From assembly GCA_030268105.1 (NCBI GenBank), contig BSDZ01000023.1, positions 1,612,001-1,676,000 on the forward strand: a DNA stretch of 64,000 bases, written 5' to 3'. The stretch comes from Volvox africanus. Taxonomy: Eukaryota > Chlorophyta > Chlorophyceae > Chlamydomonadales > Volvocaceae. Below are positions 1-64,000 of this stretch, in pieces. Below the pieces are notes generated by a model. It was not told the DNA's origin. It saw only the letters and a program-made list of their open reading frames with translations, and did no database searches. The position numbers were made by a program, and so were the translations under genes. Within the stretch, counting starts at the first letter, position 1. Every line of letters starts with the position of its first letter.

Positions 1-2296
1 CTGAAGCATCTTGAGCACGTGCTTGAGGTGATGAAGCGGGAGCAATTGTTTGCTAAGCGCGCCAAATGTTTTTGGGCGCAGCCTCAAGTGGAGTATTTGG
101 GCCATATTGTATCGGCCACGGGAATAAGGATGGACCCACAGAAGGTAGCTGTGGTTCGTGAATGGCCCGCGCCTCAGAACCTCACTAAACTACGCCAGTT
201 CTTAGGTTTGACCAACTACTTCCGTAAGTTTATTAATAAATACTCCATTATTGCGGCCCGCTTACAAATCTGACACGGAAAGGAGGTTTCGCTTCTCTCG
301 AGGCCTGGACACCCGCAGGCCAGCGGGCATTTGAAGAGCTCAAGCAAATCGTCGCCAACGACGTTACCCTCTTTTTCCCTGATTACTCGTTGCCGTTTCG
401 TGTTGTGTTTCGTGTTGCCGTATCGGATGCTTCCCTGCATGGAAGTGGTGCTGTATTGTTGCAGGAAGGACGACCGATCACCTTCATGAGTAAGAAATTC
501 TCGGGTGCGGACACCCGATACACGACCGGAGAACAGGAGCTGTTGGCAGTTCTACATGCTCTAAAGGAATGGCGCTGCTACCTTGAAGGCCGCCCTTTCA
601 CACTGAAGACCGACCACAAACCGCTGACATTCTTACAGAGTGTCCCCACGCTCAACCGACGACAAGCCCGATGGATGGAGTATCTATCGCATTTCGACTG
701 TACATGGGAGTATATCGCCGGCAGGATTAATATCGCTGACGCCCTCAGTCGACACCCATCACTACATGCCGCGATTCTGGCAGCACCGGTTACCCGTTCG
801 CGCCGTCAGGAGGTGCCGAAAGCAGCAGACCTTGCACAACGGCTCAAAGCGGCGTATGAAGCAGATCCATGGTTCGCTACACCAAGCAATGTGGAACATC
901 TACGCAAGCGCAGCGATTTATGGTTGCGGACGGATGGCTCGACAACGCAAATCGTCATGCCGAACGATGACGCTCTGTGCTACGATCTTCTTGCTCGGTT
1001 CCACGAGGACCTGTTAGCAGGACACCCTGGAAGCACGCGTTTGGCAGAGCTAGTACGACGCTCATTCTGGTGGCCGCGCGTGGTGAAGGATGCGGAAAAC
1101 TTCGTGCAAAGGTGCAGTTTATGTCAGCGCAACAAAGCATTATCCGGTAAGGGCCAGGGTTTATTACAACCTTTACCCATACCAGATGCCCCTTGGGAAA
1201 GTGTTTGAATGGACTTCGTAGTCGCGCTACCCAAAACTGAGGGGGGATACGACACAGTGTTCGTCATGGTCAATCGCTTGACCAAGATGGTTCATTTAGC
1301 CCCCTGCACCTCGTCTTGCACTGCTGAACAAACAGCACGTTTATTTTTCGATAACGTGGTCTGATTGCATGGCATTCCTAAAAATGTGATATCCGATCGC
1401 GGCGGTCAATTCACGTCTAAGTTTTGGGAAGGGCTATGTGAACTTGTCGGTATGCGCATTCATTTGAGCACAGCGTATCATCCACAATCCGATGGGCAAA
1501 CCGAACGCATAAATCGCACGTTGGGCGATATGCTAAGGAATTTCGCGGGATGCACACCCTCCGTCTGGGATACGTTTCTGACTTTGGCAGAATTTGCGCT
1601 TAACAACGCTGTTAACCGCTCGACAGGTCAAAGCCCTTTCTTTCTGAATTATGGATTCCATCCTGCGCTACCCGTGTGGCAAGAGTTGGAGGTAAATATC
1701 CCAGCGGCTAAAACCTTTGCCAAGTCGTTCCTATCCCGCATGACAAGGCATGTTTGGACGCGGCCCAACAACGGACGATGGACTACTATAATAAATCCAA
1801 ATGAGACGTAACATTTTTGGTGGGACAAATGGTTTTATTGAGCACTAAGAATCTGCGTTCGCTTGCTGACGGTTCCCGAAAATTACTACCTCGCTGGATT
1901 GGTCCATATCCCGTTGTTCGCATGGTAGGGAATGTAGCTGTGGAGCTATCCCTACCTTCTGACATGAATATCCACCCCACGTTTCATATCTCTCTCATCC
2001 GTCCTTATCGCAGCACAGCGCCCGTTACAAACAACACTGATGCCCCTGCAGTAATGGACCCCGGTCCCGAGACCTGGATCGCAGGCAAGCAAAAGGTGTA
2101 TGATGTGGAGCGGATACTGGATTATCGGGTTCGTCGTATAGGTCGACAGCGACGAAAGCAGAAAGTGCACGAATATCTGGTCAAGTGGACTGGCTATTCT
2201 AGCGAGCATAACTCTTGGGAGCCGACGCGTAACTTCTCGCCAGAAATGAAGCCCCTTTTGGAGGAAGCTCGTTTACATGCCACACAGACCCAATGA
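1..2296 (+). pseudogene. Broken gypsy pol: RT end, RNase H, integrase, chromodomain
   Basis: Four open segments in order encode one decayed polyprotein. Segment 19-273 is the RT thumb/connection (FLGLTNYFRKF). Segment 390-1208 holds RNase H (VSDAS, GEQEL, TDHKPL, ADALSRHP) and the integrase HHCC zinc domain (GHPG, CSLCQRN). Segment 1209-1811 is the integrase core, with Asp in MDFV, Asp in SDRG and Glu in QTERIN. Segment 1817-2296 is the GPY/F-like part and a chromodomain (VHEYLVKWTGY, NSWEP). Breaks seen: a 1-nt frameshift near 255-270, in-frame TGA at 1206 and near 1362, and a frameshift near 1740-1815. The conserved VDRL of the integrase reads VNRL. No functional product is expected. Confidence 0.9.
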
Positions 2297-2340
2297 TCTT
2301 TGCAGTTGATGCTGTTCGATGCAGCAAGGACGCTGCATAT

Positions 2341-2354
2341 GGGAGGGGGGATAG
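2341..2354 (+). other. Polypurine tract of A1
   Basis: The purine run gggagggggg followed by atag sits directly before the LTR start. This is where plus-strand priming occurs in LTR elements. The same tract precedes the A2 LTR at 11773. Confidence 0.75.
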
Positions 2355-2355
2355 T

Positions 2356-3170
2356 TGTTGTACGCCGGTTCGATCACCATTCACACCAAAATAGGCCGCA
2401 ATACATGCGAGCATTCTGAAGCATGATATAATCATATTAGCATGATATACTCGAGTATATCTAGCTAATCAGGCATGTCGCATTATCATTTATGACATCG
2501 CGCTGTCGGTCAACGTGTTTGACTCGAGGCTGATAATTAATGCGCGATCTATCTGTTGGCACAATATCCCACGTGATAATACTTTAAATATTATTACCTC
2601 ATCCGTGTCATAAACCATACGCGTATGCGAGAATGCGACGATCGCGATGGTTGGGTCGGCAACTGAATATCGATATTCGGACCTTCGCATTTTGCATGCG
2701 TTGCATCCATTAATATCACGATTTACGCGATATTCAGAACAGTGCTACGAAGGTACTCACACTTGAGATCGGAATCCAGTGAGACCTGTACTGCACATCG
2801 GTATCGCGACGTGATAGGTGTGAGGACGGCCGCCTAGAGACCGAAGTCGGCTTGATGCTACTTTGGATTAAGTACTCACGTACTTGACTCTATCTAATTC
2901 GCATGCATACGATATACTCATTTAAATTCGGCCTGAGCTATTCCAGCATCTCATCTTCGGCCGGATGATGAACATTGCCCGCGGGGTCTGACGGCCGCCT
3001 ACCGATTTGTAAACGAAGTCTATTGTAAGTTGAATCTTTCCTTATTGTAGAGTCTTCCGCTGTCACTTTGCTCGCATTGGATTGCCTTGCTGTTCGTAAG
3101 CTTGGTGTGCACTTAGCTAACATCCAGACGTGCAGATTCAGTGCATGGTTGAAGAAGGAAGGATACAACA
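2356..3170 (+). repeat. 3' LTR of A1 (subfamily A)
   Basis: This 815-bp LTR starts TGTTGTAC and ends ATACAACA, giving the usual TG...CA termini in a short inverted repeat. Near-identical sequence recurs at 11788-13156 (+) and 16381-17185 (-), which fixes both ends. The interior is AT-rich with small palindromes around tatcgatattcgga. Confidence 0.9.
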
Positions 3171-3279
3171 AATATATCGCCGTCAGAAGTAATATTGCTG
3201 ACGCCCTCAGTCGACATCCGTCACTACACGCTGCAATTCTAGCAGCACCGATTACCCGTTCGTGCAGTCAGGAGGTGCC
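3171..3279 (+). pseudogene. RNase H scrap of an A-like element
   Basis: The sequence matches A1 positions about 711-817 and reads the RNase H end (ADALSRHPSLHAAILAAP). It is caught between the 3' LTR of A1 and the LTR of B. It is most simply the remnant of an older copy into which the flanking elements inserted. Confidence 0.85.
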
Positions 3280-4099
3280 TGTTGTGCTACGGTTCATTTC
3301 CCACCGATGCGTAGGTCGATGCGACCCTACGAGGCGAAATGCTATCTTGACAAACGCATGAATGATCATTGCATATGAATAAACCTGCATGATATAAATG
3401 TATTCGCATACATTTATATATACGTTTGGCATGTTGTCATTATCCATCACGACATCGCATCATGGCAAATCCGCCTAGCATGCATGAAATACCGAATCAT
3501 TGAAGTGCGCATTATGCTCGTGCTACGAAACGATAAGTAATATTATTTGATATAATATTACTTCATTACAGCACACGTTGAGAGCGCCGCACTCGTCACG
3601 ATGCATGCCTTGCAACCGAATATCGTTATTCGGACCCTTGCATCATGCAAATGCCGGAAAGGCTTATACGTTGTTATGCTTCGACATCGCCTATACGCAG
3701 TAGGGTTGTCACACTTAGGATCGGCCTCCTAGTGTGAAACGTACGACATTGCGATGCTGCGAGTATAACAGATGCGAGGACGGCTAAGCAAGATAAGACA
3801 TTCAATACCGGAGAACACTTGTGTGTTCTACGCTATTATTACTATACGCTATTCTACTTACTAAACTTCGCTATTCACCGCCGCGTGATGATTGCTTGCT
3901 TCCGGCGCTGACGGCGATTACGTCCATTGCACCGCTTCGATCTGTAAGACTGTAAGTTATATCTCTTCTTGTTTGAAGTCTTCCGCTGTCTCTGTTTGCT
4001 CGCGCTTGTCTTGCTGTACTTGCAAGTGCTCGTGCATCGGTGTCGAAAGCCTTCAGACGCGCAGATACTTATGAGCAAACACGAAGGAGAGGTACAACA
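3280..4099 (+). repeat. 5' LTR of B (subfamily B)
   Basis: This 820-bp LTR starts TGTTGTGCTACG and ends GGTACAACA and is followed at once by a primer-binding site. It shares ends and general layout with subfamily A, but the interior is diverged, so B is a separate subfamily. Confidence 0.85.
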
Positions 4100-4102
4100 A
4101 AT

Positions 4103-4117
4103 TGGTATCAAGACAGG
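4103..4117 (+). other. Primer-binding site of B
   Basis: TGGTATCAAGACAGG begins with the TGG complementary to a tRNA 3' CCA. It resembles the TGGTATCAGAGC site that pairs with initiator methionine tRNA. The tRNA identity is inferred. Confidence 0.65.
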
Positions 4118-4565
4118 TTCATTGCCTAACTGTCTCTCTTTGTCTAATCGGAAGTAGGTTCTTTCTATGGCGAGTTCCAGCGACGAACCACGAGGACCAC
4201 TAGATACTTTTGCCGAAGACCTAGGTTGCACCGTTTTGGACGCCGCCGCTTCCGGTTTGTAATTGTTTAATTGCTTTTGCTTAGATTGCTGCACTTGTTG
4301 TGTAAGTGTACGCTCTGAGTCGCAGGTAATCTCAGTGCACCGGCATTGCTTGCCGCGGCGACTGAGACCGGCTTTCGTCCGGACCATTTGACGACTCTCA
4401 TCGCCCAAACTACGGAGATCAGGACTCAGCTGGGCAAGTACTTGCTGAGTTTACTGAATCTTCTCAAGAGTACTGTCGGTAGGCTCACCGAATCGTTTTG
4501 TACTCTTGCCCTTGCAATAGAAGTCGGCTTCTATTACGCAAATCTAGGGTATTGCTTCGTGTTCC

Positions 4566-5801
4566 ATGTCCATGGAACGTGACGATACGCCGCACACTAG
4601 CTTAGCTAGCCAACCCGATTTTGTTGTGGCTGCTAGAGCGCCGGATAGAGGTCTTGAGACTGTTGGCACGCGAGCCACTCAAGAGCCCCTTGTCCTTCAG
4701 AACCCTGCTCACTTAATTGTGCCGCATTCAGCAGTTAATACGAATATGGACAACACTGCTGGTCCACGGGTTCTGCCATTACCTCAAGCGCGAGGTCACG
4801 ATGACATCCCTGAGGTGATGAGATTGTCAATTCTTGTTCCTAGGCTCAATATCTCGCTGACTGAAAAGACACCAGGACATAGCATAGCCGATGCAACTCG
4901 TGCATACGTGCGTGACGCTAAAAAGTATCTCCAGGCTGTTCATGGTGGCGATAATGATGGTATCAGGTGTCTCTTCGTTGGTAACACCCTCGAGGGCTCA
5001 GCGAAGGACTGGTATCGCGAATGGACCACCGCCCGGGGCGACTATACTTTTGACGAGATGATCGCCGCTTTGCTCGCACGGTTCGCTACTGAGGTGCAAG
5101 CACGTGATGTGGAGGCTCGTAAGGTCTTGGCGGCCGGTAGTTACCACATGCGTCGGGGTGAAAATGTACCTGCGTACCAGTCACACTTCGAAGCACTAGT
5201 GACCCCCATTGCTGATCTCACCGAAACCGAACGTGTCTTTTGGTTTAAGCGAGGCCTGACGAAACTGTTGGCTAAATGGTGCGCTACTGACTTGGCTGGG
5301 GTGCCGATCAAGTCGTATGATGCCTTGGTCACTTTTGCTAAGGGTACGGAGATACGACTCCTTGCCGGTGAGGAAGAAGTCAAGTCTGTCCCTCGTGCAA
5401 ATGCCGTGCAAGTGCAGGATCCGCCTGGGGAAGCTGTAGCTCTCGACCAGGAACTCGGAGCGACCCGCCCCACACCTACTGCCGCGACGCGACGCAGCAA
5501 CCGGCAACGCAAGGCGTGCAGGGGCGCTAGCTCGGGTGTCCGCGGGTCAGGGGGAGCAGGTCCGAGCTCGGACCCGGCTAAGAGCAGGAAGCGTGGTGGT
5601 GCGCCGTCGTCGGCAGCCACACAGCGCTCTGACCCCAATGCGAAGCGGACTCGCACGGATGACTCGTTTATGCCTAAATGGAATTGCAATCGTTCCGAAT
5701 TCGAGCGTCGGAAAGCGGCCAATGTTTGTCTACGGTGCGTGGAGAGTCATCCTACGAAGGATTGCCCGTTACTGCCGCCGTTTGTACCTCAGCCGAAATA
5801 G
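4566..5801 (+). CDS. Gag polyprotein of element B
   Basis: This intact 411-aa ORF encodes the structural protein that packages element RNA. The central part (about residues 110-270) is a retrotransposon-gag capsid-like domain, with FVGNTLEGSAKDWYREW, a helical FDEMIAALLARF stretch and RRGENVPAYQSHFEAL. A basic, Gly/Arg/Ser-rich linker follows. Near the C-terminus is a zinc knuckle CLRC-VES-H-PTKD-C, which is CX2CX3HX4C, one residue shorter than the usual CX2CX4HX4C. The first ATG (4566) is used; a second ATG lies two codons on. It ends in TAG, after which the same frame continues into a methyltransferase-like segment. Element C gag (14660-15862) is its closest relative here, with a similar capsid region and knuckle. 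Confidence 0.9.
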   Translation: MSMERDDTPHTSLASQPDFVVAARAPDRGLETVGTRATQEPLVLQNPAHLIVPHSAVNTNMDNTAGPRVLPLPQARGHDDIPEVMRLSILVPRLNISLTEKTPGHSIADATRAYVRDAKKYLQAVHGGDNDGIRCLFVGNTLEGSAKDWYREWTTARGDYTFDEMIAALLARFATEVQARDVEARKVLAAGSYHMRRGENVPAYQSHFEALVTPIADLTETERVFWFKRGLTKLLAKWCATDLAGVPIKSYDALVTFAKGTEIRLLAGEEEVKSVPRANAVQVQDPPGEAVALDQELGATRPTPTAATRRSNRQRKACRGASSGVRGSGGAGPSSDPAKSRKRGGAPSSAATQRSDPNAKRTRTDDSFMPKWNCNRSEFERRKAANVCLRCVESHPTKDCPLLPPFVPQPK

Positions 5802-6160
5802 GGGCTTGCCCGGGTTCCTGTGGAGGGGACACCGCCCGGGATTTCTGAACTAACGCGTGGTCGGTGGTCATCCTTACGGCCAGCCGTGAAGGCATTGTTG
5901 CCTTGCGTACTTGGACACATTGAGCAAGTAATTGCGTGAATCATCACGCTTGACGGACGCACGGGACTTCTCTGCTTCGATCTGTTGTGTAATTTGTTTA
6001 CACCTCACCGTCCCCTGTCGTCTATCGATCTGTCTAACCACGTGGTTTTGTTCATCCCCCCGTCTCTGCGTGAGATGTCGGAACAGTTGGCCGTTTACAG
6101 GAGATGTAGGCGTCAATATCCAGGCACCGCCGCATGTGTATTACTCCCCGCTTTCTGTCG
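5802..6160 (+). pseudogene. Start of pol of element B with a decayed adenine-methyltransferase-like domain
   Basis: Directly after the gag TAG the same frame stays open for about 45 codons, meets a TGA at 5936-5938, then continues to about 6160. Pieces such as ITLDG, LCNLFTPHRPLSSIDL, VVLFIPPSL, YRRCRRQ and ACVLLPAF line up, in order and spacing, with FTFDA, LCPRFASPSNPFATHNL, FAWINPPYN, YISCKHK and AVFVVPKW in the pol of element D. It is therefore the same phage/DIRS Dam-like domain at the same place (between gag and protease). Its catalytic NPPY has become IPPS, so it is dead. The reading is cut at the B/D junction. The homology call rests on alignment by eye. Confidence 0.6.
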
Positions 6161-9100
6161 GTGCAAGGCAGAGGCAAAGCAGCTGGCACTTTCGAGGGTA
6201 TATGCAGGTCAACCGGCACACGCGGTTGCTGGACACCATTAAGCAAAAATGGTGTCATACCTGTCGAACGTTGTTTGGAGTTATTGATAGCAAACTCAAT
6301 CAACGGTAAGTGATCATCCCAATCATCCTGATTAGGGGAGATATAGTGCCGTAAGGTCTCTTCCAGTAAGCGGTTCATTCGCTCTGTTTGTCCATCTGTT
6401 TGTGGATGGAAGGCTGTGCTCATATGGAGGTGGGTGCCCAATAGGCGAAATATTTCCTTCCAGAAATTGCTTGTAAAACGTGGGTCCCGGTCAGAGATAA
6501 TGTTCTTTGGAAGGCCGTGCTGCCGGAATACAGTGGCTACAAAAAGGCGAGCCAACTCTTCCGCTCCTGCGGTCGTGTGGGTGGGAGCAAAGTGCGTCAT
6601 TTTGCTCAGCCGGTCCACAAACACTACGATCGCATCATGCCCATTGCGAGTTGTTGGTAGCTGGGTTATCAAATCCATTGATATGCTCTCCCACACGGAA
6701 GAAGGTATGGGGAGCGGCTGCAGCAAACCACCCGGGTTAGTGTTGGTTGGTTTGTTATGCTGACATTGAGGACAAGACTTGACGTAGGCCTTCACGTCAG
6801 TATCTAGTCCAGGCCACCAGTACGTTTGTGCGATCGCTTGTTTGGTGCGGTCAATGCCGCGGTGGCCAGCGCATGGGGTATCATGATACTCTTTCATGAT
6901 GACCCGTCGTAAGTCAGCTTGATTAGGGATGTAAATCTGGGACCCATTGTACCAGAAGTTACCCTTCTTTTTGAGCCGCAGCTTTGCTACCTTAGTTTTC
7001 GTGAGATTGAGATCACCGTCATACCCGCGGATGATTCGGTGTCCTAAGTCGCTGTCAATCAGCGCGGCAGAAAGCAAGTTGAGCACCACGTCGTGGACCC
7101 GACTGATAGGGTCAGCTACGTTCACCCGACCAGGGCGATACTCCCATTTAAATGTGAAACGTGATAATCGCTCCATCCAACGAGCTTGGCGGCGGGATAG
7201 CTTATCCGCGCTTTTCTGTTCTTGGAGGTATACCAGTGGTTGGTGATCCGTGATCAACGTTACATCACTGGCGCCTTCAAGGTAACAACGCCACTCTTCC
7301 AGGGCTAAGACAGTGCCGAGGCACTCTTGGTCTGTTGTCGAGTAGTTGTACTCTGCCTTATTGAATTTAGAACTGGTATAGGCGACAGGGTGGTCATCCT
7401 GCAAGAGGACGGCTCCTGTGCCATGTATTGAGGCATCAGACCAAACCGTGAAAGGTTTATCAAGCTCGGGGAGTTTAAGTACTGGTGCATTTGTCAAGGC
7501 ATGCTTCACACCCTGGAAGGCTGCCTTGCAGGCTTCGGTCCAGTAGAAGGGCACTTTCTCACTGGTAAGGGTTGTGAGGGGGGCCACAAGGGAGGAATAA
7601 CCCTGAATAAACCTCCTGAAATAATTGGCTAAGCCAAGGAACGCCCGCAGTCGCTTAATATCCGTGGGGACAGGCCAGTCTTTAATGGCTGTTACTTTGC
7701 GGTCGTCCACCTTTAAGCCTTCTTGGCTTACTTTGTGGCCAAGGAAGTGCAGTTCGAACCGGTTGAACTGACACTTCGACAATTTTGCCTTGAATTGGTG
7801 CTTTCGGAGCAAGGACAGTACCAAACGGAGGTGCTGTTCATGCTCGGCCGGGGTCTTACTAAAGACCAGTATATCGTCCAAGTACACTAGCACAAATTTG
7901 CCAATGTAGTCAGTGAAGACACGATTCATCACTGCTTGGAACGTTGCAGGGGCATTGGTCAGTCCAAAGCAAAGTACCTTAAACTGAAACTGGCCCATGC
8001 CTGGGGCTATGAAGGCCGTTTTCTCCACATCCTCGGGAGAGATCAGTATTTGATGATACCCCTGCTGTAAGTCCAGGGAGCTGAAAATGGTAGCTCCTTG
8101 GAGTTGGTCGAAAAGGTCCGTAATATTGGGCATGGGATACCGCCGTTTGATGGTCAGTTTATTAAGCGCACGGTAGTCTAAGACCATGCGTAGTCCTTGC
8201 CCATTTGCCTTTTCGACAAAGAGAACTGGAGCCCCATAGGGTGAGGTAGAGGGTTCGATATATCCCTTATTGAGCAGTTCAGTAACTTGCTTCTTGACCT
8301 CTTGTTGCTCCAGTTGGGTGAGCCTATAGGCTCGTTTAGCGGGTGGTATGGCACCATCCACTAAAGGAATCGTGTGACCAATGTCCCGGTCGGGGGGGAG
8401 GCCTTGAAGGTCCTCGAATACATCCTTGTATTCCTCCAGTAATTCTGATAACTTCAAATTAGCTAGGAGATTATTCCCACCGGAACTGGGGTCAGGAGTT
8501 GGAGTGTGCTCCTCTGCTTGCACAAGTAGGAGATAACTCCGTGCTCCTTTAGCAATTCGTTTGCCTGCTGCTTTCGCAGATACCGTCTCGACAGTAGTCG
8601 CTGCATAAAGTGTTGCAGTGACATAGTTCATGAGGGTAATCGCATCAAGGTTAGCGTCGATACCCGGGGAAGACCAAAGGGATGGCGTAAACGTATACGC
8701 ATCATTTGGCTTCTTATACACTGTCAGGGTATGAGTTGCCCAGCACATTGTGGCTTTTCGTTTTCCTAACCAGTCATTAGCCAGGATAATATCAACACCT
8801 GGGACATCTTGCTTTAGAACAAGGAGTTTGACTGTGTCGTGGAACTTGTCAATTTGAAGATTGGGAACAACTGAGCCCTCAATCAGTTCTGTGTTGCCAT
8901 TAGCCACTTTAACTGAGCTGGTAAGTGTGGGTTTGAGAGCAAGGGCCATTTTCGTAACGGCTGTTAGGGATATAAACCCGTCTGTTGTATCTTTACAATT
9001 GGCACCGGAATCGGCCAAGACTTTGCAGGCCGTTTGGCACAGTTGAGCATCAAAGATCATAGAAGGTGTAGAACCAACTATGGAGTTCAAGTGCACGGTA

Positions 9101-9624
9101 GTGGACGGTCGGTCATACCATAGCTGGAGAGGCCATGGGACACCGGGCATAAGCTCCCGTACTCCTGTGCAACTTTTCTTCAGGAACAATTGTTTCCCTG
9201 GTGCATATGTTTTGATCAGGCGAAAGCCTGCTGCTCGCATACTGTGCTCTATTGAGCTCCACTTGGGGACTACAAAGACTGCAGAGGTATTTTCTGGATC
9301 TTTGTGTTTGCAGGAGATATAGTGTTTTTGCCATTGAGCAATGTGATTGTAAGGAGGATTAATCCAAGCAAACTCACCCGCAAGATTATGGGTCGCAAAT
9401 GGGTTTGATGGAGAGGCAAAACGTGGACAGAGACTATTATTGCCCGAATCGTTACATGTGGCGTCAAAGGTAAATTGACGGCCGAGTTGGGTCTCAACCT
9501 GACGGAATTCATCAGGCCGGAACATCCGAGCAGTCTGAGGGCTGTCGGTCATGGGCAACACAAACTCTCCATCTGGTGCAACCAGTTTAACTGGTTCACA
9601 TTCCTCCACACGCTTGCCAGGGTC
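6052..9624 (-). CDS. Pol polyprotein of element D: MTase-like, protease, RT, RNase H, integrase
   Basis: This is one open frame of about 1190 codons. Numbering from the codon at 9609, residues 30-150 resemble DNA N6-adenine methyltransferase of the phage Dam/DIRS kind (FTFDA 46-50, NPPY 84-87). The aspartic protease begins at ADSG (199-202). RT has SLDL (D513) and YLDD (576-579). RNase H has D725, the QE pair near 762 and D788. Integrase has H909, H916, C946, C949 and the triad D979, D1040, E1076. All key residues are present. From about residue 1150 (position about 6160) the ORF reads antisense of element B, so the true C-terminus is missing. No ATG lies near the start; translation by readthrough of the gag TAG at 9625-9627 is the simplest route. 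The first internal ATG is at 9552. Confidence 0.92.
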   Translation of the reverse strand, partial: DPGKRVEECEPVKLVAPDGEFVLPMTDSPQTARMFRPDEFRQVETQLGRQFTFDATCNDSGNNSLCPRFASPSNPFATHNLAGEFAWINPPYNHIAQWQKHYISCKHKDPENTSAVFVVPKWSSIEHSMRAAGFRLIKTYAPGKQLFLKKSCTGVRELMPGVPWPLQLWYDRPSTTVHLNSIVGSTPSMIFDAQLCQTACKVLADSGANCKDTTDGFISLTAVTKMALALKPTLTSSVKVANGNTELIEGSVVPNLQIDKFHDTVKLLVLKQDVPGVDIILANDWLGKRKATMCWATHTLTVYKKPNDAYTFTPSLWSSPGIDANLDAITLMNYVTATLYAATTVETVSAKAAGKRIAKGARSYLLLVQAEEHTPTPDPSSGGNNLLANLKLSELLEEYKDVFEDLQGLPPDRDIGHTIPLVDGAIPPAKRAYRLTQLEQQEVKKQVTELLNKGYIEPSTSPYGAPVLFVEKANGQGLRMVLDYRALNKLTIKRRYPMPNITDLFDQLQGATIFSSLDLQQGYHQILISPEDVEKTAFIAPGMGQFQFKVLCFGLTNAPATFQAVMNRVFTDYIGKFVLVYLDDILVFSKTPAEHEQHLRLVLSLLRKHQFKAKLSKCQFNRFELHFLGHKVSQEGLKVDDRKVTAIKDWPVPTDIKRLRAFLGLANYFRRFIQGYSSLVAPLTTLTSEKVPFYWTEACKAAFQGVKHALTNAPVLKLPELDKPFTVWSDASIHGTGAVLLQDDHPVAYTSSKFNKAEYNYSTTDQECLGTVLALEEWRCYLEGASDVTLITDHQPLVYLQEQKSADKLSRRQARWMERLSRFTFKWEYRPGRVNVADPISRVHDVVLNLLSAALIDSDLGHRIIRGYDGDLNLTKTKVAKLRLKKKGNFWYNGSQIYIPNQADLRRVIMKEYHDTPCAGHRGIDRTKQAIAQTYWWPGLDTDVKAYVKSCPQCQHNKPTNTNPGGLLQPLPIPSSVWESISMDLITQLPTTRNGHDAIVVFVDRLSKMTHFAPTHTTAGAEELARLFVATVFRQHGLPKNIISDRDPRFTSNFWKEIFRLLGTHLHMSTAFHPQTDGQTERMNRLLEETLRHYISPNQDDWDDHLPLIEFAINNSKQRSTGMTPFLLNGVQQPRVPVDLHIPSKVPAALPLPCTDRKRGVIHMRRCLDIDAYISCKRPTVPTSHAETGG

Positions 9625-11216
9625 CTATTCGTGCATTTTAGATTCGAGTCGGGCAGCAAGCGCCAACTTCTTTTCCGCCTCAGCCTTGATCGCCTTGGAA
9701 CAGTCCCCTACGTGGTCCGGCCAAGACTGGCCTGGCTTCTTAAAGCCATGGCAATAGCGGCACCGGGTACTAGGAGGCTTGTCAGAAGTGTGGTCGGTCC
9801 GGGGCTTCTTGCTCAAGGACTGCCAGCCCTGTTGAAATCGGGAAATAGGGCGTTTTTGGTAGGGATTTCTGGATTTAGGGGTGGTTACCGTAGCCGCTTT
9901 CAGCTCAACGGTGGCAGTCTTATCTTTCCCTGCCTTCCACCGGACCTCTTGGCCGACTGCATATAGGATGCATTTATCTAAATCCTGCCAGTCCTTGCCC
10001 TCATCGTCGGTTGCACACCGACCCCGAAGTGTGGAACTAAGCCTTTGATGTACCAGCTAATCTGGTCGGCTTTATCCATGTCCTTAGCTTCGCGTAGGAC
10101 ATCATGGAAGCGCTGTGTGTACTCAGCAACGGTTTCAGCAGTTTTCATGTCGTATTCGTGAGAGTGCAAGCGATCCCTTGCTGCCATGGCAGTGTTGCGT
10201 TGCGTGTCCCCATATTGCAGGAGAAATGCCGCCCTTAAGGTTTCGCGTGTGAGGGGTTTCTTGCCCGACTTGTGCATCTCTAGGACATCTGCTGCCCAGA
10301 CCTGTGCTTTGCCCGTTAAGAAGTACACTATGTGCTCAAATGGGTCCATGTTCATCAGGTCGAAATATTGGATGAGTACATTGAACCAGGACCGGGTGCA
10401 AGTGATGGTGCTATCCTTCTTCCCAGAAAATTTGGGGGGATGCGGAACCCGTCTATTAGGGCTTACCTCACTTGGCCGGCTGGATTTTGGGGCGGTTGTC
10501 TGAGAATCGCTACCCCCAGCTAGGTGTGCGGTTGCTTCCACCCAAAGGGACTGAACCTCCTCGAGTGTTGGCACCGGAACTAGGTGTTTCTCTAGGATGG
10601 CTTGCAGCGTTGTTTGCTGGAGGGCATCCTTAGGCAAAAGGGTTGCGATGCTCGACCCAGCGATTGTGGAAATAATATCTAGGATCGCTTTTTTGCGTGA
10701 GTCGGCCGCTTCAGATGATTGTGAACGCTCTGAAAGGCGTTCGAAAATCTGTTCTAATAGGGCTCGCGTGCGGTCCGTATCCGCGCGGAGGGCACCCATC
10801 TGATTTTCGAAGGACTCCTTAAGTTGCGTGATTTCGCTTTCTAATGCAACAACACGCTTATGGGTTGTGTTGCGCATTGATTCCGCGACGTGTTGGGCCG
10901 CGCGCGTTTGTTCTGGTGTGCGCTGCGGCAGACCATTGGGAGGTAACGCGGCATCTCCATCATCCGTCATTGGTTCCTGGGGCCCGCGGATAATAGGAAT
11001 ATTACTATCAAAATTATTGGTGGGATTTACTGGAGCCGAAGGCACCGTTTCCGTAGGTTCAATGTTTATCCGATGTGGTCGTCGATTGGCGGCTATGGCG
11101 GCTAAACACTCTAGTCGCAAAATTTTATTGAGATTTTTACGTTTAAAACGTAAGAGTTCCTTCCGCGCTTTTTGCTGCGGAGGATTTGTGGTTGTGGTGG
11201 GAGTGTCGCGTGGCAT
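9625..11216 (-). pseudogene. Gag of element D, broken by one frameshift
   Basis: The minus-strand ORF from ATG 11216 codes a basic N-terminus, a coiled-coil-like stretch (VALESEITQLKESFENQM) and a capsid-like domain (FNVLIQYFDLMNMDPFEHI, WAADVLEMH, YTQRFHDVL). Near 10003-10010 a single-base loss throws it out of frame. The correct frame resumes and continues to a TAG at 9625-9627, passing a zinc-binding stretch CRYCHGFKKPGQSWPDHVGDC-like in layout (Cys-X2-Cys ... His-X3-Cys). The downstream gag segment and pol are in the same frame, separated only by that TAG. If the frameshift were absent, gag would be about 530 aa. Confidence 0.8.
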
Positions 11217-11250
11217 TGCGCAAGTTTATCTCACCTGAGGAGGATCGTTG

Positions 11251-11268
11251 CTCAGACCCTCGCTACCA
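11251..11268 (-). other. Primer-binding site of D
   Basis: Read on the minus strand, the base after the LTR is followed by TGGTAGCGAGGGTCTGAG, starting with the TGG expected of a tRNA-primed site. The first ten bases match the site of element C. The tRNA is not identified. Confidence 0.55.
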
Positions 11269-11270
11269 AT

Positions 11271-11416
11271 TGTAGCAGCCCCTTTCAGTATGCTACTAGA
11301 TTTGTGCGGAAGCGTAGCTTTTGTAGATTTAGAGATAGCTCGCAAGTAAGTTAGCGTCGCGAAATTGTACATCTATTGGGAATAATCGGTGACAGCGGAG
11401 TCTTGAACTCCGAACA
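11271..11416 (-). repeat. 5' LTR of D, 146 bp
   Basis: On the minus strand the repeat starts TGTTCGGAGTTC and ends GGCTGCTACA, with TG...CA termini, and is followed by a primer-binding site and gag leader. It contains a small inverted repeat, GGAGTTCAAGACTCC. The second copy that would prove the ends is missing, so the outer boundary is set by where A2 sequence resumes at 11417. Confidence 0.6.
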
Positions 11417-11728
11417 ATTAGTAGTGTGATTTGCCCTTATCGTGGCACAGCACCCGTTACAAACGACACCGATGCCCCCACAGTAATGGACCCCGGTCCC
11501 GAGACCTGGATCGCAGGCAAGCAAAAGGTGTACGACGTGGAATGGATACTGGATTATCAGGTTCGACGTGTAGGTCGACAGCGACGCAAGCGGACGGTGC
11601 ACGAGTACCTGGTCAAGTGGACTGGCTATCCTAGCAAGCATAACTCTTGGGAGCCGACACACAATTTCTTGCGAGAAATGAAGCCCCCATTAGAGGAAGC
11701 TCATCTACGTGCCACACAGACCCAATGA
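11417..11728 (+). pseudogene. Chromodomain end of A2 pol
   Basis: The segment reads ICPYRGTAPV, then a linker, then a chromodomain with VHEYLVKWTGY and NSWEP. It matches A1 residues encoded at about 1990-2296. The chromodomain targets integration to modified chromatin in chromoviruses. Everything upstream is missing, so this is a fragment. Confidence 0.85.
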
Positions 11729-11787
11729 TCTCTGCAGTCGATGCTGTACGATGCAGCGAGGACGCTGCATATGGGAGGGGGGATAGT

Positions 11788-13156
11788 TGTTGTACGCCGG
11801 TTCGATCACCGTTTATGTCCAAGTAGGCTGGAATTCATCTGAGCACTACTGAGCATGATATAAGCATATTAGCATGATATATTCAAATATATATAGCTAA
11901 TGTAGCATGCCGCATATATCATTCACGACATCGCGCTGTCAGTCAACATGCTTGACTTGAGACTGATATCAATGCGTGAATCCACTATTGGCATAATATA
12001 TCACGTTATAATATTTCAAATATTATTACCTCATTCGTATCATGAACCACACGCGTATGTGGAAATGCAATGATCGTGATGGTTGGGTATATCGATATTC
12101 AGACCTTTGCACACTGCATACGTTGCATCCATTAATATCACGGATTATGCGATATTCAGAACAGTGCTATAATAGTACTCACACGTGAGATCGGAATCCA
12201 GTGAGACTTGTACTGCACATCGGTATCGTGAACGTGATAGGTGTGAGGACGGCCGCCTAGAGACCGAAGTCGGCTCGAAGCTACTTTGGATTAAGTACCC
12301 ACGTACTTAACTCAATCTGATTTGATTATATACGTTTACTCATTTATATTCGGCCTGAGCTATTTCAGCATACCATCTCCAGCTGGATGATGAACATTTG
12401 AGCACTATGGAGCATGATATAATCATATTAGCATGATATATTCGAGTATATCTAGCTAATCAGGCACGTCGCATTATCATCCACGACATCACGCTGTCGG
12501 TCAACATGTTTGACTCGAGGCTGATATTAATGTGCGATCTATCTATTGGCATAATATACCACGTAATAATATTCCAAATATTTCTACCTCTGTGTCATAA
12601 ACCATATGCGTATGCAGGAATGCGACGATCGCGATGGTTAGGTTGGCAACCGAATATCGATATTCGGACCTTCGCATATTGCATGCGTTGCATCCATTAA
12701 TATCACGGATAACACGATATTCAGAACAGTGCTAAGATAGTACTCACACTTGAGATCGAAATCCAGTGAGACCTGTACTGCACATCGGTATTGTGACGTG
12801 ATAGGTGCGAGGACAGCCGCCTAGAGACCAAAGTCGGTTCGACGCTACTTTGGATCAAGTACTCGCGTACTTAACTCAATCTGATTCTATTATATACGTT
12901 TTACTCATATATATTTGGCCTGAGCTATTTCAGCATACCATCTTCAGCCGGATGATGAACATTGCCCGCGGGGTCTGACGGCCGACTACCTATCTGTAAT
13001 CGAAGTCTATTGTAAGTTGGATCTTTCCTTGTTGCTGAGTCTTCCACTGTCATTTACTCGCATTGAATTGCCTTGCTGTTCGTAAGCACGGTGCACACGT
13101 AGCTAACATCCAGACGTGCAGATTCAGTGCATGATCGAAGAAGGAACGATACAACA
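11788..13156 (+). repeat. 3' LTR of A2 with an internal tandem duplication
   Basis: It starts TGTTGTACGCCGG and ends GATACAACA like the A1 LTR, but is 1369 bp instead of 815. Positions about 11848-12397 and 12398-12960 are two diverged copies of the same roughly 550-bp LTR interior. The first copy stops at gatgatgaacatt and the second restarts at gagcactatgg. Confidence 0.85.
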
Positions 13157-13720
13157 CTCCTCACGCGTTTTGGAGTATATTAAACTATCATCCAAAAATC
13201 AAACGACGACCCTGTCGATATACGGTCTGAACATGCGGTCCATCACTGCTGGAAATATGGCAGGTGCATTAGTAAGTCCAAACGACAAGACCATGTACTC
13301 GAAGTGACCAAAGGGGTTCCGGAAAGCGGTTTTTGGAATATCAGAAGCAGAAATGCATATCTGATTATACCCCTGTTGTGGATCAATCGAGGAAAAATAA
13401 GCTGAACCTTTCAGCTTATCGAGCAGGTCATCGGCAAAGGGTAGCGATTTTTAATCGTAGCCGCATTCAAGCCCCAATAATCAATGCGCATTCACAATGT
13501 CCCATCTTTCTTACCAACGAACAATATCGGTGAAGGATATGGCAATGCGGTGGGCCGAATCACACCCTTTGCGAGCAGATCCCTCACTTGCCGCTTCATC
13601 CCGCTCAACTCCAATGGGCTTAACCTGTACATAGGTTGCGAAACGGGTTGTGCTCGGGCACAAAAGGGTTCGTATGGTCAACAGGTCACATAGGTGGGAG
13701 CCCCGGGATGACAAATGCAT
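13157..13720 (-). pseudogene. RT fragment of element C
   Basis: The minus strand reads gypsy RT from the palm start (SGMKRQVRDLLAKG, SPILFVGKKDGTL, then a stop, [20 protein letters not shown]) to [18 protein letters not shown], where the A2 LTR cuts it. An in-frame TGA replaces the codon after DGTL, and a small frame slip follows the fingers region. The YxDD catalytic motif lies beyond the break. Confidence 0.85.
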
Positions 13721-14659
13721 CGGTGTAATTTTGGCAAGGGAAGTGGGCTACGACCTCAGAATCGTTCACTAGAGACTGTGCAGCGGTAGCATTCGATTGC
13801 ACCCAAGGCCTCACAAGTATTCATGGGTGCCTCCCTTTATTATTTGATAGGCTTCTTTTGCACCCTTCAAGCTTGGGTTCTTCATTTCGGCGGACTAACA
13901 CCACTAGCGCAAAATTAACCACAGGCTCCGCAACAGTTCCGGCCTCCTCTGGTGTGACATCTTGGTACGACAGAAGAGGTACCTTAGGTGATAGGTTCCC
14001 TTTTGCACAACGGCCAATTGTGCTGGACTCCATATCGATGCACGTGTGGTACTGCCGTTATGTCGCGGCACCCAATATCCATATAGCGCGATCTCCATGA
14101 GACCTTGCAGCACTTATTGGGTCCTAACACTCAGAGGGTCTACCGATAGACTAAGGGTGATTCTGCCCACGATGGGATGCTTATCCCCTTATTTGGGGAT
14201 AACCTGAACAATTAGACAACTACAGGGCCGACCCCATCATACTTATCCCCTTAACCAGGATAAGGTCGTCAGTGACACCTGTAACATATGGGTGTCCCGA
14301 GTATTCGACCAACAAAGTCGATTTCAATAAAACCGAAAATATCCAGTCGTGGACTGCCTCTGCATTACCCTGAAGGCCCTCAAACGATCAAAGCAATAAT
14401 AAGTTCATCGTTATGAACACAACCAGTGTTAAAACATCAGACTAGATACCCAAAAGAAACAGAGGGTTCCATCCTACAAATTGTAGTATCCTGGGGTATC
14501 TACGGGTAGTATCAAAGATTGGGCATTCGACTGTCATCTTCCGATCGGGCCTTTGTAGGCCGACACAATAGAGATACAACACAGATATTGCGGAATGTGG
14601 CCATAACTAACTCAAACCAGTATGTATACTGTGATTCCTTGTCAGACAATATCCCAGTG
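13721..14659 (-). other. Decayed gag-pol linker and protease region of element C
   Basis: This stretch is full of stops on the minus strand. One 70-codon segment (14033-13821) is open and probably represents the end of the protease and its linker. I see no methyltransferase-like motif here, unlike in B and D. The short direct repeat TTATCCCCTTA occurs at about 14180 and 14241. Confidence 0.4.
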
Positions 14660-15862
14660 TCAATGCTGGTCCGTTGCCTCAGCAATTTTGACGGAAGTCG
14701 TGTCTGGTACCTCGTCCGTCGATCGTTGTCCTATGGCTAACGGGGGTAAGAGCAAGCAGCTCCTCGTAGGATGATCTGCTGCACACCGAAGGCAAACTCC
14801 CAGTTGTCGCCATTGTACAAACTCCGCTTGTGTACATCCCCACTTGGTAAGCCATCTGTTCTGCATGTGTGACCACTTCAATTCTGATTCAGCTCCCCGC
14901 GACTCAGCAGTGGCTTGTAGTACATCCTTCCTTTTCCGCCGATTCTGAGTTATCAGGGAACCCCTTGGAGTTAGCTCTTGGGGTCCTGGGCTTGGAGCGT
15001 GGCTGTCACGACAAGCTCCGACAAGATGCATGGGTGCCGGCGATAACAGGATACCGGTAGTCTCAGGCGCTGGGTCAGTCTTGTTGGGGATATTTTGAGT
15101 CGTAGTAGCTGACAACGGCGCCAGGGATGTCGGAGGTTCCTGTCCCACCCTAATGCGAGCCTCTATGTTACGAACGATCTGAACCCATCGCTCGTAGGAT
15201 CTCGTCCCTGCTAGTGTCAAGTCTGTAGTACTCGCTCGGGCTAACATGAGTGGGAGGCCTTGTTGAAACCAGTAAATATAGTCTCTCTCTGAAAAGCTAA
15301 CCATTGGTGCTATCAGGTCTTCGAGATGTAGCTGATAGGCCTCCACGGACTCGTTGGGTTGCATTCTATAAGTGCCTGCATGCAGTTCTCGGTACATGGC
15401 AGCAATTTGCGACTGATTCCCGGGGGCAAAACAAGTGAGAAGCGCGTTGGTTAATTCGTCGAACATAAAGTGTTCCTGCACAGTGGTCCAGTGGTCATAC
15501 CATTCCTTCGCAACACCTCCTAGTGTAGCTCCGACGAATAGGCATTTTACCTTGTCACGATCACCGCCCTTGACCAATTGCAAATACCTCTTAGCGTCGC
15601 GTACGTAGGAACGGGTGGCACTTGCAGTGCTCCTGGGTTCCCCGTCGCAAAAAATATGGAGCTGAGGTGTTGGTACGACAAAACCGGTGACCCCATCACC
15701 ATTCATGAGCCCTTGTAGCAGTGCAAACATCGGGTTTAATACCACCTCATTCTTTTTGGTAGAATTCGATGTTCTGGGGAAATCCTGAACTGAGCAGTAG
15801 GGCTCTGGCTGGGGAGTATTTTCTTGGGAAACAGGTGAATTGACAATGTTTGGTGCAGCCAC
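14660..15862 (-). pseudogene. Gag of element C, start codon lost
   Basis: A 400-codon open stretch encodes a gag related to that of B. It has a capsid-like domain (CLFVGATLGGVAKEWYDHW, RMQPNESVEAYQLHLEDL, YWFQQGLPLMLARAS) and a zinc knuckle CLRC-AAD-H-PTRS-C with the same CX2CX3HX4C spacing. No ATG follows the upstream in-frame TGA until residue 45 of the open stretch, so the natural start seems lost. The frame ends in TGA. Unlike B, there is no TAG soon after the knuckle. Confidence 0.8.
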
Positions 15863-16359
15863 GGGGTCCCGCCGAAAATACCAATACCAGCTTGTTCATT
15901 CCCTTCCGGGGTTAAATGATTTCGTTGCAATGACATGTGTTCCAACAGGTAACTCACAAAGACAGAAAGACGAAAGTATACCTTATAGTCTCTTCAATCA
16001 ACGGCTATTAGTTCCTTTTGCGTACCATTCGCACACGCACGCAGTTCGAGAAGGGCAGCAATATAACCCACCAACGCATCCATAAACTCGAGTCTACATA
16101 GTCTTAATAGCCTGGTTTGTCCGATGTCCAAATATCGGGAGACCAGTACCCTGTGTGAAGGCCATGTGATTCCTTCTGCAGTCTCCGTACTCGCTGGCAA
16201 CAAATGTATGATTAGTGTTGACGGACAAACACGATGACAATGGTTTGGAAAAAAGACTGTACAATACAGATTTTTCAGGAGTTGCTTCGTAATGCCCTTC
16301 ACCGCCGCTGGCTCGCGAGCACCTACTCTCCAACAATGACAATGAGACAGCCGTGAGTC

Positions 16360-16377
16360 GAACCGTCTCGCTACCAA
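16360..16377 (-). other. Primer-binding site of C
   Basis: On the minus strand, just inside the LTR, the sequence reads TGGTAGCGAGACGGTTCG. It begins with TGG and its first ten bases equal those of the D site, suggesting the same or a related tRNA primer. Confidence 0.5.
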
Positions 16378-16380
16378 ATT

Positions 16381-17185
16381 TGTTGTATCCTTCTTCAACC
16401 ATGCACTGAATCTGCACGTCTGAGTGTTAGCTACACGTGCATCATGCTTACGAACAGCAAGATCATTCAATGCAAGCAATGTGACAGCGGAAGACTTATC
16501 AGCAAGGAAAGATTCAACTTACAATGATCTTCGATTACAGAATAGAAGTCTGCCGTCGGACCCCGCGGGCAGCATTCATCATCCAGCTGGAGATGGTATG
16601 CTGAAATAGCTCAGGCCGAATATAAATGAGTAAAACGTATATAATAGAATCAGATTGAGTTAAGTACGTGGGTACTTAATCCAAAGTAGCTTCGAGCCGA
16701 CTTCGGTCTCTAGGCGGCCGTCCTCGCACCTATCACGTTCGCGATACCGATGTGCAGTACAGGTCTCACTGGATTCCGATCTCAAGTGTGAGTATTATAG
16801 CACTGTCCTAAATATCGCGTAATTCGTGATATGAATGGATGCAACGTATGCAGTGTGCAAAGGTCCGAATATCGATATTCGGTTACCGACCCAACCATCG
16901 CGATCGTCGCATTTCCGCATACGCGTGTGGTTCATGATACGAATGAGGTAATAATATTTGAAATATTATTACGTGATATATTATGCCAATAGTGGGTTCG
17001 CGCATTGATATCAGCCTCGAGTCAAACATGTTGACTGACAGCGCGATGTCGTGAATGATAATGCGGCATGCTACATTAGCTAGATATATTCGAATATATC
17101 ATGCTAATATGCTTATATCATGCTCCGTAGTGCTCAGATGAATTCCAGCCTACTTCGACATAAGCGGTGATCGAACCGTACAACA
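16381..17185 (-). repeat. 5' LTR of C (subfamily A)
   Basis: This 805-bp repeat in reverse orientation is bounded by TGTTGTATCC and CCGTACAACA (plus strand). It is clearly homologous to the A1 LTR along its whole length. Confidence 0.9.
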
Positions 17186-17332
17186 AATACCACGAGCCTT
17201 CTTCTCCTTAGCCGGATTAAGCGCCTCGTGAACGTTATCATCATCATCGATGGTGTCAATCGCATCCATAGACTCAAGTCAGCCCTTAACACGCTCAGCA
17301 ACTACCACATAGTTCTCTGCACTGAACGTCAT
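17186..17332 (-). pseudogene. Possible Ty1/copia gag N-terminus, truncated
   Basis: The minus strand from ATG 17332 reads MTFSAENYVVVAERVKG, a stop, then LESMDAIDTIDDDDNVHEAL and NPAKEKKARGI. This looks like the start of a copia-type gag, cut off by the LTR of C. Family assignment is from pattern memory only. Confidence 0.4.
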
Positions 17333-17421
17333 AGAGGGGCTCTCCTTTCCTTCGGCATTCTTTCTCTCGTGGACGCAAAACGGTAAACTCGTATCCGCCG
17401 CCTTAAGCGGGGCTCATAACC

Positions 17422-17873
17422 TGTCAGACTTTCTCAGTCCATGGAAAGCTATACCATAACCGTTACATAGGTATACGCGAGTGGAAGGAAAAAGTAGGCT
17501 GAGCCAAGCAAGCTAAGTACGCAGGGACAAGATCCTTCGTACGGCAAAGGCACGAAAGCACTACCAGAAAGGGAACGGTTGCTAGTTGCTGACCGAAACA
17601 TCCAAATGCCAACAGTTTTGTTTCGGGTTTCGCGACATATCTGGCGCGTGATTTATCATATATCAAGTAGGATCGCTGTATGTGGTCAGTGGGACAGCTT
17701 TGGCTGACAGTTAGTATGCCGCACTGGGCAGTGCCGGGCGGGTGATGGAAGCCCTTCGTTGGGGTCCACAAGGTGATGTGAGGAACAAACCGCATGTGTA
17801 TGTAGGTGCGTGCAACAATTACCAATGAAATTGCAATGAGGGGAAACACCTTGCCGGGTACCAGTAGTACACA
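17422..17873 (-). repeat. Candidate copia-type LTR
   Basis: On the minus strand the segment starts TGTGTACTACTGGTACC and ends GAAAGTCTGACA. It is followed by GGTTATGAGCCCC, which could be a primer-binding site, and about 90 bp later by the gag-like ATG. No second copy is present to prove the ends. Confidence 0.35.
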
Positions 17874-20800
17874 TTAGGTGCTTCAGGGCTGTCAGTCATT
17901 CGAAAATGAATTCCTCTTTTCCTGTTTTGTCCACTCAAGGGGTGGTATTTATTCAGGATAATCTTGCTTTTATTCGGTTTCTTTGCGCTACCCGCTCACT
18001 CGTTAAATTCCTTCATCTTAATGGCACAGCGTATGTTGTTTTACTGACAGGCGGTTACGAAATGAATGATTACTGTTGATCTCTGTTGTGTGGTGTTTGG
18101 CGTGATGATGTCAACCATCCAGGCCCAGGCACGGGTAGACAACTAACACCTGTGCTGGGTGACCATTTTCATCCTCGGTCGGCTGTCAATAGTCTTTTCA
18201 CATATATAGCAGTGTTTGGTATTTATGATTTCTGTACAATATACGATAATATGAATGATGATAGTCAGGATGCCTTAGGATATTATCAACATATATGCAA
18301 TCGGGGAAGGCCGAGGGGAGGGAAGGCAGACCGTACATCCCAGCCCAGCACCATGCCACACCACGCCCCGTCATCCACCTCCAGCCGCCTCATTACGGCG
18401 CCCCAAATCTGCAGCCGGTTTCAACACCACATCAACCCCTTCATCTAGTACTCGCTAGCTGCAACATGTGATGCAGATGGGACTGATTCCAATCCCCCCA
18501 GCTCCCTCCATCTGCACTGCCGCCTCTCCTCACCCAACTCCTGGGATGCAGCTCTAAGGGCCTGATGATGTACACATTAATACTGCTCAGATGGGCTCTT
18601 TACAGAATTGAGATTTCCGCCGTGGCAAGGGCTGGCGCCACTAACTCCCATGCAGACGAAAACACCCTCTGTCGCAGTGCCAGCTGTGTTCAGGCCCAAG
18701 CAAAGTAGATAACCATGACAGTACTGTCAAATGAGTTTGTTTGTTTTGAGTTGAGTTTGTTTTGTTGCGTAAAAAGTAATTTGAAGGGAAGGCCGCTCAC
18801 AAAATTCATGGAGGATGACATTATGAGTGGCCAGTAGTGGCTGCCGCTGAATGAAGGGTGGAAAAGGTGTTGATAGCGGACAGTCACTTCAGAGAAGAAA
18901 GAGATACAAGGTCTTGATTCCTGCATGAGACCAGGCATCTCGCATGGGGTAAAATGCTATGTGCGCTAAGTCCGAAACGCTTTTAGCCATACGACAATTG
19001 CACATGTCCACAACACCTTACGGGGTTGCCATTGGCTTCCTCCACCGCGTTGCGCATCACCTAATGACCGCACTTTAGACGTGATCTTGAATTTTAGGGT
19101 TTGGACATTTCCTTTTCTGAGGGATCCGCTATTTTAAACATGGAATAATAAACAATCGTTAAAAGTATATGACAAATGGACGAGGCAACAATTCTCACTA
19201 TGTTAGGTGTTGCAAATGGTTACACCATGAGCGACTTGCCCTGAAAGGACAAGCACCGGGGGCCCTGACCGGGCCGAACCACAGCGCAGGGGGGGACCAT
19301 GTTGTGTATATGCTGTGTTCGTGTCCAGCACTTCCCGATTTCGTAACAGTGTTGGATCGATGATATAGCGCTACTGGTGACACTGAATGGTCGGTTGCCG
19401 CGTTTGAATTACGGCGTGTACTCATCCTATGTATGCTTATCACCCGGCGGTACGTGCGTACACTTGCGAGCTGACCGGATTAGCGTTGATAGTTCCGATC
19501 GTAATCTGCTATCCAGATTCTGCTGGACGCTGATTGTGAGCGCTGAACCCAGTAAATACATGCTGAAGTCGATTGGGGTGAATGGATGAGGGCGTCTCTC
19601 TAGAAGGGGAGCCGGTACGGATGTTAGTGGGCCGTTAATAAGGAATGTCACCACCTGCTGCACACGATGATAAGACTGGCAAATAAGACCACTTTATTTC
19701 ATTCACCGCACCAGGGTCGATCAGGGGTCCCCTGGGGCCGCTTGGCAGACCAACAACAGCTTTCCCAAAAGCTTTTCGGCGTGGAAGTTTGGGCAACATT
19801 TTTATTAGTTTTCGAGGTCCTGTTAAAGCTAACCAACGACCCAGCAGCAACATAATTGCAAACAAACACACACTCACTGGCACGGCGCGGCCTCACGGGA
19901 TGAGCATCGCACGGCAAATGCGTAGCATAATATGATTTTTATACCACAACTATAATCCGCCAAGTCGTCGTCATCCTTACGTGAAGGTGTTTCACGATTC
20001 CGTAATGACAGTTGCTGTGTCCATCCGTTGTTAGCGGAGCCTGCTCTATCTGCTTGTGACTAAATATGGGGCACAGATAGAATCGAATACTTATCTATTC
20101 TAGTAAATCTCGCTCCACGTACTTGTATGTAGCCGGGAATCACATAGCACCCGCAAAGTAGTCATATTCTATCCCGGGATGCGTCGCTCCGAAGCAGCAA
20201 CGAAGGCCCAACGCTCGCAACCTCCTACATACTGAGACCTACCGCCTTACCTTTTTACGTTCAGCTTTGTACTCCGTCCGGCAGCCATCGCTGCTGTGTA
20301 TGCCTTTCGCTCAAAAACTTCAACCTAGCGCGTGGTCCTATGATATGGTAGGTAAAGTGTTCATATCACGGATAGCAAATGGCTTGAGGTGACCCACATG
20401 ACATTACATTGTATAATCCCGTTCCCCCGCAGAGATGTCCAAGGATCCAGGGATTCAGGGGTAGATTCATTTTACATGCGCTAGCTTGGAGTTGGTGCTG
20501 AAGCCAGAAAGATACCAAGCCGGAAAGATACCAAGCAATGCAACAATCGCCAGCAGGTTTCACTCACGAGCTTCACCATCTTCTCACAATAACAAGCCAC
20601 TTAATCTTGCTCGGGTTGCATTCAGCTCAGCGAGACGGTGCACTACTGTAAGGGGGGTAAAATAGTCGGCTTTCACCATAGTATAAGGAACCAAAAATTG
20701 CAGAACATGGCCTTTCGTCATATGGATTATGATACCACATACAGATGCCATAGCGCGCATGGGTACTGACTATCGGGGCTATCATGCTATTTCATTTTCA

Positions 20801-21403
20801 TGTGTGTATTCAACAAGACTTAGACAGCTGCGATACCCAGAGGGTCAAGCTTTTACACGAAACAAAACGCGATGCGAAGGTGTCAAAGCATCGCATTCTC
20901 TTTCTGTCCAGGTACCGTGCTTCCGTGCCGGCAAGTCAAGCATATAACCGTTGGGCAGAATCCGACCCTTCAATAACAGTTATGTTTGCTGATGTCGCAA
21001 CATATCTTGCACAAGGCATTGCACGAGTCGGGGGGGGGCCTAAACCCATGTACGACATTTATGTCGTACATATTTTTTGTGTGATTTTTGTTTGCCTCAT
21101 GCTAGCATTTATGTTCTTCAGGGGCTTGCCTTGGTACAAAATTGCCATTGAAGAGCAGTAGATCTGTCAATGTGCGTGGAAACTTCGTCCGTTCAGTGCT
21201 TCCGTCCATGGATCGCCTGAACCTGGGGTGCGCGATATAAAGGGCATTACTTGTCTAAGTGCGTAGTTGGTCCAATATCTTCTATAACAGATATCTGAAG
21301 TCACCCATTGATTGGCGATCAGCAGGCTGTACGGATGGGATGAAATTGGGAAGTGTGCCCTTCAGACTGCACTTGTCTTGTCTTATCGATAATTCCGTGA
21401 ACA
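17874..21403. other. Spacer, no gene supported
   Basis: Short open frames of 60-125 codons occur on both strands, but none shows a recognisable domain or convincing splice signals. A two-copy repeat of gaaagataccaagc lies near 20490-20540. The last few hundred bases must hold the promoter and 5' leader of the FTR gene. Confidence 0.5.
21049..21070. repeat. Perfect 10-bp inverted repeat
   Basis: TGTACGACAT and ATGTCGTACA are separated by two T, about 335 bp upstream of the FTR start codon. It could be a hairpin or a dimeric factor site; function is unknown. Confidence 0.5.
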
Positions 21404-21826
21404 ATGATTGTGCATCAAGCTACCTCTTTCCGATCAGCCGCGTGGGCTGGTCGGGCTAAGCTAGTTGTGCGGTGCAGTGGGAACGGCGCGTCCAGTGGCG
21501 CATTTCAAGCGGGACAGAAGGTGAAGGTTGTATCCTCTATAAAGATATACCATGCTCCCAAGCATCCGGAGGGGATTGACTTAAACGGCATGGAGGGGAC
21601 TCTTATCAAAGACGTTACGCACTATAAAGGAAAGATTTTGTCAGCTAATTTCCCATTCGAAGTGGAGTTTCATCTTCCCAGCGAAGGGAAGCCGGCAAAG
21701 TTCAAGGCCCACTTGGTAAGTCTGCCATAGCCGTGGTGTCTACCATAGCGTCTTCGTTCCCGCTTTATTATTCCAGGAGCCGCTGTTGGTGTCGTGCAGG
21801 GAGAGGATGAAATTCAGGCCCTGTGA
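21404..21826 (+). CDS. FTRV: Ferredoxin-thioredoxin reductase, variable chain (chloroplast)
   Basis: This is the variable (A) subunit of chloroplast FTR, the heterodimer that passes electrons from ferredoxin to thioredoxin and so switches Calvin-cycle enzymes on in light. The catalytic iron-sulfur subunit is the other chain; this one stabilises it. Exons are 21404-21715 and 21800-21826 (phase 0 junction, gtaag...gcag), giving 112 aa. About the first 30 residues are Ala/Ser/Arg-rich, like a short plastid transit peptide. Residues about 34-110 match the family: GQKVKVVSSIKIYHAP, DLNGMEGTL, KGKILSANFPFEVEF, FKAHL, and the acidic tail GEDE. The last exon is only 27 nt and codes that tail. The ATG at 21404 is the only one that gives a transit peptide in frame. 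Confidence 0.9.
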
Positions 21827-24800
21827 GGCCGGCGCAAGCATATCGCTTAAGGAATTGAATAAGACTGCGACGCTTTTATGGTAGCAAGGAGATCAACCAG
21901 GTGCAATACGTATATATGCTCATTCAGTTTGCTCTGTTAGTGTCAGGCAGCGTAAGACACGAGATAATTGATCTAATCAGTTGCCCTGCTGCCTTGGTGA
22001 AGGTAGAGACACACATAAACGCTTTGATCTATAAGGATGAGGGCTATGGCTTCGTCATGCCTTCTTTAATTTTGAAGTACTCGTGCTGCTGGAGTAAGGT
22101 GTGCAAGCAAGTTAGGCATAAGATCATCCTCGTTTTGTTTGAGTCGTGGCAAGTGGGCTGTGGCTGAGAAATTTGTGTGCTATGTTGAAGTAACGAGGGC
22201 GTGGACTTTGCAAACTGACCTTACCTATCTGTTAATAACGTAATTCCTATGGTGTGTTACGCTGATACCCGTGCTCTATATGGTCCCCTAGAGCAGGCCA
22301 GAGGGGGACCCCTGGAGCTGACTGCTCTGTGGTCCTCGGTCTGGGGGCGTCCCAGCGTGAACCTGCGACAGCGGGAAACCAGGACATGAAAGAGTAATGG
22401 GGCGCTAGGAATAATGCATCACTTCTTGTCTGTAAGAAGACGCTGTTTACATAAACGAGTATAGCGGCACGTAATTACTGCTCGTAACCGATACTTATTG
22501 CAAGCAGAGGAATCTGATTTCATGCCACTTTGGTAAAATTGTAACCTCCCACTTTAGTTAATGTTATTCACCCAATCGTTGAGTACAACAGAAATTTAAG
22601 TTGTACTTCGTGAGGCAGTGGACTGCATACAGCTTCCAGGGCGACCAGGGGCCACGTGACACCTGGTAAAACTAGCGTTGCCTAGGGCTGGATTACAGAG
22701 AAACTCTGCCAATGTCGATTTGCTATGCACGCAAGGCGTTAATGGCAATAACACACATTTAAACTCTTTCCAAACCCTTCCAATAATCTGTCGATTGCTT
22801 ACATCCCAGGCACTCTCCTCTACACGGCATGGCATGAAACCTTGATCCGAGGATGTAAATGGCTCACTGTCACGATCCAGGAAGTGCACGGTCGAGGGCC
22901 AACAATCTACTGTGCAGCGCAGTCATCGGGAACACCACTACATCAAAAACTTAACAAGAGGTCTTAAACGTTAAGGATACAGACCACAACTTCTAAGAAC
23001 ACGTACGAACACTATTCATGCAGCCCAATAAACCTGGATACAGACTGAAAGGCTTACCAAATTTGGAAATGGTAGTACCGAAGTGTACCTCTACGAAATC
23101 GAATTTAAAACATTTGCCGATGAGAGAAATAATGTTGACATCGCTGAAGTTGGAAGTGATGTTGGCTTTGCTACGTAGCGTGTGCTGCATTGGCAATCCG
23201 ACTCCGCGGAGCCTCATATGAGCCTTTTAGGTAGGCCCTGACTCTTGCCTCGGATCCACGATATCCACAACTCTTGCAAGCGGACCACGTTGGCCCCAGG
23301 GAAAATGGCCGCTTCCGACCTTGCCAAGTACCAGGGCGACGTTGGTCATCAGGTAATTGAATGATATAACAGAAGCCGAGGATATGCTGGAGACCTCCAG
23401 CCGACCTGCCTCATCTAGAGAGCTCCGGAAACCCTTGCAACCAGCCTTCGTGTCAATGAGGCCCACCCGTAGGTTATAATCAAAGAGAAACATGGCAGCA
23501 TAACGTAGGCAACATGCAGCAATAAACTCCACCTGCAATTGGGGGTTGTGTGGCATCACGCGCAGTTCTCTGTGTGCTCTACCGTACACCTAATTGGCTA
23601 CACCCCAATCCATCCACTAACCAACGGAGCATCCGAAAGTCAAAAACACACACACACACAAACGAGAGTATTTTCAGATGGCAATCGAGCAACGACCGAA
23701 TGGTAACGAACCGCTAATAGAAAACGGCCACTGTGCCTCAAAACGTGCACCCACGCATACAGATGGGCCTCGGGACAGGAACAACGGCATCCCCGCGATC
23801 CCAACCTCCAAAAGCAGCATATTTTGGCGCGAGCGACGGGGAACACATGAGGAATCAGACCAAAGCTCATTGAGGCATCACATACAGAACTAACTTTCAG
23901 GAGACAGCTCTGCATTCATCGCCCATAAACTAGGGGGCTTTCACCATCCCTGAACGATACTCGCGTCGGAAACGGACGGGATAACAAATGTTACGCAGGT
24001 TGTCCCGTGTCCTGTCGTATGCATACACCACAGTGATATGATAACAACTTTCTTCTCATCTATTAAATTTCTTCCCCATGTCCGTCAATCCTCCGTCTTC
24101 TTCACATGCGTCTTAAACCCTAAACACGGCGACGAGCAAAGCGAAACTTCTGCCGGAACTCCCAAGGCACATCAGGCACGCCAGGCAGCATGGGTCCCGC
24201 GGATACAGTAGCGGCAGCATTGTGCACCGGATTAATGTACCGGGCTCCATAAAACGGCGAGGCGCGAACCGAAAGATCCCGCCCAAAGAATAATATCACC
24301 AACACCCATGCAAAATTTTTTCATCCGCGCCCATTTACTCATCGGGCACTTTAGGAGCCGGCCAAATCTCTCCACCATCCCACGCTGCAGTCACAAGCCC
24401 TACGGTTGATGTGACCGCCCTCTCAGCAGAACTTACTCCACGGCAATAAGCTCAAGAGGAAGCAGCAGCAGCAAATGTAGCAGGACGTTCCAAGATATCC
24501 CGTACCGTAATGATTGATATCAAGACTTTCTTCAGCAGCCCGCACCGTGGCTCAGAACAGCCACCACCGCAACAACGCAAGCAGCACTAATAGATTACGG
24601 ACAGGCAAACACACAGCAACACATCGCCGCCATCTTTAGACAATCATACTTTATGTTTATGACTTAAATGCAGTGCGTCGGTAGCTGCGGCGTGGCAAAG
24701 CATGCAGGGATGAAGGCCGAACACACGAACACCTATATGAATGAAGCGACATGGCCACACTCCATTGCCGCTACTCTTCATCGCTCACCTCACTCGGGGA

Positions 24801-25399
24801 GTTCCCTTCAGGGTCTATTGGATGACGCCTTCGCAAAGACCCAAGGCACGGTCCGTTGTTTTCCTACCCCAACTGACCTTCAAGCTCCTAGCAGGCAACC
24901 CGTGCGAACTGGCAGCACGAAGTCCCGAACGCCTTCACATAACAAGATTCCTGTCCACCAACACCACGGCACAATCTCAGAGGATATGTCTAAAATCGTC
25001 TTCGCGAAATCCCGTCACCTTCGGAACGTCAGGTGCGATGGCGTGTGAGTCAACATGTCTAATGTGTAGCCTGAGCTATAGCAGCGGTCCGGCAACAAGC
25101 CACACCGAGCCACTCAGGCTCCCTCCCCCTGACCCCAAAACGCGAGAGCGGACGGCTGTAGAAAAGGACCTGGAGGGTCCGGGTATTCCAGCAGCCATAT
25201 GTAATATCGGCCTGGAGAAGACCTCATACGAACCGCGTCCTAACGACCCCAAGCTAACATCCCAGTGTTGAATTGCGGCTCTAGACAATAGTGCAAGAGC
25301 GAGCTCATCACCCCATCTAAGCAGTTCATAGTGGTCCTCCGGTCATACCGGTTAATGATGCGAGCCGCCCCACTATCCTCGCGTGGATCTGCACCTCCC
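21827..25399. other. Convergent spacer, no gene supported
   Basis: It lies between the 3' ends of the FTR gene and the hydrolase gene. Several ORFs of 60-176 codons exist (for example 23227-23589 minus, 24120-24305 minus and 24741-25271 plus), but none has a recognisable domain, and 24120-24305 lacks an ATG in its first two thirds. A GGTCCCC/GGGGACC hairpin is possible at about 22278-22307. A gene with unfamiliar short exons cannot be excluded. Confidence 0.45.
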
Positions 25400-28300
25400 T
25401 TAATGTAGGACTGCACTTGACCGCCACTGCTTCAAGTCACTGCTGCCGCCGAAGGACGGTGCAAGGATATCGTACAACCCCAGCGGATTATCAGTGTGCA
25501 CCCAATGACCACTGTTGGGCAGCAGGTGCACCCGGTGCCCGGCCTCCGTGATGGCCGCCTCATCGGTGCCGCCCCAGCGGAAGGTGCTGCGCTCCGCCTG
25601 GAAGGGGCGAGGAATTTACGGGTACGAGATCTGTAACCGGGCGACAAGAAACCCTTCAGTATAAGGCGAAAGATAAGTAGGACATATGAGATATGGAGTC
25701 AAAAAGCTGCGGCCCACGGCCAGGGAAATGATGAATGCAACGGTTCATGAGGTAATCCAAGGTAGATGCCCTAGATATGGTCCTGCCCGGCAGCATGCAC
25801 AGCATGCCTGCAGCACGTTGGGTGGCGGAAACAAGCCCCGATGCAGGCACAAACAAGCACTACGCTAGAATCCAAGTATATCGACAAGGGAGCACCACAC
25901 AGCCTTTACCTCCATACAGCTATAACTTTCGTTCTCACCATGACCTCCTAAGTACGCACAAAACTGCACGCCCGGTCTTACTTAACCTCTAGGCATTAAC
26001 CCAGGTTGCCTCACCTTTACGAAGTCCAGCGACAGTCCCTCCGGCGGCCGCTTCACCAATTCCCACAAGTGTTCATTCTCGTACGAACTGGCCAAAGGAA
26101 GGAATCAAAAGGCGAAATTTGTCTGACATGGTAATAAATGGGCTTGAACTTGGACTTGAGGTTTGGTTCCGCATAAGAACCCACTTCATTGACTCTCGAC
26201 CGGCCCGCGTTCTTTTAAGTAAGGTATAATCCCATAGGCCGCCTCGGGGACCTGATGGGCTGAATGGGGCGTGCAAGTGATTACCGTGCGGTGCAATGAC
26301 CGGGGACAGACTCGGGGTGATAGGTAGCCCCTCCCTCCTCACACAGCGAAGAGCAGACCCTAAGAAAACCCACAAGCCATTCGATCCTGCGAGTAAATGC
26401 ATGGAACAATGCCACACCGCGTTGCCCCGGTCATTTTTCAAACGTAATCCCAGACGCGCGGGGCCGCCCAGCATTGCACATACGCACTTGTAGAGCTCTG
26501 CAATGCCGTCCAGGTCGAAAGTCCACGTCAGCGGGCCACTGCCGTAGGCTGTCCCGCTTCGTACGGGGCGAAGATTGGTTACTATCCAGCGAGCAACATT
26601 GGTGGAAAAGCCTGCGGAATGCGGGTAGGGGGCCTGGTATGTAAACGTATATTAAGAAAGCAATAAAGTCATTGGGAGGATTAGGAGGTTTCATACTCGA
26701 AGAAACGGTTACAGGAGAGGCAGAAGATGTTACAGAGAGGCAGAAAGACTAGCCATGCGGAAGTGGAAGGGGGCACATAATTGCAATTAAGTAACTGGAC
26801 CTCTCATCCATGAGTCCACATTGAAGCAGCCTCACTCCACCCCCATCCCCTCAAATCATTTCATTAGCAGCACATTCCCGGACGCCGCTCTGCATGGTCG
26901 TTGCTAAGCCCAAACTGTGCACCGGAAAGAGGTGTGCACCCGAAGCTGCCAATGCTGAATGCGTGAAGACGCACCTTGCCGAACCACCACGTCGATCAAG
27001 TCATTGCGATTAGCCACCGGCATGGGAATCGAGCGCAAAAAGTCGATGAGGGCGCCGGGATGATCGCCACCCTCAGTACCGCCGCCGGTGCGCACCTGAC
27101 CCGGCAGCGAGTCCAGCACCCATACCTATAGGTAGGGAGGAACCACGCACCGGGCGACACATCACACAAACACATAGCACGAGAAGCACGTGATGCGCAC
27201 ACCAGCAGCAATGGCCCGTCGTCCATCCTTCATGGCAGAACACAAATCTTATGCGCATCGGTGGTCTGGTTCGCCTGATTTGATTGTTTATGCTATTCTC
27301 CACCTTCCGTCCATGCAAACCCACCTGCACGGGCCTGGGTAGGCGCTTTGGAAACTGCTGCACCATGCTCATGACTACCTTGCCCCCGAACGAGTGACCG
27401 ATCAGGACCCGCGGGAATAACCGAAGCTGCTGTAGCAGCGCCAGCACGTCGCTGCTAGCCTGTGCCACGCCGTGGGGGCCGCTGGGGCGGGTGGGAAGTG
27501 AAGCTGACTCGCCGTGGCAGCGCAGATCCACTAACAGAACCTGCCAGCTAGGAAAGCCCTGCAAAGACATCGCGAAGATCGGGTGGAGAGGGGTCAGCGA
27601 AGGCGCGACAAGGTGGAAGAATGAAGACAGAGAAGCGAAAGGCGACCAGGGCAGGTAAAATGCACATATGAGACGCCTAAAGCCATGCTGCACATTGGAA
27701 TAGGAGACGAGCTTGAGTAGCTAAGAGGGAAGGGAGGGAGGACCTGCTTTAAGGCGTGCATAGCATATACGTCGAACATAGCAGGTCGACGAATACGTTG
27801 TGCAGAGCCGTCCAAGTTTTAGATTGATGCAGCATATGGCAGCTCAGCATAACACACTGGTACCATGGGACGCTATCTGTTGGCGATATGGGTCGTGGGA
27901 CTACCGGTCCCTGCGCTCTCTAAATCCACCCTTGGACACAACCTTACAACTCTTGCATATGTTGACCCAACCCGCTTGCCAGGTTTGAGTGCGACTTACT
28001 TTTCCCACACGCTTTCACCCTCACGGGTCGATTTCCGGCCGGTTCTACGTCCCACTTGATTATACAGTGCCGCTTTCGTCCATTCCCTACAATTCATGTA
28101 CTTTTCCATCTTAGCCGTTTCATATCACCCATTTCGCACCTCAACGATCATCTTTGCAAAGCTGGCCATATTCTTCCGGTTGCCCAGAATGCCGTGCAGC
28201 ATAACGGCGGTTGGTGGAGCTTGTTGCTGGTTATTAGGGTGCGTCCATCGAGCCTGGCGCGGGTGAAGATAGGCAGGAACGAAGGCGAGGAAGGGAGGGG

Positions 28301-29289
28301 TGTTGGCTAAAGCTTCAAAAGGCAGGGCTGCATGAAACAATAACGCTGCATCCGCTTTCCTGCCTTGGACACCAAGGCGTACGGGAGCGCTGAGGATGCA
28401 ACGGTCCCCGACACTTTTAAGCGTGCCTTTTGGCTAAGCCCTACCATGCATATTCCTACCCAGCCCACGAGGAGACACGCTTTCACCAGCAAGTTGATCA
28501 GGGACACATTACAGTCCTTAGGTTTGCATACTCGATGATAGAAAACCCTTGTAGGTCATTGTGGCCTGCTTGTTTGCTACGAGAGATTTGATTCATTGGG
28601 AGATAGCGGTACAAGGCAATGCGTTGGGGGTGGCTCTAGGTGGGTCTGGTTGGCGTTACGGCCAGCAAATGAACCCTGGCAAAAGAAATTCCTGAGGACA
28701 ACGTCAAGTTGCCTTGTGTAAGGTTGTTCCAAAGTTGTTTTCAAAAACACAGTATTTAAGTGAAAACCAGGAAAGCCTTAACTTCTGCGCGCCCAGGAAA
28801 CTTAGTAGCCCAGCGGAGGGAACCAAGCCCCGCGCCCCACGTACCAGCGGTCCTTGAAAAATTTCATAAGCCTGCATTACAACCGAAAGGCTGCTGTCAG
28901 GAAAGCTTCCGTGCTGAAGTGTTCTGGAGTAGGCCGACGTCTAGTTCAGACAGGTTTCCACAATTTTTCTTATCACATATAAGGAACAAATAGTATACTC
29001 ACAAGAGAAGTATCAAGGTCAAGGTCATCGTAGGAGACAGAACGCAGAAAACTAGGTGGCAACCTTGATGAGGCGCCGGCAACAGCTTCCGGAGACGAAG
29101 CCGTTATGAGCCCAGCTGAGCAGTGAAGGCGTGCCTGCATGTAAGAAGGTCACTGTTTCAGCTCCGCGTTGGGACTTTGGGTTAATTAAGGGGAACCCTT
29201 CTGACCTGCCGCCCATGATACTCCTTCCTTCCAGCATAACTACGTAGCTGCGTTCGCATAGAAGCTAAAGATGGTCTAGCGCGCAACAT
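25400..29289 (-). CDS. ABHD11-like alpha/beta hydrolase, organelle-targeted
   Basis: This is a serine hydrolase of the alpha/beta fold, of the ABHD11-like group found in plants; the substrate is unknown. Nine exons: 29206-29289, 29003-29134, 28845-28871, 28140-28253, 27325-27558, 26975-27125, 26488-26611, 26015-26087, 25400-25597. All junctions are GT-AG, phases fit, and the product is 378 aa. The Arg-rich start (MLRARPSLASMRTQLRSYAG) suggests mitochondrial or plastid import. The oxyanion motif LHG is at about 100-102, VDLRCHGES at about 129-137, the nucleophile GHSFGG (Ser175) in exon 5, and the catalytic His344 in NSGHWVHTD in the last exon. WVLDSLPG after the nucleophile matches plant homologues closely. 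The acid residue was not assigned. Confidence 0.92.
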
Positions 29290-31278
29290 TTGTGTAGTTA
29301 TCTAAAAATGCGGTGATGCGCAAAGCTCAACGGAGCCTTACAACAAGGACGCACCGTTAGTTACCTCACTTATATGAGAAGTAAACAGTAAAACTGTAAC
29401 ACAATCATCGGCCTGCATCCGTTGTTGACCGGCTGTTGGCACGGCTTCTTGACCCTAACGGAAACTGGACTTACACTCCGTAACCGTGAAAAACGACTTG
29501 ACTATGTTACGGTTACATTCTTCTTCCGAAAATAATAAAAACCAAGTAGCAATGCGTTTGCCTGTATGAAGGCATAAAATAGTGAACAGCACGGAACACC
29601 GATAACTGTGCAAGGGCGTCGACGTTTAGCCCTCCTTGTCTTACGTTGTCATACTTGCCTGTTACCGCATGCCTTTACGTCGCTTCAGGCACGTGGACAG
29701 ATTGGGCGCATTCTACCCTAGCAGGGCTCTTCTCCGAAAGCACTTGACGGGACATCGCCAAGCAGCATACCTTCGTCCTCCTCTGCCTTCCCAAATACAA
29801 TCGTGGTGTGTTGGTGCGCATCACCCATGCCCAAACACTGTCCAGACGGGCCCAAGCGACGGGCCCATGCTGGCAGCCTTGTCAGGATCTGTGCGGCGCG
29901 TTCGGGTATCCAGGCACGCCGCAGCCCTGGATGTCCTCCGGAGGGTGACTCATCAAGCGACGATTCCCGTTCCACCAGTGATCGCCGAGCCCAGTAGTTC
30001 GGAGGGGCTCGTTCTCAGGCACGTATGGGCACCATGTGTGTAGGAATGCTTTAAAGAAATGTAAGTTATGTACACAAGAGACCTCTCTTATTATGGCAAT
30101 CAGATGAAGGCCTATATTGTTGCGTAGCATCAATCTATTGAGGCTTAACGCGGCAAAGAGTTTGCTTTAATGCATTGGAGTCTGTCATTAATATGTATGG
30201 GATCTTTGCCAACTTAATGCAAGATAGGATTGCGGTGGTCTGATGCGGTGGTCATCCACGGTTAGTAACCTTTGGTTGATGACACCGCTACGTTTTGCAA
30301 GCTATTGATTTTAACAGGATTGATACATGTCAGTTTAAGATCTCGTTATAATGATCCAAAGCAAATTTCTGATAGCTCTGTTAGTGAGCGAGCAACATGT
30401 TCGGATGTAGTGGACCTTAATTCGTTGCTGTAGCAGTTGGGCCGTACGGCAACATAATCAGGCACTGCTTCCAAAAGCTAATACGCCTGTCAACCCAATG
30501 TTATTTCTGATTTGTGATAATTAATGATACAAGTCGCGATGGAGAAGAACGATGTGAAGGGCAAGGTGTTGAAGGAATGCTTTGGGCTATCTTGGATGGC
30601 CCCTTGCCAGGTTAACCTGCCGGGAACGTGGCTGCGGCGAGGCGATGCTAATTAATCCATCCCCTTGTAGTCGTGTACTTGATCAGCGCACCAGCCCTCT
30701 CAGAACGCTATCCTCACCTATCCCAAACCATGTGTCTTGGGCCCCGTTGGATTCTCCTCGCAACTCCTCGCACAGGTTCCCTACCCTGGAGTTCCGGAGC
30801 CTGCTCCTGAATGCCATAGGTGCGACTTTATCTCCCTGCCTAATAGTGGTGACGTCGTACCGCAGTGCTGCGCAGAGACATGGCTTTCACCTGCTGGATC
30901 GCCTTCTGAGAAGAGAAGACGGTTCAAGTTGAATGCAACCCAAATGCGCTACCACTATTCCTGCTCTCAAAATGCACCACACAAGGGATCCTTGCCAGAC
31001 CGCCTTATTTCGCCTGCAACCCAAATGAAATCACGCACTCCTCTGTCATGCAGCTTTACCATGGGTCTGTATACACGATCGGCCACGTGCTGGGTGGCCG
31101 CAGGGTGGCTTGATCAGCTGTCGTGAGCATCGCAACGGCAATAACACGGCGCAATACTTAACAAACGAAAACGCTCTCTCGCTCTTGCTCTCTCTCACAT
31201 ACACGTGCGCGCGCGTACTTGCGTTTTGTACAGTCCTTCTATGGGCCATACTCTCGCGTGTGTTGAATTTATTCTGAG
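29290..31278. other. Divergent intergenic region
   Basis: It separates the starts of the hydrolase gene (minus) and the nuclease-like gene (plus), so both promoters should lie here. An Arg-rich ORF at 29668-30043 (plus, 125 codons) could be a small gene or a 5' exon, but it has no known domain. A second open stretch near 30700-31120 is also unassigned. Confidence 0.4.
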
Positions 31279-34200
31279 ATGGAGAAACCGGCCGTAAGCC
31301 CGCATCCGACCACACGCCACCCTGTCTCAGGCCGTGACACGTTCCCCGACCGTGGAATATGGAAGCGCCACAAAGTAGCCCTCTGTGGCCTTCTATTGCA
31401 CCTCGCCGACGGTGACCTGCCCTCCTATGGCGCTGCACTGGAGTCCCTGGTGGAACAATTCTTCACGGAGGACAGAGACCGTAGGGGCCCGTCCGGGCGG
31501 CGGCAAGGCAGGGCGCGGGGACGAACACGGACGAGAGCTAGCCGCCGGGAATCCTACGGCGACGGTGCTGGTGCGAGTGACGGCAACTCTGGCGTGGCCA
31601 CGACAACTGCCGATGACCATGCAGCAATGCGAAACGCTGGAGGTGACACGTCACTTTTGAGTGGTGCATCTTCCGTGAGGTTGTCATGTAGGGCTACCTC
31701 GCCAAGTTGTGTTCTGGATTATGGTGTCAACGCGGCATCCGCGGGCAATACAGCAGCCATCCGATGTGACGGCGGCATCGATGGCATAGCCGGGGATATG
31801 ACAGGCAGGACATTGTCCTCGTGGTCAGGTGAATCGCCATCATCCTCCAGTGACGATGATCCCCCAGTCCTTCGATGGGTGCAAACAAAGCAGCGGTCAC
31901 AAACTCTCGGCGCGCCCCACGGCACGGCAGCGGCGTCGAGGCAGGAGGACTTCGTAGTCGCATGTACGCACGCACGGGACGAGCAGCGGCCTCAGACACA
32001 ACAACAACAACAACAACAACAACAACAGCCCGAGCTTGTGCAGCACCAGCGGCTGGAGGGTGATTCAGAGGAGCAAGCACCTGTTTCAGGGGTTCCCCAT
32101 TCCAGGATGCGCTCTGCGGCGGCACGGTGGACCAGCCTCCGGACCCGGATTGATGCCTGGTGCCGAGCCACAGTGGGTGGACACGCTGCTACTTCTGGCG
32201 CTGTCGCCGGCCAGCCAATAAGGCAACCGACGTCGATGGGATGTCGCAGTTATGGCTGTAGCGGTGGCAACAGCAGTAGCACCGCTTTCATGACTTTGCG
32301 GCCCCTGCTGGAGCAAGTATTGGGGATGGGAGAGCCAGCGCCGCTGGTGGATATCCGTCGTAACGGCAGCCACACAGAGCTGCAGGTGAGATAAGTGAAG
32401 GGCTGCGTCCAGTGGGTGCCTGAACGGTGGTGCTAAATCGTTTGATTTAACAATTTTAATTGGTCAATTGGTTTGTTCGTTTGTGGGTAATAAGGTGGAT
32501 AATAAGCAAGCAAGCCGGTAGTTGGTAACCAACACAAACGACATGTGAGTTAAAACGAAGAGGAAGTGAATGACATGCGCAAGAAGATATGGGATGCGGA
32601 ATGCGAATACGCATGGGGTGCACCGCACAGTGTCCTGGGGAAACGATAACTCGAATGCAATGGCGGCCTACAACGGCAACCATTATCTACAATTACATGT
32701 GTACCTTTCTCGCGCAACATACGATGTTGCAGACTGTTAAACCTATGTTGAGAGTGAGCAACACTCATATACGAATGAATGACAGAGTAAGTAATACGAC
32801 CCAGGGAGGGGCCGGGCGCTTTGCTAACTTTAACAACCTTGACGACTTCTAAGTGACGACTTATAAGTTGCTGTCACTTGCCGGAGGGAATCACCTGAAC
32901 CCTCACCGGGTGAAGGGCCGAACATTAGTTTCCACACCCTTTCCTTTCTTTTCGCCCAGGAGAAGTCAGTATGGTCACTACCATTGCCGGTGCTACCGCT
33001 GCTGTTCTGTTGTTGCTGCAGTTACGGCTGGTCCCACCTCAACATGCCCATGCCTGTGAAGGAAACGTAGCAAATGTGTGCAGTGGGGGTTTAAGTACCG
33101 GGTAATTGCACTCCGTCACCCCACCTGTCCTGTTCCTTCAGCGCCAGCACCAGGACTCGCCTATGCATCTTCCCCACCTGTCCACCTCCCAGGTTGCATC
33201 ACTGATGGCGGACCAGCTGCCCGAGGGGTGGCGGCTGATCTGCGGAGCCACCATCCTAGCCGTAGATGGCCAGACCTTCGTCAACCGGAAGCGCCTCAAG
33301 GGAGAAGCGGACCTCCTCTTAGTGGACCCCGATAATGTTGTGCAGGTAATGAACTGGGCTTGGTGTTAGCGGACCCGTGGGTCATGCTGCTTTCTTTAGC
33401 TATCTGTCGCGGCTCATTCCTAAATGATTCTTATGTAATTCAAACCAGTAGGTTTTTTGTTTTATGTGTAAGAAACTGTGATGCATGTGGAGGGTTCGTC
33501 TTTTGAGCCGCTTTTACCTTGTGGTAGCGGCAAGTCCTCCTGTATATTCTCCTATAGACTTTCCTCTGGTCCCTGGAGGATGTGTTCAGAGGAGCAATGT
33601 TACGGCCATGACCACCTAGGCTCCTGTGAGACGCAAAAGGCACTGATGTGTGAGCTCTGCGACAACAATGCCTGACGACTGCAGCGGTGTTACGCGCCCC
33701 TTTTCCCGTTGGCCCATACCCGAGAGGCTTCCTGTCACTAGATTAAGTCCATTGTTCTCGTACCCTTACCCCGATACATCGTCCCATCGGTCACCAGGCG
33801 GTGGTGGAAGTCAAAACCGCCAAGGGCAACCCATATGTGGCCCTGTATGATGATATCAGCAAGGTAAAAGATCCTAGGCACAGGATAAGCAGTTGTTATC
33901 CTCTGTTCGTTAGTTGTTAACGCATGTATGCTAGAAGGCACAGTCTTTCGAGCGAGATCAGTGTTTGGGTGTCTGCATTTGGGCTTCCGTGCTTCCGTTT
34001 CATGTGTCCTCATGCATCTCCATGATCCCCTTTCCTCCTGTGCACGGATGTTACCGGCCTTCCCTTCTCGCTGCTCACAAGCCCCTTTCTCTCTCTCAGC
34101 TTTGTCGATTGCCACCGAAGGTTTTACGAGTGCCCAAGCTCTCACAGCTCCCACGAGGCCCTGACCCGTGCTTCCTCGAATTCTTGGCCGCCGTCTATCT

Positions 34201-34854
34201 ACTAGCTCCTTTTCATGTGCTTTTGGCTGCTCTTCACGCTTCCGCTTAAACTCAAGCTACCCCCTTCCCGTACCCCGTCCTTTCTTCCGCCTTCCCGCGC
34301 AGTTGTTGGAGCTGCTTCGGTTGGTGCGCAACCGCCGTGTGACCTTTCGCCACGGCACCTCGCCCCAGATCTCCACCTTGGATTTTGCCAGACGCCTGAG
34401 GCCCATCTACGTGCTGGGTTGCGGTGGCGCGGCCCTGGGGCTGGATGTGGATGTGGATGTGACCATGCCGCAGCGACATCAGCTTAACAGCGGCAGTGGT
34501 GGCCGTGGCGGCGGGGCTACCAGGGGTAGCGGCGTCTCAGTGCTCCGTAGCGCTTGGTCCAAACTGGTAACGATGGAGCTGGGACGGGAGCTATCAGCGG
34601 CATCATCTTCACACGCCTGGTCTGCCATCAAGCTGACAGCGTTGAGCCGTGAGGTGGCGGTGCTTCAATTGCCCTCAACCGCTTACGAACCGTTGGCGCG
34701 TCGCGTGGCGGCGTACTTTGCGCGGCTGGCCCATTGCAAGGTGTACTTAGTGGATACCGGTGGAAATGCTGGTGGCTGTTGTAGCAACGGTGGCAGCAGT
34801 GGCGACTCATTCACAATCAGAGCAGAAGCCACACGCCCTGCTTGGAGTCCGTGA
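31279..34854 (+). CDS. Protein with a PD-(D/E)XK nuclease-like core
   Basis: Four exons in phase 0: 31279-32385, 33142-33345, 33798-33863, 34303-34854, giving 642 aa from ATG 31279 (further 5' exons are possible). The first 369 residues are low-complexity (Ser/Gly/Ala, an Asp/Glu patch, a run of Gln from CAA repeats near 32000-32030). The conserved part starts at about residue 396: LPEGWRLICGATILAVDG, GEADLLLVD (Asp426), VVEVKTA (Glu441-Val-Lys443), then a helix, KLLELLRLVRNRRVTF. Asp-X14-Glu-X-Lys after a beta-strand pair is the layout of the restriction-endonuclease-like fold. The nuclease assignment is inferred from this motif alone, and a non-catalytic role is possible. The C-terminal 120 residues are Gly/Ser-rich with YVLGCGGAALGL. 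Confidence 0.6.
31999..32030 (+). repeat. CAA trinucleotide run
   Basis: The run of about ten CAA units codes poly-Gln in the disordered part of the nuclease-like protein. It is likely length-variable. Confidence 0.8.
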
Positions 34855-35980
34855 ACGTCAGTGAGAGCCGCCTGTGGCCATGACACGTCGTGGTGGAGTA
34901 CAGCTGTGCAGGCCATGCGGCCATTGGATACGCCGCCCGCTGATGCGGTGATCCGGGAGACACTCACTTTGCACGGATGGGTGTATGGAAAGCAGTGCAG
35001 GACGGCGTGTGTTTTTGGTAGGAAGCGGCACGTTGGGGTTTATGCGAACCTACCGTGTGTGGTTTGGGGTGTGAATAGTGGATTTTTTTGTTGAAGCGAG
35101 GGTGTTGCCCCTATTTGGACGTATGACTCGTGCAGGGCACACTGTATTTTATCCTCCCATGTCTGAGTGGGAAAGAGCGTGTCGTGTGGTGTCCGCTTGT
35201 ACATGTTATCATCCATGAATTTAAACGGTTTGCGATCCTGACTTGTTTGCTTCTAGCACGCCTGTTTGTTGATCTGCCTTTGACCGGTTGAAAGTGTCTA
35301 TCAACTTTTCATTGGATCGTATTGTTTCTGTTGCCTGTCGGATTGCTTTTAGCTGCAGCACGAGAGGGGGAGCAAAGCTGGGCTTTTGGATGAAGATTGG
35401 ATGATAGTCTCGGCGCTGACGTCCCAGAATGGGATCTTTAAATTCTCACGATGCCCTAACGCTGGCGATCGGTAGACATTTTCTCCTTCCGTTGTGCGCT
35501 CCGAGCTCACATGGGTTTTGGATTTATCTCCATCCCATGGCTGCAAGGGCTGTGTGCTTGCTGGCAAAATTGCGGAGGGGGACATGCGTTAGCGTGTGTA
35601 AGGGACGAGGGTGCCATAGCGTATGTTGGGAAAATGCGGAGCGGAGCCGTGCTGGCACAGCATTACATGGGGCGGAACAAGGTAGTGGCTCCATTACCAG
35701 CTTCGGCGGCAATCATGTAAAAAATGCCAGCTCCGTTGGTTCTCTACATGAGCGTAATAATATTATAATTTTCAAGGGAAATCAGGTACAAAGCCTACAA
35801 GGTACAAGCTATCAAGTCACAAACTTCTCGATCTCATGAACAATCCTGCCGTATGTTTCCGTTTCAGTTCTAGTTGGGAAACAATATTTTAGGCCCGATT
35901 CCCATATCATCTCATACGTATACGTCGTGAAGCCATTCTATTCGACAACATTCTCACATCGTTCATTTTCCTTTGATATA
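34855..35980. other. Spacer upstream of RCC1
   Basis: No supported gene. An in-frame ATG at 35927 precedes the RCC1 start used here and would add 18 residues. Confidence 0.5.
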
Positions 35981-37579
35981 ATGACTCAAGGAATTAAGAC
36001 CGGGAAGCCAAAGGCGGCTGCTCAACCTGACGGGGATAATGATAAATATGAGCCTGTTGCCAAAGTCACGACCTCTGTCGAGACGCGTGGTACGCGTGGG
36101 ACCAAACGCCGTATCCAGGCTGAGGGTGACCCCGAATTATCAAGTTCAACAATTGCCTCCGAGCAACCATCAGCTAAACGGCGTCGCGCTGCCTCGAGGG
36201 CTCACAAGCCACTAAGCCTATTTCCTGGACAGTTTGCCCAAGAGCTATTCATGTTTGGAACGAATGGCTTCGGAGCACTCGGCTTGGGGGATCCAGATGT
36301 AGTTGACGACGCAGAAGCATCGGAAAAGCGCACCAGAATTCCAAGACCCAAACTGCCTGTGCTCGAGGAGGTTAAATTTGTCTATGTGGCTTGCGGGGGC
36401 ATGCACACCGTTGCCCTAACCACCGATGGTGATATTTACACCTGGGGCGCGAATGATGAAGGGGCGCTCGGCCGCAAGACATCTGGAACTTTTTGGGAAA
36501 ATGAGCCGGAGGACGTGAAGGGCGACAGCTTTGTTCCCGGCCAGGCGCACCTGCCCAACGGCTTGAAGGCAGTGCAGGTCGCCGCTGGTGACGGGTTTAC
36601 GTTTGCAGTTGGCACGGACGGCCACCTCTACGGCTGCGGCCAGTTCAAGGATGAGCTTGGTGCGCTGTCAGGGTTTACACCGGAGGTAAAGATTCAAGGT
36701 CTTCTGACGCTGATCTGGACACCCGAAACTCCACGAGACCGGATCAAGAAGCTTAAGTGCGGGGCACGCCATGCTGTGATTCTTACCCGCCGTGGCGACG
36801 TGCTCACGTGGGGTTGCGGCAGTCAAGGCCAGCTCGGTCGCGTCAAGCCATACAACCAGGCAACGGAGTACCAGCCGACAGCACTAGAATTGTTTAAACC
36901 CACTGAGGTCGCCCATCTAGAAGCCCTACTTGGCAACACTATGGTGCATGATATTGCATGCGGTGGCTACAATACGTTTGCTATTGGAGAAAACGGGGCC
37001 GTAGCTGCGTGGGGCCTGAATAACAGCGGTCAGCTGGGCATCGCAAATGGCAGTGTAGATAACGTCATCCGGTGGGAACCGGTGGCTGTTAACTCGCTCA
37101 AGGGTGTTATCCAGATGGCTGGCGGCGAGAAGCACACACTGGCACTCACTAAAGGCGGAATGTTGCTGTCTTTCGGAGCCTCCGTGTATGGTATGCTTGG
37201 GCGTCGTGATGTGGATGCTAAAGCCAACGAGGTCCACGTGGAGCCAACACCAGTGGATGGGCTCGACGACATTAAGGTGGAAGGGATTGCTGCTGGTACC
37301 AACGTGTCCGCTTGCATCACCGCCGATGGAGATGCGTGGTTTTGGGGCTCAAATACAAACTTGCAGCTCGCCAAGGGTCCAAATGATGACGACGAGCCGC
37401 TGCCGAAGAGAATGGGGCGCGTTAAGGATTTTGGGTACCGCCGTGTGAACTTTGTGTGCTTCGGCGGGCAGCACGCTGCATTGCTAGCAGGGCCGAAAGG
37501 GGAGGTGGCGCCCGGTGGCGGCGGGTCTGGGCCGACCAACAGTACCGGAGCAGTTCCCTCCAAGCCCCCTCCAGTTTAG
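35981..37579 (+). CDS. RCC1: RCC1-like regulator of chromosome condensation (Ran GEF)
   Basis: RCC1 is the chromatin-bound exchange factor that loads GTP on Ran and so sets the nuclear transport gradient. This single-exon ORF codes 532 aa from ATG 35981 (550 aa from the upstream ATG at 35927). The N-terminus is charged, with a nuclear-signal-like KRRR patch (SAKRRRAASRAHK). A seven-bladed propeller follows. Its blades are marked by CGGMHTVAL, AAGDGFTFAV, CGARHAVIL, CGGYNTFAI, AGGEKHTLAL, AAGTNVSACI and CFGGQHAALL, and by WG/FG strands (TWGANDEGALG, TWGCGSQGQLG, AWGLNNSGQLG). The His-bearing blade signatures and the loop layout match true RCC1 rather than a partial repeat protein. It is intronless while its neighbours are intron-rich. 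The tail is Gly/Pro-rich. Confidence 0.92.
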   Translation: MTQGIKTGKPKAAAQPDGDNDKYEPVAKVTTSVETRGTRGTKRRIQAEGDPELSSSTIASEQPSAKRRRAASRAHKPLSLFPGQFAQELFMFGTNGFGALGLGDPDVVDDAEASEKRTRIPRPKLPVLEEVKFVYVACGGMHTVALTTDGDIYTWGANDEGALGRKTSGTFWENEPEDVKGDSFVPGQAHLPNGLKAVQVAAGDGFTFAVGTDGHLYGCGQFKDELGALSGFTPEVKIQGLLTLIWTPETPRDRIKKLKCGARHAVILTRRGDVLTWGCGSQGQLGRVKPYNQATEYQPTALELFKPTEVAHLEALLGNTMVHDIACGGYNTFAIGENGAVAAWGLNNSGQLGIANGSVDNVIRWEPVAVNSLKGVIQMAGGEKHTLALTKGGMLLSFGASVYGMLGRRDVDAKANEVHVEPTPVDGLDDIKVEGIAAGTNVSACITADGDAWFWGSNTNLQLAKGPNDDDEPLPKRMGRVKDFGYRRVNFVCFGGQHAALLAGPKGEVAPGGGGSGPTNSTGAVPSKPPPV

Positions 37580-39566
37580 AACACAGACCTTGTGCGAAAA
37601 TTTAGGAGCAATATGCACGTGGTACTGCGCGAGAAGTGTGTAGTATAAGTGGATGCAGGTAATCGGCGAATTGCTTGCTTGAATGGTAGCACGCCAGAAA
37701 TAACGTTTAACTGGGATCGGTTGGCCTAAAGGGCCAGCAGCAAATGATTTTAGGATCTACAGGAAGTTGCAGGTAGTGCTCCCAGAAGTTTTGACGCGTG
37801 TACGACATACCACATGTTCGTGGGTTCAAAGCATTCAGGCGAGGACTTCCGGGAATTCCTTGGTAAGGCAAGACAGCAGTGGCGTTCGCAAGTCTACTAG
37901 AGGGCAGATGCGGCTTTGAGGAAATATGGTAGCTTTTACAGGAGCAGGATGAGCGTTTATGGCGTGATTGTCTGTGAGGTATGGTGGTCATATTCATTAC
38001 ATACGTACGCAACTTAGCACCTTTCCAGGACGCAGTTAGCTTCGGATAATACCTTGCCTGTGGCGGGCGTCGCGTCAGGTCTCTCGTTTTGACGTCCATC
38101 TCTCTGTCGCTGCTCTTAGCATGTAAGGGCTTTAGGGTGACCGGAACGAACTCTCACTAACAGACTAGTGAGGCCATCGCTGATTTGCGGTGAATTAGTA
38201 CTTTCACTGCTTCTTCACTTTAACGGACTGGGCACTTGGCTTCTTGTCCCCCGGAGTTTGGCTGCAGTTGTACACAAGGGAAAGTTTGATGAATTTCATG
38301 TACCTTCCATCCTCCAGCTGTAGAGCATGGCTCAACCCCGACTGCAATTTTTTCCCTGGTTAATTTGTTAAGTATGGTTTCCAGTCCATGACGGACGCTG
38401 CATCTTTGCAGCGTGTTACATCCCCGACTACCCGTGCATCCTTGTGCCATTGGATACGTCCTCCCTTTTGGCGGAGGTGGGCTAACTGCACTAAATACCC
38501 CAAATTCAGTTTGCCCTGAATCGGGTCTCTACCACTGAGGGGAGTCGTTCATGTGTTCGCGTGGTGAGGACGTTTGTGGCAAATGTAGAGGGCCAGCCCT
38601 AAGATAAATACTGTAAAGCCAGTCGACTATGATGACATTCTTTGGCATCCAGTGTGTTTTGAAACGTCGCTATTTGCAGCTTTCGGACTGAGGCGTAGCG
38701 GTTCAACCATGCAAGATGCCATCTTTCGCACGGTGGTTTTTAAGAAGGGCCCAGTCGTGCATTGTTGGATTAAGAGGGTATTCGGATCCACCTCACCATA
38801 TCAATTAGGAAGCGGCGTTTTGAATGAACATCGTTGCAATCCTAACCCGGGTGATGTGTGGAGCTTTTTAAAATGAAATGTTGAATACTTCGTCTATACA
38901 CTCATGCGTCATGTAATGCCAATTTATACGCTATTTAAAAGCTCTTTTTCGGTGCATAATGTACCTGAGGTCATTGAATTCAGGCAGTGCGACACGGGTT
39001 ATCCTAGGATCTTGCGTGCCCGAGAAAGCATGAAGCATTTTTTTCGGTGCTTGGCCCAGCGTCACACATTCACCCGTATAGGCTAAACCGGTGTGCTTCA
39101 CACGTGATATCTCCAACAATGTACAACGGCGGGATTTCGCTTGCGGATTATTGCGACAATTGGTTACAGCCTTGCGGGGACGCGATCGAGCGGCACCATA
39201 CTTTTGTCATCACTCAGTACGAATGAAATTAAGGATGTTATAATATCATCAACATTGTGAATTGCGTCAAATAACATACAGAACCGCGAACAGATGTTAC
39301 ATGGGCATCGTGCCTTGACATTTGTTTGGCAACGTTCTCTTGCCATCCTGCATGGATTTTGGAAACTATGACAAAACAAATTGTCTATTGATATTATAAT
39401 GGTGACTTGCTGATAACACACGTGGCGGAAGCGCCATCCACTCCCTCGTCGACGCCGTTCCCCATTCTTTCAACGTGTCTTGGTGTTGAATCCTGCGCAC
39501 CTAACTTTTTATGGGCTTTGAGCAGCTTCACAACTGGGCGCGAGGTGCGGGTATCAAGTGCACGGC
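37580..39566. other. Spacer between RCC1 and the DUF1826 gene
   Basis: The sequence is AT-richer with scattered ORFs below 95 codons and no recognisable domain. It should contain the RCC1 3' end and the promoter of the next gene. Confidence 0.5.
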
Positions 39567-42500
39567 ATGGTGTTCCTTGTGTTTGTCCAAAGCATTCTTA
39601 TCCCTTGTGCGGGTCTTTTACGGACAGCCCAGTACATGCACGACCGTGTTCGTGTGAGCACCAGCAGCCCTGCGGACCTGCTGCGACCTGACGTCAACAT
39701 CGTGCACCTTCCACGCTGCTCCCCCGTCCACCCGAAACACCTTCTGCGGCAGGCTGAGGAGTTAGGCATCGGGTTCAAGGCTCGGGTGAGAACACAACAA
39801 AACTGTTGCTGCTGCTGTCTGTGCCAGGGCCACGGGGCTGAATAGGCACGGCACAGGAACTTGTGCTGACAGCTACCAATCGTCCAGTAGTCTGTTCGGC
39901 AAGTTGAAGCGACTGAGCAAGCACTATTACTATGCGAACAAGCAAGGTGATATTGGCGCCTCCGTAGCCTCTCGCCGTCCATTTTAAGAATCTTTCCTAG
40001 GCGATGTTACCAAGTGCAGTTAGGGGAAGGCGATGGAGAGGAAAACAGAGAGGAAAGGGGAGAGGGCGGGAAAGAGGAAGGGGGAGAGAGGGGGAAGCGA
40101 GCTACAAAGCGGCGGGCTTTCTACATTCCGTCTATCAGCACTGTCCTGGCAAAGAGGTCGCATCACAAGTCATAACCCATGTGGCAATATCTTCATCCCA
40201 TAATTCGCATGCACTGCAACAAACCCGATGTCCCAGCTCCGCCCCCCATGCGGATCTCCGTCCACGCAGGTACTGGCCCGGACGGAGGCGCCACGGGCTG
40301 CCGTCTCCGACCTCACCCGGGATCTAACCGTACCGGAGGTGCGGGAGTGGTTGCAGGTACATGTTGCAATGGCGCACAGAAGTGGGTGTCTCCAGAGGAC
40401 AATCTAACAACATGAGGACGTAAAACGGACGTATGGGACGGGGAAATGGTTATGGAAACGTTGTGCCCAGCCAGAAAACCACGAGTGGAACGCTCCCTCC
40501 CGGGGGAGAGGGGAAGGCATTCTGCAGACCCGGGAGGCAAGTGGATGGTAATCGTGCAGGGCTTTACACAGCGATGCCAGCTTTTTGTGTTTTGCCCTGT
40601 TTCCGCAGCGTGCGCGCGCCTGCACGCTGCTGAGACACTGCGGGCACACTCACCCCCTTCTTTTCCATTCCTCTTTACCCCCTCGGGACAGTGCTTCCCC
40701 ACAACCTGCCTGATCTTGGCGGTTGGATCGGCCCCAGGAACTGACAGGTCCCTAGGGGGCTCCTAGGGTCTGATGGCCCCTTCAGGGATCGATGTCCCAA
40801 AACCCGTAACCTCGCCCTGGTTCGTTGTTTTTATCATATCATATGCCCCTGCTCGCATCCCACAATTCTAACCCCTCCTCCTTCACCACTTCCTCCTTCT
40901 TCTCCTCCTTCACCACTTCCTCCTTCTCCTTCTCCTCCTCCTCTTCCTCTTTCTTTTCCTCCTATTCCTTCTCCTCTTCCTCTTTCTTTTCCTCCTATTC
41001 CTTCTCCTCTTTCTCTTTCTCCTCCTTCTCTTTCTCCTCCTCCTCGTCCATCACCTCCTCCCTCTCCACCTCTAGGACGACATCGCGGAGCTCGTTGATG
41101 TCTTCGGAGCACAGCTTGGTGGGTACCGGTACCATAGAGTTGTGGGCGGTGCAGGGAGGGGTGTAGAGAATCACGCGAGGGCGGGGTCTCAAGGCGGGTG
41201 AGGCGAGGCGGGGCTCCGAAGCCGAAGGGCCTAGCCCACATGGCCGCTCTCTGATGCAGTACGGTGGTGGCACCCCGCGGGACTTCAAGGGCAAATGCCA
41301 GAGGTGTTGGCTTGCTGTCCATGACTTCATGTGGCCGAATCAGTAGTGACACGGGCTTTTCCCTTTCACAGACGGCATCCAATCGACTAGAGATAGTTGA
41401 GTGAGTGGCTGAATGACCGAATAAGCGACTGAATGGTTATTTAGAGGAGACTGGAACAGATCACCACCTGTGATTTCTCTTACACCGTTGGGGCGTAGCC
41501 CAACCGGCCTCTTCTCTTTTTTTCTTCTGCTTGACCAATCATGGCACTCGTTGGAGGTGACGTTAGCATGTAGGTGTGTACCTGCAAGAGTGTGCGATCC
41601 TTCTCTGTGTTTTTCCACGACCCGCGGCGGTGTTGCGGCTTACGCAGTCCGTGCATCAGGGCTTCATCGGTATTCGCCATTGACTCGACCAGGGGGGCTC
41701 TAGTCGAGCTGTTCTGAGGAGCACCGGCGTGCAGCCCGAATTCACCATGATACGTCACTAAGTTGGAAAACCCGTAAACCCTAATCATACACATGCATGC
41801 AAGGTATGCCCTTCCCCCGCTCCTGGCGCTATTTCCGCAGGCTACTCCGAGGTCTCTGTCAAGCTGGAGGTGCTTGGGAATACACCCTGTCCCCGCTTCC
41901 ACGCTGACCACGTCGGTGTACGACTCCTTGTGACATACTACGGCCCTGGCACGGTGTATGTGGAGAACAGGTGAAGGGAGGGGACGGCAAGGGGAGGGGC
42001 AATCTTGACAGGGCAGCTAGTCAGGGCAGGTGAATCATATATTGCGGGATGGCAGATTGGCCGAGACGTGGGGTTCAGAGCGATGGAAGCGGTACACGAG
42101 CTGCCACTATCCCTCCCAGGCATTTGAAGGCGCACGCACGCGACGCTGGCGGGTGGGCATGTGGTGATGTGGATGAGGGGCCCTGGGGCAGGGGTAAAGA
42201 TGTCAGGCTAGGTCGGGGGATGTCGTGTAACACCAGCTCAGGGCTTACACATTGGGCTGGGGCACCTCCCGCGGACGTGTGGAATTGCGGCGCGTTCATC
42301 GGTCAGGAATAGGGTCCATCAGACGACCATATGCTTTACTTGCATCGTATACACAAATAGTTGTTCTCCGCCCCCTCATCTCCCCTCATCTCCCCCTGGA
42401 GCCTTGGAGCCAATTTGGAATCATCCGCCATTCGCCCCGGCGGTGCATATCCAAGATCCAATATGTTAATGTGTTCATGAACGTGACATCCCAACTGACC

Positions 42501-43064
42501 AAATCGCCGTCCATTAGGCACGTGCGTCGGAGATGGTTATGGGGACACGGAGGCGGCATCGCGGTGGAGACCGCCGGTGCTGAATCTGCACGCCAAGCTG
42601 ACGCCGCCGACCTGCTCTTCCTGAAGGGCCACGCCGCGCTTGGAAACTACGGCATGGGCGCTGTACATCGGAGTCCAGATCTGGATCTGGATTTACACCC
42701 CGAGTCAGGTCGAGCTACAGTCCAGATAGCTACTCGACATCACCCAGCATCAGAGGCAAGGTTCCGAACTAAAGCGAGAGCACAGGATATTCCTGAAGGC
42801 ACCGGGGGACATTCTGGAATCCCGTTGATTGAGCTCCCGGCTCCGCCGCCACCGGTGCGGCTGCTGCTAACGGTGGATGACGTGGTTGGCTGGGCGGCGG
42901 AGGCGTGCGGATGCGGCCATGAGCATCCCCTACGAGGACAGGGGGTAGGAAAGGTAGAAGGGGTCGGGGCGTTCGGGACAGGGCGAGGTATGGAGCAGGA
43001 GGCGGGAGCCCACCGACCTGACGCCTCAATCCATCTGATGGAGCACGAGCAGCAGCCCCGATAG
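39567..43064 (+). CDS. DUF1826 domain protein
   Basis: Five exons: 39567-39785, 40270-40356, 41076-41118, 41841-41970, 42518-43064. Phases are continuous and the product is 341 aa. The N-terminus reads LLRPDVNIVHLPR and PVHPKHLLRQ, then a helix-rich stretch (TRDLTVPEVREWLQ), DDIAELVDVFGAQLG, and the family signature CPRFHADHVGVRLLVTYYGPGTVYVEN, split here in two parts: CPRFHADHVGVRLLV (about residues 133-147) and the TYYGPGT that follows. Further on are LLFLKG, AVHRSP and VRLLLTVDD. These blocks match DUF1826, a family of unknown function known mainly from bacteria; His and Cys in CPRFH and the later HRSP hint at metal binding (inference). About 70 residues of Gly/Pro-rich sequence are inserted between HRSP and RLLLTVDD. 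The start codon is the first ATG in the exon and is not certain. Confidence 0.85.
40022..40101 (+). repeat. Purine-rich tract in intron 1 of the DUF1826 gene
   Basis: About 80 bases are nearly all A and G (gagaggaaagg-type repeats) on the coding strand. Confidence 0.8.
40866..41075 (+). repeat. Long polypyrimidine (TCC/TTC) tract before exon 3 of the DUF1826 gene
   Basis: About 200 bases of imperfect TCC, TTC and CTC repeats run almost to the ctctag acceptor of exon 3. It is both a microsatellite and an extreme polypyrimidine tract. Confidence 0.85.
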
Positions 43065-44644
43065 CGACGAGGTGGTGGTGCGCAGGACGGACGCTCATGG
43101 AGGCTGATGGAGATGGAGCCGGAACGCATGGAGGATGGCGAGGATGTGATTTGAAGATTAGGAAAGCAACATTTGCAACGTATCATGGAGTTGAGGTGGA
43201 GCCACGGCTGCCTGCCACAAGTGCGTGCCATGAAGAAGTGGTGTCAACGGCCTCAGAAAGTTCGACCATGTCCCCTGGATGAAGGGACAAGCTCAAAGAG
43301 AGAATGGGAACTTCCCAACGTGTCGTTAAACAAAGGACACAACCCACTCCACAGGACAACAGGAGCGAGTGACATTTGCTATTCACCTGCGCCTCACCCG
43401 CGTCGGCCCTCCGCCAAAGGAAGCATCTCACACGAACCTAAATCTGATCTGCGCCCAAAAGCAGTGCTCGTGAAAAAATAGGTACGCATTACATGAATTT
43501 CTGCACATAGTCCAGCGGTATCATCCAGGTTCGCCGAAGTGGATAAACGGTCCGGGGTTCCTCCGACCCCCCAGCAGGTACCTGTTGCACACCTACTATT
43601 CAGTAACTCAACCTCTGGAGAGACGCCAGAGCCAAGCCACAAACTGACGCTTCCCATTTGACACAACCAGCCTTAAAAAGACGCCACCTAGAACCCAAAC
43701 CTCTAGGTCAGCATGCGCCGCGCCGCAGCAAGGTTATAACCCTGGGGCATGCATGGCAAGGGCAGAGTGACCCCTCTGTCGTAGCAAAGCACAAAAAGTG
43801 GTGGTCGCTCCGCGCTTCTGCCCTCCTGGCACTGAAGTATTGCGGGGAGATAATTTGAGGTCGGAAACGTTAGGAAACACGGGGCGATCCTTACTACCGC
43901 AGCCATCGCATCCCCCAAAACCAGGCGCTGTTCAACCGGTGGACTGGGCCATCTCCATGATATGCCCCCTCAACCTCGGGGGCCACGAGGGGTCCCGCTC
44001 TCCGAGGTACGTAAGGCGCTCCGCGTCCCTTGTCGCTGACGACAGCCGGCAGCCGACTGCGCCCCTCACGACGGCGGGTGGAATCCATGGTCTCTCCTGC
44101 ACCAGGCGCCTAGCCCCAGTCCCCTCGGTGGACAGGCTAAGGCGAGTTGGAGGCTGCTGCGGGCGGAGACCAGCGGGAACTTGCGTGCGAAGAGGTGACA
44201 GCGATAGCCTGCGTGATTGGGAAGGATTGGGGATATCCCGCATGGCTGGTGAGAAAGAAATGAACCAGGTCACCGGGACAAAGGAGTTTATGGGTTTGGG
44301 TTTTATGGCTGTCAGGCATAACGGATGGACAGATTGTGGGCGGGGAGGGCATGGACGTCAACGGGCGTCAAGAGGTCGGCCTCATCCGAAACAGCATGTC
44401 ATGAGAGATGATGAGGTTTCGGAGCATACGTTTAGGGAAGTAGTTGTGTAATACTGGCACTGAAGTATTGCGGAGAATAAGAGCACAGCTGCGTAAAAGG
44501 TGGCAGAATGGGGAGGATAAAACTGCACTTTCAGAACGGCGTGCGCAACGTGATCAGATCATAATCCTTGGGCCTTATCGTTTCGCGGAAATTAGATAGC
44601 CCTCAGGTACCGCTGGCGCGACCCCAATCCCAATCCTTCCCCCA
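43065..44644. other. Convergent spacer with a 20-bp direct repeat
   Basis: It lies between the 3' ends of the DUF1826 and glycosyltransferase genes. CTGGCACTGAAGTATTGCGG occurs exactly at 43826-43845 and 44454-44473. ORFs of up to 217 codons overlap here on both strands without a known domain. Confidence 0.5.
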
Positions 44645-47600
44645 CTAATGCGGCCACACACCTAGCGGCGTGTAGTGCAGGTTCTCCAACCAGGATCGCA
44701 GCGTCGGTGACTCCGCCGCCGTGTCCATCGTGCTATCGTCGACCGCAGCACCAGTACGTTCTCGCCCACCTATACGACCACCTACACCCTGGCCTTTTCC
44801 CTTCCCCTCATCGGTGCCTGCTGGCGTTGGGTCTCGCTCAGCAGCTGCCACCGGGTTTTCTGCGCCGGGTGCTTGCGTCACAAAAATGTCTGAGAGCGAC
44901 TCCAGGGAAGCTGAAGCACCGTAACCACTTGGCTGGCTGTCGCCGCCGCTGCCACTGGGAAGGATCCAACACCCCGCATCGGGCCCCCACAGGCGGCGGC
45001 TGTCAGGCGGCCGCGCCGGCCGCGCCGCCATCCCTAATGGACCGGTGGGGGCACGGAACAAGGAAAAGTCCCCCGCCAACCACTGCCCCAACGTCTCCCT
45101 AAGAGGGCGATCCACACCTCTGCGGGCGACGGTACCTCTGTCGCCTCCTGCGGCCGATTCCCACTCAAGTTGCCGGATATCGCTGGGCAGGAAGCTGTGC
45201 GGATGCCAGCCCCCACCGCCGGTCCAGTCCACGAAGTGGGCTTCCCCGAGACAGTCGGTCTAAGGGACGGAGGCGGGGCTTGGAGCTTAGCCTGGTATCG
45301 GGCTTTGCAGCAAGGAAAGCGTCCCCTCCTCTTCCTCGCGGTATTACTTCTTTCTTCCTTTCCATTCTCTTTATATATGTATCGCTCATCTCGACAAGGT
45401 TAGCAGGATAGTGGTGAGGACATGAGGAGCGCAAGACCCCACGTCCCACACAGCACTCACCCACCCTCAAGAATATCACACGTACCTCAAGAGACACATG
45501 CGGACACGTTGGGCCAGTGAGATACAGGGTGTGTGCCGCACACATCCAGTACGATTCCATACGGTACGGACACGTAAGAATTTCAGCATAGGACGGATAC
45601 CCCTGACCAGGTTTGACCCCACTTGACCCGATCGCATACCGGTTCTGACCTGATGCTCCAGGCCATATGACGCCAGCAGCGTCGGAAGGTAGTGCTCATC
45701 GCTGACACATGGCTGCGACCCGGCGGTAAGTAAACGGTGCAGGACCCATGGGTCTGTGCTGCCGCCGCTTTGAGATAGGCCTGCCCGTCCTCGGCCACTG
45801 CCAGTGTCAACCCCGTCGCCGTTACACTTTCCACCCCCATCTTGGCCGCTGGAGAGTTGACTTTCATCGCTGTGGCAGCTCGTCGAGTTTTGAGCACTGC
45901 TGCTGCTACTGCTGCTACGGCCGGTCTTCGAATTCACGAGGCCTTGCGGGCCAGCGGCCGCATACATGTCCTGACGCTCGCTTGGATCCGGAGCCACCTC
46001 ATGCATCTCGGGGAGGACAGCCCTCCTGTCGCTATCGCTGTTGTCGTCGCGGCCCCTGTCCCTGCCACGTCTGTTGGGCCGTGGGGTCGCTGCTCCGATG
46101 CGCAGCTCTGACAGTGTGAGACCAATATCAGAAGTGCGTGAGCTATCGGTGACATTCGAAGCGTCCAGGCTCGTGCGTGTGCTTGCGCCAGTGCCCATAC
46201 TGCCCGCGGCGGTGGGCAAAGAACCGCGGCGGGTGTAGCAGAAGCGACGGAAGGCTTCCGCGACGTGACGGTCCGCCGCCGCCAGCTCCGCATGGTGGCG
46301 GGTCAGCGTGAACCACTAAGGCGGTGTTGCATGGGGGCCGGCGGGGCGTTGTGAAAGAGGCTCGGGAGGAACACGGACAGAAAATGGAGCTTCTGCCGGC
46401 TCTGGGCAGGCTTGTGAGCGGATAGCGACCGTTTCTTTCATCGAGCCGGTGCACAACAATTATGAAAGCGGTTTCGGAGAGGATAAAGAGCTGAGGAACC
46501 GGAAATTACGCAGTTGGCGGTTATGTTATGATAAGGCTTATATTAAAATGTTGAGAAGGCCAGGGGAGTGCTAACGTGCACAATTACTGTCTTCAACGTG
46601 TCCGGTTACGCTGCAACAAATACGATTATGAAGTTGCGCTGCCGACAAACAAAACAAAACGAATCGCTTTGGATAACGAATTACGTGACGCCCCATGGCA
46701 TTAGTTAGGTCAATGGCTGCTAGCTTCTTGCATCCGCCGCATGCGTTCCCCAACTGCAGCTCCATCTCCACTCCTCTGATCAGTAAGGGTGGCTTGTGGA
46801 CCCCCACATGGTATCAATGATCCGCAAAACTCGATCGGTATTGCCGGGTAAATCGCGGCCGCATCACCGGGAGCCACCAGCTCGTTGTACGAACTCCCGC
46901 CCTCTATACATCATAACCTCCAGACCCCTCCCCTCCCTCTCTCACCTGAGAGCTCTTCCGCCAATGATCACGGTGGAGGTGCTCAGTGGTCATGGAGTCG
47001 TGCCACCTGCAATGGCCAGGGCATGGTAAGGCTAGGTGCAGTATCGTTTGCATGGACGTTTGATTTTGATTGAATGGCTGCGTGTTGTGTGTCGTGTAGT
47101 GTGCTGTATATATAGCAGGACTTACAGCCATACAAGCATAGGACTTTGGGCATACATATTTGCGGTGGTCTGTAGTCTTTTTCTCCGTGCTGTCTGTCTG
47201 TCTCTCTGTCTGTCTCTCTGTCTGTCTGTCTCTCTGTCTCTCTGTCTCTCTGAGCCTAGTTACGTCGCGTGCCTGAAGATTGCTGGGCCCTGAGCAAGTA
47301 GGCTCAACTCTCACCACGTCAATCACCACTACCCCGCAATAGCACCCTCAGCACCACCGCTCCAGGTCCTTTTCGTCTCACCTCCCGAGATCCATGTTAA
47401 TGTCCCTGCATGCGTCCACTCGACTACGCTGCTCCCACATTAATTGGACCCACAATTGCGGGGCGGGCTGCAGTTGTCCACAACCAGAATGGAACGTTAC
47501 GGAGATGGCCGCCGTCGCAACAGCAGTCGCAATAAGAGGAGCGGAGGCGGTCGCAGTGACATAACGATGTCCAAGGAGCGCGGGACAGCACGGGGGGGTA

Positions 47601-50600
47601 TTGTTGAGCCGGTTTGACCTGCTTGGTGCTGCCACGGAAAACAAGAGCTGCGTGTGTGACGCACCGTTTACTTGCTGGTGGTTTCTGGCAACGGTGCTGA
47701 AGCTAGTGGGCCAAGAGGGACCGTAGCTCTTAGGCAGGGCTAGTATCTAGGACCCCGCCCTCGCTATCGCAGTAGCTCTTAGGCAGGGCTAGTAGGACCC
47801 CGCCCTCGCCGTGATTTGCCGTGCACGCACATGCGCACGGGCTTTCTCAACCCTTCCGCTTCTTCCATCTTTTTTTCATTCAAGCCTGGCGCTCTCAGCC
47901 AGCTCGGCGTCCCCGATCCTGCCTCCATGCCCTTGCACTCGCCCTGACTGGGATGGATGTCTCGCTAAGCAGCACCAGTCGCGCCGTAAGCGGGTCACGC
48001 AGCGCTGCGGCGATCAGCAGCAGTTCTGCCTGCGGAAAGTGTCAGAGCACAACTTAGCGCAGAAGAGCGCAGAAGAGCTTCAATGAGATCTTCAGATCCC
48101 TGTACGGGCAGTTCACACTTACTCCGCTTCATTACCCCCCCCCCAAACCCCCGCCCGAGGAGCCCCGCCATAACTTCATAAGCAAACTTACGTTATATAT
48201 TGAGTTTAAGATAAACGAAAAGCAAAAATAAGCCAACCAGAACGCATGTTTTAGGTCAAGAGGGCACCAATGTCTCTTTTGACATGGGATTTATTCGCAG
48301 GGATGCATGGAAAGCAAAGCGCAGCTGCGAACCCCTTCAAATTTGTGATTGACATGATCCAAATCCTCTGTGACATGAGAGAAAATGAACATATATCTCT
48401 GTGGAGTGGGTGATCAGAGGCCGAGGTGTGGGAGGGGAAACGCGCGCAGAGACGCCAGCAAATGAGATGTTACGATGCCGCAAGCCCACCGCACCCTCAC
48501 ACACATATTCAAGCATCATACAAATCTGCATGGTTTACAGACCTGCACCAGTACGTGCTGCGCGTAGCCCCGAGTGGTGTTCGTTCCCTGCACCAGCACC
48601 GCCTGCGATAGGAAGCTGCCGTCCGGTGGCCGCTGGGAGGGGTCGGACAGGTGCACGTACAGTCGGAAAAAGCGCCGCCAGCCCACGCCGCCACCGCCTC
48701 CATGGATCTGCATCAGATGCTGATTCGGGAAACTCCTTCTCCCGCGGGCTTTCCCTCCATCTCTGCCGTCGCTGCTGCTGGTGGAGTTGCCCGGAAGCAG
48801 CCTCATGAAACCCACGGCCCCACCGCCGTCCACAGGACTACTTGAGCGCGGCATGGTGCCCTGTCCGGCTTGCCTTGCCCGGCTCCCCCCGTAGCTCCTC
48901 CATGTCCGCCACACCTCTTCCAGACCCCTCAAGTCCACATCCTCCGCTACCACCTCCCCAACCTTTAGCAGCTCCCCTATGTCTGGCTCCCACCAGCCCT
49001 GTAACCACCTTGTCCACCCTAGCCATCCCCCTAAGCCCCGATGGCCAGATCCCCCGGCTCCTCGCCCATCGGCTGACGCCGGTGATGCCGATATAAGCGA
49101 CGGCGGCAGCGCCAGCCTCCGCCGTACCTCCTTCTCCGCCTCTTGCACAAGTAGCATCGGCCCTTCACCGACAGGATCAACGTACATGGAGGGCCTTGCG
49201 AAGCCCCGCCGCCACCACCTCCACGACGCAGGCCTCTTCCAGCCCTGGAGACGTCCACCAGACCTGTTGTTGACGCTGCGTAGAGCTTGCCCTAGAGCTT
49301 GCCGTAGCAGCCTCAGCACCTCCGCCTCCGCCCAAGCCACCGTGGCCGAATACGCAGCCACCTTTGTGCACTTCGTGTCCACACAGCCGCCCGGGCTACT
49401 ACTGCCCCTGTTGGCAACGCTGCCAGAGCTATCTTCCATTTCCGTGACGGTACCTTCCCCGCCGCTGCTCACTTCGGTAATGCTATTGGCATCATCACAG
49501 CGGCAATGGTAACTGGCCCCCATATTCATCCTGCTGGGGCAAGCCTTGGGCTCGGCCGCATGCTCGCATAACGCGTCAGCTCCACTGTGATTTGTGCGGG
49601 TGAAGGCCTCCTCAGCTGTCGATTCACCGGGTATGAAGAATGAAGTTTCTATGAGATCGCAGTCATTGCAAGGGGCTGCCGCATCGGGAGGACAGAATTT
49701 TGGCGCTGGAAACAGCTCAGAGGTTAGTCGTTTGCTTACAGCTACCAGTGCCTCCTGGAGCGCCCTTGCTCTTGCTGTCGCCTCTGCCGCACACCTCTTC
49801 GTCGTCTCCACTGCCTCGTTTACCACCGTCACCGTCACCGTTGCTGGCGCTGGCGCTGGCGCTGTTGCAGCCGTGTCGGTTGTTATTCTTATGGCTGCAT
49901 TTGATGGCGTCATGGCCGCTGATGCACTTGCTGTCACGTGCTCCATGCAGTCATCTTTATACGCTTGGTTTCGATGAAGTCTCGCACCGGCCGAGGAGGT
50001 TGCAACCCAGCTGCGTGCCAGCCCCCTGCCGCTGCGGCGACTCCATCGAGGTAACCCCTCAGGGTCTCCTTCCACGTCTTGTGCTGAAACGGCGGCCAGG
50101 CGGGGTGGTGGTGCAGCACCGCCACCTCCATTTCGCCGCCGAGTTTCCTCCTCAAGCAGATTCTGCGGCTGCAGTTGTGTCTGTCCGGCCTTACCTGATG
50201 TGTGGGCAGACTGTGTCCCTGAAGACTCTCGTTGCTGTTGCTGTTGCTGTTTCAGCTGTTGCCGGGTTTGATGGTAATGCTGATGGGGGAATTCATCACT
50301 GGGCACGCGTTCTGGTTCCCAACCAACATCACCACACGGCCATGTTGCAGGCGAGACTGCAGGGGCCTGCGGCTCAAGAGGAGGTCCCTCGCCCGCCTCC
50401 GGTTGCACCGGCAGCAGGTGCTGCTGGGTGTACCCCTGCGACCGAGTAACACGGAGTGTCCAGGGGCGTGTTTGGAAGGACGAATCTAATGTCAAATACT
50501 CAATTAAACGTGTACACGTTGAAATGGGGAAATATTGTCGTTACGTTGTGTCTTGTACAAGCTGGTGCTCTCACGTGGACAGCGAATTCGGCTATACCGT

Positions 50601-51665
50601 ATCCGGAATCGCAACTTCCTTTTCTTCCACGAGGTCTGTAGTCGGCCGTAGCCGGTGCAAAGGCCGACCGGTTTAATAAACTATAAAAGTGGCAGATAAT
50701 AGGGGAGGGACGGGGGGGGGAAGAAGCGACTGTTTCAGAGCCGTCACACGCGCATGTATGGGGAAGCCCGCGGCAGTGTAGCAGTGCAGTGAGTGGGTCC
50801 TGCCCCGGCCTAACAAGAACTGGCCGGTGTCAGGTAGGGGGAACACATCCTTGAACAGATTCACCTGGTATGCCATCTCATCGTGTTGACGAAGAGGAGG
50901 CTTCAACGGGCCCCCAACCAGGGCCTGCAGGTCAACGGTCGTAGCCGCACGTACGGCGGCCGCTGGCGGTGGCTGACGGAGCACCAGGTTATCAGCACCA
51001 GCCAAAAATGCGAACCAGAGCGCTTCATTGGCCAGCAGACCATCACCCGGCACGAGGAATAGCAGCGCCACGCGGGGAACCGCTGGCCTTGTCTGAGAAT
51101 TCACTTCCACGCCGGCATCCACAGCTGCAGATACCAGCCCCATTGGGGCATCGGCTGTGTCCCTGAAAGTGCCTGCTGCAGCAGCCGCCCTTTCGTACAA
51201 GATGGGTGTCTGCTGTATATCGTGGGCACACGCTTCAGCCCGCTGTAACGCTTCCATATGTGGCTGTAGCTGCTGGGCCGCAGTTTCCGATGGGGCTGCC
51301 CCTGCCCCTGCCATTGAGAGTGTGTTGGCGTTGTTTGTTGACACTGGTTGGTGGTCGAGGATGAGCTTCAAGGGCGTTGCACTTGAGTAAGGTTGCCTCC
51401 TTAGTGGTGGCCCCGGGATCCCTTGTTTGCTGGGAGACGATTTAGTCATTCTTGACGCGGAAGGCTGGGAGTTGTCGTGGAGGCCAGCGAGGGGCAGGTC
51501 AGAGGATTTGAGCGCAATTTGAACGGTGCGCATCCGGGCAGTGCTCCACAGCAACATGGACGTCGCGACTAGGAGAGTGGCAGCACCGAGTGCCCTTTGG
51601 AGCACAACAGACCCGCGGGTCGTGGGCAGCCAGAGGCGTCGAGTTGCGATGCAGCAGATGCACAT
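44645..51665 (-). CDS. Core-2/I-branching-type glycosyltransferase (GT14-like), giant form
   Basis: This is a type II Golgi-membrane glycosyltransferase of the Core-2/I-branching beta-1,6-N-acetylglucosaminyltransferase family; donor and acceptor are unknown. Seven exons: 50865-51665, 48543-50435, 47949-48029, 47382-47467, 46946-47006, 45650-46315, 44645-45259. All phases fit and the product is 1400 aa. A membrane anchor lies at about residues 25-41 (ALGAATLLVATSMLLW). The domain starts with VPRVALLFLVPGD (196-208) and resumes only at FFRLYVHLSDP (about 855). It goes on with AELLLIAAALRD, LVLLSETSIP, QLMWEQRSRV, HWRKSSQWFTLTRHHAEL and SDEHYLPTLL, and ends with EAHFVDWTGGG and WHPHSF. The 620-residue insert is low-complexity (Gln run, Gly/Ala/Ser/Pro). 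A further Ser-rich insert lies in exon 6. The first junction (CAG|GTGAAT to gtcgcag|GGG) is the least certain. Confidence 0.85.
47190..47252. repeat. TCTG/TCTC microsatellite in a glycosyltransferase intron
   Basis: About 60 bases of alternating ctgt and ctct units lie in the intron between exons 4 and 5. Confidence 0.85.
47722..47808. repeat. Tandem duplication of about 45 bp
   Basis: The string gtagctcttaggcagggcta followed by gtaggaccccgccctcg-like sequence occurs twice (about 47722-47766 and 47771-47808), in the intron between exons 3 and 4. The first copy has four extra bases. Confidence 0.8.
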
Positions 51666-52787
51666 GGTCTACGGTATTGCTCACCTCGACCGAGTTGGTA
51701 TTGCCGCGAATGAATGGAATGCAGAGAAGAAAAACGACAAAAGTTGGCGCACAGACCGATTGGCACAGTTGACAGGCCGTTGATACAGTTCCGAGGTATT
51801 GCGCATCTGTATCCCTCCATCACATACAAGAGCAAGCCGCAAGAACAGCACTTAGCAGCATAAGCAAAGAGTACCGTTGTGAGTTTTGGGGGTTTTGACT
51901 GATTTTGGGTTTGGTCTTTTGAGGGTACCCTGAGTTCCAGTTTGCTTCCTACCTCAGGAAAAAAACAAATCATTCCAGAACCTTCTTGCTCAACAAATGC
52001 AATTGTGGGCTAGTTTATATCCTGAAACTCACATCCCATAGAATAACTGCCCTAAAGCCTGAAGCCAGCTGCAGCGCTTCGATAGTTCTCGCCGTTCGCT
52101 TAACCTCCGCGTCAGGTTGCGTAGCACTCGTTTCCCTGAAGCCAATACGAAATCCTGTCGTGAATCGTACCTCACGCCACAGTTTGCACAAGCAGTCGAT
52201 GTCATAGATCCGAACACACGTATTGCGAGGACGAAGGGCATCTCCGGAACATGCCTGTGCATACTTGCGGCATACCTCGCGACAGGTCCCTTAAAACGCT
52301 CCAGCTATCCATTTACCCTACATAAGAACATGTAGCCCTTGCAGGAAAAAGCCTGGCATATTATCACGGCGGTGTATGGGGGCTTTACACATTATTCCGA
52401 CAATCCTTACATTCTAAGCAGCAGCGACATCTCTAGTGCCCATGGGCCAGCAGCTACACCCAAGACCCAAGTGCTACTCACGGACAAGGTATTCTACGAC
52501 CCTGATGATGCCACAACGCCACTAAAATTGGAACGGTGTGCAACGAAGACTGGAGCCGCGTGTCCCGCCGCCTGCACCTCACAAAAGGTCCCTTCAGCCC
52601 CGACACTTTTGCCCAGAAAGAACAGAGTGACATTCCCCTGGGAATAAGCAGCCAAATAGCTTGACGCGCGCAGCTTGCCGGCCATATGATGTTCGCTTCG
52701 GATTCACGAGTCCATTACCCATTCCCCCTCCTCCCTCACAACCAGCGCTAACTAGCTGCAACAGCACTGCCAACCCCGCACATCGCC
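51666..52787. other. Spacer between the glycosyltransferase start and the polymerase gene end
   Basis: Both flanking genes are on the minus strand. The region should hold the 3' UTR of the polymerase-like gene and the promoter of the glycosyltransferase. No gene is supported. Confidence 0.5.
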
Positions 52788-55700
52788 TTAAATTTCTTCC
52801 GTTCCAGGAATGTATTGCTGGCAGCGCAACAGATCCAAGCTCCTTCCATGATAGATACTGACGTGCAATGGTATACGCAACCCCAGGTGTGTCATCACAC
52901 CTGTGCTGGCCGCGTCCTGTACCTCGCGCAGCGCCCCCTTTTGCCGCTGTTGCGACACACATAATGTCGCGCGGGCCTCATCACACCACACCAGCGACGC
53001 TGCTGGAGCCCATGCCACAGGCACACCGGGGGTTGCCGAGACCGGCACTGCCGGCTGCCCTTGCACCAGTGGGGGCGACTGTAGTGTGGGCAAGCTACTT
53101 TCCCGCCCGATGCGTTGCCACGCCAGCGCCGCCGCGGTGCGCACCACTTCGGCCGCTGCAGCGGAGAGCTGCATACGGCACAGCATTCGTTGCAGTTTTG
53201 CACCCGCTGCCACGCCGCCGGCGTTCAACTGCCGAGACGCAAGGCGGAGGTGCTGGCCCGAGGGCAGCAGCACATGCCTGGAGGATTGGGGATTTCGATG
53301 GGATCGTCACAAGCTATGGCTTGAAGTTCAGATTGAGACTTAAGAGTTGCCATTCGTGACCGATCGGGTGTTGGAGGAAAGTACGGTATGCAGCAAGGCC
53401 CTATGGCTGGACGATGCACCTCTCTCTCGATGACGTGCGATGCGTAGTTGCAAGACAGACCGAGCGGGTGATTATGTGACTAATGCCTTTGCTGGGCCAT
53501 GTGGTTTGCTGGGCCATGTGGTTTGCTGGGCCATGTGGTTTGCTGGGCCTTACAACTAAAAATACGCAATTCTATGAAATGGCGTTTCCGGATCCCTCGG
53601 CGCAGAAGCAGCCAAGCCTGAGGGGAAGCTTGGTTTTGGTGGATTGCGACGTTCGTGGCAGACACGGACCACCCAAGGTCCCATGTGCCTTACCCGTCCT
53701 TCTTGGCCCTCGCCTGCGAAGGAGTGACACACGGACACCAGATTCTTGGACAAAAGTACAAATCGACGATTTAAACAATTTTTTGCTTAAAAAACGATTT
53801 GTGTTCATGGAGCATAACCTGGTCACTGGAGTAAAAAATAACATGCTTTACATCAAGCAAAACCATATCTCCATTTTTTACAGAAGCTAATAAACAAAGC
53901 TGCCCTGGACCCTGCCCTTAGCAAAGTGGCAAATACGGGAGGTTGACGGTAAAGTCAAACTACTCCGTTCCCAACTCATGACTTTAGAATTCGAGACCGT
54001 CTGCATATGATGAACGCAATACCGGAGCTGACATGCGCGATGTAGTCCTATCGCATTACATAAGATAACCCAACTCCGCTCGCCGCTTCGGACCCACCAG
54101 GAGGTCATCCCGATAGCGCGCTACTCCAGGGAAGGCCTCGAGGAATGACGACAACAGCGCCGCGGCAGCCAACTTTCCACCGCCGCTTCCAGCCGTCAGC
54201 CCCAGCACAGATGCCAGCTCGTTATGACTGCAACCTTCAATCAGGGCTCGCGACAGCACCTGCCGCGCAACCAGCTCCAGGGGCTTTGGCGAAACCAGGC
54301 CACCAGGAGCGGTGATGTCGCTGCCAGCAGGCACAGCGGCACCACCAGGCACTGGGTGCAACTGAGGCAAGAGGCGACGTAGCTGGTCGGCTTGGCTGTG
54401 ATATCGTAAGCAAACAGCACAGGGTGCGTCACGTCTCATCCCGTCACACGTGTGTTGCTACAGGTCAGGTTGCTATGGAGAGGTTGCTGGAGATATGACG
54501 GACATAATAGGAGGGAGATGCCGGACGCATGGTTAATAGATAGAAGTGTAACGTACTGAGGACACGAAGGAAGCCGCATACACCGCTCTTTACAGCAGCC
54601 AACCTGCCCCTCGCACGAAGGCAGTTGCTCCTGCCTGCCAGTCCTTCCTAGGATCAGCTTTCAGTAGTTGCTCCCCAATGCAAGCCCTTGCCCTAGTCGA
54701 TTTAAAACACCGATCCCTCCTTGGGACACATGACCGTTGAGGCGAGTGTGTAGCTGCGTACCTCTCCTGCCAAGCTGCCGCCACGGCAGCCCACGGCTGC
54801 GGTTGATACAGCGCTTCCACGAGCCTGGAGGCGTAAGGATCTTTTCAGCACTTAAGTGTTTCATTTCGGAACACGCTAGCTCAGTGGCCCCACCCAGTTA
54901 CCGAGCTATACAGTGCATCTAGCATGTCATAGTGACTGTCAGCTGTCTGGAGGACCGTGACCACAATTCCTACCCTGCGGGGCGACAATCTTAAAACAAC
55001 CTTCTTTTGGTTCATGGACTCTTTTTATTTATGTTTCGACGCACGCTCACCCCTCGTCTCCTGAGCAGTGCGCAAGCACGGCCAGGTGCAGATAGGGGTA
55101 CAGCACTGTTAGAAAAGTCCATCCAGTAGGAGGCCGCAGAAATTCTTCTGCGGGACACTGAAGAACCTGCTCCGGGTTGGGATCAGCATCAGGATACGGA
55201 TCAGGACTGGGATGTGGATGGGAAAGGGACTGGGGTTGGGTGTTGTGGGGACGAAAGAAGCCAAAAAATACATGCAATCGACACACGGACACATGTCAGC
55301 AACTAGGCGCAAAAGGAGACGCTGAATGATGTCAAGAGCAAGATATTACGGCGGATATCTGACATGATGTGATATTGTTGGGTTGCGGCATGGTGCCACA
55401 GGGAGTGATTCTGAATGGTGCAAACTGGAACACCAATTAAATCTAAGTGTCTTAGCGAGGATAGGATAACGGTGTTGTATCCAGCTTCCTGCACGGCCTT
55501 GCGACAGTAGCCGCAGACTTGACACACTTTCCGTGCACAGTAAGCCCGTCGTTTTCTTTTACCTCACCTGCGGCATCGTCATGTTAAGCAGCTGTCCAGC
55601 CCGTGCTGCCGCAAGGCACTGATCGGCCCCGCAGCAGCTTCTGGCACACCAAACATGGTTAGTGAGTAAAGCCAGACGAAGTGGCTGCCGTGTCAGTGGA

Positions 55701-58700
55701 TCAGCGGCCGCAACCACTGCTATCTTGCACCTATGGGACAACGGCAGGGACGGCGCAGAGAACGACGCGGGTATGAATTTTCGAGGAAAATGACTCGAAC
55801 GAATCAGCATCCACGTGGCCAGAATTAGGTAAATGGCACGTCGCACGCATCCACTGCCGAATATCACATATTGCATATGAAATCGTGTAGCTCTGGATGG
55901 AAGTACCTGGTAAGGCTTCCATTGACCTGCGCCTGGGCAGCAGCTCCGAAGCTCAGCGCCATGCAGGGACTCGAATCCTGCAACTCCAGTAGTAGCCCTG
56001 GCCGGAGGGCCCGTGGCTCCGGCATCCGGTGCTTGTGATTCAGGGATGGCCGTGTGGCCGAGGTAGTGGTTGCGGTGTCCAGGAACAGGACCGGCAACGG
56101 CAGGAGACTCTGCAGCGGGAGGGCGCACACGCAGAGCAGTGCAGGGATATGATTCTGATTGTGGACAGAAGCAGCCTACCTGCATGATATCGGTCTACAC
56201 ACAGATGGTCTAAACCACGCACGAAGTCATGTATTGTGTTATCGCCTCACCAGTAGTGACTGCGACACCATGCTGCTGTCATGGATGGGGGACATTTGTG
56301 ACCCAGGCGATGAATGCCGTTACCCTAGGATTAGCAACACACGGATTGCCGCGATCTTGAAGAAAATCGTGAAATCCTCATGCACAATGGACGATTCGAT
56401 GTACAGCATGCTCTATTCTTATGGCATGTTTTCTCTAAATCCCTCCAGGGCTTCCGGAACCCTCCAAAGCTGTCACATGAAACGGCTCTGGCGCCCACCT
56501 CGCCATACCTGCAGGTAAAGCTCAGCATCGTGGGTGTTACAATACTGTTGCTGCAATGATAGCGCGGCTGCAGGAGCGCTGCTGAGCTCCGTGAGCAACA
56601 CCAGGTCATCGGGCGCCGGATATGCGCAATCATCGTAGCCGTTGAAGACGCAGCCCAGCCGGCCTTCCACACCAAGGCGCTGCAGCGCAAAACGAGCTGC
56701 GCCACTGGAGGCACCAACGCAGCCGCCATCACCATTGCCACGATTAACAACACCAATCATAATAGAGGTGGCAACGCTTACATGTCCGGACGTTGCAGGA
56801 CCTTCCGCTACCGTTTCAGCCTGCTCCGTCGCCCTTTGCAGCTCAAGACTAGTGGCTAGGTCGGCCTCGCACTGTTCCGGCTGCCGGTGCTGACCAGCGA
56901 ACTGCCCGTCCCCGCCGGACCCACGCAGAATTGCCGACCCAGAGTCCGCCTTTGCCACTGATACGGATGAGTACGCGGTGAGGAGCGACTCAAGTGCGAT
57001 TGCCCTCACGGAAGTTGATGATGCGCTGGTCAACAATTGTGCCACTGACTCCGAGCGGATGCGCTGGGATAGCGGGAGGGCCACCGCCCTGCAGCGAAAA
57101 GTGGCATACCACGGCGGCCGCCGGCCCACGGTGACACCCAGGTGCAATTCTGGTGGGAGGGGGCCCCCGGAGCGCATAACCAGGTACTCCCGATTGCATA
57201 GCGCGTCCACCGCCGCTGGCAGGGACAGGTCCACAGGTCGGTGCACATACTCCGAAATCAGGCGGACGTAGGCAGCAGTGGAGGCCCGCACGCGGGATAG
57301 CTCGGCCCGGCAGGCGTCTTCGTCCAGAACCATGCCGCCGCAACCGTAAACCCCACTGCTATGGCGAGTGCAGGCAGCTGCCCCGTTGGGTCCGGCTGCC
57401 CCTACGGCTGCAAACGTGGTGTCCGACGGGTCTGCTGACAGAACCAGGTCGTGCGCGGCCTTTGGCGGTTTCAAGTTGATGCGTGTTCTAGCTAGCGCCA
57501 TAGTAAGTGGCGCCTCAACTAGCCTGCAAGGAATGCAATGGCTCGAACTTGATACCGATAGCACAGGGGTAGCATGGCTTCCTCCTTGAGGGTTCAGATA
57601 AAGGGATTTTGAGGACCGGCTACGAAGCTGCGGTCGCATTATATATACGAGGCAGGTATATGTACGAGCCAGGTATGATTGAACCCATTAATCTCTGGTG
57701 CCTTCATCGTTGGCCAAATAGCAGAAGAGCACAGGCAGCTACGCCACGAACTATATCCCAGCTGATGTTCAGGCCGCAGTCAGGCAGCATGTGGCCGGCT
57801 CTGGGCCAGCGCACCAAGTGCAGCGACAAATAGCAGCCGAGTGGTGGGCTGTGGTCCACACCATCACCGTTATAATCAGGAGCTGCAAAGAGGAAATTCT
57901 CTTCACATGTTAACGAGGATATTTTACGCACAGAACGTGACCTTAAAACCTGACCCAATATCCATTTTGTCCAATCAACGGTCTCAGTTGCGGTGCGTTC
58001 CTATTCTGCAGCTTCAAAGTCAGGTATTAGCCGTAACACGGAAAGACGACATGTGACGTACGGCAGGTAACCGGTAGGGATTCCCCAGCGCAGGAGAAAT
58101 CTCAACCCCTGTCCCCGGGGCCTGGCTGACCGCAAAGCTCCGAACCGGACCGAGGAATTCCAAACACGAGCGTGGAGAACACAGTAACTGGGCTTTGGTT
58201 TTGTGTTCCGAGCGTGCGAGTATGAGGGGCGGAGCTTTATCGTCCCAGTCCGTAGTTACCGGATGCTACATGCGCTTCCGACACCTGATAAGTGAAGTGA
58301 CTGATACCTGCATAGGCAGTCTTATTTTGTTATCAAGACATCACCCACGACACTGCAAGCTGAGTAGGTTTTGCTGTTTGCGTTTTTCAAGCGCATGGCT
58401 CTGGCAGCCTTTAAACGTTCCTGTTGGTTTACACGAAGAGAGCATTCGGGTGCTGTCCGTTGACGGAAGAAGCGCATGGATGGGTCTAAGCTCTAGAACT
58501 GATCGCCAACGACAGTGGTATATTGACTGTTTGTCGCAATCATCGCACAGAAAAAACAACTGTTCATCCGCTGTGCGATACATGCATCAAAGTATTACGA
58601 CTAACTGTTCTGCCGACATCGGGCCTGTTTAGGCACGACTAGGTTTGGGTGGATCCTAGGGACGAGCTACATAGTCATGCGCCGTCTGGTGCCGTGCGCT

Positions 58701-61700
58701 ATGCAATTCCAAGCTTACAATAATTGCCAGGGAGTGTTTAAATGTGGGGTAGCGGGCTGCGCACGCACTAATCAATACGTTGCAATGGCAGGGCCTTTTG
58801 CTACCCGGGATTGCGTTGCGGTGTTTACATACTTAGATCAGGTCGATTCAGATCAATTTTCTCCTGTGGAGCCAGATAGGCCCTTAAGAGTTTTAGGAGC
58901 TGACACTGGCGGGTGTGGGTGCTTCGAGAAAGTCTGTGATCTTTCTGCTACATCTATTGAGGAGGAAGTAGATGCCTTGGCAGCCTAAAATTAGGCATAG
59001 CTAGCCTGATAGAGGAATTGAGGCTAGATTGGTTAAGTGAAAGCACCACTGTGAGCCCACGGGACTTTGTATCATCAACCAGGAATAAAAAATGTGTTGG
59101 TATCTTCACTGAATGGGAGACTCGAAACACATGCACATATTCTTCATACTCCGCACACCAGCCTTATTCGTTTAAGGCTTTGTTGATAAGCTATTGAGGT
59201 GAACTGTCCTAATGGGAGGGTCCGGGATCATGTTCTTATGGAAAGCTCTGCTTCTGAGAGCGCGAGCGTAAGACAAGAGACGACACAAGCTGGGGACTTT
59301 CCGGAAAGGAACATGGATGCGGTCATGAGCTCGGGAAATCAGAGTAGACTGGCAAGGCGCTTCACGGAATCCGGTTTGTAAGAGGGACTCGAACAGGCTA
59401 GACGGTGTAACGTCTCTTAATACCGTTTTTTCTCTTCTCCTTTTCTTTTAGTTCAAATACTTCTTTGACCTTCTCCTCTTTTCCTTTTTTGTGTTTTTTG
59501 TTCTTGAATGTTTTGTGGTCCGTGAGCCTCCTGGGCCTTAAGAGTTCGCAAACTTGTAATCATCAATCACCATCACCGTTGTCAGAGGTCCAAAATCGCG
59601 CTCAGGTAACTTTGGAAAGGTCTAAAGTTAGGATGATTAATAACATTGAATTATTTTGGAGTAAGAATTAGATTAGGGATTTGCAAAGTTGGATGACCCT
59701 CCTGACCTATGTCCCCGCTCCTACCGGCAATGCCTCGCCGCTATCTGAGGGCGTGTAATAAACTTCCCAATTGTATCGACCCCACGCTACGAAGGTCTTA
59801 CACCGTAGGTCGCCGTGCTGGACGACTTATGCCGTTCCTACGGCCAATGTATGGCCGAGCTACGGTATAGAATGTAATTTCAGCGATTTCGGCCCTGTAG
59901 AAACAAGCTTTTGATATAAAGTCATGGAATTTTGCAACAATACTATGCTTAACTGGCGTTCCAACAAAACCTCGCATACCTGGTTTTGGTCCGTTCTACA
60001 ACCAAAATCTGTGGGGACCATACCGTGGCCACTTTAGATTTCGTTCCGGCAAAGGAGCAACCTGGATCATGATAAAAAGCAAACATTTCTAAATGCGTCG
60101 CATATTGCCTCCAACTAAAAAAACCTTGTTAAGGCATTAAGACCTGAACCTTCCGCATACCGAAGTTTTCCTCCCAATTGCCGTGCGACCGGAGGCGCTA
60201 CCTTTGGTCGTTATTTGTGCGACGTTACAGATTACAACATACATTACTGCAGGGTTGTAATGGCAACTGAATTCAATCCGTGACGTTATGATACTATTTA
60301 CAACTACGACAATCGAGTCCCTTACTATTCCGCTGTAATCCAGTGCGAATGCTTTTTAAAATACTTTGGTGGGCGGTTTCTCTCTCAACCCCAAAACAAA
60401 TCGCTTGCCCACCACTCAGAAACTTCAAATGTGATGTACTCTCCTGCATTAGGCCGCTGCATGGATCCACCGCTGCTACATGAGGTTAGGGGCATGCAAC
60501 GGACGCACTGTGCCTGAAGACACGTATGGATCTTAAAAACTCATCAATGCTTCGTACTGCGGGATCTGACATAACCTAAACCATTGACGTTTAACCGCAG
60601 CTTACAAGGAATATCTGTTGACATACTTTCCTAAGCCATATTAGTTGGTTCGGGCCGTTGGGTAGCTCGGGTACCTTGGGGCACTGCGGCTCAAGGAGGA
60701 TTATACGCGTTCGTTCTAATGTTCCTTGGCATATGAGCCGACATAGCATCGGAATAACTACCCTTTTGCGCCCCCGCGTAATAATGAATCTGCCTGTTTG
60801 TTCTGCACACGGCATTCATGCTACCACCACTACCGCGTGGTTCGTCCCGCGTTCCTCATTAACCCTAAACTCACCGGTAATGTGACGCCACGCCCTCCGC
60901 CACTAGCATTGCCCGGAGCGGTGCCGCTAGAGCCCAGGAAATCAATGCTAAACGACACGCAGCCGTTGCGGCTGCAGAGTGTTGCAGGGGCACGCGGACC
61001 GCATAGGAAGGCAGCAGTGAACGCCGCAAATCCTGCGAAGTTAGGTCCTGATTGCCAAACCATGGGGGTCAAAGGGGAAGGAAGAGAAATGTGCGAATTA
61101 GTAAAAAAAGCTTTGAGGAGAAATATTCGAGATGGTAGCGCACTGGGATGTCCGATAAAGGTGAGGAAGAAGATATGGGACGCAGATGAAGTGGAGACGG
61201 ACTTTAGATAGGTGGTCTCATTCATGCGCCAAAAGCCGATTCCCCTCCCACAACAACACAGTTCTCCCTCTTTCTGTCTCCGCCAGTGGAGTATCGTGAA
61301 GCTTAGTATTGAAAAACAGGAGTCGCCTCTACCACCGCCCGGTGCAAGGCCCCCCGATGGTGTGCATGTAATCAATCCGTAAGTGACCAGTAAACACTCG
61401 CCAGTACATGCACGCGACGTTGTAGGGCCATCGCATACCTGCGGGGCTGTGGTACCTTGCGCCAGCCACGCCATAATCCGCGGATCATCCCACTGGCCCG
61501 CCGGTTCGCACCCGGCCAGCATCAGCGCCGCCAGCTGCGCCTCAGCGTGCCAACAAACTTTGCAGGAGTCAGGGGCGCCAAGCACGCCGCACGCTGCAAG
61601 CCATAACGCAGATTGGCGCCCGCATTCCGTTCGATTGCCATCCTTTCCCATACCTACTGGTGGATTGTGCAAGTCCATGTCTGCATCATCCACGGTGCTA

Positions 61701-63991
61701 ACTCCGACCCTAAATGCGGCTGCTGCGGTTGTCAGCACAGGGCCCCCTTTTTTCTGGCTGTTTCCGAGCTGTACGTCAGCTTTACGCTTCAGGCCGACGC
61801 CATTACCATCACGGCCGCTCCTGCTGCCGCCAGCCCCGGTACGGCCATCCTCTAAAAAAAGGGGAGGCTGATGGTGAAAGGTTAGCAAGAAGGCATCGGT
61901 GTTGCCCCACGCCACAACAAGACCTTCAATGATCCCTAAAACGCCTCCGCGCCGCCCATCCCCAAGAACATCTCGACCGTTCCTGGTCGCGACCCTGCCG
62001 TCTATTGCTTTCCTTCGACCAGGCACCTGACCAGAAACCATAAGCTGGCCCTGAGACTGTCGCGCTGACATGGCAGCACCAGGTGGCCCCGGGATAATCA
62101 TTGCAGTGTCGACGGCTGACGGGCGCGAGCCGTCTGTATCGGCGGCCTGCAGGCCAGCAGTGCCACTGGCCGCCCCTTTGGCCGTCGCCACCACCCCCAG
62201 GTGTAGTTGCTGTAGTCGCCGCTGCTCCGGGTCCAGTTCCAAAGGAGTAGACGATATAACTGCCAATGAGAAGCAAGGTTGTGCTCTCCAGGCCTGCATG
62301 GCAATGCAATGTGGCCCGGTTGCGTGTCTTACTCCAACGAATCTTCAAACCCAAAAGCGTAACGCACTTTAATGAATGCCTCCACAGCCTCAGGGCTGCT
62401 GTCATCACTGAGTTCGGTGATGCGCGCACTGCCGCGACATGACACAGCCGCCGGAGCGCCAGCCGCCGTCCCTCCAGCACCAACGCCAGCAGCAGGCGCC
62501 GTGGGGCATACCGCATCGTTGGCGGGACCCCCCTGGCTTCCGGCACAGCCGCGGGCAGCCTGCAGCTCCGCTGCCAGCCTGGCGGTAGCTTCCAGTGCAG
62601 CGCGTCTGGCGGCTGCACGGTCGGCCTATATGAGAACAGTTACGTGCGGGAGTGCGGAAGGTTAAGATGTGCAGGCCTCGGCGTGCGTGAGGATATGAAC
62701 CCAAAAAAACAATAAAAAAGTCTTGCTTTACACGAGCGTACTGACGAGGGTCTGCTGGGTGCTTAACTAGCCTGCGGCTAGGCCGTTGCGCCGCCGCTCA
62801 TTCTATCGCCCCCCGTTCGTGGGAGTCGGTTCAACAGGCAAAAATGTTGTTGCAAAGAATGTCCCTCGCATCCTTTCAGGAGCAGCCCACATCAAGAACA
62901 ATCAAACCCAGGACTCCCTCTGCATCAAGATTGGACGTTAGCTCCAGGGAGCATGCTAGAAACCTAGTAGCTTGCCGGCAGCATGCACGCACTTTATTGG
63001 GGGATCCGCTATTGCAGCCGTTGGCCCCAAGCTCGACCTCAGCTATGTCCGCTTCCTCCTGGGCCGCTCGCGACGCCAGGTCCGCCAGGTACTGCCGTGC
63101 GGCCGCCACCAGCGCTCGTGCCCCCCGAGATAGCAGCGCGTTGCCACTAGCAGCGGCTGCAGCAGTCGCTAACGCGGACTCTTGGACTCTACAGCAGCAG
63201 TTGGTGTGGGTGCTCATCAGAAATCGTAGGCAGGCATCAGGTTTAGCTAAGCAGCGGGAGTAATCCAGTACTTCATAAGCTTCATGAGCCACGATTTCAG
63301 CCAATTTTAGTGTGATGAGCGCAGAAGGTTAGGGGCTTGATGCACGGTGTGTCTGGGTCCCCATGCCCGCGCCGGCGGCACACAATTCCATTCAGGAATC
63401 ATATGTTTTCAAATGAGCAGATTTACTGGAGGCCTTGCCATAGCACCTATGGTGAGCAATATCAGTATGAGACTTAACGGCATGAGCTTCCTCCTCCCAA
63501 ACTTTATTGCGTCCGGCTAACCGTGGTAACGTTAAACCTTCTCACGCAGGCCAAACGGAACCACCTTACTTGGCTCCCTTGCCGGCCTTTGGCTGCCGGA
63601 GAGCTCGTGGCAAGCTCGCCGCAAGCGCCTGGCGACAGGGCGGCATAGGCAGTGACAGCAGGAAAGGTACAGAGGCAGAGGGCAAAGTTTTACTTGCAAA
63701 GGCCTGGTTCACCTATGCTATGCCAGCAGTGTAAGTGCACAGGTTGACAGCACAAATCATCAGCGGACTCCGCTCAAACACCCATGTCCAGCGCTGCTTT
63801 CATCTTCTGACACGAAGTGCGCCTATTTCCCGTTGCCCCGTTTCCACCACCTTCTTCACGTCCTCCTCGTCTGCCACTGCCAGCAGCGTCGGCCGGGTGA
63901 TGCCTGCCGCGTACAGGCCCCGAGCTCGCGCACCCGTCATACTTGGCAGCACCATTAGCGGTAACAGCTCCGGCCGAGCACCGGCGGCCGC
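52788..63991 (-). CDS. DNA polymerase theta-like protein (family A), C-terminal part; catalytic residues lost
   Basis: The gene runs off the right edge, so the helicase half is not seen. Exons (minus): 63812-63991, 63570-63628, about 63285-62993 (acceptor unclear), 62368-62625, 61439-62293, 60875-61032, 56509-57523, 55927-56179, 55568-55716, 55051-55166, 54762-54824, 54098-54395, 53694-53713, 52788-53277. Phases fit from 62993 to the stop. In order: a helix-hairpin end of the helicase part (LLPLMVLPSMTGARARGLY); an exonuclease-like region (FSLAVISS, WDDPRIMAWLAQ); a thumb start (YRLVEAPLTMALAR); then the polymerase fold (LAVLAHCSGDE, WAAVAAAWQE, LLSSFLEAFPGVARY, VLLPSG, LVWCDEA, RIPLHVSIYHG). 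Motif A Asp is Leu (codon 55101-55103), TGR is AGQ, and the finger-helix Lys and Tyr are absent. Motif C Asp-Glu remains (52977-52982). Polymerase activity is therefore unlikely. Confidence 0.85.
53488..53549. repeat. 17-bp tandem repeat, 3.6 copies
   Basis: The unit tttgctgggccatgtgg is repeated head to tail in the last intron of the polymerase-theta-like gene. Confidence 0.9.
57524..60874. other. Long intron of the polymerase-theta-like gene
   Basis: This 3.35-kb intron is much longer than the others (mostly below 600 bp; phase 2 junction, CG|gtgag to ttgcag|G). The middle is AT-richer. ORFs such as 58195-58632 and 58677-58988 (plus) show no known domain. A decayed insertion is plausible, but I found no terminal repeats. 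Confidence 0.5.
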
Positions 63992-64000
63992 CTGTTGTGA

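What the first reader, a model, noticed from the sequence alone, without database searches (positions are those of the whole stretch)
9160..9522. A Ty3/gypsy element with an intact adenine-methyltransferase-like domain between gag and protease
In element D, pol begins with about 120 residues that follow the plan of phage/DIRS DNA N6-adenine methyltransferases: FTFDA, a Cys/Phe segment (LCPRF), FAWINPPYN with the catalytic NPPY, then a beta-strand AVFVVP. It sits in one frame with protease, RT, RNase H and integrase, all of whose active-site residues are intact. Dam-like domains are established in DIRS elements; cytosine methyltransferases captured by retrotransposons have been described in some algae. 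An adenine-type domain in a gypsy element could mark the element's own cDNA or insertion sites with 6mA, or shield it from host silencing.
Basis: partly seen in the sequence, partly recalled or inferred. Interest (0 to 1): 0.82.

Follow-up and report, generated by a model that had tools for sequence, protein, structure and literature searches.

The report
Phage-type adenine methyltransferase in algal retrotransposons
A Ty3/gypsy-type jumping element, probably from a green alga, carries a real phage-like adenine-methyltransferase domain next to its protease, and many relatives keep the domain even where its catalytic motif is gone, so it may have become a working part of the element rather than only an enzyme.

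The parts
9106..9513 (-). Dam-type adenine-methyltransferase domain (pol residues 38-173)
   Evidence: own HMM 180.9 bits, E 8.3e-55 (this row was one of the five seeds); Pfam Dam E 1.2e-5; PHROG 111 E 1.7e-6; AF2 pLDDT 96.4 over 9085-9537
9349..9360 (-). motif IV NPPY (pol residues 89-92), the expected catalytic motif
   Evidence: translation; aligned with NPPY/NPPF of phage enzymes
6055..9624 (-). pol frame: methyltransferase-like domain, protease, RT, RNase H, integrase (homology ends at about 6118)
   Evidence: truncation from comparison with P0008
9001..9012 (-). aspartic protease active site DSGA (pol residues 205-208); RVP_2 match at residues 195-305
   Evidence: (RVP_2 E 3e-5) and sequence
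7729..8211 (-). reverse transcriptase core (YLDD present)
   Evidence: PF00078 E 1.2e-33
7156..7464 (-). RNase H
   Evidence: PF17917 E 1.7e-30
6403..6918 (-). integrase: HHCC zinc domain and core
   Evidence: PF17921 E 3.9e-24 and PF00665 E 2e-6 (28.4 bits, cut-off 32.6)
9625..9627 (-). in-frame TAG between gag and pol (context GAA TAG GAC)
9628..10056 (-). C-terminal part of gag, with a Cys/His-rich stretch, in the pol frame
9981..11216 (-). N-terminal part of gag (other frame; frame changes in the overlap 9981-10056)
   Evidence: Retrotrans_gag PF03732 E 7.5e-7
11275..11434 (-). possible 5' LTR remnant with primer-binding-site-like TGGTAGCGAGGGTCTGAGC just inside; no second copy in the window, so unproven
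5919..6158 (+). second, degenerate methyltransferase-like domain (IPPS at motif IV) in the neighbouring plus-strand element B, same frame as its gag, with a stop codon inside at 5937-5939
   Evidence: 32.4 bits with the family HMM against a maximum of 11.8 in 40 shuffles of all 1401 six-frame segments
4548..5801 (+). gag of element B
   Evidence: Ty3_capsid PF19259 E 1.1e-5 (25.3 bits, cut-off 29.1)

Best explanation
The stretch is a bona fide N6-adenine methyltransferase domain of the phage Dam kind, captured long ago in the ancestry of this gypsy/chromovirus group and since inherited with pol, lying between the nucleocapsid end of gag and the protease. Shown here: homology, predicted fold, position, wide distribution, catalytic motif kept in the closest relatives. 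Inferred: gag-pol is made by passing the stop between gag and pol; the protease frees or half-frees the domain inside the particle; next to the nucleocapsid it meets the element's own nucleic acid and methylates adenines there, most likely the new cDNA, so that it passes as host or is protected on the way to integration. In other branches the same domain persists without the motif and is taken to serve as a nucleic-acid-binding or assembly module. My estimates: domain identity 0.97; catalytic in intact members of this branch 0.6; cDNA rather than RNA as the substrate, given activity, 0.6.
Against: No activity, SAM binding or substrate was tested. Motif IV is canonical in only 24 of 72 rows and absent even in a permissive form in 23 of 72, so methylation cannot be what keeps the domain everywhere; even in the branch of this element P0007 and P0015 read CVSP, P0013 CAPP, P0017 VPNT, P0021 SPPC. 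The domain evolves faster than the RT core (in 11 of 12 canonical pairs with RT-core identity 0.70-0.99 the domain is only 39-61% identical; the twelfth, P0066/P0075, is 81%). The nearest solved fold acts on RNA. This copy is dead as an element. The window piece alone scores below Pfam's own cut-off.
Confidence: 0.45

Rival explanations
1. Pseudo-enzyme module: after capture the domain became a nucleic-acid-binding or gag-pol assembly part whose catalysis is dispensable; NPPY in this branch is a relic or a minor function.
Against: The motif is kept in 9 of 15 rows listed for this element's branch. At RT-core identity 0.4-0.6 motif-less domains are much less alike than canonical ones (0.19-0.21 against 0.33-0.35), which looks like relaxed constraint; 4 of the 23 fill only 103-110 columns. 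The close pairs are few and come from a handful of small clades.
Confidence: 0.3
2. RNA methyltransferase: like PCIF1, the domain methylates the element's own RNA (cap-adjacent or internal adenosine), helping translation, packaging or escape from RNA sensing.
Against: Sequence profiles point to DNA enzymes (Dam, PHROG 111), and no PCIF1 extra domain appears in the Pfam scan. Fold similarity does not fix the substrate. A sequence-profile search against PDB gives only E 0.31 for PCIF1, below two NADH dehydrogenase chains at 0.13.
Confidence: 0.22
3. Chance resemblance or artefact of a few motif words.
For: Pfam score of the window piece is 2.6 bits under the cut-off.
Against: Independent profiles, a confident fold and 74 of the 122 other polyproteins examined sharing the domain.
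Confidence: 0.01

Closest known systems
DIRS retrotransposons with an N6-adenine methyltransferase (MT) domain in pol
   Same: A Dam (PF05869) domain in the pol of a eukaryotic retroelement; function unknown there too (passages in PMC3783388, and PMC3266345). DIRS/PAT-like elements are reported from Chlamydomonas and Volvox.
   Different: DIRS have a tyrosine recombinase and lack aspartic protease and DDE integrase; MT lies after RNase H. Here the domain precedes the protease in a gypsy pol with DDE integrase.
KnitGypsy-Dnmt3 of Klebsormidium nitens and SymbioDIRS/SymbioLINE-Dnmt
   Same: A retroelement, in one case Ty3/gypsy, that carries a DNA methyltransferase with conserved catalytic residues (passages in PMC5890265).
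   Different: Those are C5-cytosine enzymes, structurally unrelated to Dam; no adenine enzyme in gypsy is described in the passages read.
Ty3/gypsy element of Chlamydomonas reinhardtii, UniProt Q84UZ3 'Reverse-transcriptase'
   Same: P0006 = Q84UZ3: same order, NPPY kept, 57% identity to this pol over 62% of it; its precomputed Pfam list already shows PF05869.
   Different: Only a database domain label; I saw no discussion of it. REM1 of C. reinhardtii is recalled as a relative but its paper is not held, so a link to Q84UZ3 is not established here.
Phage Dam-type DNA N6-adenine methyltransferases (PF05869, PHROG 111)
   Same: Co-linear homology over most of the domain, motif NPPY/NPPF, fold.
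   Different: Phage enzymes are stand-alone proteins; about 25% identity.
PCIF1/CAPAM cap-specific m6Am methyltransferase
   Different: PCIF1 is a larger cellular RNA enzyme with extra domains; sequence similarity is not significant.

Membership tests
Ty3/gypsy (chromovirus) LTR retrotransposon | pol order protease-RT-RNase H-DDE integrase, gag upstream | tested here: met
Ty3/gypsy (chromovirus) LTR retrotransposon | C-terminal chromodomain | tested here: inconclusive
   This copy is truncated before that point; 27 of 38 rows of A4 match Chromo at E<=0.01
Ty3/gypsy (chromovirus) LTR retrotransposon | two LTRs | tested here: inconclusive
   Possible 160-bp 5' LTR, no 3' copy in the window
Dam-type N6-adenine methyltransferase homologues | motif IV [ND]PP[YF] | tested here: met
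   NPPY at residues 89-92
Dam-type N6-adenine methyltransferase homologues | methyltransferase fold in a confident model | tested here: met
Dam-type N6-adenine methyltransferase homologues | homology to phage enzymes over the domain | tested here: met
   hhalign 99.0, 104 columns
Pfam PF05869 in the strict sense | score at or above the gathering cut-off (28.1 bits) | tested here: not met
   Window piece 25.1 and 25.5 bits; relatives P0004, P0005, P0006 carry the label precomputed. I therefore call the window protein a homologue, not a formal member
Dam-type N6-adenine methyltransferase homologues | SAM binding and adenine methylation | not testable with these tools
   needs protein
DIRS / PAT / Ngaro | tyrosine recombinase; no aspartic protease, no DDE integrase | tested here: not met
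   one search shows protease and integrase families, no tyrosine recombinase family, in pol
KnitGypsy-Dnmt3-like elements | C5-cytosine methyltransferase domain | tested here: not met
   no such family
PCIF1 | WW domain and PCIF1-specific domains | tested here: not met
   not listed by Pfam in pol at E<=1

The most novel reading that the evidence does not exclude
A phage-type adenine methyltransferase was captured in the ancestry of a large group of (probably algal) chromoviruses and became a standing part of gag-pol. In many lineages it has lost the catalytic motif again and again while the domain was kept, so that a nucleic-acid-modifying enzyme was turned into a structural or nucleic-acid-handling domain of a retroelement particle; motif-bearing and motif-less forms lie in two abutting elements of this very window.
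Probability: 0.4. Interest if true: 0.75.

Novelty: new variant of a known kind. Interest (0 to 1): 0.62.

Why it matters
Adenine methyltransferases in retroelements are printed for DIRS, cytosine ones for gypsy; here the adenine kind is a widespread domain of gypsy elements, present in the model alga Chlamydomonas, where genomic 6mA is reported (title of a reference seen). Motif-bearing and motif-less versions side by side give a natural experiment for the open question of what retroelement methyltransferases are for. The domain could also mislead the annotation of 6mA writers in algal genomes.

Tried and rejected
Chance or motif-only resemblance: rejected by independent profiles and the fold. 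Cytosine methyltransferase or DIRS element: no such domains in pol. An intact element: rejected (gag frame change, truncation, no 3' LTR). The idea that the chromodomain ORF at 11393-11728 (+) belongs to this element as an inverted ORF: it is part of a chromodomain-plus-LTR block also seen at 2003-3173, so I take it as the end of a plus-strand element.

Led nowhere: PDB sequence search with one domain (nothing under E 1.2) and with the profile (NADH dehydrogenase subunits 0.13, PCIF1 0.31); the first IMG/VR scan with the single sequence (no match); tRNA and Rfam scans (nothing); a third domain behind the minus-strand gag 15895-14660 (none at E<=1). padloc and ncbifam libraries and the one genome-contig scan were not used. 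No DIRS sequence was compared, so descent of the gypsy domain from algal DIRS is untested. Rows without a domain are not all true absences: many are truncated or start near the protease. Of the 49 rows left out of the domain alignment 9 have at least 400 residues before RT, and one of these (P0086) has a partial match at E 1.2e-8, which leaves 8 without a significant match, 5 of them named Haematococcus lacustris.

Mended on re-reading: (1) my first comparison of close pairs counted as disrupted 30 rows, 7 of which keep H-x-P-aromatic/His, and 6 of its 8 closest disrupted pairs were of that kind; one search repeats it with the 23 rows that lack even the permissive motif, and the conclusion stands on fewer pairs. 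(2) The 15 rows were picked by hand: the RT clade of this element plus P0004, P0006, P0007 (not in the tree), without P0014 and P0022 (no motif residues) and without P0023 (NVPY), which is in the clade. (3) My notebook entry says 18 of 20 phage hits are annotated methylases; a recount gives 17.

Literature: (14 and 15 listed no paper). I read passages, by term, of ten papers (PMC5890265, PMC6338049, PMC3522703, PMC3783388, PMC2774666, PMC12477816, PMC3266345, PMC8868631, PMC11258239, PMC11673190); the other listed papers I saw only as titles and abstract starts, so one of them may hold more. [quoted passage not shown] Repbase and most subscription papers are not held.

Full report
WHAT IS THERE. 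Active sites of protease, RT, RNase H and integrase are present by reading of the translation. The copy is nevertheless dead: gag changes frame, and comparison with the full-length relative P0008 shows that its last 186 residues (integrase C-terminus, chromodomain) have no counterpart from about 6118 on. A 160-bp stretch at 11275-11434 may be a 5' LTR; no second copy exists in the window.

HOW WIDE IS IT. Protein searches found first P0004, then P0005, P0006 = Q84UZ3 of Chlamydomonas reinhardtii, and P0007. A profile of four pols found 383 proteins among the 7993 candidates scored, 120 listed; 16 of these 120 carry PF05869 in their precomputed list. A profile of the domain, seeded with five sequences and iterated, finds it in 75 of the 123 proteins examined. 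In 60 of the 75 a protease signature [DN][TS]GA follows within 66 residues. Domain and RT-core identities are correlated over 69 rows (r 0.51; none of 999 permutations as high; maximum 0.147), and the nearest neighbour agrees in 40 of 69: long co-inheritance, with room for exchange or error. Eight rows have at least 400 residues before RT and no significant match to the domain, five of them named Haematococcus lacustris.

THE WINDOW ITSELF HOLDS A SECOND CASE. The plus-strand gag at 4548-5801 is followed in its frame by a degenerate domain at 5919-6158 (IPPS, with a stop at 5937-5939), 32.4 bits against at most 11.8 in 40 shuffles of all 1401 six-frame segments. Both gags end in TAG followed by G with pol-type coding in the same frame; readthrough is a guess.

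HOW IT MAY WORK. For this branch I think catalysis likely (0.6): six close relatives besides this one have NPPY (P0004, P0005, P0006, P0008, P0010, P0012), and the fold is whole. As the domain is made with gag-pol beside the nucleocapsid and protease, the obvious substrate is the element's own nucleic acid in the particle: cDNA (my first choice, by analogy with the proposal for SymbioDIRS-Dnmt3 in PMC5890265) or RNA (nearest fold PCIF1). For the motif-less branches a binding or assembly role is the simplest reading. None of these steps is shown.

AGAINST WHAT IS KNOWN. DIRS elements have a Dam-type domain after RNase H (passages in PMC3783388, PMC3266345); KnitGypsy carries Dnmt3 (passages in PMC5890265). 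In the listings of nine searches and the passages I read I saw no adenine enzyme described in gypsy. The Pfam label on Q84UZ3 shows that databases already contain the fact. Hence 'new variant of a known kind'. That the host is a green alga is inferred from the relatives only.

Noticed in passing
window 5919-6158 (+): Second, degenerate methyltransferase-like domain in element B, behind its gag; motif IV reads IPPS.
   Followed up: yes
window 9625-9627 (-) and 5799-5801 (+): Two different elements end gag with TAG followed by G and continue with pol-type coding in the same frame, as if gag-pol were made by stop-codon readthrough. The third gag (15895-14660, -) ends in TGA.
   Followed up: partly
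window 2003-3173, 11435-13156 (+), 16378-17189 (-): Chromodomain-plus-LTR blocks (the last only LTR-like) of another gypsy family, 84-93% alike; at 11784-13156 the LTR-like unit is partly doubled in tandem.
   Followed up: partly
window 4-1709 (+): pol of a different gypsy element, about 43% identical to the one studied, with chromodomain-type homology on to about 2236.
   Followed up: no
P0009, P0010 and P0086: P0009 and P0010 are listed with a PHD finger besides the chromodomain; P0086 is listed with PF00293, an unusual passenger for a gypsy polyprotein.
   Followed up: no
window 35840-37579 (+): Open reading frame of a long RCC1-repeat protein (E 7e-100 to WD40_RLD), probably a host gene.
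   Followed up: no
window 48516-50540 (-), 50673-51668 (-), 56473-57687 (-), 60830-62344 (-), 31267-32394 (+): Five open frames of 331-674 aa without any Pfam match at E 0.01.
   Followed up: no
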